59,973 bases of DNA, from IMG/VR virus record IMGVR_UViG_3300021185_001927, positions 1-59,973 of that record; one strand, 5' to 3'. The notes beneath the pieces are model-generated. The model saw nothing but the letters and a program-made list of their open reading frames with translations. It made no database searches and was not told where the DNA came from. Shown here piece by piece: positions 1 through 59,973 of the stretch (within the stretch, counting starts at the first letter, position 1; each line of letters starts with the position of its first letter). This stretch comes from a virus. Position numbers and translations under genes: made by a program.

Positions 1-55
1 ATCAAAATCGCCAAATAAAATAAATAGTAGTAGTTAATTAAGGAGAAGCATACTA

Positions 56-601
56 ATGAAAGTATTTTTACAAACATTGGCGCTATTATTTTTAGTACTA
101 GGAAGCAACGCTTATGCTGATCCTATTGTAACAGAAAGTACTAGTAACAGTACAGTCACAACAAAAGGTGACACAAAAACAACAGTTAAAAGTCCACCAC
201 CAAGTGCAATCTCACCTAGTATTAATAGCAGTAACAGTGATTTATGTACTGTAGGTATATCGGGTGCAGTTCAAACACAGATACTCGGTATTAGTGGCGG
301 CTCTACTATACGTGATCTAAACTGTGAAAGGCTCAAGCTAGCCAAAACAATTTATGACATGGGCATGAAGGTCGCAGCCGTGAGTGTGATGTGTCAAGAC
401 GATAGAGTATTTAGAGCTATGGAAATGGCAGGTACTCCTTGTCCGTTTTTAGGTAAAATTGGTGATGAAGCCCAAAAAGAATGGGATGCTAACAAAGATT
501 TAAAACCTATAAACAAAGAGAAGGAGACATCAAAGAATGACAAACTGGAAGGTGCTTTTAAAGGCATTGGTCTTGTTGGTTTACTGTTTTTGTTACTCTA
601 G
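56..601 (+). CDS. Exported small protein, unknown function
   Basis: Function not recognised. Residues 1-21 form a Sec-type signal peptide ending NAYA. A Ser/Thr-rich linker (about 25-60) leads to a compact region with four cysteines (C64, C90, C113, C129), which could pair in the periplasm or outside. Residues 165-181 are hydrophobic and end the protein, so it may be membrane-anchored at its C terminus. AGGAGA at 41-46 sets the ATG at 56. The last 65 bases overlap the next gene in another frame, suggesting co-translation. The spacing around C113-C129 looks like a conserved fold, but I cannot name a family. Confidence 0.75.
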   Translation: MKVFLQTLALLFLVLGSNAYADPIVTESTSNSTVTTKGDTKTTVKSPPPSAISPSINSSNSDLCTVGISGAVQTQILGISGGSTIRDLNCERLKLAKTIYDMGMKVAAVSVMCQDDRVFRAMEMAGTPCPFLGKIGDEAQKEWDANKDLKPINKEKETSKNDKLEGAFKGIGLVGLLFLLL

Positions 602-3428
602 TTACGCATTAGCAACAGACACCGCTGTTCCAACCAGTCCAACAACTACAAGTCCAGACACACTAGATTTAAGTGATGGTACCATTACGAATCCACAATA
701 TGGATGTCCTAGCGGAACAACAGCGGCACATGTCAATACTTCAAATTGGGGCACCGAAACAGTTCGCTTTGGCGAATGTGTCAATACGTTTGCTATAACA
801 TATGCAATCAATCAAGCATTACAAGGCACAGGTGTTAGCATAGACAAAGTCCACTACAGTTGGCGTTATGTCATGTGCTTCAACAAACCTGGCGACAGTT
901 GTAATACTAACCTAAGTAATAGAGTTAACACTAGCACAGGTGAAGTTACAGATGATACATATTTTGATGAACTACAAGTTGTTATTGAAATAACAGATAG
1001 CAGTGGAAATGTAGTTGAAACTAAAACATGGAACATGGATACTTGGTATCAATGGAATGCTGCCAACAGTCACAGTGACAATGAAATAAAAGTTGGTTCA
1101 GTTTATTGGCAGATTGAAGAAGGCAACATAGAAGTATATAATCACATAGATAAAACAGGAACCATACGCACACCAAACAGTGTAGGTGATGTAAGGTTTA
1201 GAATTAGTGGACACGACAAAGGTAATTGGGATGGATACTACGGACCAGTTATAAACAGATTACAAACTTGGTTTACTTATAGAGCAAACCCTTGTAACGA
1301 TACAGCACTTTATGATCCAAGTTGCCCAGGTTATGCAACAGCCTATGCGGCATGGGAATACGAGCAAAATTGTAGTGCAAATGCACTTTACGATCCAGGT
1401 TGTCCAGGTTATGCAACTGCAAACTATAATGCTCAGTGTAGTGCAGATCCATTATACGACAGTGGTTGCCCTGGCTATGCAACAGCATATTACAATCAAC
1501 AATGTAGTGCAGATCCACTTTATGATAGTGGATGTGATGGATACGAAGCAGCATATCTTTCTCAACAATGTAATTTAGACCAAACGCATAGCAGTCAATG
1601 TCCATATTATAGTTCGGCTATTGCTACTAATACACCTGCCATGGAAAACGAAGCAGGACAAGGTAGTGACTTTATTGAAATAGTCTCATCAGAAAATAGT
1701 GCGGCATATAATATAATATATTACAATAGTAGTGAAATAGCCGCAGGCGATTGGGTTGCATTATGTGAAACTTATACCGGTGGATGTGAAGATGCAGTGA
1801 TTTACCAGGTATCATATTTCAATAGCGAAAATGGACCTTATGCGTTTTTATATACAAAAGATAAAGATGGTAATACTTTTATCCCTACAAACGGTGACAA
1901 GTATAAATTTATGACAGAGACACAGTTTGATGCATACTGTGATTCGAGTTCACTTTATAGTCCAATGTGTGATGGATATGCGGCTGCATACTTTACACAA
2001 CAATGCACAGCCAATCCACTTTACAACAGTGAATGCGATGGCTATGCGGCAGCTTACACGGCTCAGCAATGTGAATCTAATCCATTGTACGCTACGTCAT
2101 GCTCAGGATATGCCGCAGCTTACTTGGCTCAGCAATGTAGTATTAGTGCATTGTATGATAGTAGTTGTTCAGGATACGCAGAAGCCTACTTTGCATATCA
2201 GTGTAGTGCAAATGCATTATATGATGAAAATTGTACAGGATACGACGAAGCATATTTAACATATCAATGTAATGCAAATGTGTTGTATGATGAGAGTTGT
2301 ACAGGATACGCAGAAGCATTCTTTAATGCACAGTGTGAGGCAGACGCAACTTACGATATTCGTTGTACAGGATATGAACAAGCATACTTTGATCAACAGT
2401 GTTTATATAATCCACAATACGATCCATTATGTACAGGTTATGTAGCACCAGTTGTTGAAGCAAGTCCAGAAGATTTAATAGATGATGGAGCAGGAACAGG
2501 TGATAGTATTGTTGATAGTATTATTGAAGTACCAACATTACCAGTTATTAATTTAATTCCAGAAATACCACAAACAGTAGAAGTACCTCAACCTGAAATA
2601 GTTATGCCAGATATACCAGAAGTAGAAGTTGTAGTAGTTGAAGTACCTACTCCTGTTGAGCAAATAGAATTAGAAGTAGAAGCACAAATAGAACAAGAAT
2701 TAGAAATACTGCCAGAGGTAGAAGTAGAGACCGTAGAAAGCGAACCACAAAATGAAACGCAAGATTCACAAGAAGAGTCCAGTAGTGATGTGGAACAGTC
2801 AATGGATAGTGACGGGACAGACGAAGATAGTAGCGACTCCGGATCATCAGAAGAAGATAGTTCCACTGAGGATACTGAAGGAGATACCGAAGAAGTAGAA
2901 GAAAGCACAGAAGATGAAAGTACAGAAGATGAGGCTACTGAAGAAGAAAGCACAGAAGAAGAGTCTACTGAAGAAGAAAACACGGAAGAAGAATCAAGCG
3001 AAGAAGAAAGCACTGAAGAAGAATCAACTGAAGAAGAATCAACTGAAGAAGAATCAACTGAAGAGAAACCAGTTGTAAAGAAAAAGACTACTAAAAAACT
3101 AACAAAGGCACAAAAAGAAAAAGCAAAGAAAGAAAAGATGAAAGAAATTATTAAAGATAAGTTAAAAAAGTTAGCAGATGATATGGGTAAAGCACAAACG
3201 CTAGAAGCTCAGCAAGCCTTACAACAAATTATTGCTGCCTTAATTAACTATGTTCCAGGATTTAATGCTTACGGAGAGTTAGCAATACCTGGAGTTGATT
3301 TCTATCAATCAGATGAAATATATAAAGATAAAAAAGTTCCAGAGAATCTAAGAGGGTTAAGGAACGGACTTGCAAGTGAATTACTTTGGAATAAGATGGT
3401 TGACGAGCAATATGAAGGAATGGAGTAA
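537..3428 (+). CDS. Large exported Cys-repeat and acidic-repeat protein
   Basis: A 963-residue exported protein with signal peptide at 1-26 (ending YALA). In order: a beta-like globular region (30-245); a block of about 24-residue repeats of the form QCxxxxLYDxxCxGYxxAY (about 250-365); an insert without repeats (365-460); a second, longer repeat block (460-635); a Pro/Val/Glu region (640-740); a Glu/Ser/Thr repeat tract (740-845); a Lys-rich stretch; and a helical C-terminal domain (about 880-963). The paired cysteines suggest disulfide-braced repeats. It could be a fibrous virion part or a cell-surface protein; the sequence does not decide. AAGGAG at 521-526 supports the start, inside the preceding gene. 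Confidence 0.8.
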   Translation: MTNWKVLLKALVLLVYCFCYSSYALATDTAVPTSPTTTSPDTLDLSDGTITNPQYGCPSGTTAAHVNTSNWGTETVRFGECVNTFAITYAINQALQGTGVSIDKVHYSWRYVMCFNKPGDSCNTNLSNRVNTSTGEVTDDTYFDELQVVIEITDSSGNVVETKTWNMDTWYQWNAANSHSDNEIKVGSVYWQIEEGNIEVYNHIDKTGTIRTPNSVGDVRFRISGHDKGNWDGYYGPVINRLQTWFTYRANPCNDTALYDPSCPGYATAYAAWEYEQNCSANALYDPGCPGYATANYNAQCSADPLYDSGCPGYATAYYNQQCSADPLYDSGCDGYEAAYLSQQCNLDQTHSSQCPYYSSAIATNTPAMENEAGQGSDFIEIVSSENSAAYNIIYYNSSEIAAGDWVALCETYTGGCEDAVIYQVSYFNSENGPYAFLYTKDKDGNTFIPTNGDKYKFMTETQFDAYCDSSSLYSPMCDGYAAAYFTQQCTANPLYNSECDGYAAAYTAQQCESNPLYATSCSGYAAAYLAQQCSISALYDSSCSGYAEAYFAYQCSANALYDENCTGYDEAYLTYQCNANVLYDESCTGYAEAFFNAQCEADATYDIRCTGYEQAYFDQQCLYNPQYDPLCTGYVAPVVEASPEDLIDDGAGTGDSIVDSIIEVPTLPVINLIPEIPQTVEVPQPEIVMPDIPEVEVVVVEVPTPVEQIELEVEAQIEQELEILPEVEVETVESEPQNETQDSQEESSSDVEQSMDSDGTDEDSSDSGSSEEDSSTEDTEGDTEEVEESTEDESTEDEATEEESTEEESTEEENTEEESSEEESTEEESTEEESTEEESTEEKPVVKKKTTKKLTKAQKEKAKKEKMKEIIKDKLKKLADDMGKAQTLEAQQALQQIIAALINYVPGFNAYGELAIPGVDFYQSDEIYKDKKVPENLRGLRNGLASELLWNKMVDEQYEGME
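1288..2436 (+). repeat. Coding tandem repeats, Cys-Tyr motif
   Basis: About a dozen imperfect repeats of roughly 70 bases encode QCxxxxLYDxxCxGYxxAY units in two blocks, about 1288-1615 and 1925-2436, split by unique sequence. They are diverged at DNA level but kept in frame, so they look like protein repeats under selection, not recent duplications. Confidence 0.85.
2875..3066 (+). repeat. Coding Glu/Ser/Thr repeat tract
   Basis: Short direct repeats of the type GAAGAATCAACT encode an EESTE array within the large exported protein. The last units (about 3017-3065) are nearly identical, as expected from slippage expansion. The mirror ORF on the minus strand is a by-product. Confidence 0.85.
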
Positions 3429-3433
3429 ACACA

Positions 3434-3943
3434 ATGAGTGATAAAACAACATTAGAAGTAGGTGGATTAAAGTTTACTGGAGGTAAACTATTTTTAGTTA
3501 TTACTATATTATCTACTTTAGGCGGAGCAGCATGGGGAGGCTTTGAATTCTATAATGACTATAGAAATATGAAAGCCAAGATAGAAAAGTATGTAGCACC
3601 AGATCTAAGTGGAATTAGAGCAGAACTACAGGTAGTTAACACTAAACTTGACGAAGCACTAGACTATTCTAAAGATATTAAAAACGGATTACGTGATGAT
3701 ATTGTTAGATTAGAACGTATTGTTGATCAAGTAGAAGATGATGTAAACAAAGTTGAAGATAAAACACGTGAGCAAATTGATTTAGCTGATCAACGTTTTG
3801 AAAACAAACGTGACCAATTGCTAACTGATTACCAACAAAAAGCAGATAGTTTAACAACAAGTACCGACTTAAAACTTAAAGAATTAGAAAGTAGACTTAA
3901 CAAAAGACTACAAAGAGCATTAGATAATCCACTAGCTCAGTAA
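3434..3943 (+). CDS. Membrane-anchored coiled-coil protein
   Basis: A 169-residue protein with one N-terminal membrane segment (about 18-36, Gly/Ala-rich) followed by long charged helices (about 45-165) with heptad-like spacing, typical of a coiled coil. No catalytic motif is visible. It lies 5 bases after the Cys-repeat protein and is followed by a strong terminator, so it ends an operon of three exported or membrane proteins. It could scaffold or anchor the partner proteins at the membrane, or be a spanin/holin-like element; neither is supported by a recognisable family signature. Confidence 0.75.
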   Translation: MSDKTTLEVGGLKFTGGKLFLVITILSTLGGAAWGGFEFYNDYRNMKAKIEKYVAPDLSGIRAELQVVNTKLDEALDYSKDIKNGLRDDIVRLERIVDQVEDDVNKVEDKTREQIDLADQRFENKRDQLLTDYQQKADSLTTSTDLKLKELESRLNKRLQRALDNPLAQ

Positions 3944-3956
3944 TAAAATTAGATAC

Positions 3957-3982
3957 AACACCTCCCAATGGGGGGTGTTTTG
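3957..3982 (+). terminator. Rho-independent terminator
   Basis: Ten-base stem AACACCTCCC / GGGGGGTGTT with an AAT loop and one G-U pair, followed by a short T run. It separates the exported-protein operon from the following promoter. Confidence 0.85.
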
Positions 3983-3988
3983 TATTAT

Positions 3989-3996
3989 CATAAATA
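3989..3996 (+). promoter_or_regulatory. Possible T4-late-type promoter box
   Basis: CATAAATA, one base from the T4 late consensus TATAAATA, sits just after the terminator and upstream of the glycosyltransferase-like gene. It would add late transcription to the downstream sigma-70-type promoter. Confidence 0.35.
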
Positions 3997-4026
3997 TAAC
4001 TATACTTAAACAACCCCAACAAACAC

Positions 4027-4055
4027 TTGACATTTACACTTATATAATGTATTAT
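4027..4055 (+). promoter_or_regulatory. Sigma-70-type promoter
   Basis: TTGACA at 4027-4032, 17-base spacer, TATTAT at 4050-4055. It lies between the terminator and the gene starting at 4095 and probably drives the run of genes to about 10.46 kb. Confidence 0.75.
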
Positions 4056-4094
4056 AGCGTATACAATGACAAGATTACTTAAAGAGACAATTAT

Positions 4095-4799
4095 ATGTTA
4101 GATGTTTTTATGTTAACATTCGGCGAACCCGAAGCAGATGACAATTTTGAAATACTAAAATTAAAAGCCCCACATGCCAAACGCATTGATAATGTACAAG
4201 GATTACTGCAAGCACACCAGGCCGCAGCAGAAGAATCACGCACAGGTTATTTTTATGTATGTGATGCTGACGCAGTAATACAAGAAAACTTTGCATTTAA
4301 GTTTGAGCCTAGTGATAGACGAGAAACATATCCAGGTGTAAAAGAAACAGAATGTGTGTTTACTTATCGTAGTCATAATCCTATTAATGATTTGATATAC
4401 GGATATGGTGGACTTAAATTGTTTCCTAAAAAGAATTTACTAGCAGTAACAGAATTTAAAGTAGATATGACTACAAGCATTGGTGCAAAGTTTGTACCTA
4501 AGTTTGAGATTGCAAACACTACTGCATTCAATACAGATCCATTTAACACATGGCGTAGTGGATTTAGAGAATGTACTAAGTTAGCAAGTAATATTATTGA
4601 TCACAACAAACAAGTTGATGATGCATATAGATTAGAAGTATGGTGTACACGTGGCGAAAACAGACGCTATGGTGATTATGCAATACTAGGCGCTCAACAA
4701 GGCAGAGACTTTGGAACGCACTATAAAGGCAATACAGAAGCCCTACGCAAGATAAACGATTGGGAATGGTTAAAGGAGACATTTAATGAAGCACTCTGA
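4095..4799 (+). CDS. Glycosyltransferase-like phage protein
   Basis: A 234-residue protein resembling nucleotide-sugar transferases of the GT-A fold: residues 52-60 read YVCDADAVI, a DxD-like metal/nucleotide-sugar motif after a predicted beta strand, with a preceding helix as in GT2-type folds. The C-terminal WCTRGENRRYGDYA region recalls a protein seen in marine T4-like phages (from memory). Acceptor unknown; DNA base, surface sugar or protein are all possible. Its last 14 bases overlap the next gene. Family assignment is an inference from motif order only. Confidence 0.5.
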   Translation: MLDVFMLTFGEPEADDNFEILKLKAPHAKRIDNVQGLLQAHQAAAEESRTGYFYVCDADAVIQENFAFKFEPSDRRETYPGVKETECVFTYRSHNPINDLIYGYGGLKLFPKKNLLAVTEFKVDMTTSIGAKFVPKFEIANTTAFNTDPFNTWRSGFRECTKLASNIIDHNKQVDDAYRLEVWCTRGENRRYGDYAILGAQQGRDFGTHYKGNTEALRKINDWEWLKETFNEAL

Positions 4800-5733
4800 T
4801 TTTCAAAAAGAATACCATTGGATGAACGGACTAAGTGAATACTTTAAGTTCAATGGACAAGAAGAACGATATGACCAGATTCACAAAGCATTATACCACA
4901 ACAACTGGTATCGCAAGCGTGATATTATAGTTGAATTATGTGGTAGGATTAACAGCAATCCACATCATGTTAAGTCGTGGATGAATCTGATGTTGCATGA
5001 GCATCTACCAGATGTTGATATAAAAGCACAGTTAGTTGCAACACTTATTCGTAAGCATATGAGAGAAGATAAATTTATAGCAAACGTATGTAAGTTTATT
5101 AATTATTGGTCAGGAGAAGATGGCGAAGCTGCCGACATGCCGGACATGAATGACTTTCTCAGTAGAGGTCAAGTCAAAAGTAAATTATGGATGGTAAGTG
5201 AGTTAGCTAAAGTAGTAGAAGGAAATTTAGGCAACGTAGCATTCTATGGCGGCTGGTATAACTTTATGGCGTACTTTTTATTCTCACAGTTTGAAGTTGA
5301 CAAAGTATATAGTTTAGATGTTGACAGTAAAGTAATAGATCCAAGTAAACGACTTTACCCAAAACAAGTTGAACAAGAAAGATTTTTACCAAAGACTGTA
5401 AATGTATCTAAAATTAAATGGAACAACAATATTGCTACTGTTCCTACTAACCAAACCGACGGAGAAGATCCTGGAGAGTATTGGGAGTTAGATAAAATTG
5501 ATATGATAATAAACACAAGTTGTGAACACATGAATAACGAATGGTTTGATAACTTACCAGACGGTACTCTCGTTGTGTTACAAACAAATGATTACTTTAG
5601 TAATCCACAACATAGTAATTGTTGTAAAGATTTAGAAGAAGCCAAAAATAAATATTCTATGCAAAGTGTAATGTATGAAGGTGAGTTAGATACCTCTCTA
5701 TATAATAGATTTATGCTAATTGGCATAAAGTAA
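4786..5733 (+). CDS. Probable class I SAM methyltransferase-like protein
   Basis: A 315-residue protein. The C-terminal two-thirds has a Rossmann pattern: a beta strand and Gly-rich turn (NVAFYGGWYNFM, about 153-164), an acidic strand end (VYSLDVDS, about 178-185) and DMIINTSCEHM (about 237-247), the usual motif IV-like position. This suggests SAM binding, but the first Gly loop is non-canonical (GGW). The N-terminal 130 residues are helical and unassigned. It overlaps the glycosyltransferase-like gene, suggesting the two act on the same product. Substrate unknown. Confidence 0.5.
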   Translation: MKHSDFQKEYHWMNGLSEYFKFNGQEERYDQIHKALYHNNWYRKRDIIVELCGRINSNPHHVKSWMNLMLHEHLPDVDIKAQLVATLIRKHMREDKFIANVCKFINYWSGEDGEAADMPDMNDFLSRGQVKSKLWMVSELAKVVEGNLGNVAFYGGWYNFMAYFLFSQFEVDKVYSLDVDSKVIDPSKRLYPKQVEQERFLPKTVNVSKIKWNNNIATVPTNQTDGEDPGEYWELDKIDMIINTSCEHMNNEWFDNLPDGTLVVLQTNDYFSNPQHSNCCKDLEEAKNKYSMQSVMYEGELDTSLYNRFMLIGIK

Positions 5734-5742
5734 AAGTATTAT

Positions 5743-5985
5743 ATGAAAGACGTAGTTTACATAGATTTTGTTATAGATGATTTCACTGAGCATTCAGACA
5801 TAGATGCATGTTGTAAAATATCAGCAGAGATTGGATCTAAAGGATTATTGTATGGTCCAGACTTTTGGTTCCATGAAGCATTTGTAGAAGATAGCCAGCA
5901 GATTCTTAAATTTGGATTCAAAGACAAACACGAAGCTATGTTAATTAAACTAGCAGGAGTACAAAAGTTAACAACACTACATTAG
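5743..5985 (+). CDS. Small conserved-type phage protein A
   Basis: An 80-residue protein without a known domain. It ends in a pattern FGFKDKHEAMLIKLAG shared with the next gene (FEFVDERKAMLLKLKG) and, in part, with proteins at 43954 and 35875. The alternation of strands and helices suggests a small alpha/beta, ferredoxin-like fold. Probably a paralogue of its neighbour; role unknown. Confidence 0.65.
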   Translation: MKDVVYIDFVIDDFTEHSDIDACCKISAEIGSKGLLYGPDFWFHEAFVEDSQQILKFGFKDKHEAMLIKLAGVQKLTTLH

Positions 5986-5987
5986 TT

Positions 5988-6230
5988 ATGCCAGCAGTAA
6001 TAAAGTTTTATACAGACGAATATACAAACAATAAAGATATGTTTGCTACATATGATGCTATTGGAAATATAGCATCCTTATTGAGAGCTGAAGGTTTTGT
6101 ATATGCTGAAGATGTTAGACTAGCAGAAGTATATTATAAAGAACAAAATGGTAGGCAAATAATAGCATTTGAATTTGTAGACGAACGCAAAGCAATGTTA
6201 TTAAAGTTAAAAGGAATTAATAATGGATAA
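5988..6230 (+). CDS. Small conserved-type phage protein B
   Basis: An 80-residue protein parallel in length and layout to the preceding gene, with the same C-terminal F-F-D-x-x-AML-KL-G signature (about residues 62-77). The two look like a tandem duplication that has diverged widely. Two-base gap upstream and 8-base overlap downstream place it inside the operon. Function unknown. Confidence 0.65.
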   Translation: MPAVIKFYTDEYTNNKDMFATYDAIGNIASLLRAEGFVYAEDVRLAEVYYKEQNGRQIIAFEFVDERKAMLLKLKGINNG

Positions 6231-6468
6231 AGAATTATGGGACGTAATACTTGATGGCTTTTCATTAAGAGAATTACAAAAAGAGGCAGCTAAAGCAATT
6301 AGTACAATGCCTGCAGATAATAATAGTATTCATAAATTTAATAAACAAGCACATCATAATAGCCAATTATGGTACAGAGCAGTTATTATTCATTACTGTG
6401 AAGAACATGGAGGATTTCCTAGTGAAATTGGACCTGGCAAAGATGTAAAATTAATAATGGAGGATTAG
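6223..6468 (+). CDS. Small hypothetical protein, 81 aa
   Basis: Not recognised. The sequence is mainly helical, with a His-rich middle (HHNSQLWYRAVIIHYCEEHGG). Overlaps the previous gene by 8 bases and is followed after 2 bases by the cupin gene, whose strong ribosome site (GGAGG) lies in its 3' end. Confidence 0.6.
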   Translation: MDKELWDVILDGFSLRELQKEAAKAISTMPADNNSIHKFNKQAHHNSQLWYRAVIIHYCEEHGGFPSEIGPGKDVKLIMED

Positions 6469-6470
6469 GA

Positions 6471-6809
6471 ATGGTACCAAAAGAATTATATAAAATAGAA
6501 GATATAGGCGGAGAACTTGTTAAAGATAACGAAACTTATACCCTTAAAGACAATACACTATTAAATAATTTAGTTGTTAGTTCCACAAACCTAAAACCAT
6601 ATAAAAGTACAAACGGACATACACATCCTGGGCAAGAAGAAGTATATTACTTTGTTAAAGGTGCAGGTACAATGTATTTAAATGATGTTCCAAGATTTGT
6701 AGAAGCAGGTGATATAGTATTAATAGAAGATGGAGTACATCACAGAGTTAGTACAGGACCAAGTGGATTATATTTTGTTTGTGTGTTTGACGGAAAGCGA
6801 TCACACTAA
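6471..6809 (+). CDS. Cupin-domain protein
   Basis: A 112-residue single-domain cupin. The first motif, HTHPGQEEVYYFVKGAG (about 51-67), supplies two His and a Glu for metal binding, and the second, GDIVLIEDGVHHRV (about 83-96), supplies the last His. Such small cupins are isomerases, dioxygenases or sugar-binding proteins. Placed with glycosyltransferase- and sulfotransferase-like genes, a sugar-related role is reasonable, but this is inference. GGAGGATTAGG directly upstream gives a clear start. Confidence 0.8.
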   Translation: MVPKELYKIEDIGGELVKDNETYTLKDNTLLNNLVVSSTNLKPYKSTNGHTHPGQEEVYYFVKGAGTMYLNDVPRFVEAGDIVLIEDGVHHRVSTGPSGLYFVCVFDGKRSH

Positions 6810-7508
6810 ATGCAAAACATAACTATTATATTCCGCGGTGGGCAGTGTGGGAACTATCTTGGATATAATATAGGAAAGTATATTACTAAAAGATTTGAAG
6901 ACCTCTCATCAATAGTTAACCCAGTTAATAACGAATACTTCACTTGCGAAATAGATATATTTAAATACCAAATTGTATGCAGTCATCTTAATCTTCTTGA
7001 CAACAAACATATTAAAGATTCTTTTTTTCCTACTACCCAGATTAAAGATACTGTCATGCAAAAACGTGGATTTCATGGCACAAAAACCTTAGTTAATAGT
7101 AATGCTAAAGTAATAGTAATACATAATAATTCGAATATAGAGTATACAGAAGTGTTATGTGGTATAAAAAAACAATTGATAGAAAATAAGTTAGATGACA
7201 TATTTATAGGTTATGACTTTAATAGTTCAATTGCAAAAGAACGAAAAAAGAAATGGGAAGAATTATATATTGAACCATATGTTAGAATGGCATCTAACTT
7301 TAAAGCAGAAGGATATGATGTATTTAATTTAGAGTACAAAGATTTGTTTATAGATGAAGATGATAATAGGAATAAATATATAGAACTATGTGACTTTCTA
7401 AATGAAGATTATTCTAATGAAGGATATAATCATTTAGTTGAATACACAAACAAAAACATAGCTCTAATGGAAAAACATTGTTTGTTTGATAGAAAGCAAT
7501 TACATTAA
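6810..7508 (+). CDS. Sulfotransferase-like protein
   Basis: A 232-residue protein. Residues 5-15 (TIIFRGGQCGN) occupy the place of the PAPS-binding loop, and the C-terminal pattern, WEELYIEPYVRMA followed by VFNLEYKDLF and a short helical end, resembles phage and bacterial sulfotransferase-like proteins in which that region carries LxYEDL. The loop is not a textbook GTxRSGTT, so activity is uncertain. An APS kinase-like gene at 26803 and another sulfotransferase-like gene at 45923 make a sulfation route plausible. Confidence 0.45.
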   Translation: MQNITIIFRGGQCGNYLGYNIGKYITKRFEDLSSIVNPVNNEYFTCEIDIFKYQIVCSHLNLLDNKHIKDSFFPTTQIKDTVMQKRGFHGTKTLVNSNAKVIVIHNNSNIEYTEVLCGIKKQLIENKLDDIFIGYDFNSSIAKERKKKWEELYIEPYVRMASNFKAEGYDVFNLEYKDLFIDEDDNRNKYIELCDFLNEDYSNEGYNHLVEYTNKNIALMEKHCLFDRKQLH

Positions 7509-7861
7509 TGGAATTATTATTAACTAACGTAATTTATGTTGGGTATAGATTATTAGTTACCGCACATATAGTAAAGTTTTTTAACAAATATATGTTTTAC
7601 TCGGCTGCAGTTTTAATAGCAGCTCAAGTGAGTTTTTTATATGACGGCGGAATATTTGCTTGGTTCTTTCAAGCACAAGCATTACCTTCAATGGACGAGC
7701 TTATACAAGCCAACGTATTATACACACTTAGAGTAGGAATAGCATGGGCATTTATATATTGGCTATGGCAGATAAGAAAACTTAATTATTATCTAGCAGT
7801 TTTTATTGGAGCAGAAGCAACCTTTATAGTTGACTATTTTATATTTGATGGAGTATTTTAA
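7508..7861 (+). CDS. Multi-pass membrane protein
   Basis: A 117-residue hydrophobic protein with about four predicted membrane segments (roughly 5-25, 30-52, 70-88, 93-112). No transport or enzyme motif is visible. It overlaps both neighbours by one base, so it is translationally coupled to the sulfotransferase-like and radical SAM genes. A holin is conceivable but the number of segments and context do not favour it. Confidence 0.65.
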   Translation: MELLLTNVIYVGYRLLVTAHIVKFFNKYMFYSAAVLIAAQVSFLYDGGIFAWFFQAQALPSMDELIQANVLYTLRVGIAWAFIYWLWQIRKLNYYLAVFIGAEATFIVDYFIFDGVF

Positions 7862-8955
7862 TGTATGACTACAAACAAATAAACGAAGTACATTTAGAAG
7901 TTACACAACGTTGTAATGCAAGTTGTCCTATGTGCGACCGTAATGAGAATGGCGGAGCAGTTAATCAACATATCAAAAACAACTTACAAGAACTAACATT
8001 AGATGATTGCATAGATATATTCCCACACGATTTTATTGCACAACTAAAAACAATGTATATGTGTGGTAACTTAGGCGATCCAATTAGTGCTAGAGATACA
8101 TTAGAAATATTCCAATGGTTCCGCGATTGCAATCCCGACATGTGGTTAAGCATGAACACAAACGCAGGTGCAAGAGATCCACAGTGGTGGGCCGAGGTTG
8201 CTAAAGTAATTGGTCGCAATGGTTGTGTTATCTTTAGTGTAGATGGATTAGAGAATACAAATCATTTATATAGACAAGGTGTGCAATGGGATAAAGTAGA
8301 ACGCAACATGAAAGCATTTATTAATGCAGGTGGCAGAGCTAGATGGGACTATTTAATCTTTGAACATAGTGAGTGTGATGTAGAACGTGCAGAACAGTTG
8401 GCCAAAGAGTGGGGTGTTGAACGCTTTATGAAAAAGAAAACTGGACGCTTTATTAATACAAACAGTGAGAAAAAAGAAACACACCAAGCAAAGAATAGAA
8501 AAGGTGCTGACATGCAACAACTTGCTAAACCTAAAAAAGCAGAGCATCAGAACTTAGCATTATTAAAACAAGAAGAAATTGAAAAGACATATGGTAGTAT
8601 GATGGACTACTACAATCAAGCCACAGTAAAATGTAAAGTAGCAGGTAAAGATACTAAGAGTATTTTTATTACCGCAGAAGGATTAGTTATGCCTTGTTGT
8701 TGGACTGCTGGTCGTATGTACAAATGGTGGCACAGTGATCCTAAGGTAGAACAAATATGGGACTTCATAGATGCAGCCGGTGGCAAGGATGGAATTAGTG
8801 CTAAAGTAAATGGTATTAAAGGTGTGTTCGCTAGTGGCATTATGAAAGACATACAACGCAGTTGGGCATTCAATAGTATCAAAGAAGGCAAACTAGGAGT
8901 ATGTGCCCAGAAGTGTGGTACAGAATTTGATCCATACGCAGAGCAATTTAAATAA
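7861..8955 (+). CDS. Radical SAM protein with SPASM-type C terminus
   Basis: A 364-residue radical SAM enzyme. The cluster motif CNASCPMC (about 18-25) binds the 4Fe-4S centre that cleaves SAM; the GNLGDP stretch (about 63-68) takes the place of the usual GGEP. C-terminal cysteines (PCCW near 277 and GVCAQKCG near 348-355) match a SPASM-like auxiliary cluster, common in peptide-modifying enzymes. It belongs to the same sub-type as the genes at 25816, 52030 and 53089 (Cys motif followed by RN and a GDP/GDA motif). Substrate unknown. Confidence 0.88.
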   Translation: MYDYKQINEVHLEVTQRCNASCPMCDRNENGGAVNQHIKNNLQELTLDDCIDIFPHDFIAQLKTMYMCGNLGDPISARDTLEIFQWFRDCNPDMWLSMNTNAGARDPQWWAEVAKVIGRNGCVIFSVDGLENTNHLYRQGVQWDKVERNMKAFINAGGRARWDYLIFEHSECDVERAEQLAKEWGVERFMKKKTGRFINTNSEKKETHQAKNRKGADMQQLAKPKKAEHQNLALLKQEEIEKTYGSMMDYYNQATVKCKVAGKDTKSIFITAEGLVMPCCWTAGRMYKWWHSDPKVEQIWDFIDAAGGKDGISAKVNGIKGVFASGIMKDIQRSWAFNSIKEGKLGVCAQKCGTEFDPYAEQFK

Positions 8956-8964
8956 ATACATAAC

Positions 8965-9315
8965 ATGATAGAACTATTCCTTAATGCAATACCTAATGTC
9001 TTGGCCGCAATGCTAGTGGGAACAACCGCTGGCGGATTAGTACAAGCATGCGAAAAGGATATTCCTAAACTAACAAGACTTAAACCAAGATTAACGGAAG
9101 TTATGATTGAACGAGAAGTAAGTGAAGATATTCAAATTGCCTTTTGGGCATCGTATGATAATGCATACACCAAAGAAAAAGATATAACACTACCATGCGA
9201 AGAAGCCTTGATTGCATTAGGCAGTTCCAAAGAAGAAGTAGAAGAAATTCTCAAAGACGCAAGTGCTAAAAACAGAGATGAGAATAAAGTAATAATAGAT
9301 CAAAGGCATCATTAA
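8965..9315 (+). CDS. Small protein with N-terminal hydrophobic segment
   Basis: A 116-residue protein between two radical SAM genes. Residues 1-28 are hydrophobic (LFLNAIPNVLAAMLVGTTAGG), a likely membrane anchor; the rest is charged and helical. The start codon follows the upstream gene by 9 bases. I do not recognise a family. Close packing suggests it is co-expressed with, and may serve, the flanking radical SAM enzymes. Confidence 0.6.
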   Translation: MIELFLNAIPNVLAAMLVGTTAGGLVQACEKDIPKLTRLKPRLTEVMIEREVSEDIQIAFWASYDNAYTKEKDITLPCEEALIALGSSKEEVEEILKDASAKNRDENKVIIDQRHH

Positions 9316-10464
9316 ATGAGTAATAAAAGACCAGCCTGTTATGCCCCATGGATAACAACATATGAGTACCCACAAAAAATTGTTCCTTGTTGCGAATGGA
9401 AACATAACGGTGGAAGATATATAGGAACAGAAGAACATATGTCTTTGGATGATCGATTTAATCATCCAACAATGAAAGACATAAAAGAAGAAATGATGTC
9501 AGGTATTCTTCCTCCTGAATGTAAAAATTGTGTTAAAATGGAAGAAAATACTAATCAAGTGTCTCTTAGGCAACAATATAATGGAACAGTCAAAAAAACA
9601 GAAAGACTTACTGACTATAAGTTTAATGAAGATGAATTTAAATTAATTAACATGGATTACAGAGAAAGTAACTTATGTAATTTTAGTTGTATGATGTGTG
9701 GTTATCCTCTAAGTAGTGTACATGCTCAGATAGCCGGAAAGTATGGCAAGACAGGTATTAAGAAAAATCCTCATAACTTACAAATGTATCTAGATAGACT
9801 AGATGAAGTTCGATTAATTCAGTGCTTGGGTGGTGAACCTTTGCTAACAGAATCAATGTGGACTACAATAAAAGAAGTAAAACGCAGAGGTCTTGAAGGA
9901 CAAATAAATTTAAGTATTGTAACAAATGGTAGCTTATTACACAGACATGATGATGAGCTTTTAGAATTGATAGAGGGATTTAAAGACGTCATGATTGCAG
10001 TAAGCATTGATTGTGTTGGTGTTCAACACGATTACTGGCGATCTTCAAACTCTTGGGAAACAGTTAAAACTAATGTAGACAAGATATACAAGTGGAGTGA
10101 AGGTGGAGAGAGCAACAAAGTCTTTTGTACAAGAACTGCAATTGGATGGCCAAATGCATATGCAGCCAAATATGTATTTGATATGTTTAAAGATTGGGAT
10201 ATGCAAAGGAGATGGAACTTAATCACTGGACCTATAGGATTATCATTACCTATGCTACCACAAGAAGAGTTAGAAAAATTAGCAGAACACTGGAAAGATT
10301 ATTCAGATGTATCAGAAATGTTTGCTAACACTGTTAGTTCTCCTGATGTATTTCAAATGCAACAACAACGAAACCAGATAGAAAATTTAGAAAAACTTAG
10401 AGATATTAAATTTAAAGATGCATTCCCAGAAATGGCACACATCTACAATAAAGCAAGTATTTAG
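9316..10464 (+). CDS. Twitch-type radical SAM protein
   Basis: A 382-residue radical SAM protein of the second sub-type in this window. An N-terminal Cys set (CYAPW, then PCCEW about residue 26, then CKNC near 75) precedes the core motif CNFSCMMC (about 121-128), and LGGEPLL follows near 170. The ending LRDIKFKDAFPEM matches the paralogue at 46703 (ELRGTDFRNTFPEM). The N-terminal cysteines probably hold an extra Fe-S cluster. It closes the 4.1-10.5 kb run, before a strong promoter. Confidence 0.85.
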   Translation: MSNKRPACYAPWITTYEYPQKIVPCCEWKHNGGRYIGTEEHMSLDDRFNHPTMKDIKEEMMSGILPPECKNCVKMEENTNQVSLRQQYNGTVKKTERLTDYKFNEDEFKLINMDYRESNLCNFSCMMCGYPLSSVHAQIAGKYGKTGIKKNPHNLQMYLDRLDEVRLIQCLGGEPLLTESMWTTIKEVKRRGLEGQINLSIVTNGSLLHRHDDELLELIEGFKDVMIAVSIDCVGVQHDYWRSSNSWETVKTNVDKIYKWSEGGESNKVFCTRTAIGWPNAYAAKYVFDMFKDWDMQRRWNLITGPIGLSLPMLPQEELEKLAEHWKDYSDVSEMFANTVSSPDVFQMQQQRNQIENLEKLRDIKFKDAFPEMAHIYNKASI

Positions 10465-10465
10465 G

Positions 10466-10494
10466 TTGACAAACCAATACAAATTTGCTATAAT
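10466..10494 (+). promoter_or_regulatory. Consensus sigma-70-type promoter
   Basis: TTGACA at 10466-10471, exactly 17 bases, TATAAT at 10489-10494, preceded by TGC (extended -10). A short GGTT/AACC inverted repeat brackets the -35 box. It drives the gene at 10531. Confidence 0.9.
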
Positions 10495-10530
10495 TACTAC
10501 ATAAATCAATAAACTAAAGGTTATATCGTA

Positions 10531-10983
10531 ATGATAGACTTAAAGCTAGAGGATCAGCAGTTCGCAGATGACTACTCTAAATGGAGTATGTTCTATAATT
10601 ACGAACTTACTGGCTTCTATGTACGAAAGTTATCACAACAATGCTATCGCCTCAACACACAATTCCCACACAATATAGATTTTCGTTCACTATACACAGA
10701 TAAATTTGTATTGACAACCACTTCCAACCGTGCTACAATCACTAGAAACATAAGCGATACTCATTGGGTAGAAGATACTTACTATCAAATTGCTAGGTAT
10801 ATTTACAACAATGATATCAATGAACAGGAAATGATACAGTACTTAATTGACAACAACAGAAGCAAGAAGAAACCATTTGCAATGCAATGGATAGTTGGAG
10901 CAATTGAAGCCACAACTGAAGAAGAAATTAAGAACTGTATGCAACATATTAATAATATAAAATGGAATGAGGAGAACTGGTAA
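10531..10983 (+). CDS. Hypothetical protein, 150 aa
   Basis: Unrecognised. The protein mixes aromatic-rich strands (about 15-75) with a helical C-terminal half rich in Asn and Lys. It is the first gene after a consensus promoter and overlaps the SWIM-type zinc-finger gene by one base; the third member of this operon is an exonuclease, so a DNA-metabolism role is possible but not shown. The start has AAAGG 12 bases upstream. Confidence 0.65.
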   Translation: MIDLKLEDQQFADDYSKWSMFYNYELTGFYVRKLSQQCYRLNTQFPHNIDFRSLYTDKFVLTTTSNRATITRNISDTHWVEDTYYQIARYIYNNDINEQEMIQYLIDNNRSKKKPFAMQWIVGAIEATTEEEIKNCMQHINNIKWNEENW

Positions 10984-11243
10984 TGGCTAAATTTACACAA
11001 CGATATCTTAAACCTACATTATTTAAACCTAAAGGCTCTGTGTTTGAAGGCTTAATATGGAAACAACCTAACTCAAAAGGCACAGACACATATGATGTTA
11101 CTTGCACAGATAAAGGCTTTACCTGTGACTGTCCAGGTTTTACATTCCGTGGCAAGTGCAAGCACAGTTTAGAAGTGCTAACACGAGTAGAAATAGCATT
11201 AGACGACAAGCATCCACAGTATAGAATGGAGTTTGCACAATGA
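10983..11243 (+). CDS. SWIM-type zinc-finger protein
   Basis: An 86-residue protein with the pattern CDCPGFTFRGKCKH (about 49-62), that is CxC-x8-C-x-H, the SWIM zinc-binding signature. SWIM domains bind DNA or proteins and often sit in recombination or helicase systems. The N-terminal KPKGSVFEGLIWKQP and VTCTDKGFT strands complete the small domain. Located immediately before a DexA-like exonuclease with a 4-base overlap, so the two may act together on DNA. Confidence 0.75.
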   Translation: MAKFTQRYLKPTLFKPKGSVFEGLIWKQPNSKGTDTYDVTCTDKGFTCDCPGFTFRGKCKHSLEVLTRVEIALDDKHPQYRMEFAQ

Positions 11244-11779
11244 CAACACACGCAATGATTGACTTAGAAACATTAGGCACTGGTCCTGATTGTGTAGTTT
11301 TAACAATTGGCGGTGTTAAATTTAATCCTAATACAATAAGTTCTCCACGAGAGGAATTATATTACAGGTTTGAAGTAGACGAGCAATTAAACAAAGGCAG
11401 AACTACTTTAGAAAGTACCCTTGAGTGGTGGGGTAAACAGGAAGAAAGTGTACGTGAAGAAGCACTAGGTGATGGCAATAGAACACCAGTGTTAGAAGTA
11501 TTACATGCACTAAACAAATGGTGTGTAGGTGTTGATACTATCTGGTGTCAAGGTCCTGCATTTGATATTGTAATATTAGAGAATTTATTTAAACAATATA
11601 ATCATCACATACCTTGGCCATTTTGGAAGATTAAAGACAGTAGAACATTGTTTGGAATTATGCCAAAAGATCCACGTAAAGCAATTGACTTTGCGGCCCA
11701 CAATGCATTAGAAGATTGTAAAGTTCAAGCATTATGTGTACAACAAACAATAAAAGAATTAGGTTTAACCATAAGGTAG
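11240..11779 (+). CDS. DexA-like 3'-5' exonuclease
   Basis: A 179-residue DnaQ-fold nuclease. Exo I is MIDLETLGT (residues 6-14; Asp and Glu bind metal), Exo II lies around WCQGPAFDIVIL, and the final Asp-containing motif is AHNALEDCKVQA (about 151-162). Length and the family's LETLGTGPDCVVLTIG start resemble T4 DexA-type exonucleases, which degrade host DNA or trim ends. It is last in the operon. Confidence 0.85.
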   Translation: MTTHAMIDLETLGTGPDCVVLTIGGVKFNPNTISSPREELYYRFEVDEQLNKGRTTLESTLEWWGKQEESVREEALGDGNRTPVLEVLHALNKWCVGVDTIWCQGPAFDIVILENLFKQYNHHIPWPFWKIKDSRTLFGIMPKDPRKAIDFAAHNALEDCKVQALCVQQTIKELGLTIR

Positions 11780-11813
11780 CCCAATAGTAAGAAGTAATGG
11801 TATTACAAAATAT

Positions 11814-11843
11814 CAATTTTAAAGCCATAAACGGCCTTTTTAC
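11814..11843 (+). terminator. Weak possible terminator
   Basis: AAAGCC and GGCCTTT can form a six-pair stem with one bulged base, followed by T residues, between the exonuclease gene and the next promoter. Stability is low. Confidence 0.3.
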
Positions 11844-11872
11844 TTGACATTTTCTAAATACTATTATATAAT
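11844..11872 (+). promoter_or_regulatory. Consensus sigma-70-type promoter
   Basis: TTGACA at 11844-11849, 17-base spacer, TATAAT at 11867-11872. It is placed 30 bases before the sliding-clamp gene and should drive the long 11.9-21.3 kb run. Confidence 0.9.
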
Positions 11873-11901
11873 AACAGTTAATCAATTAGGAGAAATATGA
11901 T

Positions 11902-12651
11902 ATGAGTACCAGAGATATAGTGCAAGACATTGTTAAGCACACAGCCGGACTAGGCTTTATTACTTCAGTAAAAGTCACAGGAACAGATGAATCAACTACA
12001 CTTGATGCCATGGATGCAGATCGTACAGTTATTCTACAAGCAAAATTACACAACACAGTATCAGAATTTAACGGTGAGTTTGGACTAGGTAACTTAGGTT
12101 TCTTAGCAGGTGTTACTGGATTGGGTAACTATCAAACAGATGATGCAACAGTAGATGTTGTAGCACGAGATCGCAATGGAGTTTCAAGTCCAGATCATTT
12201 GATGTTTAAAGATGCAGATGGCAACACAGACCAGTATCGCTTTATGAGTAAAGAGATTATTGAACAAACACTACAAACTGTAAAGTTTAAAGGTGTTGAG
12301 TGGGATGTTACATTAGAACCTACTAAAGCAAAAGTAAATGAACTACAACAAGTAGCAGGCATTTACGGAGGCATTGAACCTAACTTTACTGTTAAAACAG
12401 AAGGCAGTGACTTAATTGTTACTGTAGGTGCAGCTGATGGATCATTTACAGGTAAGCGAACATTTGCACAAAATGTAAATGGTGAAATTACAGAAGGCTA
12501 TGCATGGCCACTAGCACAAGTATTAGCAATCCTAAAACTAGGAATGTCAGGTACATGTGTAATGCAAATTAGTAAGAAAGGTGCATTGATGATTTCAGTT
12601 GATTCTGGAATTGGCAAGTACGATTACATTTTACCAGCACTAACAGTATAA
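11902..12651 (+). CDS. Sliding clamp, T4 gp45-like
   Basis: A 249-residue protein with the layout of phage DNA polymerase clamps: two similar halves, each starting with a helix over beta sheet. GNLGFLAGVTGL (about 64-75) and KVNELQQVAGIYGG (about 146-159) align with the corresponding parts of T4 gp45 (LNGFLGILSLV and LQQLLRVSRG, from memory). A trimer would tether the replicative polymerase and, in T4, activate late promoters. The polymerase and clamp loader are not in the window. Strong promoter and AGGAGA upstream fit a highly made protein. Confidence 0.75.
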   Translation: MSTRDIVQDIVKHTAGLGFITSVKVTGTDESTTLDAMDADRTVILQAKLHNTVSEFNGEFGLGNLGFLAGVTGLGNYQTDDATVDVVARDRNGVSSPDHLMFKDADGNTDQYRFMSKEIIEQTLQTVKFKGVEWDVTLEPTKAKVNELQQVAGIYGGIEPNFTVKTEGSDLIVTVGAADGSFTGKRTFAQNVNGEITEGYAWPLAQVLAILKLGMSGTCVMQISKKGALMISVDSGIGKYDYILPALTV

Positions 12652-12662
12652 GAGAATACATT

Positions 12663-14156
12663 ATGGCAGACAGAAAAGATTTAACAACTAGTAATAAAGA
12701 CTACAGTGTGTTCTTACCGAGCATCAGTAGTTTCTATTCTAAGTTCATTGCACAAGCACAATTGCGTCCAGACTTTGTTAAGCCTGAGCGTATGCCTAAG
12801 GGCTTTGAATATGGAATAGATGGCTTTGACTTTTTAAAACCCAAAGACAATTATTACAATTACAAGTGGGGTCTTTACTCTGCCGGACATGCTACTCGAG
12901 ATACTGCAAAGAGTGATGTACAGGAACCAATGATCCAAAAGCGTGACAGGGAGAATAGTTTTATCCTTGGCGACAGTGGTGGGTTCCAGATTGCTACAGG
13001 TGTAATCAAATGTGATTGGCCTAACTTTAAAACAGATGATGACTTACGTAAAACAATTTTAAATTGGTTAGAACATACCGCAGATTATAGTATGGTACTC
13101 GATATTCCTACATTGGCTGCGGCGCCACCGCTTAATGCTAAAACAGGATTAACTGATTGGGTTGATTGTTTAGAATATACAATGTTTAATAACGATTACT
13201 TTGTTCGTAACAGACAAGGTAAAACTAAGTTCTTAAATGTATTGCAAGGCAACAACGAGCAACAAGCAGATGATTGGTATGCGGCAGTTAAGCATTATCC
13301 ATTTGAAGGTTGGGCTATGGCTGGTTACAACATGAAGCAATTACATCTTGCATTACGCAGACTTATTGTTATGCGTGATGAGAAGATGCTTGATCCGGGT
13401 AGAGATTTAATTCACTACTTGGGTACAAGTAAATTAAATTGGGCATGTATTTTTACAGCGATACAACGTAACATAAGAGAAACTATTAATCCTAATATGA
13501 TGGTAACGTATGATGCGGCTAGTCCATTTATTACTACTGCCAAAGGACAAGCGTATACACAACATGTTCATAGAAATAGTAAGTTTAGTTATGTTATGGA
13601 AGCGGCAGTAGACGATAAACGTTTTCAGCACAGTGAAATACCTTTTCCGTTTAACAGTCCTATTGGAGAACGCATGAACATGGGTGACTTATGTTATATG
13701 GGTCCAGGTATGTTAAACAAACTTGGAAAAGAAGGCAAGACAAGTTGGGATAGTTTCTCATACTTCTTGCTAATGGCACATAACGTTTATCAACACATTG
13801 AGTCGTGTCAACGTGCTAACACACTGGCCGACATAGCAACAACAAGATACAAGCCTAGTCACTTAGAATGGAATAAAGTTAAGCCTGGGCAAAGTGAATT
13901 TGACTTATGGGTACCACGTGATGTAATTTATGTTACAGAGTTTATCAATAAGTTATTTAAAAGTGAAACACCTATGCAAATGCTCGAAGAAGGTGAAGCA
14001 ATGCTAACACACTTCAGTGGTATGAAAACTATTAAAACGACACAAGGTGCATTTGATAGTTTATTTGACTCAGGTGACACAGTTCAAGAAGAAAGCGATG
14101 GAGAGTTTACATCAGAACAAGCCGAAGCGGCAGAGGACTTCTTAGAACACCTATAA
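12663..14156 (+). CDS. dpdA: DpdA-like 7-deazaguanine DNA transglycosylase
   Basis: A 497-residue protein of the tRNA-guanine transglycosylase superfamily. DSGGFQIATG (104-113) carries the conserved Asp and guanine-pocket residues, and D147 in the strand motif MVLDIPT fits the nucleophile position. Phage proteins of this size and type are DpdA, which exchange guanine in DNA for a 7-deazaguanine base to resist restriction. FolE (18084), QueD (28571) and QueE (29018) in the same genome supply the precursor. A tRNA-modifying TGT is the alternative, but the sequence is far from canonical Tgt. Confidence 0.8.
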   Translation: MADRKDLTTSNKDYSVFLPSISSFYSKFIAQAQLRPDFVKPERMPKGFEYGIDGFDFLKPKDNYYNYKWGLYSAGHATRDTAKSDVQEPMIQKRDRENSFILGDSGGFQIATGVIKCDWPNFKTDDDLRKTILNWLEHTADYSMVLDIPTLAAAPPLNAKTGLTDWVDCLEYTMFNNDYFVRNRQGKTKFLNVLQGNNEQQADDWYAAVKHYPFEGWAMAGYNMKQLHLALRRLIVMRDEKMLDPGRDLIHYLGTSKLNWACIFTAIQRNIRETINPNMMVTYDAASPFITTAKGQAYTQHVHRNSKFSYVMEAAVDDKRFQHSEIPFPFNSPIGERMNMGDLCYMGPGMLNKLGKEGKTSWDSFSYFLLMAHNVYQHIESCQRANTLADIATTRYKPSHLEWNKVKPGQSEFDLWVPRDVIYVTEFINKLFKSETPMQMLEEGEAMLTHFSGMKTIKTTQGAFDSLFDSGDTVQEESDGEFTSEQAEAAEDFLEHL

Positions 14157-14173
14157 AACAAAGGAGAATGTAA

Positions 14174-14380
14174 ATGGGTACAGGAACAATTAATAGTAAG
14201 AAAAGACATCTAGCACATCTAGTTGAGAAGCATAGAGAACTTGACAAAGAAGTAACTATGTTATACAATAAGCACATGAGCGATGATGTTATTAAACCAC
14301 TTAAATTGGACAAACTACATTTAAAGCAAGAAATATCGTCCTTAACAGAAACAATTAACAATTTAGAAACTGGAAAATAA
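14174..14380 (+). CDS. YdcH/DUF465-like small coiled-coil protein
   Basis: A 68-residue helical protein matching the DUF465 (YdcH) pattern: HLVEKHRELDKEV (residues 15-27), then IKPLKLDKLHLKQEI (about 40-54). These form short antiparallel helices. The function of DUF465 is unknown; in phages it appears among small accessory genes. AAGGAG at 14160 sets the start. Confidence 0.75.
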   Translation: MGTGTINSKKRHLAHLVEKHRELDKEVTMLYNKHMSDDVIKPLKLDKLHLKQEISSLTETINNLETGK

Positions 14381-14381
14381 A

Positions 14382-14915
14382 ATGGAAAGAGATTACAGTT
14401 CAAGTGATAACATTACTGGTGTTACATATTTTATAGGTAAAGAAATAGAACACACACTTGCATTTGGTAAGAAAACATTATTTGTAGTTGGCATTCAAGA
14501 TGCAGACGAAGTATTAGAAATGGCACAAAAGAATGGTGTTGAACATGTTTACTTAGGTGCTAATCAAAGTTTTGAAATCACAGGCGAAGATGGCACAGAT
14601 GATGAGCAAGCAGGATGGGATGCAATGGTTAATGCATGTACATCTGAAGGTTATTTAGTTACACTTGACTTTGATCTTGAAGATTTAGAATGGGTACAAG
14701 AAAGCGGGTACTCAGAACACAACAATTTTATTCCAATGATCAGTGTTAAAGTTCCATACATTGAACAATTGGGATATAATGCTAACATTAAGATCGATGA
14801 TGTTGATTTTAATGCTACAAATAAAGGGGTATGGACACACTCTGTACACTCGTTAATGGACCCTAAGAAGTTCACAAACTGGAACCAATATAAACAAGAC
14901 GAAATAATCGAATAG
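14382..14915 (+). CDS. Hypothetical protein, 177 aa
   Basis: Not recognised by function. The first 75 residues alternate strands and helices (TLFVVGIQDADEVLEMAQ), while the rest is acidic with aromatic patches. It looks like a conserved marine T4-like phage protein by style, sits one base after the DUF465 gene and in a line of small genes between DpdA and the sugar genes. No catalytic motif can be defended. Confidence 0.65.
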   Translation: MERDYSSSDNITGVTYFIGKEIEHTLAFGKKTLFVVGIQDADEVLEMAQKNGVEHVYLGANQSFEITGEDGTDDEQAGWDAMVNACTSEGYLVTLDFDLEDLEWVQESGYSEHNNFIPMISVKVPYIEQLGYNANIKIDDVDFNATNKGVWTHSVHSLMDPKKFTNWNQYKQDEIIE

Positions 14916-14924
14916 GAGAATACT

Positions 14925-15119
14925 ATGACTAAAAAGATTCGTTTAACTGAAGATGAAACAAATGTAGAAGAAGTAACACTTGAACCTACAACAGCTCCAG
15001 CAGGTGCTAACGATATAGCTGTAAGACAACTTATGAAATATCTAGAAGCAATTGACTGGAAACTATGGGAATTACTAAAAATTCAAAAGAAACTTGCAGA
15101 CGAGAAAGACGAGGAATAA
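14925..15119 (+). CDS. Small acidic hypothetical protein, 64 aa
   Basis: Acidic N terminus, then an amphipathic helix (about 30-62, MKYLEAIDWKLWELLKIQKKLADEK) that could drive oligomerisation or binding to a partner. GGAG 9 bases upstream. Function unknown; the gene lies immediately before the PTPS-like gene. Confidence 0.6.
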   Translation: MTKKIRLTEDETNVEEVTLEPTTAPAGANDIAVRQLMKYLEAIDWKLWELLKIQKKLADEKDEE

Positions 15120-15120
15120 T

Positions 15121-15513
15121 ATGCTAGATGTAACACAAAGGCAAATTTGGGTAACCTTTCAAAAAGAAGGTGTACATTTGTACCCTGCGGCGAAAGATGA
15201 TCCTGCACTTGCAACAGGAGGTTGGGATGATGTTTCATTTCTAGGTGTTGCACATAGACATATTTTTCACTTTCGTGTAGCAATTGATGTATTCCACGAT
15301 GACAGAGATATTGAATTTATTCAATTCAAACGTTGGTTGGAATCATTATATGCTTCAGATATATTAGAACTTAATCATCGTAGTTGTGAGATGATTGCAG
15401 AGGAATTAGCACAGGAAATTCACAACAAGTATCCTGGACGTTCAATAACAATTAGTGTTGCGGAGGATAATGAGAACGGCGCAACAATGACTTTTAACCC
15501 TAAACAAGGATGA
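15121..15513 (+). CDS. PTPS/QueD-fold-like phage protein
   Basis: A 130-residue protein of a type I associate with marine T4-like phages. Its order of motifs resembles 6-pyruvoyl-tetrahydropterin synthases: HRHIFHFRVAIDV (His pairs in a strand), a DIEFIQFKRWLE helix, NHRSCEMIAEELAQEI in the place of the PTPS TaE helix, and ISVAEDNENGA in the place of the Glu-containing last strand. Key zinc His spacing is not exact, so it may be a non-catalytic or altered T-fold enzyme. ATG 15121 was chosen; an in-frame upstream ATG at 15094 lies inside the previous gene. PTPS kinship is inference. Confidence 0.5.
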   Translation: MLDVTQRQIWVTFQKEGVHLYPAAKDDPALATGGWDDVSFLGVAHRHIFHFRVAIDVFHDDRDIEFIQFKRWLESLYASDILELNHRSCEMIAEELAQEIHNKYPGRSITISVAEDNENGATMTFNPKQG

Positions 15514-15519
15514 CATATT

Positions 15520-15891
15520 ATGTCAGAAGAAACAGTAAAAAAAGATAAAGAAGTTAGTAATCCAGGATCTGGAAGTTATTTCAGATTGATGGGTTATTAT
15601 AATATTAACGATATTAAGTATGATCTACTTAAAATCATTCAGCCATATGATGGCTATATGTATAATGAAAAAGATACTAATAAACTTATTAGTGTTTTCA
15701 ATTCATACTTGGGCGACTTAAAAAGAAGCTACAAGATTTACGCATTTGAAATTGCAGATACTGAAAAAGAAAATGCAATTACATTTGATATTCAAATTAA
15801 AATGCAAAAGGACAGAAGCCCTAAAAAGCTAAAGATTCACGTTGGTAAACTTTGGCTTAATCCATCTTCTGAAGAAGGTGACAATGCGTAA
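15520..15891 (+). CDS. Hypothetical protein, possible virion/baseplate fold
   Basis: A 123-residue protein. The part from about 24 to 110 (ILK-type helix, PYDGYMYNEKDTNKLISVFNSYLGDL, then paired strands) has the helix-then-strand layout seen at the C termini of tail sheath and gp25-like baseplate proteins, where a NExTR-like motif precedes a strand pair. That resemblance is faint and unproven. The gene overlaps the next by 8 bases. Confidence 0.55.
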   Translation: MSEETVKKDKEVSNPGSGSYFRLMGYYNINDIKYDLLKIIQPYDGYMYNEKDTNKLISVFNSYLGDLKRSYKIYAFEIADTEKENAITFDIQIKMQKDRSPKKLKIHVGKLWLNPSSEEGDNA

Positions 15892-17098
15892 GTTATTCTA
15901 CATGGGCTTAGAACCTTACGAAGGCCGTTACACATTACAATTACAAGACTGGAGTGAAGCGGCATTTAAAGAGCGTGGTATAGATTATGTAATCGTACCA
16001 GGCGAAACTATCGACAATACTAAATCAATTTCAGTAGGACAAGTGTTAGACGCACATGGGCGTTCATACTTTGGTATGAGCCAGCTCATGAACCTGGTAC
16101 AAATGATGCGTAACGGAGAGTGCGGAGGAGATGATGTGGTTTTCTTTGAAGATATGTTTCAACCTGGTATTGAAAGTCTTCCATATATTATGTGTCAAAT
16201 TCCAGAAGAACAACGACCACAGATTTATTTACGTTGTTTAGCACAAGCAGTAGACCCAGATGACTTTGTTCATGTATGGGGTATGAGCAAGTGGATGTCG
16301 TTATACGAACAAATGTGTAATGAGATTCCTAATGTACATATTCTTGCAACCAACGAAGAAATGGTTGCACATATGCGTATTGCTAATTGGAATGCACCTA
16401 TCTATAATATTTCAGGTTTAAGTTTTGGCAAGAGGGAAGTGCTCTCCAGAATTAACAACCAAATTAAGCCATGGGAAGAACGTAGCAACAGAGTAGTATT
16501 TGCGGCACGTTTTGATCAGGAGAAGCAACCAGACTTCTTCATGGATGTTATTGAAATGGTACACGAAAGAACTAAATCTTTTGACAGAAACGATTTAACA
16601 GATTCCATATATCCTGTAGAATTTGCAGTACTAAGTGGTGGTCCGTTGCGTAGTAATAATCAAAAGTATTTAGATAGAGCTTTAAAAATGGAAGCGGAAG
16701 GCAAACTTACAATCCTAAAAGACTTACAAAAGAATGATTACTATAACGTAGTAAATGATTCTAAAGTAATGTTTAATTGTGCATTGCAAGACTGGGTATC
16801 TAATACAGTCAGTGAAGCAGATGCATTGGGTTGTAATGTTGTCTATCCTGCATACAGAAGTTTTCCAGAAACATTTGCAAACGATCATACAAGACTTTAT
16901 ATGCCTTGGAGCAAAGAAGATGCAGTAAGTAAAATACTAGCAGGACTCGAAGCACCAAGTGATAAGATGGGTAAGATTAGTGATTGGACTAATGGTACTA
17001 TTGATCGTATGCTTGACATTATGGAAGGTAGATTTGATGACATTTGGCTACGCAGTGGTAACAGATATCGTGACCATGTAGCAGAGGAGAAATACTAA
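15884..17098 (+). CDS. GT-B-type glycosyltransferase
   Basis: A 404-residue protein with the two-domain layout of GT-B glycosyltransferases (GT4-like). RVVFAARFDQEKQPDFFMDVI (about 205-224) marks the second Rossmann domain, and VSNTVSEADALGCNVVYP (about 306-323) matches the nucleotide-binding ExxAxG region. Phage homologues glucosylate DNA bases or modify surface sugars. ATG 15884 follows GAAGGTG; a longer frame from 15842 lies inside the preceding gene. Next genes are an epimerase and, further on, sugar enzymes. Confidence 0.7.
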   Translation: MRKLFYMGLEPYEGRYTLQLQDWSEAAFKERGIDYVIVPGETIDNTKSISVGQVLDAHGRSYFGMSQLMNLVQMMRNGECGGDDVVFFEDMFQPGIESLPYIMCQIPEEQRPQIYLRCLAQAVDPDDFVHVWGMSKWMSLYEQMCNEIPNVHILATNEEMVAHMRIANWNAPIYNISGLSFGKREVLSRINNQIKPWEERSNRVVFAARFDQEKQPDFFMDVIEMVHERTKSFDRNDLTDSIYPVEFAVLSGGPLRSNNQKYLDRALKMEAEGKLTILKDLQKNDYYNVVNDSKVMFNCALQDWVSNTVSEADALGCNVVYPAYRSFPETFANDHTRLYMPWSKEDAVSKILAGLEAPSDKMGKISDWTNGTIDRMLDIMEGRFDDIWLRSGNRYRDHVAEEKY

Positions 17099-17099
17099 T

Positions 17100-18068
17100 A
17101 TGAAAATACTAGTAACAGGAGCAGGTGGGTATATAGGCTCACAGACATGTAAATTTCTAAGTGACAATGGACATAAAGTGGTAGGAGTTGATAGAAATAA
17201 TCTTCGCCATAACTATTGTATTGACAGTTATATTGGAAACTATGCAGACTTTGAAGTGCAACAGTTATTATTAGACGTTGATAGCGTAGTTCATATTGGT
17301 GCAACAAGTTTAGTAGGACCTAGTGTTTTAGACCCTAGCAAATACTATAACAATAATGTTGTAGGAACACTAAAACTCTTAGACGCATGTAAAAATCAAG
17401 GCGTAAAGAGTTTTGTGTTTGCCAGTAGTGCCGCAACATATGGTGAACCAGAAAGTGGAGTTTGTTTAGAAACAGAGCAACACACACCTATGAATCCATA
17501 TGGTTGGAGCAAACGTATGACAGAGATCATGTTAAGTGATTACGCTACTGCATACGGAATGAATAGCGTTAGTTTGCGTTTCTTTAATGTTGCTGGTGCA
17601 GATACATTAATGGAAATGGGACAAGAAAAAGACGCTACACATATTATTGCTATGTTAATTGAAAGAACAATGCAGGGTAAAGGATTTACACTATTTGGTG
17701 ATAAATTTGATACACCTGATGGAACTTGTGTACGTGATTATGTTCATGTAGAAGATGTTGCAAATGGAATATACAAAGCAATTGAATATACAAAAGCAAA
17801 TGAAGGTGCATATAGATTTAACTTAGGCAATAAAGAAGGTTACAGTAATCTACAAATTGTAGAAGCAGTAAAACGTAATACTCCATTAGAACCTAATGTT
17901 AAAATGGGACCAGCAAGGGATGGAGATCCTGCTACATTGGTAGCAAATACTATGTCAGCCAATGTAGACTTAGGTTGGACACCAAGATATGATCTTGACA
18001 CAATAGTCAAAACAGCATATAATTGGTATAGAAAAAAAGCAGAAACTAACACGACATCCTCGTCGTAA
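17100..18068 (+). CDS. NAD-dependent nucleotide-sugar epimerase (GalE-like)
   Basis: A 322-residue extended short-chain dehydrogenase. GAGGYIG (7-13) binds NAD; Y134 and K138 in YGWSK are the catalytic pair; RDYVHVEDVA near 214 is a family hallmark. The overall sequence fits UDP-glucose 4-epimerase or a close relative. One-base gap after the glycosyltransferase suggests they work in the same sugar pathway. Exact sugar specificity is not readable from sequence. Confidence 0.85.
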   Translation: MKILVTGAGGYIGSQTCKFLSDNGHKVVGVDRNNLRHNYCIDSYIGNYADFEVQQLLLDVDSVVHIGATSLVGPSVLDPSKYYNNNVVGTLKLLDACKNQGVKSFVFASSAATYGEPESGVCLETEQHTPMNPYGWSKRMTEIMLSDYATAYGMNSVSLRFFNVAGADTLMEMGQEKDATHIIAMLIERTMQGKGFTLFGDKFDTPDGTCVRDYVHVEDVANGIYKAIEYTKANEGAYRFNLGNKEGYSNLQIVEAVKRNTPLEPNVKMGPARDGDPATLVANTMSANVDLGWTPRYDLDTIVKTAYNWYRKKAETNTTSSS

Positions 18069-18083
18069 ACTCGGAGAAAATAA

Positions 18084-18782
18084 ATGGGAAAATCAGATCA
18101 AATTAGAAACAAACTAGAAGAAGCAGGCATCAGATATTGGGCAGGTGATAACATCAGTGCAGTATTACAAAAAGGTGATAAAGAAGAACTAATTGATGAG
18201 GCAACAGTTGCCTTTGAAAAAGTATTAGATACATTAGTTATTGATAGGAAAACAGATCCTAACAGTATGGATACCGCTAGACGTCTAGCAAAGATGTATT
18301 ATAAAGAATTAATGGCAGGTAGATATGAAACAGCTCCGCCGGCTACTGCATTTCCAAATGAACCAGACAATGTAACTAATGAAAAGTATGATGGTATGTT
18401 AGTTGTACGTAGTGAACTTAGAAGTGTTTGTTCACATCACCATCAGCCAGTAACAGGTATAGCATATATTGGCATTATTGCCGCTGACACACTAATTGGC
18501 TTATCTAAATATACACGTATCGCACAATGGTGTGCAAGGCGTGGCACACTACAAGAAGAACTTGCTATGGATATCTCACGTGAGATTATGAAAGCAACTA
18601 AGTCAGATGATGTAGGTGTTTACATTCAAGCAACACATGGATGTTGTGAGAACAGAGGTATAATGGCACACAGTAGTTTAACACAAACTACAGTTCTTAA
18701 AGGTGCTTTCAAAAACGATCCTGCAACTAAAGAAGAGTTCATGGATAATATTAAATTACAATCAGATTTCGCAGTTAAGTAG
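18084..18782 (+). CDS. folE: GTP cyclohydrolase I
   Basis: A 232-residue FolE. Zinc and active-site residues are seen in RSVCSHHHQPVTG (about 112-124) and THGCCENRG (about 185-193); the family signature GLSKYTRIAQWCARR lies between. It converts GTP to dihydroneopterin triphosphate, the first step of both folate and 7-deazaguanine synthesis. With QueD and QueE nearby and a DpdA-like gene upstream, the deazaguanine route is the likely one. AGGAGA-like site (CGGAG) precedes the start. Confidence 0.93.
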   Translation: MGKSDQIRNKLEEAGIRYWAGDNISAVLQKGDKEELIDEATVAFEKVLDTLVIDRKTDPNSMDTARRLAKMYYKELMAGRYETAPPATAFPNEPDNVTNEKYDGMLVVRSELRSVCSHHHQPVTGIAYIGIIAADTLIGLSKYTRIAQWCARRGTLQEELAMDISREIMKATKSDDVGVYIQATHGCCENRGIMAHSSLTQTTVLKGAFKNDPATKEEFMDNIKLQSDFAVK

Positions 18783-18791
18783 GAGATACTA

Positions 18792-19310
18792 ATGGTTAAC
18801 AAGGTACACTATACGTGGAAAGATATCGAGCATATGATAGATACTATTAACAATCTTATGTTTGCAGATAATTGGCGTCCAGATTATATAGTAGGTATGA
18901 CACGAGGTGGCCTTGTGCCAGCAGTAATGATGTCAAACAAAACAAGCATTATGATGCATGCACTAGATGTAAGATTCAGAGACACAGATAATAATTATGA
19001 TGGACCAGAATCAAATATGTGGATGGCCGAAGATGCATTAGCCAAAGGTAAAAAGATTTTAATCATTGATGATATTAACGACACTGGCAAGACACTTAGT
19101 TGGATTAGAGAAGACTGGGTAGCAAGTATGGGCGGTGCTTCATATGATGCTAGTGCATGGGGCGATACTGTTCGTACTGCATGTTTAATAGACAATCAAG
19201 CAAGTGGATTTGATGGCATGGACTATACTGCATTGGAAATTAATAAGATGGAAGAAGATGTATGGGTAGTGTTTCCATGGGAAGGTGAAAGAGATTATGG
19301 TAGCACATAA
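18792..19310 (+). CDS. Phosphoribosyltransferase-type I protein
   Basis: A 172-residue PRTase. The PRPP loop KILIIDDINDTGKT (88-101) is clear, and MTRGGLVPA (36-44) is the pyrophosphate-binding loop of purine-type PRTases. The likely reaction joins a purine base to PRPP, or runs in reverse. Its place directly after FolE and before a probable 2OG oxygenase suggests a base-related step, perhaps salvage or the handling of a modified base, but specificity is unknown. Confidence 0.8.
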   Translation: MVNKVHYTWKDIEHMIDTINNLMFADNWRPDYIVGMTRGGLVPAVMMSNKTSIMMHALDVRFRDTDNNYDGPESNMWMAEDALAKGKKILIIDDINDTGKTLSWIREDWVASMGGASYDASAWGDTVRTACLIDNQASGFDGMDYTALEINKMEEDVWVVFPWEGERDYGST

Positions 19311-20469
19311 TCATAATATATCAAAAATATTAAATACACCTACTTTCCTATTACCTTGGGAACATAAAATAATATGGAATGCGTTTGATAAAGAAACAAT
19401 TGACTCTTTATTGGAAGCATTTCACACTATAGATTGGGATAATGCTCCTGACGATGATTTTGAAAATGGCATTCAAACAAAATGGATATCACAAGATTTT
19501 GTTGAGTTAATGCCACAGTCACTTGCTAAAGATGTATTGCAAGAGCTAAACGGGTGGTCAACACACGAACTATTACTTCAGCATTACGATATAGATTATA
19601 GTACAGGATACGAAGCTAGTCTTGTATTTGATAGATGTAATCCAAACGGTCTTAACGAAGTACATAATGATACAGGTCCACGCAAAGATACATTAACATT
19701 GCAATATTATTTACAAATTGATGATGAAACACGAACATTGCATTTAGATAATTTTGATACTCGTGCAACATCTGGCGATGCAGTTATATTTAAAAGTCAA
19801 CCTCATACAATGCACAGTTTTAAAGCAGGAGAAGGTAGCAGATATAGTTTGCGTTTACGCATAGGAACTAAAATATTAAACCCAAAAGTTATACAAAATA
19901 AAAGTGATAGCAAAGTTGGTGTATTAATTGATTGTAAAGATATGGAAAGTGATAGTTGTCATAGATTACTTGAAGTTAATTTAGGTGCAGTAACTTATAG
20001 AAATCTAATTCAAAATGGATTTACTAATATAGTAACTTTTAGAGAACGTGAAGATTATGAGTCAGCAAGAGATTTATTAAAAGAACACGGAGTAGAAAGA
20101 ATACTAATGGTATTTGCAGGTGCAACAGTTGATAACACAACACTGGCTCAAGTATATGCGGCAAAGCATATTACCGCACCAATTGATAATGATACAGTAC
20201 TAAGACAGTTTGTAGTGTTTGATACAAACGACAGTGATTTTAATATTGTTGGAGATTACTTGGATAATGTTAAAGATAAAATAACACATGCAGACATGAT
20301 GGATTTGGGTATTGCATTGCTACATCCAGATGAAGACAGTGTAAACTTTTTAGAAGAGATAAGTGAATACTTGATACCAAGGTCAGAACTAACAGATAAA
20401 TTAAGTGAGTATGACAAAGAGTTAGCAAGTATTATTAAAGAAAGAGTAAAGGAAATAAAATATGTCTAA
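19297..20469 (+). CDS. Probable Fe(II)/2-oxoglutarate oxygenase fused to a second domain
   Basis: A 390-residue two-part protein. The first half has the double-stranded beta-helix facial triad: H123 and D125 (EVHNDTGPRKD), a second His at 170 or 173 (PHTMH), and R182/R186 for 2-oxoglutarate. The second half (about 195-390) is an alpha/beta region with no name I can defend. ATG 19297 has GGAAGG upstream; a GTG at 19285 is the alternative. Both lie within the end of the PRTase gene. It could hydroxylate a base, sugar or protein. Confidence 0.6.
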   Translation: MVAHNHNISKILNTPTFLLPWEHKIIWNAFDKETIDSLLEAFHTIDWDNAPDDDFENGIQTKWISQDFVELMPQSLAKDVLQELNGWSTHELLLQHYDIDYSTGYEASLVFDRCNPNGLNEVHNDTGPRKDTLTLQYYLQIDDETRTLHLDNFDTRATSGDAVIFKSQPHTMHSFKAGEGSRYSLRLRIGTKILNPKVIQNKSDSKVGVLIDCKDMESDSCHRLLEVNLGAVTYRNLIQNGFTNIVTFREREDYESARDLLKEHGVERILMVFAGATVDNTTLAQVYAAKHITAPIDNDTVLRQFVVFDTNDSDFNIVGDYLDNVKDKITHADMMDLGIALLHPDEDSVNFLEEISEYLIPRSELTDKLSEYDKELASIIKERVKEIKYV

Positions 20470-20731
20470 GTATAAAACAGGTGGAACTTTTAGTGTAAAA
20501 CAATCATACTCTGATGTTGATCTTGCCGCATATACAATAGGAGGCGGCAATGTAACTCTATCAGAGCCTATGCCTATAATTGATCCTTACGAAGAAAAAA
20601 TAAAAGATGCACATTTTAAAATTGAAGTGTTAACAGAACTACTCGAAGAGATGGGAGTAGATGTTAGCAAACGAATAGAAGAAAAACTATTTCTAAATAA
20701 ACTTTCAGGAGAAGACAATGGCAAAGTATGA
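20462..20731 (+). CDS. Small hypothetical protein, 89 aa
   Basis: Unrecognised. N-terminal Gly/Ser-rich part, then a helix (about 42-82) with heptad-like Leu/Ile positions. It overlaps both neighbours (8 and 14 bases) and so belongs to the same translational run. Likely a small oligomerising accessory protein. Confidence 0.6.
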   Translation: MSKYKTGGTFSVKQSYSDVDLAAYTIGGGNVTLSEPMPIIDPYEEKIKDAHFKIEVLTELLEEMGVDVSKRIEEKLFLNKLSGEDNGKV

Positions 20732-21290
20732 AGTAGAATTATACGGCTATGGTGGTGAGTTTGTATTAGGCACACTAACAAAAGAGCAGTATGATTTTTG
20801 GATAGAAAACGAAGGTGATGGACTAGACAGTCATGTATTTTGGGATCCATATGATGACGCTGATGGAGATAATCCTATTACTGATGAAGAAGACCCACGT
20901 TTCTTGGGTTACTGGCACGACTTAGATGACATAGAACATGTATGTGGTGCTGATGTAGATTCGTGTAGAGTTGTAGTAACATCATTAGACTCGGGCGAAG
21001 AAGTATATACATCAGATGATGTTAATCTAATACACACCACAGATCAACTTGTAGAAGAACAAAAGAGTGGATATTATTGGACTGCATACGCATCGGAAAA
21101 AGGTCAGCATTTTTATGCAGAACTTGAGATAGATGGCGAGTTTGATCCAACTAAATTAACAGTAAATGCAACTAATATAGACGGTGAACATATAATTGAT
21201 GAAGTTATGTATAACGAAGAAACACTAGATAATGACGGTGGATCTACGGATACTAAGAGTCAAAGCTATGAATTGCACGAAATTGTGTAA
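20718..21290 (+). CDS. Acidic hypothetical protein, 190 aa
   Basis: A very acidic protein (Asp/Glu-rich throughout), with YGYGGEFVLGTLTKEQYDFW at the start, a pattern I associate loosely with marine T4-like phage proteins. Strongly acidic small phage proteins often mimic DNA, but no specific evidence supports that here. It ends the operon before a consensus promoter. Confidence 0.6.
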   Translation: MAKYEVELYGYGGEFVLGTLTKEQYDFWIENEGDGLDSHVFWDPYDDADGDNPITDEEDPRFLGYWHDLDDIEHVCGADVDSCRVVVTSLDSGEEVYTSDDVNLIHTTDQLVEEQKSGYYWTAYASEKGQHFYAELEIDGEFDPTKLTVNATNIDGEHIIDEVMYNEETLDNDGGSTDTKSQSYELHEIV

Positions 21291-21307
21291 AAACCAAGAC
21301 ATTTCGG

Positions 21308-21336
21308 TTGACATCTGACTTATTATATCATATAAT
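21308..21336 (+). promoter_or_regulatory. Consensus sigma-70-type promoter
   Basis: TTGACA at 21308-21313, 17 bases, TATAAT at 21331-21336. It lies 30 bases ahead of the subtilase gene and should be its main promoter. Confidence 0.9.
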
Positions 21337-21365
21337 ATACTTATATTAACAGTCAGGAGACTACT

Positions 21366-24056
21366 ATGAAGAAAATAATTGCAACCGCAGTAATGAGTCT
21401 ATTCATTGCTCTAACGCCACTTTCGGCATCTGCAAAAACAAGTTACTTCGATCAGTCCTGGTTCCAAAAAATGGACCAAATGAAGCAAATTAATTTTGCT
21501 AAATCAGTAGTAACTAATTACACAAATATCACTAATAGATATTCATTTATTATAGACAAATACTCTCGCTATAGTAACGCCAGTTGGTACAAACGTATTC
21601 AAACAAGATACACATGGCATATAGCAGAGATTGAAAAATACAACACTATTATCAATGGCAATAGTGCACCTACAGTTGTTCGTACTTATGTTGAAGAAGT
21701 ACCTGGTACAACTTTTAAACGTGGTGAAACTGTTACTAACACAACTAATAATGTTGTTGAAGAACAAGATGGTAACACAATTAGAGAGTGGGCAGTAATT
21801 ACTGTTACTCAGACTACACCAGTTACAACCACATATTATACTAATTATAAAACTGTTAGTGTATACACCAACGGTAAAGAAACATATAGTAATGATGTAA
21901 AAGTTGACAGAGAAGAAACCATAAATGAGATTGATACACAAGTTAATCGTGAGCTGATTAGAGAGTATGCTCTTGTTGTTCCAATCGAAAAGGAAGAACC
22001 AGACGCACCTACTACAATTGTATTCACAGAAGAAGAATATCTTGCTAGAGGTGATGTTGACTATACAGTAAGTGATAGTTATTATAATGCTGTTAAGACT
22101 ATGAACAGTAATATTAATGATTCATATGTTGAAAGACTAGGTGGATACTTTGGTAACAACCTAGATAAAATTGGAGCACCAGCGGCATGGTCAAGAGGAT
22201 ACACAGGTGAAGGTAGTGTAATTGCAATCTTTGATACTGGTATCGACACAGACCATAGTGAGTTTACAGATAGTATTCTTGATGCACAATGTTTTACAAA
22301 TGTGTGTGAACGTGGACTTGGAACTGTAGAAGATGGTAACAAGTATGGACACGGAACACACGTGGCAGGTATTGCCGCGGCAAACTTAGATGGTGTTGGT
22401 ACTACAGGTGTAGCCCCTGATGCTGATTTACTTATTGGTAAACTTGCATACGACAGTGGCTTCTTTCAATTTAACAAGATTCCTGACGCAATGGAATGGG
22501 CAGTTAATAATGGTGCAGATGTTGTAAACATCAGTGCTAGTACACGACCAAGTAGTTCATATAAAAACAGTCTTACAGAAATTAGCGAAGGTGTTTACTA
22601 TTCAAATATGACATTTGGTGATTATAACACTCTTGGTTATAATCAAATATTTTCTACAAATGGACATGGTACTGCAATGATTGAGTCAATGAAAGGACAT
22701 GAAACTGTAATGGTTCTTGCCGCTGGTAATGATAGACTTAAAGTGTCTAGTCAAGAATCACACATCGCTCTTGATTCAGAAATTGGCGATCGTGTACTTA
22801 TAGTTGGTATGTATGATGAAAGAAGAAACGGCCTTAGTAAATGGAGTAATGCGGCAGGAACTATTTGTCGAGAACTTGATGATAATGGTACTTGTAAATC
22901 AGATGCTCTTATAAGTGATAGATATATTATGGCACCAGGTGTATATATTGCGGCACCAACTAACGATGGTGGATATGTAACAATGACAGGTACATCAATG
23001 GCGGCTCCTCATGTAGCAGGTGCAGTTGCAATTGTACATCAAATGTGGCCACACATGACTGGTGCTAATGTTAGTCAACTTCTACTTAATACTGCAAGTA
23101 CAGATGGTATTAATAATTACGATCCTAATGTACATGGACAAGGTATGCTAGATTTAGATGAAGCAACACAACCACAGGGTGCAATGGGACTAGCAACCAC
23201 AGGTAGAATTGATGGTGCTACAGTAGATCTTGCAAACAGTGGTACTATTGCAATGAGTGGTAATACGAACATTTCAGCATTAAGTAGTATAATGGCAGTT
23301 GATGATTATGATAGAGATTATTACTTTGATGCTAATGGAATGGTAAACACAATTGATACTCGTACTGCAAGTGCCACACTAGCAGGTCAACATGGGTTTG
23401 CTCCAGACTATTATATTGGATACAATGGCGGTAGTATTATTCCTTTATCAAATGCAGGTACACATATTGCATTAAATGATACAAATGGTAACGTTAGTAT
23501 TGTACAACAATGGGACAAATTTAGTATGGGTCTTGTAAACGAATCAGAAAGTTTCTTAGGTAACTATGCAAACAGTGAGCTTATGAAAGTAGATGGTTCT
23601 AACACTGCATATCTAGGTTTTACAGATAGTATAGACTTTAACAATGGTATTAATATGTGGGGTAGTGCAACACTAGGAGCAACAAGGCTTAATGTAGATA
23701 ATAGCTCTATGCTTAAGAGTGCAGACATTATGATGTCTAATAGTGCAACACTAGGTATTAAACAAACTGTAGACAATGAAACATTTGGATTTGTAGCAAG
23801 TTTACCAGTTAGTATTACAAGTGGTAATGCAAACTTTAGTATTCCTACTAGTGTTAATTCAACTGGAGATATTTCAAATACAAATATGAATAGTTCATTG
23901 GAAATGGATAACAGAGAGCTTGACTTGGGTTTATTTTATATAAATACATTAACAGAGTCAACTTCACTTACTGCTAACATTGAGTTGCGAAATAACTATT
24001 CAGGTACTAGCGACAATCATGTAACAGCAGGACTAACTTACAAGGTAACGTTTTAA
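21366..24056 (+). CDS. Subtilisin-like protease with autotransporter-like C terminus
   Basis: An 896-residue exported serine protease. Signal peptide 1-23 (ending ASA). A Thr/Val-rich region (about 100-230) may be a prodomain. The S8 triad is seen as IAIFDTGIDTDH (Asp near 290), GHGTHVAGIAA (His near 330) and TGTSMAAPHVAGA (Ser near 545). Beyond about 600 a Ser/Asn/Gly-rich stretch of alternating strands ends with aromatic TYKVTF, as in autotransporter beta-barrels. This is unusual for a phage. AGGAG at 21355 sets the start. Confidence 0.85.
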   Translation: MKKIIATAVMSLFIALTPLSASAKTSYFDQSWFQKMDQMKQINFAKSVVTNYTNITNRYSFIIDKYSRYSNASWYKRIQTRYTWHIAEIEKYNTIINGNSAPTVVRTYVEEVPGTTFKRGETVTNTTNNVVEEQDGNTIREWAVITVTQTTPVTTTYYTNYKTVSVYTNGKETYSNDVKVDREETINEIDTQVNRELIREYALVVPIEKEEPDAPTTIVFTEEEYLARGDVDYTVSDSYYNAVKTMNSNINDSYVERLGGYFGNNLDKIGAPAAWSRGYTGEGSVIAIFDTGIDTDHSEFTDSILDAQCFTNVCERGLGTVEDGNKYGHGTHVAGIAAANLDGVGTTGVAPDADLLIGKLAYDSGFFQFNKIPDAMEWAVNNGADVVNISASTRPSSSYKNSLTEISEGVYYSNMTFGDYNTLGYNQIFSTNGHGTAMIESMKGHETVMVLAAGNDRLKVSSQESHIALDSEIGDRVLIVGMYDERRNGLSKWSNAAGTICRELDDNGTCKSDALISDRYIMAPGVYIAAPTNDGGYVTMTGTSMAAPHVAGAVAIVHQMWPHMTGANVSQLLLNTASTDGINNYDPNVHGQGMLDLDEATQPQGAMGLATTGRIDGATVDLANSGTIAMSGNTNISALSSIMAVDDYDRDYYFDANGMVNTIDTRTASATLAGQHGFAPDYYIGYNGGSIIPLSNAGTHIALNDTNGNVSIVQQWDKFSMGLVNESESFLGNYANSELMKVDGSNTAYLGFTDSIDFNNGINMWGSATLGATRLNVDNSSMLKSADIMMSNSATLGIKQTVDNETFGFVASLPVSITSGNANFSIPTSVNSTGDISNTNMNSSLEMDNRELDLGLFYINTLTESTSLTANIELRNNYSGTSDNHVTAGLTYKVTF

Positions 24057-24634
24057 TGCAAAAGCAATACAAGACTAAGCGAGGCAAACTTGAGGTCATA
24101 GCAGGCCCAATGTTCGCAGGAAAGAGCAGTGAGTTACTCAAACGACTGCTCTTTATCGAACACGGTGGGAACAAATGTCTTGTATTGAAACCAGTTATTG
24201 ATGATAGGTATGATGCAAATCATATTATAACACACAATCAATTAAAACATTCTGCCGTTGCAGTAATTGACTTAGAACTAGTTAAAGACAACTACACAAT
24301 AAAGTCATATAACTTCCATACAGTATTCATTGATGAGATACAGTTCTTTGATATGAATGAAACTATGTGGTTTGTTGAAGAAGGATTACGCAATGGTGTA
24401 AACTTTGTGGTAGCAGGTTTAGATCAAGACAGTAGAGGAGTACCGTTTGAAACTACATCAAGATGTTTAGCACTAGCAGACGAAGTACTTAAAATTAAAG
24501 CATTCTGTACAATATGTGGAATGGATGCAGGTAAAACACAAAGACTTAGAGCAACACAACATTCGGATAGAGTAAAGGTTGGTGGTGCAGAATCATACGA
24601 GCCTCGTTGCTCGGAACATTGGGAGAGTAAGTAA
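24056..24634 (+). CDS. tdk: Thymidine kinase
   Basis: A 192-residue type II thymidine kinase. GPMFAGKSSELLKRL (17-31) is the ATP loop, FIDEIQFF (about 90-97) is the Walker B/lasso partner, and CTICGMDA plus RCSEHW near the C terminus supply zinc cysteines. It phosphorylates thymidine for dTTP synthesis, complementing ThyX at 36943. Its ATG overlaps the stop of the protease gene by one base. Confidence 0.93.
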   Translation: MQKQYKTKRGKLEVIAGPMFAGKSSELLKRLLFIEHGGNKCLVLKPVIDDRYDANHIITHNQLKHSAVAVIDLELVKDNYTIKSYNFHTVFIDEIQFFDMNETMWFVEEGLRNGVNFVVAGLDQDSRGVPFETTSRCLALADEVLKIKAFCTICGMDAGKTQRLRATQHSDRVKVGGAESYEPRCSEHWESK

Positions 24635-24855
24635 TGAATGTATGGGTTGGAACATTGTTAACAATACTATTCCTTATTATTATATTCACACTCTTTGGCT
24701 TTACTGGCTTAACTTTAGTGATCTTACCTTGGATGCTTTATATGTGGGCAACAGAAAAAGACTATCCAAAAAAGGTATGTCAGGCTTGTATAGAAGAAAT
24801 ACATATAGAAGCAATCAAATGTAAACATTGTGGTGAAATTCAACCAACAGAATAA
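24634..24855 (+). CDS. Small membrane protein with zinc ribbon
   Basis: A 73-residue protein with two hydrophobic segments (about 3-22 and 24-40) followed by a four-Cys zinc ribbon (C49xxC52, C64xxC67). Such proteins are unassigned in function. The TK stop and this ATG overlap by one base. An overlapping frame from 24579 is a shadow. Confidence 0.7.
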   Translation: MNVWVGTLLTILFLIIIFTLFGFTGLTLVILPWMLYMWATEKDYPKKVCQACIEEIHIEAIKCKHCGEIQPTE

Positions 24856-24869
24856 ATGGAGAGTAAGTA

Positions 24870-25148
24870 ATGACAGATCATACAATAGATATTTTAAGAC
24901 AAGTTTGCCAAGAAGAACTTGATGATAAAGTAACTGACTTAACAGATGGAACAGAAGATATATTTGAAGGCCGTAAAGAGTTTGCAAATACAGTACTAGG
25001 ACTTATTAATAAACTAGAACGCCCTAGGCAAGAAGATCAAGCTAAAAAACTACAAGCAAAGGCTATCGCAGCCAGCAATGCAAGAAACGAAATCGCATCT
25101 GAATACAACACAGAATGGATGCCAATTGACAACGGAGACTTTAAATGA
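24870..25148 (+). CDS. Small hypothetical protein, 92 aa
   Basis: Helical and charged; an N-terminal CQEELDDKV helix, a middle amphipathic helix and Ala/Lys-rich stretch (about 50-75). GGAGAG upstream supports the start. It overlaps the AbrB-like gene by 4 bases. No family recognised. Confidence 0.6.
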   Translation: MTDHTIDILRQVCQEELDDKVTDLTDGTEDIFEGRKEFANTVLGLINKLERPRQEDQAKKLQAKAIAASNARNEIASEYNTEWMPIDNGDFK

Positions 25149-25348
25149 AAAAAGTAACAAATAGTCAATGGATTATAGAAGTACAAGAAAATGGTAAAAC
25201 AAAAGAATTGTTTATAGAGTTTCCACCCGAAGTTCTCAATCAAGTTGGTTGGGATACAGGTGATACATTGATCTGGGAAGAACTAGATCATGGAGCTATG
25301 AGGCTAACCAAAAAGGAAAACAACAATGAAGAGAAGATTGATAGTTGA
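25145..25348 (+). CDS. AbrB/MazE-like swapped-hairpin protein
   Basis: A 67-residue protein with the AbrB pattern: LFIEFPPEVLNQVGWDTGDTLIWEE (about 23-47), beta strand, PxExL helix, GW-x2-GD turn, strand. Such proteins are DNA-binding transition-state regulators or antitoxins. No toxin gene is recognised next to it, so a small transcription regulator is more likely. Confidence 0.65.
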   Translation: MKKVTNSQWIIEVQENGKTKELFIEFPPEVLNQVGWDTGDTLIWEELDHGAMRLTKKENNNEEKIDS

Positions 25349-25565
25349 TCCACCAAACGGAAGCAAGTATGGTTTCCCTAAAGCAGTACCAATTAAAGGT
25401 ACAATATACTACGGTAGTAAATGGGACTACGGAGTACAAACAGATTTTGATTTAATGAAGTGGCTAGTCAAAGAAGGTTACCCACAAAAAGAAATTGACA
25501 AACTTGGCGATAAGTTTGTATACAAATACTGGACAGTTCCTGCTGAAGAAGTAGATGGAACATAA
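25326..25565 (+). CDS. Small hypothetical protein, 79 aa
   Basis: Unrecognised. Basic N terminus, then aromatic-rich strands (GTIYYGSKWDYGVQ) and a helix. Overlaps the AbrB-like gene by 23 bases and the next gene by 11. The ATG has no strong ribosome site beyond the upstream AAAAAGGAAA (about 25310). Confidence 0.55.
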   Translation: MKRRLIVDPPNGSKYGFPKAVPIKGTIYYGSKWDYGVQTDFDLMKWLVKEGYPQKEIDKLGDKFVYKYWTVPAEEVDGT

Positions 25566-25809
25566 GCCGCAAGAGAGATATTATGATTTTATGCTTAGGC
25601 GCACACGAGAAGTTCGTGAGCAAGAATTCTACGAAGCATGCATGTACTTTTATATGGTTAAAGGACATTTAGATACAAACGATGCTACAATAACAGAATC
25701 AAAGGAACATTACTTTAAACGTATATGGAGAGCAGGTTGCGATGGTGCACCACTCGATGAATGGGTAGATGGATTTGAAGAAGTATATAAGAAAAAAATG
25801 AATAAATAA
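25555..25809 (+). CDS. Small hypothetical protein, 84 aa
   Basis: Unrecognised helical protein with aromatic clusters (EFYEACMYFYMVKGH, EHYFKRIWRAGCDGAPLDEW). Overlaps the previous gene by 11 bases and ends 6 bases before the split radical SAM gene. Confidence 0.55.
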   Translation: MEHKPQERYYDFMLRRTREVREQEFYEACMYFYMVKGHLDTNDATITESKEHYFKRIWRAGCDGAPLDEWVDGFEEVYKKKMNK

Positions 25810-25815
25810 TACTAC

Positions 25816-26448
25816 ATGTTATTAACTAACCCACTAGAAATAGAACTCACAACAAAATGCACACTTGGGTGTCCTGCTTGTCCGCGAAACAATCCCAAAG
25901 AGAAAAAAGAAAATTGGGATGTAGGACACATGAATACAGATATTGCTAAAAGTTTAGCAAACTCTACAGTAGAACGTTCGTATCTTTTTGTAGGATGTTA
26001 TGGTGATCCAATATATCACCCAGACTTTATAGATATAGTAAAGTATTATATAGATAGAAATAAAAGTCTTACAATTCATACCAATGGGAGTTTTAAAAAA
26101 CAATCATGGTGGGATAAACTAGCAAGTCTTAATTGGACATATAAGCAAAACTTTACTTTTAGTGTTGATGGATTAAAAGATACAAATCACATATATAGGA
26201 TTCGTGCAGATTGGGAATCTATTATGCGAGGAATGAAAACAATAGGATCGTTACCATCAGATCGTAAGCCTCGTTTAGAATGGAAAATGTTAGTTTTTCC
26301 ATATAACAAACATCAAGTACCAGAAGCAAGAAAACTAGCACAAGAAATAGGTATTGATACGTTTACACCAGTTAAAAGTGAAAGAGATATCAATCAATAC
26401 AGAGTAGAAAACAATGAAATATATAGGTGGCCAGATGATAAAGCCTAG
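25816..26448 (+). CDS. Radical SAM core, first half of a split gene
   Basis: A 210-residue radical SAM core. Motif CTLGCPAC (about 15-22) followed by PRN, and GCYGDPIYHPDF (about 59-70) in the GDP sub-type, as in the genes at 7861, 52030 and 53089. Those run on to a SPASM part; here the frame stops at 26446-26448 while the SPASM-like part continues in the +1 frame. Either two co-acting polypeptides or a frameshifted single gene. Confidence 0.8.
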   Translation: MLLTNPLEIELTTKCTLGCPACPRNNPKEKKENWDVGHMNTDIAKSLANSTVERSYLFVGCYGDPIYHPDFIDIVKYYIDRNKSLTIHTNGSFKKQSWWDKLASLNWTYKQNFTFSVDGLKDTNHIYRIRADWESIMRGMKTIGSLPSDRKPRLEWKMLVFPYNKHQVPEARKLAQEIGIDTFTPVKSERDINQYRVENNEIYRWPDDKA

Positions 26449-26797
26449 ATGTTTATTATATAATATGCCAATATTTTTATCTGCTGATAATAGATTAAAG
26501 CCGTGTTGTTTTTTAAATCCAGTTGAGCAATGGAACGATTTTATTAATTGGGGCAAACAAAACGGATTAAATGTGGAAGAAGACTTAGACATAACAAAAC
26601 ATGACGTAGAAACAATACTAAAAAGCCCAACATGGTTAGCAGTACTAGATGGATTTAAAACAGGTAATGCTCCACATGAATGTCATGTATCATGTGGTCC
26701 TGATAGTTACTCAAGTACATCACAAACAGCTAAACATAGTGATTATGAAGAAAATCCTGATAGTAGTGGATTATCTTCGGCTTATAGAGAGGAATAA
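26414..26797 (+). CDS. SPASM-like half of split radical SAM gene
   Basis: A 127-residue protein. The stretch LKPCCFLN (about 29-36) and HECHVSCG (about 86-93) match the C-terminal auxiliary-cluster cysteines of the GDP-type radical SAM paralogues. It begins 35 bases before the stop of the first half, with an ATG at 26414 lacking a good ribosome site. It may be translated by coupling, or the two are one disrupted gene. Confidence 0.65.
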   Translation: MKYIGGQMIKPRCLLYNMPIFLSADNRLKPCCFLNPVEQWNDFINWGKQNGLNVEEDLDITKHDVETILKSPTWLAVLDGFKTGNAPHECHVSCGPDSYSSTSQTAKHSDYEENPDSSGLSSAYREE

Positions 26798-26802
26798 TAT
26801 TA

Positions 26803-27234
26803 ATGAAGATATTAATATGTGGACTACCTGGTAGTGGTAAAACAACACTGGCAGAACCGTTAGCAGAAGAACTAGGTGCTCATTGGTTAAATGCTGATGC
26901 AGTTAGAACCGAGTATAATGATTGGGATTTCAGTAAAGAGGGAAGAATGCGACAAGCAGATAGAATGAAATCTATAGCCAATACATTAGTAAAAGAAGGT
27001 CAAATTGTTGTCGCTGATTTTATTTGCCCTACTAAAGAAACAAGAGATTACTTTGGTGCCGATTTTACAATATGGATGGACACTATAAGTAAAGGAAGAT
27101 ACGAAGATACAAACGCAATGTATGAACGCCTTACTGACGATGAATGGGACTATCATATTGAAGCTTGGTTTGATGATACACACAAACAAATAGTACCTAT
27201 AATAAAGCGTTTGATAAAAACAAATGAGAAATAA
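26803..27234 (+). CDS. APS kinase-like P-loop kinase
   Basis: A 143-residue kinase. GLPGSGKTT (7-15) is the Walker A loop; WLNADAVRTEYNDWDFSKEGRMRQADR (about 28-54) follows the CysC pattern (DxVR, FSxxxR), then VVADFICP. The usual reaction phosphorylates adenylylsulfate to PAPS, sulfate donor for sulfotransferases. Two sulfotransferase-like genes lie at 6810 and 45923. Missing C-terminal stretch relative to CysC (about 200 residues) leaves substrate uncertain. Confidence 0.65.
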   Translation: MKILICGLPGSGKTTLAEPLAEELGAHWLNADAVRTEYNDWDFSKEGRMRQADRMKSIANTLVKEGQIVVADFICPTKETRDYFGADFTIWMDTISKGRYEDTNAMYERLTDDEWDYHIEAWFDDTHKQIVPIIKRLIKTNEK

Positions 27235-27237
27235 TAT

Positions 27238-28026
27238 ATGAACATAACAATATTTGGTTGCGGTTTCGTTGGAGGAACCGTAGCAAATTACTTAGAAGAA
27301 AAATACGAAGGTGAACGTTACAACATAGTAAAAGTTGATCCGTTGCATTATCCAGATGTCGATCCACAACAAGCGGCAATGGAAGCAGATGCAATTATTA
27401 TATGTGTACCCACTCCAAGTGAATACTTTGGAGAATGTGATGATAGTATAGTTAGACAAGTATTAGAACTATGCGATGAACGTACTCCTATATTACTTAA
27501 AAGTTCAGTAACACCAGATTTAATTAAAAAGTATCCACCAAATGTAATATACAATCCAGAGTTTTTAAGAGAAGCACATGCAGAAAGCGACTTTAAAAAC
27601 CAACATACATTTGTATTAGGACACCACGAGAACAACAAAGAACAAGCAAAAAACTGGGCAGACTTATTTTGTATACCAGAATGGAATGTAGTTTATACAG
27701 ACCCATGTACTGCAAGTATGATAAAATACACGCATAACGCCTGGCTAGCCACTAAAGTAGCATGGTTTCATGAGCTATATAGTGAATTACCACCAGGTAT
27801 TGACTATGATACTATAACTAGTGCCTTAGGTAGGTTTCCTACTATTGGTTCGACACATATGCAAGTGCCAAATGCAGATGGAACCCTAGGATATAGTGGT
27901 GCTTGTTTCCCAAAAGACGTAAAAGCCTTGACAAAAGTAGTAAAACATAGTATACTTAACACAGTTAAAGAAACAAATGATAAACTTAATAACACAAAAG
28001 GAGATCAAGATGAAGATGAAGATTAA
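27238..28026 (+). CDS. Nucleotide-sugar dehydrogenase, short form
   Basis: A 262-residue UDP-glucose/GDP-mannose dehydrogenase-type protein. GCGFVGG (7-13) is the NAD loop; VPTPSEYFGECD, SSVTPDL and IYNPEFLREAHA are family stretches; GACFPKDVKAL near 221-231 holds the catalytic Cys. Family members are about 400-440 residues; this one lacks the C-terminal UDP-binding domain, as in short phage forms. Acidic tail DEDED. Likely makes a uronic acid for surface or DNA sugar work. Confidence 0.78.
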   Translation: MNITIFGCGFVGGTVANYLEEKYEGERYNIVKVDPLHYPDVDPQQAAMEADAIIICVPTPSEYFGECDDSIVRQVLELCDERTPILLKSSVTPDLIKKYPPNVIYNPEFLREAHAESDFKNQHTFVLGHHENNKEQAKNWADLFCIPEWNVVYTDPCTASMIKYTHNAWLATKVAWFHELYSELPPGIDYDTITSALGRFPTIGSTHMQVPNADGTLGYSGACFPKDVKALTKVVKHSILNTVKETNDKLNNTKGDQDEDED

Positions 28027-28501
28027 AGATATATTAACAGTAGCAATTGCAGGATTTATATTCATGGCAGTAACAGGTATTGCAAAAGCTGATAGTTATA
28101 CTGAAGTTGACGGCTATTTAACACATCATTACAAAACAGTAGAAGTACAAACTAAAGTTTCTAACAGAACATGTTCTGAAGTAGATGTTCCAATTTATCA
28201 AAACAAAGATGCAAAAACTGGTGAAGTACTAGGTGGTGCTATTATTGGTGGTATCATTGGTAATCAAATTGGTAAAGGCAAAGGTAACGATGCCGCTACA
28301 ATCTTAGGTGCAATACTAGGTGCAGATATAGCCAATAAAAAAAGCAGTAACAAAACTATTGTTGGATACAAAAGATCAACTGTATGTAAAGATAGTCCAA
28401 CTTATGTAACTGAAACAAAAAACATTTATAGTCACAGTACAATTAGATTTGCAGACGGTAATAGACAATACGATATCAAATTTATTGACGAAGACAAGTA
28501 A
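28010..28501 (+). CDS. Exported glycine-zipper (17 kDa antigen-like) protein
   Basis: A 163-residue exported protein. Signal peptide 1-27 ends AKA. Glycine zipper GEVLGGAIIGGIIGNQIG (about 68-85) followed by another Gly/Ala run fits the SlyB/17-kDa surface-antigen type (two short membrane segments). ATG 28010 has AAGGAG at 27998; the longer frame from 27977 is inside the preceding gene. Such proteins sit in the outer membrane; a phage copy may alter the host envelope. Confidence 0.75.
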   Translation: MKMKIKDILTVAIAGFIFMAVTGIAKADSYTEVDGYLTHHYKTVEVQTKVSNRTCSEVDVPIYQNKDAKTGEVLGGAIIGGIIGNQIGKGKGNDAATILGAILGADIANKKSSNKTIVGYKRSTVCKDSPTYVTETKNIYSHSTIRFADGNRQYDIKFIDEDK

Positions 28502-28532
28502 TCAAACCAGAGGACTTTATGCGTCGACCCTC

Positions 28533-28540
28533 TTTAAATA
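28533..28540 (+). promoter_or_regulatory. Weak late-type box
   Basis: TTTAAATA, one base from TATAAATA, lies 31 bases ahead of the QueD start. Next to it AGAGG...CCTCT could form a weak hairpin. Both are marginal. Confidence 0.2.
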
Positions 28541-28570
28541 CTCCGCCGTTTAATTTTATAGGAGAATACA

Positions 28571-29017
28571 ATGGCTTATTATAGCACAAAACATTACGGA
28601 CACAACATTGGACTAAGTGCAGTGTTCCGCCAACCCAATGCAGATCATTCGCATTGCCATTTGCTACACGGATATAGTTTAGCATTTACATTTACATTTG
28701 GTTGTAATGAATTAGACAACAAAAACTGGGCAGTTGACTTTGGAGGATTAAAACCTTTGAAGGCTTGGCTAGAAGATAGCTTTGATCATAAAGTAGCAGT
28801 AGACAAAGCAGATCCACATATGGATACACTAAAAGATCTTGAAGCAAAAGGCTTAGCAGAACTACGTATTTTTGATGGAGTAGGTGCAGAGAAATTTGCC
28901 GAGCATGCTTTTAATTTTGCAGACAAACTTATACGTGAAGCAACTGATAACAGATGCTATTGTGTTAAAGCCGAGTGTGCAGAGCATGGAGCCAATTCAG
29001 CAATCTACGAGGCATAA
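28571..29017 (+). CDS. queD: 6-carboxy-tetrahydropterin synthase
   Basis: A 148-residue QueD/PTPS enzyme. HSHCHLLHGYSL (26-37) contains the nucleophilic Cys and zinc His residues; NWAVDFGGLKPLKAWLEDSFDHK follows with the catalytic His, and KAECAEHGANSA ends the active site. It makes 6-carboxytetrahydropterin from the FolE product. QueE begins on the very next base. AGGAG precedes the start. Confidence 0.9.
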   Translation: MAYYSTKHYGHNIGLSAVFRQPNADHSHCHLLHGYSLAFTFTFGCNELDNKNWAVDFGGLKPLKAWLEDSFDHKVAVDKADPHMDTLKDLEAKGLAELRIFDGVGAEKFAEHAFNFADKLIREATDNRCYCVKAECAEHGANSAIYEA

Positions 29018-29917
29018 ATGGATAAACTTAGATATAGTGAAGCATTCTATTCAGTGCAAGGTGAAGGTAAATTTGTAGGAGTACCTAGTGTATTCTTACG
29101 TACTTTTGGTTGTAACTTTAGATGCATGAACTTTGGGCTTGATAGGAGTGAACCTAGTAGAGCAGAAAAACATGCACAAGGCAATCGTTATAATGATGAG
29201 GTATTAGATCTTATCAATAATGATGTACACAAAACAACTAAAGAATTTACAGACTTACCTATTATACACACAGGGTGTGATACTTATGCAAGTATCTATC
29301 CAGAATTTAAAGAATATAATAAACAAAGAACTATAGACGAAGTAGTAGAACACTTACTAAGTCTTACTCCTGAAGGTAAATGGACTTGTGATAATGGACA
29401 AGATATTCATCTTATACTTACAGGCGGCGAACCGTTGTTAGCGTGGCAACGTTTGTACGTTGATTTATTTGAACATCCACGTATGAGGGATTTACAAAAT
29501 GTTACAGTTGAAACAAACACTACGCAACACTTACACAAAGATTTATTCAAATATCTCGACAACAATGACAGAATTACAGTTACATGGAGTTGTTCGCCAA
29601 AGCTCTCCGTTAGTGGAGAATCTTGGGACGATGCTATTAAGCCTAGTGTGGCTAGGGAGTATAGTACTGTTGATGGTAGCGATATCTATCTTAAATTTGT
29701 TGTTGCTGACAGGACTGATATTGACGAGGCTGGTAGAGCTGTTGATGAATATCGTAAAGCGGGTTTGGACTGCCCTGTGTACCTTATGCCGTTGGGCGGC
29801 AGGTCAGAAGAGTATAATCTCAATGTTCAAGAAGTTGCGAACATCTGTATGGAAAAGGGTTGGAGATTCACCCCAAGACTCCACATCAGCCTATTCGGAA
29901 ACGCATGGGGAACCTAA
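29018..29917 (+). CDS. queE: 7-carboxy-7-deazaguanine synthase, phage type
   Basis: A 299-residue radical SAM QueE. YSVQGEGKFVGVPSVFLRTFGC (11-32) is the QueE start; cluster cysteines C32 and C36 (CNFRC) are present, but the third usual Cys position is Phe. C87 in IIHTGCDTYAS may complete the cluster, as in long-insert phage QueE. TGGEPLLAW and the C-terminal LFGNAWGT are typical. It makes CDG, precursor of preQ0. A longer overlapping frame to 29957 is a shadow. Confidence 0.85.
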   Translation: MDKLRYSEAFYSVQGEGKFVGVPSVFLRTFGCNFRCMNFGLDRSEPSRAEKHAQGNRYNDEVLDLINNDVHKTTKEFTDLPIIHTGCDTYASIYPEFKEYNKQRTIDEVVEHLLSLTPEGKWTCDNGQDIHLILTGGEPLLAWQRLYVDLFEHPRMRDLQNVTVETNTTQHLHKDLFKYLDNNDRITVTWSCSPKLSVSGESWDDAIKPSVAREYSTVDGSDIYLKFVVADRTDIDEAGRAVDEYRKAGLDCPVYLMPLGGRSEEYNLNVQEVANICMEKGWRFTPRLHISLFGNAWGT

Positions 29918-29963
29918 AGACGGTCTAGAAGATCGTATAAGAAAAGCAGGATACTAAAAAATT

Positions 29964-31061
29964 ATGAAGCAAGGCAATTATATTTTTACAAGCGAAAGTG
30001 TAAGTAAAGGACACCCAGATAAGGTGTCAGATCAAATTAGTGATGCACTAGTTGATGCAGGATTAAAAAACGGCGACGAGACAACTCGTGTAGCAGTTGA
30101 AACACTTGTAACCACTAACCATGTAACGTTAGCGGGTGAGGTAAAGAACTTTAATGTAAGCAAGGACGAAGTCAAACAAATCGTTCGTGACAAAGTTAAA
30201 GAGATTGGATACGAACAGGATGGATTCCATTGGGATAAGTTAAACATCTATAACGAGATTCATTCGCAATCAGGTGATATTGGGTTGGGAACAGATAGTT
30301 TTGGTGCAGGTGATCAAGGTATTATGTTTGGTTACGCATGTACAGATAACGATGCAATGCTACCAGCACCTATTCATTACTCGCATGAAATTTTAAAGTC
30401 GTTAGACAAAGCAAGAGAAAGTGGATACGAATTTCTACTACCAGATGCTAAGTCACAAGTAAGTGTTCAGTACGAAGGTGGAAAGCCAACACGTATTGAT
30501 CAAATTGTTGTATCACATCAACACAAAGACGGATTTCAACATAGCATTAAGGCACCTATAAAAGATGCCGCTAACGAAGTATTAGGAGATTTAATTGATA
30601 AAGAAACTGTATGGCATATTAATCCTACTGGTAATTTTGTTATTGGTGGACCCGATGGAGACACAGGTCTCACAGGCAGAAAGATCATTGTTGATACTTA
30701 TGGTGGTTTTGCTCCCCATGGCGGCGGCGCATTTAGTGGCAAGGATCCTACCAAAGTAGATCGCAGTGCGGCTTATATGGCACGATGGTTAGCAAAGAAT
30801 GTTGTAGCAGATAACATGGCTGACTGGTGTAGTATTCAACTTAGTTATGCTATTGGTGTTAAAGAACCTACTAGTATCTATATAGATTCAAATGGACACA
30901 ATAGAAGTATTCAGCAATTTATCCAAAACAACATTGACTTAACACCAAAAGGAATCATTGACAAGTTTGGGTTATTCAAGTATAATAAGTATAGTGAAAA
31001 TTGTGTTTACGGACACTTTGGCGACAAAGATGTACCGTGGGAAAGTATAGGATGGAAATGA
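29964..31061 (+). CDS. metK: S-adenosylmethionine synthetase
   Basis: A 365-residue, near full-length SAM synthetase. SESVSKGHPDKVSDQISDAL (10-29) starts the ATP site, GAGDQGIMFGYA (about 114-125) is the hexapeptide region and GGGAFSGKDPTKVDRSAAY near 253-271 is the P-loop-like region. It makes SAM from methionine and ATP. A phage copy is rare; this window holds many SAM-using genes. Confidence 0.93.
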   Translation: MKQGNYIFTSESVSKGHPDKVSDQISDALVDAGLKNGDETTRVAVETLVTTNHVTLAGEVKNFNVSKDEVKQIVRDKVKEIGYEQDGFHWDKLNIYNEIHSQSGDIGLGTDSFGAGDQGIMFGYACTDNDAMLPAPIHYSHEILKSLDKARESGYEFLLPDAKSQVSVQYEGGKPTRIDQIVVSHQHKDGFQHSIKAPIKDAANEVLGDLIDKETVWHINPTGNFVIGGPDGDTGLTGRKIIVDTYGGFAPHGGGAFSGKDPTKVDRSAAYMARWLAKNVVADNMADWCSIQLSYAIGVKEPTSIYIDSNGHNRSIQQFIQNNIDLTPKGIIDKFGLFKYNKYSENCVYGHFGDKDVPWESIGWK

Positions 31062-31066
31062 AAAAT

Positions 31067-31342
31067 ATGTTAGATAAGATAAAAGGTTTAGTTACACCAA
31101 AGCCAAAGCAAGAAGTAGTTTCTGATAAAGATAAAGCCACTGCAAAAGGTGAAGCTTACATTAAAGTACTTGATGTTAAGTTTGACAAAAACAATCCAGG
31201 TGATGGATATTTTGAGTTAGAGTGGAATAAAATATTCGTAAAGAAATTACTTGATGCAGGCTACAGTGGTAGTTCCGATGATGAAATTGTTGATGCTTGG
31301 TTTACAGGTCTTTGTAGACAAATTGCTGAAGACGAATCGTAA
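31067..31342 (+). CDS. Small conserved-type phage protein, 91 aa
   Basis: An acidic 91-residue protein; MLDKIKGLVTPK at the start, then FDKNNPGDGYFELEWNKIFVKKLLDAGY and DEIVDAWFTGLCRQIAED. I recall proteins of this layout in marine T4-like phages, function unassigned. Start uncertain: in-frame ATGs at 31052, 31058 and 31067; 31067 matches the remembered family start. Confidence 0.65.
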   Translation: MLDKIKGLVTPKPKQEVVSDKDKATAKGEAYIKVLDVKFDKNNPGDGYFELEWNKIFVKKLLDAGYSGSSDDEIVDAWFTGLCRQIAEDES

Positions 31343-31369
31343 TTTAATTTTAAACAATATAGGACTTCT

Positions 31370-32368
31370 ATGATGAGTTATATTTTAGTTGATGCCGCTA
31401 ATATGTTCTTTCGTGCAAGGCACGTAGTTCAACGTGGTGCAGATATGGACACAAAGATTGGTATGAGTTATCATATCATGTTTAATAGTATTAATAAAGT
31501 ATGGCGTGAGCAACAAGGCTCGCATGTTGTACTATGTTTAGAAGGACGTAGTTGGCGTAAAGATGCATATGAACCTTACAAGAATAATCGTAAGGTAGCT
31601 CGTGCAGCACTAACAGAAGCAGAGCAAGAAGAAGATCGTGCATTTTGGGATGCATTTGATGAGCTTAAAGCATTCTTTGAGAAACGTACTAATGTAACAG
31701 TATTGCAACATGGTGAGTGTGAAGCTGATGACTTTATTGCACGTTGGATACAAAATCATCCTAATGATAAACATTGTATTGTAAGTAGTGATAGTGATTT
31801 CTATCAGCTTATTAATAAGAACGTTAATCAATACAACGGCATTACAGGTCAACTTATTACAACAGAAGGTATCTTTAATGACAAAGGTAAGCCTGTTATG
31901 GATAAAAAAACTAAAGCACCTAAAGAGTTAGGTGACCCAGCATGGTTACTGTTTGAGAAGTGTATACGAGGCGACACCAGTGATAATGTGTTTAGTGCAT
32001 TTCCAGGTGCTCGTAAAAAAGGTACTAAAAACAAAGTAGGAATGATGGAAGCATTTGCTGATAAAGATACTAAAGGATTTAATTGGAATAACTTTATGCT
32101 ACAACGTTGGGTAGATCATAACAATGAAGAGCATAGAGTATTAGAAGATTACGAACGTAACAGACAACTAATTGACTTAACAATGCAACCTGATCATATT
32201 AAAGCAAAACTAGATGAGGCTATTGTTGAGCAAGTACAAAAAGAAAAGAAAGCACAAGTAGGAGTACATTTTATGAGATTTTGTGGAAAATGGGATATGC
32301 AAAGAGTAGTAGACAGAGCTACAGATCACTCTGCCTATTTAAATGCGAGTTATTCCAATGCCCAGTAA
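31370..32368 (+). CDS. T4 RNase H-like 5'-3' exonuclease
   Basis: A 332-residue FEN/PIN-type nuclease. LVDAANMFFRARH (6-18) gives the first metal Asp; SWRKDAYEPYKNNRK matches the substrate-binding helix of T4 RNase H (WRRDFAYYYKKNR); GECEADDFIARW and CIVSSDSDFYQL carry further Asp residues; GDTSDNVFSA is the helix-hairpin region. It removes RNA primers in replication. AGGA at 31361 supports the start. Confidence 0.85.
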   Translation: MMSYILVDAANMFFRARHVVQRGADMDTKIGMSYHIMFNSINKVWREQQGSHVVLCLEGRSWRKDAYEPYKNNRKVARAALTEAEQEEDRAFWDAFDELKAFFEKRTNVTVLQHGECEADDFIARWIQNHPNDKHCIVSSDSDFYQLINKNVNQYNGITGQLITTEGIFNDKGKPVMDKKTKAPKELGDPAWLLFEKCIRGDTSDNVFSAFPGARKKGTKNKVGMMEAFADKDTKGFNWNNFMLQRWVDHNNEEHRVLEDYERNRQLIDLTMQPDHIKAKLDEAIVEQVQKEKKAQVGVHFMRFCGKWDMQRVVDRATDHSAYLNASYSNAQ

Positions 32369-33077
32369 TGTATATTTGTTTGATGTAGATGGTACACTTA
32401 CTGTAAGTCGTACATTAATGGATCCAGAATTCAAAGAGTTTTTCCTAAAATTTATAGCCGATAACGAAGTTTATTTGGTAACAGGAAGTGACTATGCTAA
32501 AACACTAGAACAACTAGGTGAAGATATTATGCATGGTGTAAAACGTTCATACCAATGTAGTGGAAACAGTCTTTATGAAAAAGGTGTTGAAATATCTCAC
32601 AACGAATGGACACTAGGAAACGAAGAACGTGATTGTTTATCGCATGAGCTATTTGAGTCCAAGTTTCCCATTAGAACAGGAATTAATCACATTGAAGAAC
32701 GTCCTGGTATGGTTAACTTTAGTATACTTGGTAGAGGTGCTAATAAAGAACAACGTGAAGCATATGTTAAGTGGGATAAAGAACACAACGAACGTGAACG
32801 TATTGCTGGTATATTTAATAGCAGATATGGAAACAAAGGTATTAAGGCTCAAGTAGCAGGAGAAACAGGATTAGACATTGTACAAGATGGATGCGATAAA
32901 GGTCAAGTACTAAATGACTTTGATGATTGCAATGTTATTTTCTTTGGAGATATGATGCAACCAGGTGGTAATGATGAACCACTTGCTACTGCTATTGCTT
33001 CGAGAGGCAATGACAACGATGGATCTATATGGGTCAAGGATTGGAAGCATACGTGGGATATATTAAAGGATTTATAA
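32343..33077 (+). CDS. Eukaryotic-type phosphomannomutase (HAD)
   Basis: A 244-residue HAD phosphatase-fold protein. FDVDGTLT (13-20) holds the nucleophile and acid Asp; YQCSGNSLYEKG and RPGMVNFSILGRGA are typical of PMM; GDMMQPGGNDEPLA near 204-217 matches GDxxxPGGND. It interconverts mannose-6- and mannose-1-phosphate for GDP-mannose. ATG at 32343 or 32358 are both possible. It overlaps the exonuclease gene by 26 bases. Confidence 0.85.
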   Translation: MRVIPMPSNVYLFDVDGTLTVSRTLMDPEFKEFFLKFIADNEVYLVTGSDYAKTLEQLGEDIMHGVKRSYQCSGNSLYEKGVEISHNEWTLGNEERDCLSHELFESKFPIRTGINHIEERPGMVNFSILGRGANKEQREAYVKWDKEHNERERIAGIFNSRYGNKGIKAQVAGETGLDIVQDGCDKGQVLNDFDDCNVIFFGDMMQPGGNDEPLATAIASRGNDNDGSIWVKDWKHTWDILKDL

Positions 33078-33078
33078 T

Positions 33079-33240
33079 CTGAGTATTGAACAAGGGTTGG
33101 GATTACTTTTAATTGGATTAGTAATAACAATAGTAGGTTTTTATATTGCATTTAATGTAGGAACTAAACAATTACAAAAACGTAACAAACCAAAAGAAAC
33201 AAATCCAATAGAAGAACTTAGGAGAAGACTAAATGGATGA
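33079..33240 (+). CDS. Very small membrane protein, non-AUG start
   Basis: A 53-codon frame missed by ATG-based callers. It begins at CTG 33079 after AAAGG (33065-33069), or TTG at 33097. One membrane segment (GLLLIGLVITIVGFYIAF), then a basic Lys/Arg tail (KQLQKRNKPK, EELRRRL). Stop overlaps the next gene. Typical of small phage membrane proteins; function unknown. Confidence 0.55.
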   Translation: MSIEQGLGLLLIGLVITIVGFYIAFNVGTKQLQKRNKPKETNPIEELRRRLNG

Positions 33241-33442
33241 ACTAGAAAAAGCATATAGAGATTTTGAAGAACTTTCTCTAAAGCACGAACCTTTAGCATC
33301 AGCTGGGGTTATGATGGCACAAGCACTTAAAATTTATAAGGCTTTGTTATCCGAAGAAGAATTTAATTTAATGACTCAACATGTACTTAACAGTGCTGAT
33401 GATATTGAATCATTGCAATTAAATAAACCAATGTTGCATTAA
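33233..33442 (+). CDS. Small helical protein, 69 aa
   Basis: Unrecognised 69-residue helical protein (MDELEKAYRDFEELSLKHEP...). GGAGAAG directly before the ATG. Overlaps the small membrane protein by 8 bases. Confidence 0.6.
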   Translation: MDELEKAYRDFEELSLKHEPLASAGVMMAQALKIYKALLSEEEFNLMTQHVLNSADDIESLQLNKPMLH

Positions 33443-33443
33443 T

Positions 33444-33572
33444 ATGAAAGGTACATTACAATTCTTTTCTATTATGATCTTTGCATTGTTATTAGGAATT
33501 GTAGTAGGTAATGCAGGTGGGCATGCAATTATGTATTTAGATGAATTTGAAGTAGACAGGACAATAAAATGA
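33444..33572 (+). CDS. Very small membrane protein, 42 aa
   Basis: A 42-residue protein below usual ORF limits, with one Gly-rich membrane segment (about 8-30) and an acidic tail. Starts 2 bases after the previous stop and its stop shares ATGA with the next start, so translation is coupled. Function unknown. Confidence 0.5.
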   Translation: MKGTLQFFSIMIFALLLGIVVGNAGGHAIMYLDEFEVDRTIK

Positions 33573-33895
33573 TTATCGAAAGAGAAAAATTAGAAGGGCA
33601 ACTTAGAACAAGTATTATGGAAGTAACTTTTAATAAAATTAACGGTGACAACCGTGTTATGACATGTACATTAAATGTATCACATCTTCCACCAGCAACT
33701 AAAAAAGATCCAATGACACAAGAAAAGATTCGTAAGATTAACGAAGAAGTTATGAGTGTTTGGGATACAAATGCTAAAGGATTTAGAAGTTTTAGAATGG
33801 CAAATATCACTGAAGTTAAACGACTAGGAAGTGCGTGTTGGTGTGAAAAAAGTGGAAGTTATCCTACATGCGATAACACACATAAATCTCTATGA
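33569..33895 (+). CDS. WYL_2-like protein with CDGSH-type Fe-S motif
   Basis: A 108-residue protein with two parts. The first 85 residues follow the phage WYL_2/DUF2693 pattern (MEVTFNKINGDNRVMTCTL, then VWDTNAKGFRSFRMANI). The last 20 carry C90, C92, S95, P99, C101, D102, H105, the exact CDGSH iron-sulfur spacing with Asn for Gly. That combination is unusual. CDGSH proteins carry 2Fe-2S clusters in redox or iron handling. ATGA overlap with the previous gene. Confidence 0.75.
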   Translation: MIIEREKLEGQLRTSIMEVTFNKINGDNRVMTCTLNVSHLPPATKKDPMTQEKIRKINEEVMSVWDTNAKGFRSFRMANITEVKRLGSACWCEKSGSYPTCDNTHKSL

Positions 33896-34338
33896 CACAG
33901 AAAATTAAAGAAATTATAAAAGACAAGTATTGGATCGTAGAAGGCCAATATGGTAAGATAGGTACTCTGCGTAAAGTAGAAGAAGGCTATGAGTTCTTTG
34001 ATCAAAATAATAATAAAAAAGAACTACTAGATAGTATTGAGAGCTTCAAATCCGTTAATACAGCGGAGATTAGCGGACCAACACAAGAGTATAAAGGGTT
34101 ACCAACGAACACGAGTATTTTATACCCTGTTGAGCACGACACAATGCCACTGTTTAAAAAAGCAGAAAAAGGCAAGACTGTGTTTGTAGCAGGATATTAT
34201 CTACTCAAGTATGATGGTATGGGATGGCAACATGCGTTCTGTCCTAAGTTAGAAACTGTAGAAAAGTATGAAACAAGAGGACCATTCTTTACTGAATGGG
34301 ATATGAATTTAAACTTAAAGAAAGCGAGGCAAGAATGA
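33892..34338 (+). CDS. Hypothetical protein, 148 aa
   Basis: Beta-rich protein with YWIVEGQYGKIGTLRKVEEGYEFF (strands and turns) and, later, VFVAGYYLLKYDGMGWQHAFCPKLET. No motif recognised. I recall similar conserved proteins of marine T4-like phages. It overlaps the neighbours by 4 bases on both sides. Confidence 0.6.
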   Translation: MTQKIKEIIKDKYWIVEGQYGKIGTLRKVEEGYEFFDQNNNKKELLDSIESFKSVNTAEISGPTQEYKGLPTNTSILYPVEHDTMPLFKKAEKGKTVFVAGYYLLKYDGMGWQHAFCPKLETVEKYETRGPFFTEWDMNLNLKKARQE

Positions 34339-34712
34339 AACTATTATGTACATTAGGAGCATTGGTTCTCCTATCAACATCGGTAATGGCACAACAGGAA
34401 CTTAATCCAACACTGCCAACACCATCAACTCCAGAAGTTGAACAAGCACCAGAAGTGTCACCATGGAGACAAATTAATAGAGTTATTACATGTAATTCGT
34501 TGGGAATTGTTAGAAATATACTAGAAACAAATGGACAAACAATATATGCAACTGGTTATAAGACACCAGAGTATTTGCCAATGGATCCATTTGATGGGGT
34601 TATAATTACTAGAAACGAAATAACGTTAGAATACACCATATTGCTTATTAAATCAGATTTGAATATAGCATGTGTATTAGCTGGCGGCAATAGATTTGAA
34701 TTGGTAGAGTAA
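34335..34712 (+). CDS. Exported small protein, 125 aa
   Basis: Signal peptide 1-19 (ending VMA), a Pro/Thr/Glu linker, then a domain with two Cys (near 53 and 115). ATG 34335 follows GAGGCAAG and overlaps the preceding gene by 4 bases; the frame from 34296 is inside that gene. Function unknown. Confidence 0.7.
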   Translation: MKLLCTLGALVLLSTSVMAQQELNPTLPTPSTPEVEQAPEVSPWRQINRVITCNSLGIVRNILETNGQTIYATGYKTPEYLPMDPFDGVIITRNEITLEYTILLIKSDLNIACVLAGGNRFELVE

Positions 34713-35551
34713 TGCAATCTGTTCCTAAAAAGCCTTTTATGATTGTACTAGGAACTAGTCATACTAATGGTGACTGTGAAGAAGGTGACTTTCATCTATA
34801 TACTTTACAAAATGGCAAGAAGGTTAACCTAGTACAAAAGACTGCATATCAAAGAGTTGCAGAAGAACTAGGATTAGAAATAGTTCAACTTGGATTATCT
34901 GGGTGTAATAATCTAGATCTATTAGAAGCAACAAATGAACTATTGAGTAGAGGGTTTCTTAATGATAACTGTAAACTTTTTATACTAGAACCTCGTTGTG
35001 TTGATAATACAGTAAAATTACCACAAGAATTTTTTGAAGATTTGCCAAATAAAGAGTGGGTGCTCGAACACGAACCAACTAGTATACTAGAAGGATGGGG
35101 AGTTAGAAGGGGACATGACAATAAAAACAAACCTCCTGCTATACAACAAATATCAAAGGAAGTTAATGTTATAAGTCCTATGGATTATACAGAACTGTAT
35201 CCAAAAGCCAACACAATGCTAATACAAAAAGCAAGTGAAGTTCATATATTTTCTGCCGGAACGGCAATGCAACTATACGAACATCTTGTTCAAATTAATG
35301 CTATAAAAAATATTGTAATGTCTAATAATATTAACTTTAAATGGCAAACATGGAACATACATGATAATGAGAAACTCATATGTGACCATATAATAGGACC
35401 ACACTCAGATTTATTTGATCACTTTATAGGTGAAATAGCACCAAAAGGAACAGATGAAGAATTGTTTTGTAGTTGCGAACATTACAACGAAAATGGGCAT
35501 ATATATTGGTATAATAATATTATTGAGAGTATAAAATTAAGTATGAAATAA
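34712..35551 (+). CDS. SGNH-hydrolase-like protein
   Basis: A 279-residue alpha/beta protein. VLGTSHTNGD (12-21) fits the GDSL block I with Ser in the nucleophile position; LGLSGCNN (58-65) fits block III; CEHYNENGH near the C terminus fits the block V xxxH. It could remove an acetyl or acyl group from sugars. This is a pattern-based call. It overlaps the previous gene by one base. Confidence 0.55.
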   Translation: MQSVPKKPFMIVLGTSHTNGDCEEGDFHLYTLQNGKKVNLVQKTAYQRVAEELGLEIVQLGLSGCNNLDLLEATNELLSRGFLNDNCKLFILEPRCVDNTVKLPQEFFEDLPNKEWVLEHEPTSILEGWGVRRGHDNKNKPPAIQQISKEVNVISPMDYTELYPKANTMLIQKASEVHIFSAGTAMQLYEHLVQINAIKNIVMSNNINFKWQTWNIHDNEKLICDHIIGPHSDLFDHFIGEIAPKGTDEELFCSCEHYNENGHIYWYNNIIESIKLSMK

Positions 35552-35582
35552 ACCATTAACTATAGTTTTTTTAGGTTATTTG

Positions 35583-35590
35583 TATAAATA
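35583..35590 (+). promoter_or_regulatory. T4-late-type promoter box
   Basis: Perfect TATAAATA followed by CATG, 23 bases before the gene at 35613 with AGGAG in between. This is the clearest late-type box of the window. Confidence 0.6.
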
Positions 35591-35612
35591 CATGTAACAG
35601 GAGAAACATTTA

Positions 35613-35915
35613 ATGGCAAGACCAAAACCTACGATTATACTTGACCAAGTGGATAAAAGTTATAATAGTGAACAAATATTAAAAGCAGAGGCAATTTTTG
35701 CAGTGTATTATGAGAGTAAACCAATTAACTTAAGAACGTTGAATACGTTGGTAAACTATCCAGGACCAAAGTATAAGAAGGTAAGTTTCTCAAATAGTGG
35801 GCATGCATTTAATTTAGCAGATAGGCTTAATAAGAAGTTTAATACTGATTTATTTAGTGTAGTAAAGTTAACAGATGGTGAGACAGTCACAAGAAATTCA
35901 ATCGATTCAGACTAA
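35613..35915 (+). CDS. Conserved-type marine phage protein, 100 aa
   Basis: A basic 100-residue protein. MARPKPTIILDQVDKSYNSEQILKAEAIFAV is the start; KVSFSNSGHAFNLADRLNKKF follows. I remember close relatives in cyanophages, all unassigned. First gene after a late-type box; AGGAG before the start. Confidence 0.7.
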   Translation: MARPKPTIILDQVDKSYNSEQILKAEAIFAVYYESKPINLRTLNTLVNYPGPKYKKVSFSNSGHAFNLADRLNKKFNTDLFSVVKLTDGETVTRNSIDSD

Positions 35916-36195
35916 GATAATTAGTCTAATTGAACGTGATCATCTCAAAGTAAAGGAAATATTTAAAAACAATCATACTTTACGATTGACAAAGTATGGT
36001 AAGAATCTTTTAAGTAAACAGTTTGACGCTTATGAATTTGAATCACCAAAGATGAGTGCAAACAATCTTATTCTTCTGTTAAGGAAGATGAAATATCCAT
36101 ATTATGTAGACAAGAGTATTATAGTTTTGTTTACAGAAAAGGATGCATTTTTAACAAAGCTCGCAGGAGCCCAAGGATGGCTAGATGGCAAATAG
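35875..36195 (+). CDS. Small conserved-type phage protein, 106 aa
   Basis: A 106-residue protein overlapping its upstream gene by 41 bases. ATG 35875 or GTG 35878. The last part (SIIVLFTEKDAFLTKLAGAQG) shares the F-x-E-x-D-A-L-KLAG signature with proteins at 5743, 5988 and 43954, hinting at one small-protein family. Function unknown. Confidence 0.6.
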   Translation: MVRQSQEIQSIQTKIISLIERDHLKVKEIFKNNHTLRLTKYGKNLLSKQFDAYEFESPKMSANNLILLLRKMKYPYYVDKSIIVLFTEKDAFLTKLAGAQGWLDGK

Positions 36196-36394
36196 AGAAG
36201 ATAAAGTAGAAGTACCAGAAACAATAGTAGTACATTGTACAGACAACGATCAAGATGTAGAAGTAACATATGTATCACAACACAATGGCATAATAAGAAC
36301 AGACTTACAAGGAATGCCGTTATATTTTAAACACCACAGAGCAAATATTTATGTAGGCAATATGCTAGGTAGAGAATTTGTAATGAAACTATGA
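36185..36394 (+). CDS. Small hypothetical protein, 69 aa
   Basis: A small beta-rich protein without a family. Overlaps the preceding gene by 11 bases and the Smr gene by 4. Confidence 0.6.
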   Translation: MANREDKVEVPETIVVHCTDNDQDVEVTYVSQHNGIIRTDLQGMPLYFKHHRANIYVGNMLGREFVMKL

Positions 36395-36699
36395 ACGAAC
36401 TAGACTTACATGGATACAAAGTACATGATGCTTGGAAAGAGTTTTCTAAGCACATACAACAATGTTATCTAGATGAACTAAAAACCACAACAATTATTAC
36501 CGGACACGGTAAGATTGCAGAAGAAATAATAGCATGGGTTCATGCTAATCAATATTGTAAAACAATACAACGAAGTAGAAATACTGGAGCGTTTATTGTT
36601 CACATCAAAAAGAACAAAAGCAAAAAGAAAGAAGATACTAAAGCAGAAAAGCCTAAAGTGGATTTATCTCCGTTGCTAAAAAAGTTCAATAGTCGTTGA
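36391..36699 (+). CDS. Smr-domain protein
   Basis: A 102-residue protein with LDLHGYKVHDAW (4-15) and TIITGHGKIAEEI (about 34-46), the two hallmarks of the Smr (MutS2 C-terminal) nuclease domain, then a Lys-rich tail. Smr domains nick DNA or RNA. A phage form could act in recombination or RNA turnover. It ends just before a promoter. Confidence 0.8.
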   Translation: MNELDLHGYKVHDAWKEFSKHIQQCYLDELKTTTIITGHGKIAEEIIAWVHANQYCKTIQRSRNTGAFIVHIKKNKSKKKEDTKAEKPKVDLSPLLKKFNSR

Positions 36700-36723
36700 C
36701 AAAACACATTATTATCATATAAT
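36696..36723 (+). promoter_or_regulatory. Sigma-70-type promoter
   Basis: TTGACA at 36696-36701, 16-base spacer, TATAAT at 36718-36723. It is followed 5 bases later by a TATAAATA box, so this gene set may be read both early and late. Confidence 0.8.
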
Positions 36724-36727
36724 ATTA

Positions 36728-36735
36728 TATAAATA
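36728..36735 (+). promoter_or_regulatory. T4-late-type promoter box in tandem
   Basis: Perfect TATAAATA right behind a consensus sigma-70-type promoter, with GGAG at 36748-36751 and start at 36760. Confidence 0.45.
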
Positions 36736-36759
36736 TTAATTATAGACGGAGTAGTATTT

Positions 36760-36924
36760 GTGATAAATGTTGACGCAATTAAAGAAAAGATTTACGGCAA
36801 AACTAAGATAGAGTTAGAAAGAGATAAACGATATGAATCTAGGTGGGTTTGGTATCATACATTTCTTGCCGCAGAAATACTTGTTACTAATATTTTGTTA
36901 GTAATTATTATATTTAAACTATAA
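36760..36924 (+). CDS. Very small membrane protein, GTG start
   Basis: A 54-residue protein beginning at GTG 36760 with GGAG 8 bases upstream. Charged N-terminal helix (about 5-27), then one membrane segment (about 33-53). First gene after tandem promoters, ahead of thyX. Function unknown. Confidence 0.65.
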   Translation: MINVDAIKEKIYGKTKIELERDKRYESRWVWYHTFLAAEILVTNILLVIIIFKL

Positions 36925-36942
36925 AAAGAGGAACCATATAGA

Positions 36943-37596
36943 ATGCAAGTGAAACTAATATCACATAGTACAGCGCCTGCTGACACAGGGCTAGATAACT
37001 TACAAGAACTAATTGCCTTTTGTGCCAAAGTAAGTAACCCTAACAATCAAATCAACAAAGAAACCAGTGAGAAACTAATTAGATATTTAATTAAGCATCA
37101 ACACTGGAGCCCACTTGAGATGGTAAGTGCATGTTTAGAAATTGAAACAACTCGCGACATTGCACATCAAATAGTAAGACATAGAAGTTTTGCTTTTCAA
37201 GAGTTTAGTCAACGTTATGCTAACCCAGAAGAAATGGGCGAGCAGTTTGTAACACGCGAATGTCGTTTACAAGATACAAAGAACAGGCAAAACAGTATTG
37301 ATACTGATAATGATTATCTAAAAGAGCGTTGGGAAGATGAACAACTAAAAGTTATTATGCAGGCCGAAAAAGCATACAATTGGGCTATTAGTAATGGTAT
37401 TGCTAAAGAACAAGCCCGTGTAGTATTGCCAGAAGGTAACACTAAAACAAGATTATATATGAATGGCACAATTCGTAGTTGGGTACATTACATTGAATTA
37501 CGTGGTGCAAATGGCACACAAAAAGAACATATGGAAATTGCACATGCTTGTGCTAAAGTAATTGCTGAAATATTTCCATTAGCAAAAGAACTTTGA
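36943..37596 (+). CDS. thyX: Flavin-dependent thymidylate synthase
   Basis: A 217-residue ThyX with its signature RHRSFAFQEFSQRY (79-92), and a second conserved region RLYMNGTIRSWVHYIELR. It methylates dUMP to dTMP with FAD and methylene-tetrahydrofolate. Pairs with thymidine kinase at 24056 in supplying dTTP. GAGGAACC upstream. Confidence 0.95.
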   Translation: MQVKLISHSTAPADTGLDNLQELIAFCAKVSNPNNQINKETSEKLIRYLIKHQHWSPLEMVSACLEIETTRDIAHQIVRHRSFAFQEFSQRYANPEEMGEQFVTRECRLQDTKNRQNSIDTDNDYLKERWEDEQLKVIMQAEKAYNWAISNGIAKEQARVVLPEGNTKTRLYMNGTIRSWVHYIELRGANGTQKEHMEIAHACAKVIAEIFPLAKEL

Positions 37597-38312
37597 TGAG
37601 AATAAACAAAAAAATAACAGATGATTTAGCAAACTTGATACAAGAGCGTTACGGTATTGATGTTAAAGATTATCAATCTTTTTTACAATTACAATATGAT
37701 ATAGACGAAGCAGTTTTGGCTCGTTACTTTGGAGATACTAAAGAATCTGCAGATGCAAAAAAATACTGGAAACAACATCTAAAGTTTGAAACTCGTAAAA
37801 CAGGCAGACAACTACTAGATAAGATTAATGCTTTGCAAGAACAAAGTAAAGATCCATTTGAAATACTAGATGTTGGTTGTGGAGATAACGGATGGAAAGA
37901 GCATTTTGGTGAACAACTACTAGGAATTGATCCATTTAATAAAAATGCTGATGTTCAATTAGGTATAGAACAATTTGCAAAAGAACGCCCATTTGTATCA
38001 TGGGATATTGTATTAGTACTAGGCAGTATTAATTTTGGTGATCAAGCAACAATTGAAGCTCAACTAGTATCTGCTGCCGGTCTAGTAAAACCGGGCGGTA
38101 AATTGTTCTTACGTGCTAATCCAGGTATCACACATATAAATGAGTATGCAAAATGGGTTGATTTCTTTGATTGGACAGAGGAATATATAAAAGATGTTGC
38201 TAAACGACTTGGATTTACAGTAAACGAAATAGATTGGGACCACCCACAAAGCGAGTTGGATGTTCCAAATGGCAATAGATATTACAGCGAATGGACTAAA
38301 CATAGTGTTTAA
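37593..38312 (+). CDS. SAM-dependent methyltransferase
   Basis: A 239-residue class I methyltransferase. ILDVGCGDNGWK (about 90-101) is motif I, GIDPFNKNADV the acidic-loop motif II, and SWDIVLVLGSINFGD motif IV. LVKPGGKLFLRANP is the post-IV strand. Substrate unknown; small molecule or sugar is likeliest. The ATG overlaps thyX by 4 bases. Confidence 0.82.
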   Translation: MMRINKKITDDLANLIQERYGIDVKDYQSFLQLQYDIDEAVLARYFGDTKESADAKKYWKQHLKFETRKTGRQLLDKINALQEQSKDPFEILDVGCGDNGWKEHFGEQLLGIDPFNKNADVQLGIEQFAKERPFVSWDIVLVLGSINFGDQATIEAQLVSAAGLVKPGGKLFLRANPGITHINEYAKWVDFFDWTEEYIKDVAKRLGFTVNEIDWDHPQSELDVPNGNRYYSEWTKHSV

Positions 38313-38346
38313 CTAGTGTTTAATAGATTACAAATCGTGGTAAATA

Positions 38347-38402
38347 CATATAGTTTCCTATAGAGTTAATCTTAGGATTCTACTTTAAAAGGAAACTATA
38401 TG
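38347..38402 (+). promoter_or_regulatory. Start-sequestering hairpin ahead of HtrA-like gene
   Basis: CATATAGTTTCCT (38347-38359) is the perfect reverse complement of AGGAAACTATATG (38390-38402), giving 13 pairs. The right arm contains both the Shine-Dalgarno AGGA and the ATG of the protease gene, so the closed RNA would block translation. A 30-base loop separates the arms. Likely a translational control element; whether it senses heat, a protein or something else is not known. Confidence 0.75.
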
Positions 38403-39662
38403 AAAAAGTCTAACCTCATCACGTTCTTCAAGAAACCATTAGTAAGAACAATATCAATAATCACAGTAGCATTCGTACTCAGCGTAGTAACAAATTCATA
38501 TTATAGAGAAATACAAGAAAAGATACATGATGGCATTGGCTATGTGTATGATAAAAATGAAACTGTTGGGCAAGCAATATATGATGTAAATTCATTTCTA
38601 TTTAATGGAGATGGATTTGATCAAGAGCGTAGAGCAAAAGAAACAATTTACGGAAACTTTGGTAAAGTAGTTGTACTAAGTGTATTTGCTCCAGATAATC
38701 CAGAACTTAATGGAATGTCAGGACGTGGCACTGGTTTTATAATTGATGTTGACGATACTTCAGCAACAATTGTTACAAATCATCACGTAGTAGACTCATA
38801 TATTAAACAACCAAGCATATTTAAAGTAAATGTACAAACTGCTATGCAAATGTGGTCTTATGAAGCAGAAGTTATTGGTCACGACATAGTAACTGATATA
38901 GCAGTTATTAAAATTTACAAGAAAGAAAATGAAGATTGGGAAGCTATAGAATGGGGCACCAAAGACGACTATAACACAGGAACACCTGTTGTTGTAATTG
39001 GACACGGTATGAGCATGTCTTGGACAAGTACACAAGGACATGTTGTATACAGAGATAGATTTGGTATGCGTCCATATAACTTAATGTTACAAGTTGATGC
39101 AGTTATTAACCAAGGTAACAGTGGCGGTCCTATATTTAATGACCGTGGACAAGTTATTGGTGTTGCTCAAAGTATTTACAGTCCGGGTAGATCAATTCCA
39201 GGTTGGGACGGTGTAGGAATGGCAGTAAGTGTGGAACAAGTAAAAAGAAGTGTTGACTTTATTCTAAGTCCACAATACCATGCTAAGGGTTATGTACCAT
39301 ATGCAGAGTTTCCATTTAGTCTTGGATCTTTCTTATTTGAAGAAATAAAGCATATACCAGACGAAGATAGACATTATGCTTATTTTGATTATACAAAGAA
39401 GAAACCAGATGCAGAACCTAATGTAGGTGAATTAGCAGGACTCAAACAAGGCGATGTTCTAATAGAATTAAATGGTGAAAAGGTTGTTAACAGTTTTTCA
39501 GTATTACGTGAAACACTAAAAGCATTTCCAGGAGATGTTTGGTATGTTACTGTATTAAGAGGTGAAGAAGAATTAACAATAGAAGTAGCACTAAGTGAAA
39601 TGGATATACAATCACTTAGAGATATCATTACTCAACGAGAAAAGAATCGTAGCGGCAAATAA
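38400..39662 (+). CDS. HtrA/DegP-like serine protease
   Basis: A 420-residue membrane-anchored trypsin-fold protease. N-terminal membrane segment (about 15-33); catalytic triad in TNHHVVDS (His near 127), VTDIAVIKI (Asp near 164) and NQGNSGGPIF (Ser241); a PDZ domain about 300-405. Such proteases degrade or check proteins in the periplasm. The hairpin just upstream covers its start, so translation is probably regulated. Unusual as a phage gene. Confidence 0.85.
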   Translation: MKKSNLITFFKKPLVRTISIITVAFVLSVVTNSYYREIQEKIHDGIGYVYDKNETVGQAIYDVNSFLFNGDGFDQERRAKETIYGNFGKVVVLSVFAPDNPELNGMSGRGTGFIIDVDDTSATIVTNHHVVDSYIKQPSIFKVNVQTAMQMWSYEAEVIGHDIVTDIAVIKIYKKENEDWEAIEWGTKDDYNTGTPVVVIGHGMSMSWTSTQGHVVYRDRFGMRPYNLMLQVDAVINQGNSGGPIFNDRGQVIGVAQSIYSPGRSIPGWDGVGMAVSVEQVKRSVDFILSPQYHAKGYVPYAEFPFSLGSFLFEEIKHIPDEDRHYAYFDYTKKKPDAEPNVGELAGLKQGDVLIELNGEKVVNSFSVLRETLKAFPGDVWYVTVLRGEEELTIEVALSEMDIQSLRDIITQREKNRSGK

Positions 39663-39673
39663 CCTTTAAACAA

Positions 39674-39691
39674 GTTGACAACATAGTCAAC
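39674..39691 (+). promoter_or_regulatory. Inverted repeat over a -35 box
   Basis: GTTGAC and GTCAAC (six-base arms, six-base spacer) overlap the -35 hexamer of the promoter that follows. It could be an operator for a repressor. Confidence 0.35.
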
Positions 39692-39703
39692 ATATCTTAT
39701 AAT
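39675..39703 (+). promoter_or_regulatory. Consensus sigma-70-type promoter
   Basis: TTGACA at 39675-39680, 17 bases, TATAAT at 39698-39703, followed by AAGGAG and the ATG at 39727. Confidence 0.9.
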
Positions 39704-39726
39704 AATATAAACAATAAGGAGTAATT

Positions 39727-40080
39727 ATGAATTGTTTAGCACTATCATTAGCAGTAACAATGCACCTTGGACTAGCAGGTGATTATAACTCATTACATCC
39801 ACATGCAAGATGCGATGTTGATAATACAGTAGCCGGAATTTATTATAATAGTGAAGAAAACATAAGTGGTTACGTTGGATATCAATTTCAAATGCCACAT
39901 GATATAGAGATTGAACTAGGTTGGGTTACAGGATATAATATGGATAACAAGTATAATATATCCCCTATGTTTAGAATAGTCAAAGATAATTGGTTTATTA
40001 CACCAGCATATGAGTCAGGACCTGATGAAAAATGGGGTGTAGCCATTGGTTTTGAAATACCTATTTACAAAAATAATTAA
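39727..40080 (+). CDS. Small beta-rich protein, possible barrel-like
   Basis: A 117-residue protein with about eight alternating strands (GIYYN, ISGYVGYQFQM, IEIELGWVTGY, and ending GVAIGFEIPIY) in the manner of tiny outer-membrane barrels or phage beta proteins. A hydrophobic N terminus (about 1-17) may be an export signal. I recall relatives in marine phages with the LHPH motif. Function unknown. It is transcribed alone, between its own promoter and a terminator. Confidence 0.65.
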   Translation: MNCLALSLAVTMHLGLAGDYNSLHPHARCDVDNTVAGIYYNSEENISGYVGYQFQMPHDIEIELGWVTGYNMDNKYNISPMFRIVKDNWFITPAYESGPDEKWGVAIGFEIPIYKNN

Positions 40081-40089
40081 ATTAAGTTA

Positions 40090-40117
40090 AAAACCCTTGT
40101 AAAATAAGGGTTTTTTT
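40090..40117 (+). terminator. Rho-independent terminator
   Basis: AAAACCCTT and AAGGGTTTT form a nine-pair stem with a seven-base loop, and T residues continue to 40117. It closes the single-gene unit. Confidence 0.9.
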
Positions 40118-40140
40118 ATGGCTTTTTTACCTATAAAAGG

Positions 40141-40169
40141 TTGACAGGTAAGACGTCTTACTGTATACT
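40141..40169 (+). promoter_or_regulatory. Sigma-70-type promoter with spacer palindrome
   Basis: TTGACA at 40141-40146, 17 bases, TATACT at 40164-40169. The spacer contains a 14-base perfect palindrome (40148-40161), listed apart. Confidence 0.85.
40148..40161 (+). promoter_or_regulatory. Palindromic operator candidate
   Basis: GTAAGACGTCTTAC is a perfect 14-base palindrome lying between the -35 and -10 boxes; a further GTAAG arm lies at 40170-40174. Placed where a repressor dimer would block polymerase. A phage regulator would be the partner. Confidence 0.55.
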
Positions 40170-40201
40170 GTAAGTATAGTTAATAAAAAAGGAGACGCAA
40201 A

Positions 40202-40405
40202 ATGAATACATTTTTAAACATATTAGGCGGAATTTTGTTATTTGGTGGGCTTATGGCTATAGCTGGTTCAGGTAACGATTGTGACGGTAAGTGTATGGAA
40301 ACTGCAAATACCTTGGGTGAAATGCTAGTAGTAGCATTTTTTGGATTAATAGCAATGGGAGTAGGTGGTTACTTATTTGCCATAGCAAACGGAAAGGGTA
40401 ATTAA
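40202..40405 (+). CDS. Small two-segment membrane protein
   Basis: A 67-residue protein with two membrane segments (about 4-22 and 40-62) and a Cys-containing loop (GNDCDGKCME). AAGGAG upstream. Sole gene of its unit, with a palindrome-bearing promoter. Could be a holin-like or host-membrane-active protein, but no evidence beyond topology. Confidence 0.65.
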   Translation: MNTFLNILGGILLFGGLMAIAGSGNDCDGKCMETANTLGEMLVVAFFGLIAMGVGGYLFAIANGKGN

Positions 40406-40408
40406 ATA

Positions 40409-40437
40409 TTGACTATTATACAGAGTTGTATTATAAT
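40409..40437 (+). promoter_or_regulatory. Sigma-70-type promoter
   Basis: TTGACT at 40409-40414, 17 bases, TATAAT at 40432-40437. Its start near 40444 leaves too short a leader for the ATG at 40451, favouring the start at 40502 for the gene below. Confidence 0.75.
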
Positions 40438-40501
40438 AGTAATATAAGTTATGCCAAAGAAGAAACAAATTTTATCACCATTAGAAGAAGGAAGTGAAAA
40501 T

Positions 40502-41626
40502 ATGAAAACTGCGATAAGTGAATCAAGAACTGTAAAAATTAGTGAGGCAACTACCCTCATTACACGAGCTTTTAAAAAGAAGCGTCCTGTATTTTTATGG
40601 GGTCCTCCAGGAATTGGTAAATCAGAACTAGTTAAAGAAATTGGCGACTCGGGTGCATTAGGTAAAACTCATGTAATTGATATGCGTCTTGCATTGTTTG
40701 AGCCTACTGATTTGCGAGGCTATCCTGTACCAAATGTTGAAACAGGTGTTATGCAATGGTTACCACCTGCAGATTTGCCAAGTAAAGAATTGGCTAAGAA
40801 GTATGATACAGTTATTGTATTCTTAGATGAAATGAACTCAGCGGCACCTAGTGTGCAGGCGGCGGGTTACCAGTTAATCCTTAACAGACGTATTGGACAA
40901 TACGAACTGCCAGACAATGTTGTAATGATTGCTGCAGGTAATAGGGAAACTGACAAAGGTGTTACTTACAGAATGCCTAAGCCACTTGAAAATCGTTTTG
41001 TTCACTTTGAACTTAGAGTTGATTTCCAAGATTGGTTGAACTGGGCAGTAATGCACGAAGTTAATCCTGATGTAGTTGGTTACTTGTCATTTGCAAAAGG
41101 CGACTTATATAACTTTGATCCTCAATCAAGTTCAAGAGGATTTGCTACGCCAAGAGCTTGGACATTTACTTCAGAACTACTTGAAGGTGAAGACGACTTG
41201 TCAGATAGTTTACAAACTGATATGGTAGCAGGTTGTGTTGGCGAAGGTATTGCAGTTAAGTTTATGGCACATAGAAAGATTGCAGGAGACCTTCCTGTTC
41301 CAGAAGATGTGCTAGATGCTAAAGTTAAAAAGATTGATACTACTGAAGTATCGGCAATGTATGCATTGGCTACATCACTATGTTATGAACTACGTGATAG
41401 ATTTATTACTGGTGAAAAAGCAGGTGCTGATAGCAAGCAGATGGAAAAGTACCACAAGAGCTTTTCAAACTTTATCAGCTTTATGATGGATAACATGGAA
41501 ACTGAAATGGTTGTTATGGCATCAAGAATTGCAATGCAACAATACAAGTTGGTTCCTAAGCAAAAGAAAATTGAACGTTTTGAAGAATACTTTAACCGTT
41601 ATGGACGTTTGGTACTTGACGCTTAA
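40502..41626 (+). CDS. MoxR-type AAA+ ATPase
   Basis: A 374-residue AAA+ protein. WGPPGIGKSEL (about 34-44) is Walker A, VIVFLDEMNSA is Walker B, and AAGNRETDKGVTYRM is the sensor-1 region; the C-terminal part is helical. MoxR ATPases work with von Willebrand A-domain proteins as chaperones for metal-cofactor or complex assembly; a VWA protein follows 20 bases later. ATG 40502 has a GAAGGAAG site; the ATG at 40451 has no site and almost no leader. Confidence 0.85.
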   Translation: MKTAISESRTVKISEATTLITRAFKKKRPVFLWGPPGIGKSELVKEIGDSGALGKTHVIDMRLALFEPTDLRGYPVPNVETGVMQWLPPADLPSKELAKKYDTVIVFLDEMNSAAPSVQAAGYQLILNRRIGQYELPDNVVMIAAGNRETDKGVTYRMPKPLENRFVHFELRVDFQDWLNWAVMHEVNPDVVGYLSFAKGDLYNFDPQSSSRGFATPRAWTFTSELLEGEDDLSDSLQTDMVAGCVGEGIAVKFMAHRKIAGDLPVPEDVLDAKVKKIDTTEVSAMYALATSLCYELRDRFITGEKAGADSKQMEKYHKSFSNFISFMMDNMETEMVVMASRIAMQQYKLVPKQKKIERFEEYFNRYGRLVLDA

Positions 41627-41646
41627 TTTAACAGTAGGAAAATAAA

Positions 41647-42819
41647 ATGAACAAAACAGCAGAAGAAAGAATTACCCAGTCCAGAGTTAGGTTGCTATTA
41701 ACTAAACCTTTCTTTGGGCAACTAGCGGTAAGATTAAAAATTGAAGATGCAAGTTCATATTTGCCTACTGCGGCAACAGATGGTAGAAGGTTTATGTTCA
41801 ATAGAGAGTTTGTTGATTCTCTAAATGATGAGATGCTTGACTTTTTAGTAGGACATGAAGTATTGCATTGTGTGTTTGATCACATGCAGGCACGTGGTGA
41901 TCGTAAGCCTCAACTATTTAATGCGGCGGCTGACTATAACATTAACATGACGCTTGTAGAACAAAACATAGGTAAGCCAATTACTGAAGATAAACTAGAA
42001 GGCGGCAAGATTTGTTTGGACTGGAAATATCAAGGTTGGAACAGTTATGAGATATATGATGACTTGCTAAAGACTCAGCAAGATGCTAAAGGCATGGATG
42101 TGCATATGGACGAAATACAACCCGGTGACGAAGATGGCGAAGGTGGTCAAGGTGTTGAAATGTCTGAAGAAGAAAAGAAAGCATTAGCAGACGAAATTAA
42201 GCAGGCTACTATCCAAGCGGCACAGGCGGCAGGTGAAGGTGTACCAGATGTAATTAAACGTATGATCAGTGAATTAGTTGCACCTAAAATGGATTGGAGA
42301 GACATACTAAGAACTCAATTAGAAAGTTCACTTAAAAATGATTTTACTTTTATGCGTCCTAGTAAAAGAAGTGGTGAAGTTATTTTTCCAGGTATGAACA
42401 AAGACGAAGAACTTAATATTGCAATTGGACTTGATACTTCAGGTAGTATTAGTCAAGATATGTTACGTGATTTCCTTAGTGAAGTACAAGGCATTATGGA
42501 TCAATATCAAAGTTACAATGTACATATCTTTCAATTTGATACAGATGTGTATGGTGCAGATGACTTTACTAGTGATGATGGTCGTACAATGGATGAATAC
42601 CAACTTAAAGGTGGAGGTGGTACAGACTTTGATGTAGTGTTTAATTACTTAGAACAGTATAACATTGAACCCGATCAACTTGTTATGTTCACAGACGGCT
42701 ATCCTTGGGGTAGTTGGGGTAATGCAGATTACTGTGATACACTTTTTGTTATTCACGGTGATAAGCAAAAAAGAATTCAATCACCATTTGGAGTTACAGT
42801 ACATTATGAAGCAGCTTAA
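41647..42819 (+). CDS. VWA-like metallopeptidase-type protein
   Basis: A 390-residue partner of the MoxR gene. VGHEVLHCVFDH (about 69-80) is a zinc-metallopeptidase-like HExxH; the C-terminal half has the MIDAS pattern IGLDTSGSIS (about 261-270), TDGY/GGGTDF strands. This two-part layout matches DUF2201/VWA-like proteins. Together with MoxR it may act as a chaperone or protease machine. Overlaps the next gene by 14 bases. Confidence 0.85.
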   Translation: MNKTAEERITQSRVRLLLTKPFFGQLAVRLKIEDASSYLPTAATDGRRFMFNREFVDSLNDEMLDFLVGHEVLHCVFDHMQARGDRKPQLFNAAADYNINMTLVEQNIGKPITEDKLEGGKICLDWKYQGWNSYEIYDDLLKTQQDAKGMDVHMDEIQPGDEDGEGGQGVEMSEEEKKALADEIKQATIQAAQAAGEGVPDVIKRMISELVAPKMDWRDILRTQLESSLKNDFTFMRPSKRSGEVIFPGMNKDEELNIAIGLDTSGSISQDMLRDFLSEVQGIMDQYQSYNVHIFQFDTDVYGADDFTSDDGRTMDEYQLKGGGGTDFDVVFNYLEQYNIEPDQLVMFTDGYPWGSWGNADYCDTLFVIHGDKQKRIQSPFGVTVHYEAA

Positions 42820-43957
42820 ACTATTAGCAATACTACTTTGTATGGCACTTCCTGCTCATGCAAAAGTTAAATCTAACGATATTACTTTTCCAGGTAATTT
42901 TTATACAGATGATATAAAATCATGTGAAGCAGTACAACCTGTATCATTTACTAATAATAGAACTGTTAATATCATGGAAGGGTTAATTGGTTATGATTGG
43001 CATGCTGATCACTCAACAAATAGCAACTCACGTGATGTTCATCATCGAAATATAACTGTACCAATGAATATGTTAATGGCGGCAACACATAAAGCACTTG
43101 GCAATAACATTCAGTCTGAAATAGAAAATGCTAAAAACTTGTTATTAGATTTAGCTAAAGCAGATACTTTGTACGATAGTATTGGCTATATTGAAGTAAA
43201 AAAGAAACCTGATTGCTATGCCGGTGGAGATGTAAATGCACCTTGTTGGTATCATGAATATGAATTTGCAAGAAATGTATTTTCAAATTACATGATTACT
43301 GCATTGTGGCTAAAAAATGAATTAAACGAACAAGAATTTAAACTTGTAAACAAGTATATCAAAAAGATGTACAAAAAGTTTATAAAGCCAACAGAATTTA
43401 AAAGTCAAGAACAAGGTTTCTATGCTATGGCTAACGGTGGCACATCAGTATTAGTTTATGCATCTTGGACAGATAATAAGAAACTTGCCGCAAAAGAAAT
43501 AAATTTTAGATTTAAAGAAATGAACAGGCTATTTTATGAAGATGGTTATATCAATAATAATTCATTTAGAGGATATAGAGCTCAATGGTATCATTCTTAT
43601 GGGTTAGACATTGCACTTGGTTATGTTTATATTGCTGAGTTATGGGGTGCAGAAGTACCAACTAAATTACAAAACAAATTAGTTAAAGCATCTAAATTAG
43701 TTAATCTTGCAATAACTGATTGGGACAAGTTTAAAAGTAGAAAGTATATTGGTGAAAATCACAATGCACTTAATAATCCAGCAGATGCTATAAAACATAC
43801 TCACCAATTTGCAATTGCAATAGATACACTAATGCTAGAAGTAACCAACGTAGAACTAGAGTACGATCCTAAATATCTTGGAAAAAGAAAGTATCAAATT
43901 ACACAATCCTATGGAATAGATGAATTAATAGGATTTCCGTCAGGATGTATACAATGA
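42806..43957 (+). CDS. Exported protein, possible polysaccharide lyase
   Basis: A 383-residue exported protein with signal peptide 1-20 (ending AHA). The body is helical and aromatic, with FYAMANGGTSVLVYASWTDN (about 213-232) and NNNSFRGYRAQWYHSYGLDIA (about 253-273), a layout close to alginate-lyase-type alpha/alpha toroids (Asn and Tyr/His in the site). Depolymerase for host or capsule sugars is a guess. ATG 42806 is chosen over the frame from 42665 which lies inside the VWA gene. Confidence 0.5.
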   Translation: MKQLKLLAILLCMALPAHAKVKSNDITFPGNFYTDDIKSCEAVQPVSFTNNRTVNIMEGLIGYDWHADHSTNSNSRDVHHRNITVPMNMLMAATHKALGNNIQSEIENAKNLLLDLAKADTLYDSIGYIEVKKKPDCYAGGDVNAPCWYHEYEFARNVFSNYMITALWLKNELNEQEFKLVNKYIKKMYKKFIKPTEFKSQEQGFYAMANGGTSVLVYASWTDNKKLAAKEINFRFKEMNRLFYEDGYINNNSFRGYRAQWYHSYGLDIALGYVYIAELWGAEVPTKLQNKLVKASKLVNLAITDWDKFKSRKYIGENHNALNNPADAIKHTHQFAIAIDTLMLEVTNVELEYDPKYLGKRKYQITQSYGIDELIGFPSGCIQ

Positions 43958-44298
43958 CAGCACCGTTATATAAACTAGGACTAACACCTAAACTAGTAGA
44001 CGAAGATACAATAGATATTAGCGAGTTTGATCCTAGGCAAAGAACAAATATTAGGTTATATGGATTGGAATGTAAAGATTGGACTCCATTAATGATTAGT
44101 GATTATAAAAGAAAATGGGCATCGACTAGTACACCAGTAGTAGTGTTTGACTATGATGGTGCTCTAAAGTGGTGCAAAAAACATTTATATCATCATACTT
44201 TTAATGTTATAAAGTGGTCAAATCCAGACGATAGCCATACAGTACATTTTGAAAAAGAAGAAGATGCAATGCTATTTAAATTAGCGTTTAGTGGTTGA
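43954..44298 (+). CDS. Small conserved-type phage protein C
   Basis: A 114-residue protein ending VHFEKEEDAMLFKLAFSG, the same C-terminal signature as the proteins at 5743 and 5988. The middle (NIRLYGLECKDWTPLMISDYKRKW) is unassigned. ATG 43954 follows AGGA and overlaps the preceding stop. Function unknown. Confidence 0.65.
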   Translation: MTAPLYKLGLTPKLVDEDTIDISEFDPRQRTNIRLYGLECKDWTPLMISDYKRKWASTSTPVVVFDYDGALKWCKKHLYHHTFNVIKWSNPDDSHTVHFEKEEDAMLFKLAFSG

Positions 44299-44307
44299 CA
44301 TAACCAC
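44291..44307 (+). promoter_or_regulatory. Inverted repeat over a -35 box
   Basis: GTGGTT and AACCAC (six-base arms, five-base spacer) surround the -35 TTGACA. It may be an operator, or a weak end hairpin of the gene before. Confidence 0.35.
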
Positions 44308-44323
44308 TTTACTATCATATAAT
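44295..44323 (+). promoter_or_regulatory. Consensus sigma-70-type promoter
   Basis: TTGACA at 44295-44300, 17 bases, TATAAT at 44318-44323. The start near 44330 falls only a few bases before the ATG at 44333. Confidence 0.85.
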
Positions 44324-44332
44324 AATACAATT

Positions 44333-44662
44333 ATGGGAATGGTTAAAAAAGTGAAAGAATCAGAGAATAAAATAAAATTAGTTAATAATGGCGGAAGCCT
44401 AAGTGAAACAGACTTGCAATTAATTGCAGGTACAGAATTAGTTATAAACATGATGAGAAATAGATTATGTGTGGTAACTAATAACAATGACATAGCCTGG
44501 CAAGATCTAATGATAGATGTACAGGGCTTATATCATATTAGACCGTTAGATAAGTCTAAAAGAGTATATCAGCTATGGTTTGAATCCAAGCAAGATATAG
44601 AGCAATTTAATAAGAATCTTTATGTTAGTAAGTTAAGCAATACCGCACACGAACCGGCATAA
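44333..44662 (+). CDS. Small hypothetical protein, 109 aa
   Basis: Chosen start ATG 44333 lies almost at the inferred transcription start, so the message may be leaderless; ATG 44339 is possible. The upstream GTG at 44291 would fall inside the promoter. The C-terminal region (RVYQLWFESKQDIEQFNKNL) is loosely like the small-protein family at 5743/43954. Function unknown. Confidence 0.6.
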   Translation: MGMVKKVKESENKIKLVNNGGSLSETDLQLIAGTELVINMMRNRLCVVTNNNDIAWQDLMIDVQGLYHIRPLDKSKRVYQLWFESKQDIEQFNKNLYVSKLSNTAHEPA

Positions 44663-44665
44663 ATA
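44658..44665 (+). promoter_or_regulatory. T4-late-type promoter box
   Basis: CATAAATA, one base from the late consensus, 41 bases ahead of the gene at 44706, which has AAGGAGA at its start. Confidence 0.4.
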
Positions 44666-44705
44666 AACATAGTAGTTAATTATATTCTACAACAAGGAGA
44701 AAACA

Positions 44706-44978
44706 ATGGCAGAAGAAGAAACAAAAACAGTTGAAGTCGAAGCGCCTAAAGATGCAGGCGAAATGGTAGGACTAGCCCTACAAGATATCGTTCTTTCAGC
44801 TAACATTATTGACCTAGCAACACAACGTGGTGCTTTTAAGGCAGCAGAAGCAGGTCAAGTAGGTGCATGTTTTAACAAGTTAGTAGCTTTCATTAAAGCA
44901 AATACACCTAAACCAGAAGAAAAAGAAGAAGATAAAGCACCAGCAGATGCAGATGCAGACTCTTCTGATAATTCCTAA
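44706..44978 (+). CDS. Acidic small protein, 90 aa
   Basis: A 90-residue Ala/Glu/Asp-rich protein with a central helical domain (about 18-65) and acidic tail. Late-type box and strong AAGGAG ahead suggest good late expression; a virion-related role is possible. No family. Confidence 0.65.
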   Translation: MAEEETKTVEVEAPKDAGEMVGLALQDIVLSANIIDLATQRGAFKAAEAGQVGACFNKLVAFIKANTPKPEEKEEDKAPADADADSSDNS

Positions 44979-44993
44979 CAAGGAGAAATAATT

Positions 44994-45620
44994 ATGAGTA
45001 TGAACATAAAACACGTGGGTAAGACTCACACAGGAAAAAAATGTGTAGTGGTATTCAGAGAAGTACCAGAAGAGCCACATAACTGCTTAATCGTAGATAC
45101 AGATGCACTTCCAGATTGGATGCATGATGATATCATGAATGCAGTAGAATCACCAGGCGCTCAACAAAGCAATGACTTTTATGAGTATGCAGAACGAACA
45201 GTTCTAACAGATGGTACTAATATGCTACAAGCATTGCACACCACAGGTAGACTACAAAAATTACCTACAGATCAAATCACACTGACTCCAAACAATGAAG
45301 TAGCAGTTGGATTAACTGAGATTAATAATATTGTACGTGAAAATACTGGTGATAAAACAGTAGTTGCTCCATCAACTGAACAGGTTGGTATGGCAGGAAA
45401 AGATACAGCACCTACTCCAGTAATGGAAAGTGCAAGTGCTCCTAGCAACAACGACGGTATTAGTGATACTGATTTAGCTAAACAATTCTTAGCACAAGCA
45501 AAAGGATACGAAACAGAAGCAAAGAGTTTAAAAGCTCAAGCATATGAATTAGCTCCTGGATTAAAGCCTGGGCCTAAGAAACCAGTTGCTAAAAAAGAAT
45601 CTGAAGCAGTTTCAGAATAA
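44994..45620 (+). CDS. Conserved-type marine phage protein, 208 aa
   Basis: Two-part protein: a folded N-terminal half (VVVFREVPEEPHNCLIVDTD, then TNMLQALHTTGRLQKLPTDQI) which I remember from several cyanophages without function, and a low-complexity Ala/Pro/Lys tail. AAGGAG at 44980. The placement with other late-type small genes hints at a structural or assembly part. Confidence 0.65.
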   Translation: MSMNIKHVGKTHTGKKCVVVFREVPEEPHNCLIVDTDALPDWMHDDIMNAVESPGAQQSNDFYEYAERTVLTDGTNMLQALHTTGRLQKLPTDQITLTPNNEVAVGLTEINNIVRENTGDKTVVAPSTEQVGMAGKDTAPTPVMESASAPSNNDGISDTDLAKQFLAQAKGYETEAKSLKAQAYELAPGLKPGPKKPVAKKESEAVSE

Positions 45621-45639
45621 TACTAATTAAGGGAATAAC

Positions 45640-45936
45640 ATGCCAATAGAACGAAAAGACAGGTCTTTCGATCTGATCTTTGACCAAGTATCTATGGATC
45701 ATGTTCCAGCTGAATATATCAAGGAAGTTAGAGTAGATCTAGGTACAGGTGAAAGAATAACACTAACAAAAGAAGATTTGCAGATGATTAAAAACAAGTC
45801 TGCAGATGAAATTATTAAAGCATTAACAGTAGACTCAATGTCTAATATCAGTTTAAAGTTAGATTACACTGCTATTAAATCAGATGTTATGCGAGGTGTC
45901 TCGGGCTTTTTAGGAAAACACTTTGACGACAAGTAA
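45640..45936 (+). CDS. Conserved-type marine phage protein, 98 aa
   Basis: Basic-acidic mixed protein with RKDRSFDLIFDQVSMDHVPAEY at the start, a pattern I remember in marine T4-like phages. No function assigned. Overlaps the sulfotransferase gene by 14 bases. Confidence 0.65.
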   Translation: MPIERKDRSFDLIFDQVSMDHVPAEYIKEVRVDLGTGERITLTKEDLQMIKNKSADEIIKALTVDSMSNISLKLDYTAIKSDVMRGVSGFLGKHFDDK

Positions 45937-46627
45937 CATATGGTTTTGTGGAATACCAGGAAGTAGGTGGAGCGGTATCGATATACAGATGCGTTCCATT
46001 TTACCCTGTGATCGCACAGACGAAACTCCAGAAAGAACACAATATCACAGAGCGTTTGATCCAAACGATGCTAATAATGGTCATCGTGGTAGCTATTGGG
46101 GTCCTGGCATGGGATGTGGTAAAGACTGGGTAGACTTTAATTTTTTAACAAAAAACAAATTGCAAGATGATATTAATAATGTATTCTCTGGTACAGGATA
46201 TAGAATAATTAAGAGTCATTTTTTTGCAAGAAAATTTAACTTAGACTTTATATGGAATAACTTTCCAGGTGATCGTATAGTGCTAATATATAGAGAGCCT
46301 CAAAAAAGTTTTGCGTGGTGGAGTGAAGTAATGGATATGGCACCAGAACATTATCCAGACTATAGACCAGGATATACTGACTATAACACCATGCGTGAAT
46401 TACTATGGAAAGAGTCTGCAATTATAACAGACTTTGCCATACGTAAAGGATTAACATTCAAACCTTACAGTACACATGAATTTTCCTCTTGGAAAGGTTT
46501 TGACCATGCTAGTGCATTTCAAATAGACTTTGAAAAGATAAATAATACTAAGCACAAAGATGTTTTTATAACATCGTGTCAAATACCAAATCAAAGGAAT
46601 AATGTTCATGACTTTCCAAAATCTTAA
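45923..46627 (+). CDS. Sulfotransferase-type protein
   Basis: A 234-residue protein. CGIPGSRWSGID (9-20) sits at the PAPS 5'-phosphosulfate loop and RIVLIYREPQKSF (about 113-125) at the 3'-phosphate motif. Marine T4-like phages carry such proteins (from memory, GIPGSRWSG form). The acceptor is unknown. With the APS kinase-like gene at 26803 it supports a sulfation route. Confidence 0.65.
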   Translation: MTTSNIWFCGIPGSRWSGIDIQMRSILPCDRTDETPERTQYHRAFDPNDANNGHRGSYWGPGMGCGKDWVDFNFLTKNKLQDDINNVFSGTGYRIIKSHFFARKFNLDFIWNNFPGDRIVLIYREPQKSFAWWSEVMDMAPEHYPDYRPGYTDYNTMRELLWKESAIITDFAIRKGLTFKPYSTHEFSSWKGFDHASAFQIDFEKINNTKHKDVFITSCQIPNQRNNVHDFPKS

Positions 46628-46694
46628 GAACATACAGTATATTGATAAAATTAATACTGAACGTTATCTTGCGATTGGACAAAATAAAATATAG
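46608..46694 (+). CDS. Tiny ORF ahead of radical SAM gene
   Basis: A 28-codon frame with AAAGGAAT before its ATG, overlapping the sulfotransferase end by 20 bases and ending 8 bases before a radical SAM gene. Its product, MTFQNLKNIQYIDKINTERY plus eight residues, has no known family. It could be a real small peptide, possibly a substrate peptide for the next enzyme, or nothing. Confidence 0.3.
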   Translation: MTFQNLKNIQYIDKINTERYLAIGQNKI

Positions 46695-46702
46695 AGAATA
46701 AT

Positions 46703-48130
46703 ATGTCAGATAGTAAATTACCAAGCGATACTTTTTGTATACTTCCGTGGATACATTTAAGTACTAGACCAGATGGAAGTATGAGAGTATGTTGTACTGC
46801 TAACGCATCAAGTGTAGGAGCAACAAATGATAAAGCACACGGTGGAAGAGTAGGTATTGTTAAAACAGAAGATGGCAAGCCTGCTAACCTAAACAACAGT
46901 GATCTTAACAGTAGTTGGAATAACAGCTATATGCGAAGTGTTAGACAAATGATGCTTAAAGGCGATAAGCCAGCAAGTTGTTTAAAATGCTACAAAGAAG
47001 AAGATGCAGGACACAGATCAAAGCGTCAATGGGAAACAGACTATTGGATGCGTGATGGTATTGATGTTGACGAACTAGTAGCTCAAACATACGAAGATGG
47101 ATCAACAGATAGTAAACTACGTTATATTGATATTCGTATGGGAACTAAATGTCAATTAGGTTGTGTTATGTGTAGCCCACATGATAGTTCAGGTTGGGTG
47201 AAAGACTGGAACAAGTTATATCCAAATATTACAAATGAATCTCTAAAAGAAACTATGAATTGGGATTCTAAAGGTAAAACGTTTGGTGCTAGTTATAATT
47301 GGCACAAAGACAATCCAGTATTTTGGGATCAGTTTTATGCACAAATTCCATACATTAGACAGTTATACTTTGCAGGCGGCGAAAGTACAGTTATTGAAGA
47401 ACATTATAGTATTTTATCTAAAGTTATTGAAATGGGGTATGCACATCAAATTGAAGTACGTTATAATTCAAACGGAATTGAACTACCAGATAGACTATTA
47501 GAACTATGGACACATTTCCAAAAAGTACGTTTCCATTATAGTATTGACAGTATTGGTGTAATGAATGATTATATTCGTTACCCAAGTGAATGGGACCATC
47601 AACTTAAAATGTTTGAACGTTTAGATAAAGAAACATCTAACAATGTAGAAGTTACAATTGCATGTGCCGTTAACGCTCTTAACATTCATTATATTCCAGA
47701 CTTCCTTAAATGGAAACTTCAGGATAGCGGACTAAAGAAAACAAATATGTGGCCATTTGGTGCAGGCGGTATTAACTATCACTTTGTATACTGGCCAGGA
47801 CATTTGAATGTTAAAGTACTACCAGATGAATTCTTAGATAAGACTGAAGCTAAGTATGAAGAATTTATTGAATGGTGGAAAGAAAATTGGGAACTAGGTG
47901 TTCCAAGTTGGCATAAAGGTAAAGTAACCAAAGAACAATGGCTAGATGCGAGTTATGGAATTAAACGTTTACGTGGTATGATTAGTTTTGCTCGCAGTGA
48001 AGATTGGAGTAGACGCTTACCAGAATTTAGAGAATATATTAATAAACTAGATGAGTTACGTGGAACTGATTTCCGCAATACATTTCCAGAAATGGCATAC
48101 TTACTAGATGAACCGGAGAATGATAAATGA
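46703..48130 (+). CDS. Twitch-type radical SAM protein 1 of accessory array
   Basis: A 475-residue radical SAM enzyme. N-terminal auxiliary cysteines FCILPW and RVCCTA (about 12-31) and CLKC near 94; core motif CQLGCVMC (about 150-157); AGGESTV (about 224-230), GGE with Ser for the Pro. C-terminal ending LRGTDFRNTFPEM as in the paralogue at 9316. Longest of the set. Followed in a 4-base overlap by an MTAN-like gene. Substrate unknown. Confidence 0.85.
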   Translation: MSDSKLPSDTFCILPWIHLSTRPDGSMRVCCTANASSVGATNDKAHGGRVGIVKTEDGKPANLNNSDLNSSWNNSYMRSVRQMMLKGDKPASCLKCYKEEDAGHRSKRQWETDYWMRDGIDVDELVAQTYEDGSTDSKLRYIDIRMGTKCQLGCVMCSPHDSSGWVKDWNKLYPNITNESLKETMNWDSKGKTFGASYNWHKDNPVFWDQFYAQIPYIRQLYFAGGESTVIEEHYSILSKVIEMGYAHQIEVRYNSNGIELPDRLLELWTHFQKVRFHYSIDSIGVMNDYIRYPSEWDHQLKMFERLDKETSNNVEVTIACAVNALNIHYIPDFLKWKLQDSGLKKTNMWPFGAGGINYHFVYWPGHLNVKVLPDEFLDKTEAKYEEFIEWWKENWELGVPSWHKGKVTKEQWLDASYGIKRLRGMISFARSEDWSRRLPEFREYINKLDELRGTDFRNTFPEMAYLLDEPENDK

Positions 48131-48702
48131 AATATTTATTAGTCGCACTTGAAAATGAAGTGCCAAATATCGATTTACCCGATGATTATACACTAATGAT
48201 TACAGGTGTAGGTAAAGTAAATGCTACTGTAATGGCTACTATTGCCGCTAGACAACCAGACTGTGAATGTATTATTAACTACGGAACAGCAGGAACTTTT
48301 AATCCTAAACTAGTTGGTAAACTACACAGAATTGGAATAGTAAAACAACGCGATATGGATGCAAGACCACAAGCACCATTAGGAACTACTCCATACGAAG
48401 ATACAAAATTCAGCAGTGATTTGCAACTTTATAAAGGAAGTAAATTTACATTAAGCACAGGCGATAACTTTGTAAAAGCCAACCCCGAAATGCAAAGTGA
48501 CTTTGTAGACATGGAAGGGTATGCTATTGCAAAAGTGGCAGGTATGTTTAATAAGCCATGTATGATGTTAAAATATGCAAGCGACTTAGCTGACGATAAA
48601 GCACCAGAAGAATGGGAAAAGAATCAAGCCAAAGGCAAAGATATGTTCCTAAAATGGCTAGATGATTTAGAAAAGAATATCCAAGAAATAAACGATGAGT
48701 AA
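48127..48702 (+). CDS. MTAN-like nucleoside hydrolase/phosphorylase
   Basis: A 191-residue protein of the Pnp/Udp nucleoside phosphorylase fold. TGVGKVNATVMA (26-37) is the Gly-rich motif; INYGTAG (50-56) the base-site loop; DMEGYA with E130 and SDLAD with D153 fit MTA/SAH nucleosidase residues that bind ribose and act as general acid. MTAN also cleaves 5'-deoxyadenosine, the by-product of radical SAM catalysis, and it sits between two radical SAM genes. Purine phosphorylase remains possible. Confidence 0.75.
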   Translation: MKYLLVALENEVPNIDLPDDYTLMITGVGKVNATVMATIAARQPDCECIINYGTAGTFNPKLVGKLHRIGIVKQRDMDARPQAPLGTTPYEDTKFSSDLQLYKGSKFTLSTGDNFVKANPEMQSDFVDMEGYAIAKVAGMFNKPCMMLKYASDLADDKAPEEWEKNQAKGKDMFLKWLDDLEKNIQEINDE

Positions 48703-49954
48703 TTCGGGCTTTTGTGCATTACCATTTGTTCAATATAGTACTTACAACGGAGGACGTTTTAGACTTTGTTGTATGGCTAAAGAACCTAAAGAACTAGTCA
48801 ATCAAGAAGAACTAGGAATTGATGGCACTTGGAATCACAATTATATAAAAGACGTAAGACGCAGAATGACTGCTGGTGAGAAATTATCAGAGTGTATTGA
48901 ATGTCATCATTTAGAACGTAACGGAATAATGAGCTCACGCCAATGGGAAAATAAAGTGTGGGCAGACGTAATAGATGATGTAGTAGCAGACGCATCAGCT
49001 AATGATTGGGAGATTGACCAGCCTCTACAATTTGATTTTAGACTTGGTAACTTATGTAATTTGCAGTGTCAAATGTGCAACAAAGAAGCATCTCACTTAG
49101 TGAGTGTGGAAAGAGCCACAATGGTACAAAGCGGACTCGGAGCGAACCATCCTGATTGGGACGGCAATATTGCAAACAAAAAACAAGCATTACTTCAACC
49201 TGGAATAGAGTGGGAGAGCTTTGAAAGAATGTTACCATATGCTCGCAAAATAAAACTAATAGGTGGCGAGCCTACAGTTGCTCAAGACATGTTTAAATTG
49301 TTAGACATTGCAACTGCAAGTGGTCATGCAGAACATATAGAATTAAGTTTTTATACAAACATCACTAACATGCAAGATAAATGGTTAGACCAACTATCTA
49401 AGTTTGAGAAAGTGATTGTTAACTGTTCATTGGAAGGAATGGAAGATATGAATGATTATCTTAGGCCTCCAAGTAAGTGGGCAAGTGTATGGAAGAACTT
49501 TGATAAGTTAGTTAAGTTCTCAGATACAAAAGAAGGTAAACGTATAAAGGTACGAGTTACTACAGTAAACCAAATAACCAATGCATTGCATACTGCTACA
49601 TTTTGGAAGTTTATGCATGATTATCAGATGACTAGTAATAGAGGCATTGGTATGAGTACTAACCAATTAGTAGAGCCAGCATACTATAGTATGGCACATG
49701 CTCCTGAATGGTTGAAAGAAGAACAACGTGAACAGATTTTGGAATTTCTCAAAAGCATTGGCAACAGTCCACATTTTGAGCAATACGAAGAACCTCTTAT
49801 GGAACTTGTTAATTTTAGTTTGGATCCTGAGCATAAGTATGATGCTGACATCATGCGCCAGTATGTCAAGATCACCGAAAACTACGACAGATTCAGAGGA
49901 CACGACATTATTCAAGTGTCGCCCGAATTTAGAAGAATTAAAAGAGACCTCTGA
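48695..49954 (+). CDS. Twitch-type radical SAM protein 2 of accessory array
   Basis: A 419-residue radical SAM enzyme. FCALPF and RLCCMA (about 5-27), CIEC near 67, core CNLQCQMC (about 117-124), IGGEPTV near 189. Ends LDYDRFRG-like (YDRFRGHDI). Overlaps the MTAN-like gene by 8 bases. A frame running past it to 50012 is a shadow. Confidence 0.85.
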   Translation: MSNSGFCALPFVQYSTYNGGRFRLCCMAKEPKELVNQEELGIDGTWNHNYIKDVRRRMTAGEKLSECIECHHLERNGIMSSRQWENKVWADVIDDVVADASANDWEIDQPLQFDFRLGNLCNLQCQMCNKEASHLVSVERATMVQSGLGANHPDWDGNIANKKQALLQPGIEWESFERMLPYARKIKLIGGEPTVAQDMFKLLDIATASGHAEHIELSFYTNITNMQDKWLDQLSKFEKVIVNCSLEGMEDMNDYLRPPSKWASVWKNFDKLVKFSDTKEGKRIKVRVTTVNQITNALHTATFWKFMHDYQMTSNRGIGMSTNQLVEPAYYSMAHAPEWLKEEQREQILEFLKSIGNSPHFEQYEEPLMELVNFSLDPEHKYDADIMRQYVKITENYDRFRGHDIIQVSPEFRRIKRDL

Positions 49955-50008
49955 TTTAACTAAAGCAGAAACCTATCATCGATGGGATTGTAAAGTAACT
50001 GTAGACTT

Positions 50009-50839
50009 TTAAAACTTTTTAATACGTTCTGCCATACATAGCTCAGGCTTGAGCAAACTTTCATTTAATATATCAGCTTCAAAGCATTGTAACTTTGTGC
50101 CAAATACAATTTGGTGAGTAATCCATTGTGCATTAAAGAACCAAATATCACCTGGATCAAAAGTAATATAATGTAATGGGTGGTGAAACTGATCCCATTT
50201 TTCTTCATTCCATACACATCTATCACGCATTCCAGTAATAAATGTATGTATGTTGTTTTTATCTAGTTCACCTAAGTTAAACTTATCTTTGTACATGTTA
50301 TACATTTGTTGTAAGTCTGGACCAAACGATAATACTCTAGGACGCTTTTTATCTAATTGAACAAACATACGTATCTGTTGTTCTAGTCCAGTGTGTTGTT
50401 CATCTAGTTCGTCCAAGTGTAGTTTATTTTCTACTAGTGTATTATATCTATGACTAAGCATACGTTCACTTGTTTTGTAATGTGGGAATAACATATCAAA
50501 TACTTCGTTCCATCCATTGTTAGCTTGTTTGTGTTTTTGATGAAATACATTAATTTGCTCGTCATTCCAACCACGTTCTATATGCATACGTGATCTATTT
50601 TTAATATGACTGTTATACCAAGGCATAATCCATTTGTTATCTTTAATAGTCCAGTCTGGTAAGTCGTCATAGTAATCATAATCTAATTGTGGTATAGTTA
50701 GATTTTTAATAACCACCGGCCAGCCACTTTCAAATGCTTCGTATAGTTTAAAATTGTCTTTTAGGTCGTGTTTATTAGCGTCGAAAACATTGACAATGAA
50801 GTCGTTTCCTGCTATAATATCTTTAGCGATACGGGTCAT
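50009..50839 (-). CDS. Possible Fe(II)/2OG oxygenase-like protein
   Basis: The only gene on the minus strand (276 residues from ATG at 50839, GGAG at 50851-50854; the first in-frame ATG at 50878 has no site). LHLDEL with H141 and D143, and THQIVFG with H242, fit a 2OG oxygenase triad; PRVLSFG between them is typical of the beta-helix. Function unknown. It converges on the gene at 48695 and diverges from the amidinotransferase. Confidence 0.55.
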   Translation of the reverse strand: MTRIAKDIIAGNDFIVNVFDANKHDLKDNFKLYEAFESGWPVVIKNLTIPQLDYDYYDDLPDWTIKDNKWIMPWYNSHIKNRSRMHIERGWNDEQINVFHQKHKQANNGWNEVFDMLFPHYKTSERMLSHRYNTLVENKLHLDELDEQHTGLEQQIRMFVQLDKKRPRVLSFGPDLQQMYNMYKDKFNLGELDKNNIHTFITGMRDRCVWNEEKWDQFHHPLHYITFDPGDIWFFNAQWITHQIVFGTKLQCFEADILNESLLKPELCMAERIKKF

Positions 50840-50867
50840 GTTGTATAAAACTCCATTTGTGTGTATA

Positions 50868-50875
50868 GATAAATA
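50868..50875 (+). promoter_or_regulatory. Late-type box, plus strand
   Basis: GATAAATA reading toward the amidinotransferase gene at 50945; back to back with a minus-strand box. Confidence 0.4.
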
Positions 50876-50881
50876 CATATA

Positions 50882-50889
50882 TATTTATG
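50882..50889 (-). promoter_or_regulatory. Late-type box, minus strand
   Basis: Reads CATAAATA on the minus strand, 43 bases ahead of the oxygenase-like ATG (50839). Forms a near palindrome with the plus-strand box (ATAAATA...TATTTAT). Confidence 0.4.
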
Positions 50890-50944
50890 CAAGTAAAAAT
50901 CCAAGTTCAACGCATATTGAACAAACATCATATGAGAATAAAAA

Positions 50945-52030
50945 ATGACAAAATCAGTTAATGTATGGAGCGAATTTCAGCCCCTAAAAAGAGTAGTGCT
51001 AGGAGCACCGTTTCCACCTGAAACATTTGATTGGCACGAGGACGAAGAAACACGCAATGTAATGCGTCAAATCTTTAAAGAAACAGCCGAGGACATAGCA
51101 GTGCTGGAGGGAATATTAAAGGACAGAGGTATTGAAGTAGTACGTCCTAAAAATATATTTACAATCACAGGTGAAGAACAAATTAAATTACCATGGATGC
51201 ATTGTGGGTTTCCTAACCACCCATTAATGCCACGTGATACACTTATGCCTTATGGCAATAGTATATTTGAATGTTTTACAGGTAGCGATAATCGTTACTT
51301 TGAGAATCTCGCATATTACGATCATTGTAGTAAATGGTTTAGTGAAGGTGCAGATTGGGTTAGTATGCCAGGAGTATTAGTAGAAAGTGGTAAAAAATAT
51401 GACCACTTTGTAGATAATCATCGACTGCTTTATCATGCGGCTAACATGATAAAGTGTGGACGCCACGTTTTGTTTAGCCAACCCTATGAGGGAGACAATA
51501 AACGAGGCAGAGGTACGGAGCTGGGCCGTGAATGGATTCGTAGAGAAATAAAACTACGTTATCCAGATACAAAGTTTTTGGACATTCCAGTAGGAGGACA
51601 TATCGATGGTAAAATAGCATTGCTAAAACCTGGTGTGCTAATGACCTGGAATGCAAATTGGGTTCCTAAAGAAATGGAAGGTTGGCACATTATTGAAGTA
51701 GATGATGATTTTGACATGCCAGAAGATTTCCAACAAACTCGTAAGAAAAGATTCCACAAAGAATATGTAAGCAAGTGGTTAGAGCATTGGGTAGGTTGTC
51801 CAGACGAAAGTGTGTTTGATGTTAACGTACTATCACTAGATGAAAAGACGGTAATTTGTACAGGTAAAAATGAACAAGCATTTGCTGAAATGGAAGCACA
51901 TGGCATTGAACCAATATACTGGAACTTTAGACATCAGTATTTTTGGGATGGTGGCATACATTGTTTAACAAGTGATATTGTTAGAGAAGGTGGGCAGGAA
52001 GATTATATAACTAACAAAAGGTACTATTAA
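50945..52030 (+). CDS. Amidinotransferase (AGAT-like)
   Basis: A 361-residue guanidine-transfer enzyme of the arginine:glycine amidinotransferase family. VWSEFQPLKRVVLGAP (7-22) is the family start, GGHIDG (about 217-222) carries the catalytic His and Asp, and GGIHCLTSD near 335-343 the active Cys. It moves an amidino group from arginine to an amine, or acts as a deiminase. In a phage this is notable. The next gene overlaps its stop by one base. Confidence 0.85.
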   Translation: MTKSVNVWSEFQPLKRVVLGAPFPPETFDWHEDEETRNVMRQIFKETAEDIAVLEGILKDRGIEVVRPKNIFTITGEEQIKLPWMHCGFPNHPLMPRDTLMPYGNSIFECFTGSDNRYFENLAYYDHCSKWFSEGADWVSMPGVLVESGKKYDHFVDNHRLLYHAANMIKCGRHVLFSQPYEGDNKRGRGTELGREWIRREIKLRYPDTKFLDIPVGGHIDGKIALLKPGVLMTWNANWVPKEMEGWHIIEVDDDFDMPEDFQQTRKKRFHKEYVSKWLEHWVGCPDESVFDVNVLSLDEKTVICTGKNEQAFAEMEAHGIEPIYWNFRHQYFWDGGIHCLTSDIVREGGQEDYITNKRYY

Positions 52031-53079
52031 TGAGTTGGTACAAGAACCTACATAAATTACAACTTGACCCAACAAGTCATTGTAATGCAAGATGCGGTGC
52101 TTGTGCTAGAAATATATACGGTGGTGAAACTAGACACGACTTGGAATTAAAACATTTTGACTTAGAGTTATGGAAAAGAATAGCAATCGAAGACACTAAA
52201 GAGTGCTACATAAATCATTTAAGTCTAAATGGAAATTGGGGCGATGCTTTAATGCACCCAGATATAATAGAAATAATTGAAATTTGGAATACATATCATC
52301 CAGAAAGTGAAATGGCAATAGCAACAAATGGAAGCCTACGTAGTACAGAGTTTTGGAAAAAGTTAGCCAACGTACTAAGAAACACTCCTCGACATAGTCT
52401 TGAATTTTCAATGGATGGAATGGAAGATACACATCACATTTATAGAAGAAAAACATCACATTCAAAGTTAGTAGATAATATTAAAACTTTTGTAGATGCA
52501 GGTGGAACTGCAAACATATATATGACTTTATTCGAACACAACAAACACCAAATTAAAGAAGTAGCAAACTTATCTAAAGAATTAGGTGCTGATGGATTTT
52601 ATATAAGGCATAGTCATCGTAGTAAGATGAAAATTATAGACGGTGAAGAACGATACGATATAGAAGGTTATTTTCCAAAAATAATAAAAGGCTCTTTTAC
52701 TTTTCCAAAAAATAAAAAAATAAATAGTGATGCAAGAGATAGTAAAATACACATACAAAATAATGAAAAAATTAAACCAAATACAACAAGTAAATGTCCT
52801 TGGAAACAACAACACAAAGTACAAATTGATCCATGGGGAATAATATGGCCTTGTTGTTATGTAAGTAAGTATGGTGGTGGTGGGTCAATGACAGGTTTTA
52901 ATATGGACGAAATTTTTTCACCAGGCAATGATAATATTATTAATAATGTATTTGAACAAAATGATGTAAACAAGTATACCTTAAAAGAAATATTAGAAAA
53001 TAAATGGTTTAATACAACAGTAGATAATGCAATAGCAAAGTCTGAATGGAATATTTGCAATGAAACTTGCGGAATATAA
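52030..53079 (+). CDS. Radical SAM-SPASM protein 3 of accessory array
   Basis: A 349-residue GDP-type radical SAM enzyme. CNARCGACARN (18-28) is the core; LNGNWGDALMHPD (about 66-78) takes the GGEP site; DPWGIIWPCC near 268-277 and ICNETCGI at the end hold the SPASM-like cysteines. Tandem paralogue of the next gene (same CNARCGAC, GNWGD, DPWG, MEDTHHIYRRKT). SPASM enzymes modify peptides or proteins in known cases. Confidence 0.88.
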   Translation: MSWYKNLHKLQLDPTSHCNARCGACARNIYGGETRHDLELKHFDLELWKRIAIEDTKECYINHLSLNGNWGDALMHPDIIEIIEIWNTYHPESEMAIATNGSLRSTEFWKKLANVLRNTPRHSLEFSMDGMEDTHHIYRRKTSHSKLVDNIKTFVDAGGTANIYMTLFEHNKHQIKEVANLSKELGADGFYIRHSHRSKMKIIDGEERYDIEGYFPKIIKGSFTFPKNKKINSDARDSKIHIQNNEKIKPNTTSKCPWKQQHKVQIDPWGIIWPCCYVSKYGGGGSMTGFNMDEIFSPGNDNIINNVFEQNDVNKYTLKEILENKWFNTTVDNAIAKSEWNICNETCGI

Positions 53080-53088
53080 GGAATAACA

Positions 53089-54189
53089 ATGAATTGGTAT
53101 AGACAGATACATAAATTACAAATAGATATAACAAGTCATTGTAATGCTAGATGTGGTGCTTGTATAAGAAATATAAATGGAGGTGCAACTCATCCAGGTT
53201 TAAAACTAACCCATTTTGATGTAGATGTTTGGAAACGTATGGCTACCGAAGACACTAGAGGTTGGTGGGTTAGGCAGCTAACACTAAATGGAAATTGGGG
53301 CGATCCAATGATGCATCCTCATTTAGTAGAAATGTTAGAAATATGGATTACTGCTCACCCGGAAACTTTTATATCTATTGCAACAAATGGAAGTATGCGT
53401 AGCACTAAGTTTTGGTCAGACCTTGCTACAATATTACGTAAAGGATCTCATCACAAAGTTGATTTTGCAGTAGATGGAATGGAAGACACGCATCATATAT
53501 ACAGACGAAAAACTGTGTTTTCTAAACTAAAAGAAAACATAAAAGCATTTACAGATGCAAAAGGACAAGCAATTGCAGTAATGACAATGTTTGAACATAA
53601 CAAACATCAAATAGAAGAAGTAAAAGAATTGGCAAGAGAAGTAGGTTGCAAACACTTTATTGCAAGAAGAAGTCATAGTGATCATATGCTTATCGAAGAC
53701 GGTGACGAACAATACGAAATAAAAGGTTGGTATCCAACTGGAAATGGCGAGCATGTAATTGATAACGATACTCCGGAACTTGAACAAGACTTTCCCGAAA
53801 ACGAACATCCACTAAGTGTAAATAGAGACAGAATATGGATGAGAGCTAATGAACGTTTTGAAGAATTAAATGATAATCATATACCAAGTAAATGTCCTTG
53901 GAAAGATGAAGGGGAAGTACAAATAGACCCATGGGGTGTTGTATGGCCTTGTTGTCATGTAAGTTTATATGGCGGTGCTGGAGCATCAGAAAATATGTCT
54001 ATAAAATTAAACTTTAATGAAGAAGCTGAACAAACTAATTTTATCGAAGAAGGAAAAGAATCAAACAGTTTGCATAATAGATCGTTAAAAGATATATTAA
54101 ATAATCAATGGTATAATGATACACTTAATCATGCTATAAAAAATGCAGATTATGATGTGTGCAGACGTAGTTGTGGGATATGTAAATAA
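53089..54189 (+). CDS. Radical SAM-SPASM protein 4 of accessory array
   Basis: A 366-residue paralogue of the preceding gene. Core CNARCGACIRN (18-28), LNGNWGDPMMHPH (66-78), DPWGVVWPCC near 281-290 and CRRSCGIC at the end. An acidic insertion (about 235-265) sets it apart. Nine-base gap upstream with AGGAAT site; one-base overlap downstream. Confidence 0.88.
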   Translation: MNWYRQIHKLQIDITSHCNARCGACIRNINGGATHPGLKLTHFDVDVWKRMATEDTRGWWVRQLTLNGNWGDPMMHPHLVEMLEIWITAHPETFISIATNGSMRSTKFWSDLATILRKGSHHKVDFAVDGMEDTHHIYRRKTVFSKLKENIKAFTDAKGQAIAVMTMFEHNKHQIEEVKELAREVGCKHFIARRSHSDHMLIEDGDEQYEIKGWYPTGNGEHVIDNDTPELEQDFPENEHPLSVNRDRIWMRANERFEELNDNHIPSKCPWKDEGEVQIDPWGVVWPCCHVSLYGGAGASENMSIKLNFNEEAEQTNFIEEGKESNSLHNRSLKDILNNQWYNDTLNHAIKNADYDVCRRSCGICK

Positions 54190-55439
54190 TGTACGTTAAT
54201 CCAATGTTAAATGATACACGCTATCCAACGTGCTTGGCACCTTGGAATGCACTCACTATTAAATGGGGCGGTAATGTATTGCCTGACATTATATATAATG
54301 GCAAGTTTGGTAATATTACTAAACAAACATTACCAGAGTTATTGAACAGTGAAGAAGCAATAGCATTAAGAAAATCACATGCAAGTAGAATAGTACCAGA
54401 GGCTTGTTTGGCTTGTACTAAAAAAGAGCAAAGTGGTAAAAGTCGTAGAATGTATTTTTGGGATAAACTAGACGAAGATGTAAAGCGTGGTAGTATTAAA
54501 AACAGTGTAGACAGTAAACCTGATATACGCTACTTAGACTTTACTATCAGTAACAAATGTAACCTAGCGTGTATACATTGTAATCCATTTGTTAGCACAG
54601 GTTGGACTAAAGATGGAAAGAAACTAAACAAAGAGAAGCCTGATTACTGGAAGCAAGCACAAATCGGCTATCATGGAGTTGAAGACATGTCATTCCTTGA
54701 TAACTTGTTTGCTGATCCAGAATACTTTCGTAATTTACAATGGGTAGCATTAAGAGGTGGAGAACCTTTATATGATGAAAGTTGTAAAGCAATATTACAA
54801 TGGTTTATTGATCAAGGATTAGCAAAAAACATTATGCTAGATATTAGTACAAATGCAACTGTATTTGATAACGACTTCCAAGAAATATTTAAACATTTTA
54901 AACATATTGAATTGCTTATTAGTATTGAAGCAGTAGATGAATTATACAGTGTAGTACGTGGTGGATCGTATACATTTGAACAGTTAGAAGAAAACATAGA
55001 AAAGTTTTACACATACAATAATATTGAAGTTGTGTTTGCAGTAACAGTTATGCTAACAAATGTATTTGGATTAGATAAAGTATGGAACTGGTTTAAAGAA
55101 AAACACATGCATAGAGCAAGTATAAGCATGAGCAACGTAGTAGTAAATCCTACATACCTCAATATTGCATACATGCCGGAGGTGTTAAAGTATATTATGT
55201 ATGATAAATTACTACAGATACCAGATCAAAGCATTTGGCCTAAAGGAAGTTATCATGCAGATGAGATACATTATCAAACAGGTATCCATGCTATTAGAGA
55301 TGGATTACAAGTCGAAGTAGATGAAGTAGAACAAGAAAAGCAATGGAAGTGGTTTGTTAAGTATACGAAAGACTTAGACAGATTACGTGGCACAGATACA
55401 TTTGCACTAATAAAGGAATTAAAATTATACAATGAGTAA
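54189..55439 (+). CDS. Radical SAM protein 5, N-terminal Cys pair lost
   Basis: A 416-residue radical SAM enzyme of the twitch-like type. Core CNLACIHCNPF (about 119-129), RGGEPLY near 181; CLAPW and CLAC (about 15 and 73) remain. Where the paralogues have a CC pair (PCC, RVCC, RLCC) this protein reads GGNVLPDIIYN, so that auxiliary-cluster site is missing. Ends LDRLRGTDTFALIKEL, like the others. Overlaps the PLP gene by 8 bases. Confidence 0.85.
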   Translation: MYVNPMLNDTRYPTCLAPWNALTIKWGGNVLPDIIYNGKFGNITKQTLPELLNSEEAIALRKSHASRIVPEACLACTKKEQSGKSRRMYFWDKLDEDVKRGSIKNSVDSKPDIRYLDFTISNKCNLACIHCNPFVSTGWTKDGKKLNKEKPDYWKQAQIGYHGVEDMSFLDNLFADPEYFRNLQWVALRGGEPLYDESCKAILQWFIDQGLAKNIMLDISTNATVFDNDFQEIFKHFKHIELLISIEAVDELYSVVRGGSYTFEQLEENIEKFYTYNNIEVVFAVTVMLTNVFGLDKVWNWFKEKHMHRASISMSNVVVNPTYLNIAYMPEVLKYIMYDKLLQIPDQSIWPKGSYHADEIHYQTGIHAIRDGLQVEVDEVEQEKQWKWFVKYTKDLDRLRGTDTFALIKELKLYNE

Positions 55440-56337
55440 CCCAGATTTTGGAAAGACAGGAAACAGTGTATGGAACCAACCATACATGGATCACCTCAAT
55501 GAAACATTCTTTCCTAACATAGATATATCAACACTGGCAGACGAATCTAACATAATGTTAGACAGATATCAAGGCTGGATTGAAAGCAGTAAACTAAACA
55601 ACTTTACTGGACTAGATGCATTTCCTTATAGGTTTGCAAGTGTAGGTACTACACAAACGCTAGACTGGTGGCACTACTATTGTTCAGTGAACAACCTTAA
55701 CCTCAAAACATTTAGAGGTGAGTATCCATATAACAGAGACGCATTGTTACACACAAATTTAGAATGGGGCGACAGTATTGATGACAAAGGATTAACACAA
55801 GGCGATGCAGTATTAGTAAGTGTACCATTCAGTGGTACTGGTAGAGTTCCAGAGCGTTTTGATGATATGATTAAAATATGTAATCAACTAAACATTCCAG
55901 TGTTGGTTGATTGTGCATGGTTTGGTACTTGCTTTGACATAGATATAAACTTAGACGAGCCTTGTATTAAAATGGTAGCATTTAGTACTACCAAAGGATT
56001 AAGTTGTGGTAATTGGCGTGCGGGTATTACATTCTCACGCATCAACGAAGGTAGCCTAGAAGTGCAAACAGATTGGAATCATGGAAACCATCTCAACACT
56101 GCAATTGCTAATAGGCTTATGGAAAAGTTTTCACCAGATACTATTCCTAAAAAGTATATGGACTCACATGTAGCAATATGCGATCATTATGGATTTGAAA
56201 TGACAAACACCATACACATTGCACTAGCACCTAGACATACAGAATATGATGAGTTTCACAGAGATGGAATATACAACAGAATTAATATTTCAAAAGCATT
56301 AAAGCGTTATAAAAACAAAGGAACCTTTTATGAATAG
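55432..56337 (+). CDS. PLP-dependent aminotransferase-like protein
   Basis: A 301-residue fold-type I PLP protein. VLVDCAWFG (about 162-170) holds the Asp that binds PLP nitrogen, and STTKGLSCG near 184-192 the Lys for the Schiff base. Usual class I/V enzymes have about 380-420 residues, so this is shortened. An amino or keto group on the pathway product could be its target. Sits between two radical SAM genes in overlapping frames. Confidence 0.65.
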   Translation: MSNPDFGKTGNSVWNQPYMDHLNETFFPNIDISTLADESNIMLDRYQGWIESSKLNNFTGLDAFPYRFASVGTTQTLDWWHYYCSVNNLNLKTFRGEYPYNRDALLHTNLEWGDSIDDKGLTQGDAVLVSVPFSGTGRVPERFDDMIKICNQLNIPVLVDCAWFGTCFDIDINLDEPCIKMVAFSTTKGLSCGNWRAGITFSRINEGSLEVQTDWNHGNHLNTAIANRLMEKFSPDTIPKKYMDSHVAICDHYGFEMTNTIHIALAPRHTEYDEFHRDGIYNRINISKALKRYKNKGTFYE

Positions 56338-57472
56338 GCTACCTGCTAACGCATGTGCTTATCCATTTAAAGCAGAAATGCTTATGCATGGACAACCTGC
56401 AACTCCGTGTTGTAGATTCCATACAAGATTTTTGCCAGACGATAAAAGTTTTACTGAAATACGTGAAACTATGATGCGTAATGAATGGCACCCAGGTTGT
56501 TATAAATGTAAGTCAGATGAAGAAGTAAAAGGTAGCAGTATGAGAACTGATGCAGATGAATTCTTTGATGACTTTACAGATACAGTACGTTTAGAGTATT
56601 TAGAAATAACTGTAGGTAGACTTTGCAACTTAGCATGTTTAAGTTGTGGAGCAGAGTTTAGTCATACATGGGACAAGGATGAACTTGCATTGGGTATAAG
56701 TGACGAGGCCAAAATTGAGAAGTTAAAAGAAGTACAAGAATATGATTTAGATAATTTAGATTTAGACAAACTAAAGCATGTTAAGTTTATTAAAGTAACA
56801 GGTGGCGAGCCGTTCTTACATAGACAGTTTTTAAACCTAGTTGTTAGACTAGCAGACAGTGGAATAGCAGAACAGATTGACTTAGAGATATTTACGAACT
56901 GTACATGGTTTCCAAAGAAACTTGAGCTTGATGCATTGTTAAAATTTAAGCGTATACAACTAAGTCCTAGTATTGATGGTGTAGGCACTACAAACGACCT
57001 TCTACGTTACCCTAGTAAGTGGGAAAATATAGAAGCTACACTTGACAAGTGGATAGAAGTAAAAGACGCTACAGGACGCTTAAAAATAGCTACAGCCACC
57101 ACTGTAAGCGTTATTAACGCTCCACAGCTACATGAGTTTATACATTGGGCAAGAGTGCATAAAGGCATAGGAGTAATGCTACAAACAGTATATGAACCTC
57201 ATTATTTAAGTGTAGAGCATTGGGGCAACGCATATAGGAAATTATTAAAATTAACAGTAGACCAACAATACATGGGTTTTAATAAAAATGAAAGTAAATT
57301 TAGTGCTAGTTATAAATTATTAAATAACTTATGTTCAGTAGTAACTAACGCACAACAAGATAAGACAAAAGATTATATTGTGGAATTAAAAAGAATATTA
57401 GCACACAGAGGCCAAGACATAAGCATGGCTCCTAAGTTTGCAAATATATTAAGGCACATGAATTATGATTGA
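56330..57472 (+). CDS. Twitch-type radical SAM protein 6 of accessory array
   Basis: A 380-residue radical SAM enzyme. ACAYPF and TPCCRF (about 7-26), CYKC (about 58-61), core CNLACLSC (about 98-105), TGGEPFL near 157. Overlaps both neighbours by 8 bases. Acidic middle helices (KLKEVQEYDLDNLDLD). Confidence 0.85.
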   Translation: MNRLPANACAYPFKAEMLMHGQPATPCCRFHTRFLPDDKSFTEIRETMMRNEWHPGCYKCKSDEEVKGSSMRTDADEFFDDFTDTVRLEYLEITVGRLCNLACLSCGAEFSHTWDKDELALGISDEAKIEKLKEVQEYDLDNLDLDKLKHVKFIKVTGGEPFLHRQFLNLVVRLADSGIAEQIDLEIFTNCTWFPKKLELDALLKFKRIQLSPSIDGVGTTNDLLRYPSKWENIEATLDKWIEVKDATGRLKIATATTVSVINAPQLHEFIHWARVHKGIGVMLQTVYEPHYLSVEHWGNAYRKLLKLTVDQQYMGFNKNESKFSASYKLLNNLCSVVTNAQQDKTKDYIVELKRILAHRGQDISMAPKFANILRHMNYD

Positions 57473-58703
57473 TAAAGAAAAATTAAAACAAAGTAGCACA
57501 TTTTGTATGTTACCGTTCATGCACATTTACGGAACAGCAGGAGGTGACATAGTGCCGTGCTGTGAAGCACAAGAAGTACCATTGAATGATCCAGGTGAGA
57601 CAGCTCTTGAAAGCTGGAACAATGAAAACTATAAAGAGCTAAGACGAGCTTTGGCCAAGGACGAAAGACCAGAACGCTGTGCAGTGTGCTGGCATAACGA
57701 GGATAGTGGGATAGTAAGCAATCGTCAACAATGGGAACAAGACAACTGGAATGAATTTGCTGATATTATTGAAGTGAATGATGACTACAGTGTAAACAAT
57801 CCACCTATATGGATTGAACTTAAAGTAAGTAATTTTTGTAACTTAAAGTGTATAATGTGTAGCACACATAGTTCTTATAAACGTGTAAAGGACTTAGACA
57901 TTATAACAAAGTACCAAGATAGTGGACACGAAACAAGATTACTTAGACCAACTACTTTGTTTGACTCTTTAAATGAGTGGCCAGAATTATGGGAACATGT
58001 ACACACCTTACAGTTTACAGGTGGTGAGCCTATTATTAATCAAGAACACTATGATTTGTTAGAGTCAATTCCACAACATTTAAAGCATAAAATAAAATTA
58101 CGTTATGCTAGTAATTTAAGTCATATAAAATTTAAAAAGTATGATCTAGTTAAAATTTGGAATGAATTTAAAACTGTTAATATTAAAATAAGTATGGACG
58201 GTGTAGGAGATGTGTATAACTTTATCCGTCAAGATGGTGATTGGGATAATGTATATGCTAACATGATGGTACTTGACAGTGAGCCAACAATAGACGTGGC
58301 AGCTGGTATTACAATTCAAGCTCATAATATATACCATATGCCTGAGTTCTATGCTTTTTGGAAAAACAGTGATGTTAAACTTAGGTTCATTACTGCTAAT
58401 ATTTTACAAACACCAAGATACTTAGCACCAAGTGTATGGCCAGAAGAATACAGAGAAGCCATTATTAATAAACTAAAGGGTGCTTTAGATGAACATCCTG
58501 AAATGCAAAAATTCATTACGTATATGGAAAACAATCAACCTAATATACGTGACTATGCAAAGATGAGAAAGTATAACAGAGATATAGAAGCACGATATCC
58601 AAAAGAAGTAACGTTAGCATCAATGCTTGACAAACACTTAAACATGCAACCAGAGAATATGGAAGCAGTGCATAATAGATTATTGAAAGCAGAAAATAAA
58701 TGA
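57465..58703 (+). CDS. Twitch-type radical SAM protein 7 of accessory array
   Basis: A 412-residue radical SAM enzyme. FCMLPF and VPCCEA (about 12-30), CAVC (about 67-70), core CNLKCIMC (about 124-131), TGGEPII near 185. QQWEQDNWNEF stretch shared with the copies at 46703 and 48695. Ends the array, with an ATGA overlap to a small gene. Confidence 0.86.
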   Translation: MIDKEKLKQSSTFCMLPFMHIYGTAGGDIVPCCEAQEVPLNDPGETALESWNNENYKELRRALAKDERPERCAVCWHNEDSGIVSNRQQWEQDNWNEFADIIEVNDDYSVNNPPIWIELKVSNFCNLKCIMCSTHSSYKRVKDLDIITKYQDSGHETRLLRPTTLFDSLNEWPELWEHVHTLQFTGGEPIINQEHYDLLESIPQHLKHKIKLRYASNLSHIKFKKYDLVKIWNEFKTVNIKISMDGVGDVYNFIRQDGDWDNVYANMMVLDSEPTIDVAAGITIQAHNIYHMPEFYAFWKNSDVKLRFITANILQTPRYLAPSVWPEEYREAIINKLKGALDEHPEMQKFITYMENNQPNIRDYAKMRKYNRDIEARYPKEVTLASMLDKHLNMQPENMEAVHNRLLKAENK

Positions 58704-58876
58704 ATCGTAAATTAAAAATTAGTGGCGCTGAAGTGCCTGCATACGACATAGCAATTATATTAAAAGTAGCGACTAAATGTCCTGGAAAATGGAAACTAAC
58801 AGACATGGAAACTGGAGAGGAATATATTGGACAATTACCCACTGAAGAAGATACACATCACTGGAAAAAAATATAG
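58700..58876 (+). CDS. Small protein, 58 aa
   Basis: A 58-residue protein, below usual size limits. N-terminal basic part (MNRKLKISGAEVPAYD), a single Cys in ATKCPGKWK, then an acidic, His-containing end (EEDTHHWKK). Starts in the radical SAM stop and its stop abuts the next ATG. Function unknown; tight coupling to the array suggests a role there. Confidence 0.6.
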   Translation: MNRKLKISGAEVPAYDIAIILKVATKCPGKWKLTDMETGEEYIGQLPTEEDTHHWKKI

Positions 58877-59161
58877 ATGATTAAAGTTTTCTTTATAGCA
58901 AAAATGAAATCACCAATGCCAAGTGAGTATTTACAGATGAGTAAAAAGATGAGAGAACTAGCAGAAGCTCATCCTGGCTTTATAGATATTACTAGTGAAG
59001 AACATGGTGACATTGAGATTACTATTAGTAGTTGGCGTAGTAAAGAAGATGTAATGGATTGGGCCAATAACCCAGAACATATGAAAGCAAAACAAAGATC
59101 AAAGGAATGGTACGAATGGGTACGAGGAATACATGTAGAGGCAGTAGATGAAAAAAGGTGA
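58877..59161 (+). CDS. Antibiotic biosynthesis monooxygenase-like (ABM) protein
   Basis: A 94-residue ferredoxin-like protein. AHPGFIDITSEEHGDIEITISSWRSKEDVMDWANNPEH is the ABM pattern (Gly-Phe-hydrophobic, SSW, W, HMKAK). ABM proteins are cofactor-free oxygenases, haem-binding or dimeric sensors. It follows the radical SAM array and overlaps the last gene by 14 bases. Confidence 0.72.
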   Translation: MIKVFFIAKMKSPMPSEYLQMSKKMRELAEAHPGFIDITSEEHGDIEITISSWRSKEDVMDWANNPEHMKAKQRSKEWYEWVRGIHVEAVDEKR

Positions 59162-59973
59162 AAAAGATTGGGATTATCAATTCGTAAGTGATTGCGAAAT
59201 TGTAAATGTTTTTATACCAAAGAACACACATCTTAGTGGCTATGAAGAATTAAAACAAAAACTACAAATGCTACAACAAGTAGAATGTGATAATCACTTG
59301 ACATCAAGTATAGTTAACTTGTATAATACTAGTAGCATTAGTTGGATAGAACATGTTAGAAAAATGGGACACAAGTATGTTGCATTTTGGTTTGATGGAT
59401 GTTGGCCTAAAACAGATGGAATTGAAAAGAAAATATTAACTTATATAAATCGCTTAGAAAAAAATGATTGGATTACAGCAGTACATCCAAAGTATGTGGA
59501 TAGTTTAATGTTATTAAACATAGATGAATTCATAGCCTGGCCTGCCAAAGCACCAAACTTTGGAAGGTATGACTTTTGGGCTGAAAATTGGCTAGGAGAT
59601 TCAACAGTAGAATTAAGTAAAACTATAGAAAGAAACATTGTAGTGGGTGCTCCAAGAACAGATCCAGTTAACTTTTTAAATGGATTAATGAACAAAAAGT
59701 ATACTGATCATACGATAGCAAGAGGGGCCAGAGTTATTATTAAACGTAAGAATATACCCAGTAGTCCTATCTATTTTGTTAATACAGAGCCCAGTAGTCC
59801 TACAGTAGCAGACCCTATAAAAAACAGTATATTTGAGCAATATGTGGGTGCTACAGCCGGGTTTAAACTGCTATATTACGCTTATACGTACGGTTTAGAT
59901 ATAGACAGTACAAAGTTCGTATGGTACGATTTCGACGCTTACAGCGTTAAATTTAAGCGTCTAATGGTGGAAA
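59148..59973 (+). CDS. Partial gene cut by window end
   Basis: Open frame from ATG 59148 to the last base (275 codons, no stop). The protein alternates strands and helices (SWIEHVRKMGHKYVAFWFDGCW; NDWITAVHPKYVDSLMLL; FVWYDFDAYSVKFKRLMVE). The layout resembles the unassigned second half of the protein at 19297, but only loosely. Function unknown. The gene continues beyond the window. Confidence 0.65.
   Translation, partial: MKKGEKDWDYQFVSDCEIVNVFIPKNTHLSGYEELKQKLQMLQQVECDNHLTSSIVNLYNTSSISWIEHVRKMGHKYVAFWFDGCWPKTDGIEKKILTYINRLEKNDWITAVHPKYVDSLMLLNIDEFIAWPAKAPNFGRYDFWAENWLGDSTVELSKTIERNIVVGAPRTDPVNFLNGLMNKKYTDHTIARGARVIIKRKNIPSSPIYFVNTEPSSPTVADPIKNSIFEQYVGATAGFKLLYYAYTYGLDIDSTKFVWYDFDAYSVKFKRLMVE

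Follow-up and report, generated by a model that had tools for sequence, protein, structure and literature searches.

A radical SAM-rich gene module of large environmental phages and some Bdellovibrionota very probably builds one heavily modified product, perhaps sugar-based

What would a phage make with a dense array of radical SAM genes? In the window, which is the whole 59,973-nucleotide stretch analysed here (IMG/VR virus record IMGVR_UViG_3300021185_001927), the original prediction placed seven such genes of two sub-types in a 12-kb block (46703–58703). All seven open reading frames were intact and began at the predicted starts, encoding proteins of 475 aa (46703), 419 aa (48695), 349 aa (52030), 366 aa (53089), 416 aa (54189), 380 aa (56330) and 412 aa (57465). 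The CxxxCxxC motif was present in 7 of 7 proteins, and the glycine motif of the core was GGEP in four of the seven, GGES in the 46703 product and GDA/GDP in the 52030/53089 products. The ten junctions between array genes were, in order, −4, −8, 54, 66, −1, 9, −1, −8, −8 and −8 bases, and a 2-oxoglutarate (2OG) oxygenase-type gene on the minus strand at 50009 split the array into two forward runs. For gene pairs with measurable dS, dN/dS was 0.037–0.275, so the module genes are under purifying selection. Of 141 twitch proteins with a length of 340 aa or more, 140 also kept CxxxCxxC, and on these grounds the block is more than a chance assembly.

Both predicted sub-types were present. Five of the enzymes (all features are on the plus strand unless stated otherwise) were N-twitch radical SAM proteins that scored 214–418 bits against NF033640, above its cut-off of 170 bits: twA (46703..48130, 417.8 bits, alignment A10), twB (48695..49954, 293.4 bits), twC (54189..55439, 252.5 bits), twD (56330..57472, 214 bits) and twE (57465..58703, 314.1 bits). 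Seven radical SAM genes proved an undercount for the record, in which NF033640 matched at 10 places (6 over the cut-off), those outside the array being at 7873, 9334 and 25822; among them was a further N-twitch gene, twF (9316..10464, 214.9 bits). A near-identical longer contig had 19 such places, 13 over the cut-off, and one relative had 25, 18 over. In an alignment of 22 twitch sequences, C14, C72, C75 and CxxxCxxC were invariant and C32 was kept in at least 90%; twC had no cysteine between C15 and C73. The N-terminal twitch part matched BtrN in a solved-structure profile search (profile positions 5–74, E = 6e-8). The array radical SAM proteins additionally gave weak matches to the peptide maturases PapB and SkfB and to mycofactocin, the equivalogs scoring far below cut-off.

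The other sub-type comprised two enzymes with C-terminal SPASM-like matches, each scoring 34.3 bits against NF033640, under the 170-bit cut-off. spA (52030..53079) carried a C-terminal SPASM-like Cys cluster, with 43.7 bits to PF04055 and 16.2 bits to the SPASM family PF13186, below its gathering score of 21.5; spB (53089..54189; PF04055 39.0 bits) exceeded that score with 21.9 bits. Outside the array, spC (7861..8955) was radical SAM/SPASM-like and a neighbour of twA/rsamY in Bdellovibrionota, where its best copy was 38–44% identical in most loci and 30% in one (L193). A split radical SAM enzyme, spD (25816..26797), consisted of a core and a Cys-rich partner encoded as overlapping genes. A split gene resembling spD was seen in a Bdellovibrionia locus (L088), beside which rpoD, dnaG and YqeY were assigned by eye. 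A QueE-like gene at 29018, possibly a further radical SAM gene, matched its families far under cut-off and had no plain CxxxCxxC.

The four predicted neighbours within the array were confirmed. The 48127..48702 product passed the superfamily cut-off of PF01048 (52.6 bits, cut-off 25.1), matched MTAN chains in the PDB (E = 3e-9) and had the VDMEG and ASDLAD motifs; since it scored 66.4 bits against the NCBIfam MTA/SAH nucleosidase equivalog (cut-off 169) and 97.8 against the generic nucleosidase model (cut-off 129), we name it only MTAN-like. The gene amd (50945..52030) encodes a putative L-arginine:amine amidinotransferase of the StrB/AGAT/SxtG type. Its profile (A3) matched StrB best among solved structures (1bwd, E = 7.6e-58), followed by HsvA (5.7e-55) and SxtG (8.4e-55), and it scored 13.5 bits against Pfam ADI, under the cut-off of 22.8. 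Residues H219, D221 and C340, which we take to be the catalytic positions of the family, were invariant in 10 of 10 aligned proteins. From its sequence, amd thus appears to be a StrB/AGAT amidinotransferase that keeps the catalytic His and Cys, and amidino transfer from arginine is predicted. The shortened protein plp (55432..56337) is a probable fold-type I PLP enzyme of the aminotransferase class I/II fold. Its AlphaFold2 (AF2) model (pLDDT 89) matched aminotransferases, HisC and a CobD-type decarboxylase in Foldseek, with TM-scores of 0.48–0.63 by query length, and K188 and D160, the putative Schiff-base Lys and pyridine-binding Asp, were invariant in 13 of 13 sequences; its score against PF00155 was 18.1 bits, under the cut-off of 19.7. 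The Fe(II)/2OG-oxygenase-like protein (50009..50878, minus strand) had an HxD...H triad (HxD at 154 and 156, H255) that all 6 of the aligned relatives shared without change; it had no Pfam, NCBIfam or PHROG match, and a match to KdoO was weak (E = 0.44). S-adenosylmethionine synthetase (MetK) was encoded at 29964..31061 (TIGR01034 429.9 bits, cut-off 309.4).

Further module genes lay beside the array and elsewhere in the window. Downstream were an ABM/DUF3291-like small protein (58877..59161, PF11695 33.2 bits) and the first part of a module protein that is 428 aa long and belongs to no known family (59148..59973), cut by the window end. The latter was whole in another virus contig (L011:18204-19490) and had relatives in Bdellovibrionia (L102); the rsamY gene lies just beyond the window end. 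The gt4095 product (4095..4799, family A6), conserved in the module, carries a DxD motif, and its relatives adjoin twA/rsamY in bacteria. It had no significant PDB match and none among the 50,697 phage records of the INPHARED isolate-phage set. In hhalign, the gt4095, 59148, 2OG and u4786 families gave a negative result against 11 proteins (CP220, cyanophage and bacterial GT2-type), so the assignment of gt4095 as a candidate glycosyltransferase is a motif-level guess. The u4786 product (4786..5733) was weakly assigned as class I SAM methyltransferase-like (AF2 pLDDT 75; Foldseek methyltransferases at TM-scores by query length of about 0.4). Profiles of u4786, gt4095 and the 59148 family gave nothing significant against solved structures, and PHROGs searches returned little. 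The module family A7 was divergent, with 13–43% identity to its first row and no PDB match. A QueD-like gene in this record and a sulfotransferase-like gene were assigned by eye, and FolE in the record scored under the NCBIfam cut-offs. The 12663 protein, first read by eye as DpdA/TGT, had no family or PDB support for that reading in any library and was therefore not used as evidence.

The module has a core of twA, rsamY, spC, gt4095 and u4786, joined in many cases by plp and amd, and this core is common to large environmental phages and some Bdellovibrionota. Well over a hundred further virus sequences had the key enzymes in blocks like this one, with gene order largely kept and single genes gained or lost between contigs. 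twA was the most conserved member, at 64–92% identity in the phage relatives examined. Nitroreductase-like, 2OG-type, PLP and Asp/Asn beta-hydroxylase-type proteins recurred in module loci, and a QueC-like PP-loop protein was common to phage and bacterial loci. Megablast of the array found no near neighbour among the searched records; twA had no match among the 50,697 phage records or 72,556 plasmids, and rsamY had one weak partial match.

The original prediction had treated the array as a phage pathway. A phage-only reading was rejected, because bacterial loci of the Bdellovibrionota, a phylum known for predators, carry the set, with twA (62–63% identical) and rsamY (54–64%) close together. 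Across 290 genomes from the phylum of one Bdellovibrionia assembly (G013), twA was found in 15 (E ≤ 1e-120) and rsamY in 17 (E ≤ 1e-60), and 15 of 15 twA genomes carried rsamY (p = 3e-23, kinship ignored). Likewise, rsamY was present in 12 of the 13 genomes with plp (E ≤ 1e-20; p = 1e-16, kinship ignored). Both counts carry the caveat that four genomes first found via plp had supplied the bacterial seed rows of alignments A10 and A11. An unrooted rsamY tree (0 outgroup rows kept) had a single phage/bacteria split. Conserved order, clustering and bacterial co-occurrence support the predicted joint pathway. Single, independent occurrence of the genes had been named as evidence against it. The key members did not occur in this way: among loci of 18 kb or longer, 54/54 with rsamY and 44/44 with twA held further genes that matched the twitch profile best; other twitch subfamilies in part did, with a single twitch gene in 21 of 74 bacterial loci examined and one twitch match each in KVP40-type Vibrio phages.

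The original prediction had left the product open, and the evidence here tilts towards a glycan or aminosugar without settling it. Glycos_transf_2 was the commonest family near bacterial loci, in 14 of 145 scanned proteins against about 1.2 expected (about twelvefold, p = 3e-11), an enrichment tested after GT2 neighbours had been noticed and with its two sides on different E-value scales. Representatives of virus neighbours included cytidylyltransferase (2), FkbM methyltransferase (2), carbamoyltransferase (1) and phosphomannomutase (1). One cyanophage has an amidinotransferase from the amd family beside genes annotated KdsA, KdsB, GT24 and 2OG oxygenase, and the CP220 amidinotransferase was near two annotated nucleotide-sugar transferases. 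StrB and BtrN, the best PDB match of amd and a PDB match of the twitch part, both act on aminocyclitols. The twitch domain is, however, C-terminal in BtrN and N-terminal here; in contrast to streptomycin and butirosin, no inositol pathway genes were identified, and plp is not DegT-like.

The key enzymes very probably build one heavily modified product, perhaps sugar-based. We tentatively favour, at somewhat less than an even chance, the reading that the block belongs to a single transferable pathway that makes and tailors a guanidino-bearing, oxidised glycan or aminosugar-like conjugate. The twitch radical SAM enzymes would take a sugar-like precursor and oxidise, epimerise or rearrange its carbons by BtrN-like chemistry, the PLP protein would install or free an amine, and the StrB-like amidinotransferase would move the amidino group of L-arginine to it. 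Hydroxylation might fall to the 2OG oxygenases, and the finishing and attachment of the product to proteins resembling methyl-, sulfo- and glycosyltransferases. In this phage MetK would provide SAM, and the MTAN-like enzyme would remove 5'-deoxyadenosine or SAM by-products of the radical SAM reactions. The product may serve as a virion coat or change the host surface. The enzyme families, invariant residues, selection, gene order, co-occurrence and bacterial glycosyltransferase enrichment were observed, whereas every reaction and the sequence of steps, like the product and what it is for, are our inference. Several observations run against this explanation: gt4095 is a glycosyltransferase by motif only; plp resembles amino-acid-type aminotransferases rather than the sugar-typical DegT family; and glycosyltransferases do not dominate the neighbours in viruses (at most 1 of 114 representatives matched Glycos_transf_2, which was absent from the 25 families shown). 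MTAN and MetK are only accessory, since neither had a match in G009, searched in full, and among the 17 rsamY genomes amd was seen in G013 only (5–20 kb stretches read, two in some). The twitch genes that stand single in bacteria also count against it.

Other products were weighed. It is rather unlikely that the product is a non-glycan diffusible small molecule, whether a signal, a cofactor or an antimetabolite, for which an amino acid would undergo amidinotransfer, radical chemistry and hydroxylation, with a QueC-like ATP-dependent ligase also taking part. This reading would draw on the QueC-like protein of both phage and bacterial loci and the recurrent nitroreductase-like, 2OG-type and PLP proteins, and AGAT-type enzymes produce guanidino amino acids; glycosyltransferases were nevertheless the neighbours seen most often in the bacteria, and the 25 families shown for that neighbourhood included no transporter. 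We consider it unlikely that the module matures a peptide or protein, whether RiPP-like or of the virion, with radical SAM enzymes adding links or epimers and 2OG oxygenases hydroxylating residues. SPASM and twitch enzymes often act on peptides, the array enzymes share a radical SAM core and auxiliary-cluster cysteines with RiPP maturases, and the weak PapB, SkfB and mycofactocin matches, the recurrent Asp/Asn beta-hydroxylase-type proteins and the divergent A7 protein as a possible substrate point the same way. However, a hunt for small-ORF precursors found no family common to the bacterial genomes, with gaps in or beside the array of at most 173 bp (a hypervariable or distant precursor would escape), and Pfam and NCBIfam recognised neither a peptidase nor an exporter in the array of the window. 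A pure RiPP reading was thus rejected, in line with the original view that this is not a textbook RiPP cluster.

Hypermodification of a DNA base, such as a decorated 7-deazaguanine in the phage genome, seems quite improbable. The FolE, QueE-like and QueD-like genes of the record, the QueC-like proteins of module loci and a KVP40 radical SAM gene one gene from a QueC-like gene would fit it; against it, the bacterial core loci mapped had no queD, queE or dpdA homolog at E = 1e-7, and the supposed TGT/DpdA-like 12663 protein matched no family or PDB entry. That independent auxiliary genes were simply collected in a variable region, with no joint pathway, is highly improbable: genes do come and go between virus contigs, and other twitch genes are single in bacteria, but the order is conserved, the rsamY tree has one phage/bacteria split, and the near-perfect twA/rsamY co-occurrence counts led us to reject this reading.

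Such arrays are not wholly unreported, as had been supposed. In the published excerpts available, Campylobacter phages CP220 and CPt10 carry five radical SAM genes and a glycine amidinotransferase as one swappable module, with 11–12 radical SAM genes per genome (PMC2853527). The CP220 amidinotransferase matched the A3 profile (E = 7e-52). Of the six radical SAM genes in 29 kb of CP220, by contrast, three matched twitch/rsamY weakly (E = 3e-13, 6e-12 and 3e-7) and three had no such match at E = 1e-3; profiles of twA, plp, gt4095 and u4786 had no match in this 29 kb. Large ocean phages likewise have multiple radical SAM genes, in pelagimyophages as cassettes within a glycosyltransferase-rich host-recognition region (PMC7029224) and in T4-like ocean viruses (PMC5332604), but the available excerpts of these accounts mention neither a conserved core nor an amidinotransferase, nor any counterpart in bacteria. 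Judged by title or abstract start, the literature matches listed held no Bdellovibrio radical SAM/amidinotransferase cluster. As far as these excerpts go, earlier papers describe radical SAM-rich phage clusters, one with an amidinotransferase, and no mechanism; the present variant is new and has a defined core and bacterial counterparts.

Radical SAM enzymes are often linked to low oxygen (PMC2853527, in the part available), and despite this link, virus records hold up to 18 N-twitch enzymes each in addition to other radical SAM types. It is possible, if doubtful, that a new biosynthetic system moves between phages and Bdellovibrionota, with up to about 18 N-twitch enzymes plus other radical SAM types making a coat or surface modification that is glycan-like and guanidinylated, belongs to a new chemical class and serves viruses and bacteria alike. 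The core and its Bdellovibrionota copies make an old curiosity of phage genomes testable in bacteria and, if the proposal is true, would offer a new biosynthetic chemistry carried by phages, along with many uncharacterised N-twitch enzymes whose genetic context is known.

All seven radical SAM genes that the original prediction placed at 46703–58703 were intact, and the array proved larger than stated. Both predicted sub-types were recovered: five genes (twA at 46703, twB at 48695, twC at 54189, twD at 56330 and twE at 57465) encoded N-twitch enzymes over the NF033640 cut-off, and the radical SAM proteins encoded at 52030 and 53089 carried SPASM-like cysteines towards the C-terminus. The predicted tight packing stood, with array genes overlapping or nearly touching, apart from the 2OG-type gene (50009), which lay on the minus strand. 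The window spans an entire IMG/VR virus record (59,973 bases) classed as linear, a class that often denotes a fragment. NF033640 matched at ten places in it, six of them above the cut-off. Since the GC content was equal in the array (34.9%) and the record (35.1%), composition did not point to recent import. In twA (46703–48130), the best conserved of the twitch enzymes, the radical SAM core read GGES, not GGEP, with Ser, Ala or Pro at this position among relatives; the second twitch cysteine was followed by an invariant TANASS-x-GATNDK stretch.

A longer virus record, IMGVR_UViG_3300021087_000857 (G001, 110 kb), matched the window at 98.9% over 5–10270 and 99.98% over 40945–59973, the two stretches compared. 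Its clamp-loader protein was closest to PA5oct-type jumbo phages (51.5%). Beyond the window end it encoded additional twitch enzymes, a protein resembling Asp/Asn beta-hydroxylases (PF05118), a Cys-rich mini-protein and two other radical SAM products: a short core and the enzyme rsamY (L069:11779–12948). All 12 related virus records searched contained NF033640 matches (7 to 25 per record; 19 in G001, 25 in the related record G003). Because matches below the cut-off, representing other radical SAM types, occurred in all 14 control genomes, only those over it were counted as N-twitch, giving 13 in G001 and 18 in G003.

The viral scan yielded 24 loci with the amidinotransferase (window 50945) as query and 13 with the PLP protein (55432), several contigs being near-copies. 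Twitch genes lay within the flanks of 21 of the 24 (exceptions L022, L023 and L034, the record of L034 holding nine NF033640 matches overall) and in 13/13 PLP loci. The order twA, MTAN-like nucleosidase, twB, an amidinotransferase paralog in some, 2OG-type gene, amidinotransferase, SPASM-like gene, twC, PLP gene, twD, twE and the 59148 family recurred with gains and losses. Six loci (L026–L029, L031 and L033; amidinotransferase 46% identical) united homologs of the window arrays at 4–10 kb and 46–58 kb in a single cluster, linking the smaller array to the pathway. Pairwise dN/dS was 0.037–0.275 for comparisons with measurable dS; saturation affected one from L017 and five from L020. Of the 141 twitch proteins with 340 aa or more, 140 retained the core motif. 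In L015:4281–6633, divergent amidinotransferase paralogs (23–25% identity), two in tandem, lay near the main copy.

IMG/VR tblastn (E 1e-3) found relatives of rsamY in at least 535 stretches and of twA in at least 584, orthologs and others mixed. For each gene the top 80 were retained (69–100% and 64–98% identity, respectively), of which 54 rsamY and 44 twA loci reached 18 kb. Neither gene occurred singly there: further genes with the twitch profile as best match were present in 54/54 and 44/44 of these loci. The 44 twA loci also carried the DxD-motif protein gt4095 (25), amidinotransferase (22), the methyltransferase-like u4786 (20), MTAN (20), PLP protein (17) and rsamY (6); the rsamY loci carried twA (29), PLP protein (21), amidinotransferase (2) and gt4095 (2). 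INPHARED phages contained no twA or gt4095 matches. The protein at window 45923–46627, sulfotransferase-like by eye only and without a Pfam or PHROG match, had family members in 29 of the best 80 twA loci.

Bacterial counterparts were also detected. A genome scan with the twitch alignment retained 74 loci, approximately 50 of Bdellovibrio, Bacteriovorax or Oligoflexia type by record title; many were not the module, and 21 had a single twitch gene. Judged by gene content, L086, L100 and L110 resemble phage contigs that were binned with bacteria. In two genomes of Bdellovibrionia (L087, L088), twitch, amidinotransferase (45%), PLP protein (39%), twitch, spD (41%) and twitch genes lay together, and L102, overlapping L088 on the same 917-kb contig, added a homolog of the 2OG gene (32%) as well as more twitch genes. 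In the window, the radical SAM enzyme spD (25816–26797) is encoded by two overlapping genes, the first for the core and the second for a Cys-rich partner; a similar split enzyme occurred in L088 at 8783–9892. The G001 short core (L069:8246–8962) and mini-protein (10132–10458) had neighbouring counterparts in L102.

Among 290 genomes of the phylum of the L088 genome, the PLP protein occurred in 13 (E ≤ 1e-20), twA in 15 (E ≤ 1e-120) and rsamY in 17 (E ≤ 1e-60). All 15 twA genomes encoded rsamY (hypergeometric p 3e-23, ignoring relatedness), as did 12 of the 13 PLP genomes (p 1e-16, likewise); 10 of those 13 had twA. The exceptions were G243 (PLP protein alone) and G115 and G239 (rsamY without twA); the bacterial seed rows (four twA, three rsamY) derived from genomes that a search with the PLP protein had initially identified. 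In many, not all, bacterial genomes, twA, rsamY, the module gene spC, gt4095 and u4786 were close together. In the rsamY tree, for which no outgroup was usable, the 40 sampled viral and 16 bacterial proteins were separated by a single branch (100/99).

The amidinotransferase profile matched StrB, HsvA, SxtG and AGAT (E 4e-46 to 8e-58), with invariant His and Cys. The N-terminal part of the twitch enzymes matched the BtrN twitch (E 6e-8), and their core also matched SkfB, sulfatase-maturase, viperin and cytosylglucuronate decarboxylase chains. The PLP protein had a confident predicted model with a class I/II aminotransferase-like fold and invariant Lys and Asp, and the 2OG-type protein kept HxD...H in 6/6. 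A QueC-like PP-loop family was common to phage and bacterial loci. The window record encoded MetK; neither MetK nor MTAN was found in the fully fetched G009, so the supply of SAM and the clearance of by-products are auxiliary and lie outside the core.

Three further window proteins were noted. By eye, 21366–24056 (896 aa) resembles a subtilisin-type protease that is secreted and ends in an autotransporter-like C-terminus, which would be odd in a phage. The secreted-looking 537–3428 (963 aa) had Cys-bearing repeats, a long Glu/Ser/Thr-rich tail and no PHROG match. The 12663–14156 protein (497 aa; relatives 88% in G003, 39% in G009) matched nothing in Pfam, NCBIfam or PHROG and nothing significantly in the PDB; it contains a GDSGGFQ stretch like that of tRNA-guanine transglycosylases.

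Glycos_transf_2 was found in 14 of 145 bacterial neighbour proteins (17 loci), any unrelated family reaching at most four. With 255 such genes in 57.3 Mb (17 genomes), the 261 kb surveyed would be expected to hold 1.16 (p 3e-11); these neighbours were noticed before the enrichment test, and the two counts came from tools with different E-value bases. One bacterial neighbour protein (L192:4137–5642) had a CxxxCxxC near its N-terminus, then a family-2 glycosyltransferase domain, and no Radical_SAM Pfam match. Among 114 viral neighbour representatives, Radical_SAM (4) headed the Pfam families, followed by 2OG oxygenases (3 and 2), alongside cytidylyltransferase (2), FkbM methyltransferase (2), carbamoyltransferase (1) and phosphomannomutase (1); Glycos_transf_2 occurred at most once.

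The accessible parts of earlier reports describe 11–12 radical SAM proteins in the Campylobacter phages CP220 and CPt10, where sets of five together with a glycine amidinotransferase form exchangeable clusters, and offer only a possible fitness role (PMC2853527); 12 radical SAM genes in the genome of a T4-like ocean virus (PMC5332604); pelagimyophage radical SAM cassettes, situated within a glycosyltransferase-rich region (PMC7029224); and brief mentions of radical SAM genes (PMC3322345, PMC9301287). We found no published account of a core common to phages and Bdellovibrionota in the open-access literature, judged mostly from listings.

A glycan or aminosugar product is tentatively favoured, because of the bacterial Glycos_transf_2 enrichment, the sugar genes beside related amidinotransferases (cyanophage, CP220) and the pelagimyophage report. 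It is not proven, since gt4095 has no independent support, the PLP protein falls outside the type common for sugars, and viral Glycos_transf_2 is scarce. The predicted joint pathway is strongly supported, and the array genes very probably act together in it. Their combination points to a route in which a sugar-like or amine-bearing precursor would be oxidised or rearranged, an amine formed and then guanidinylated, and the product hydroxylated and attached.
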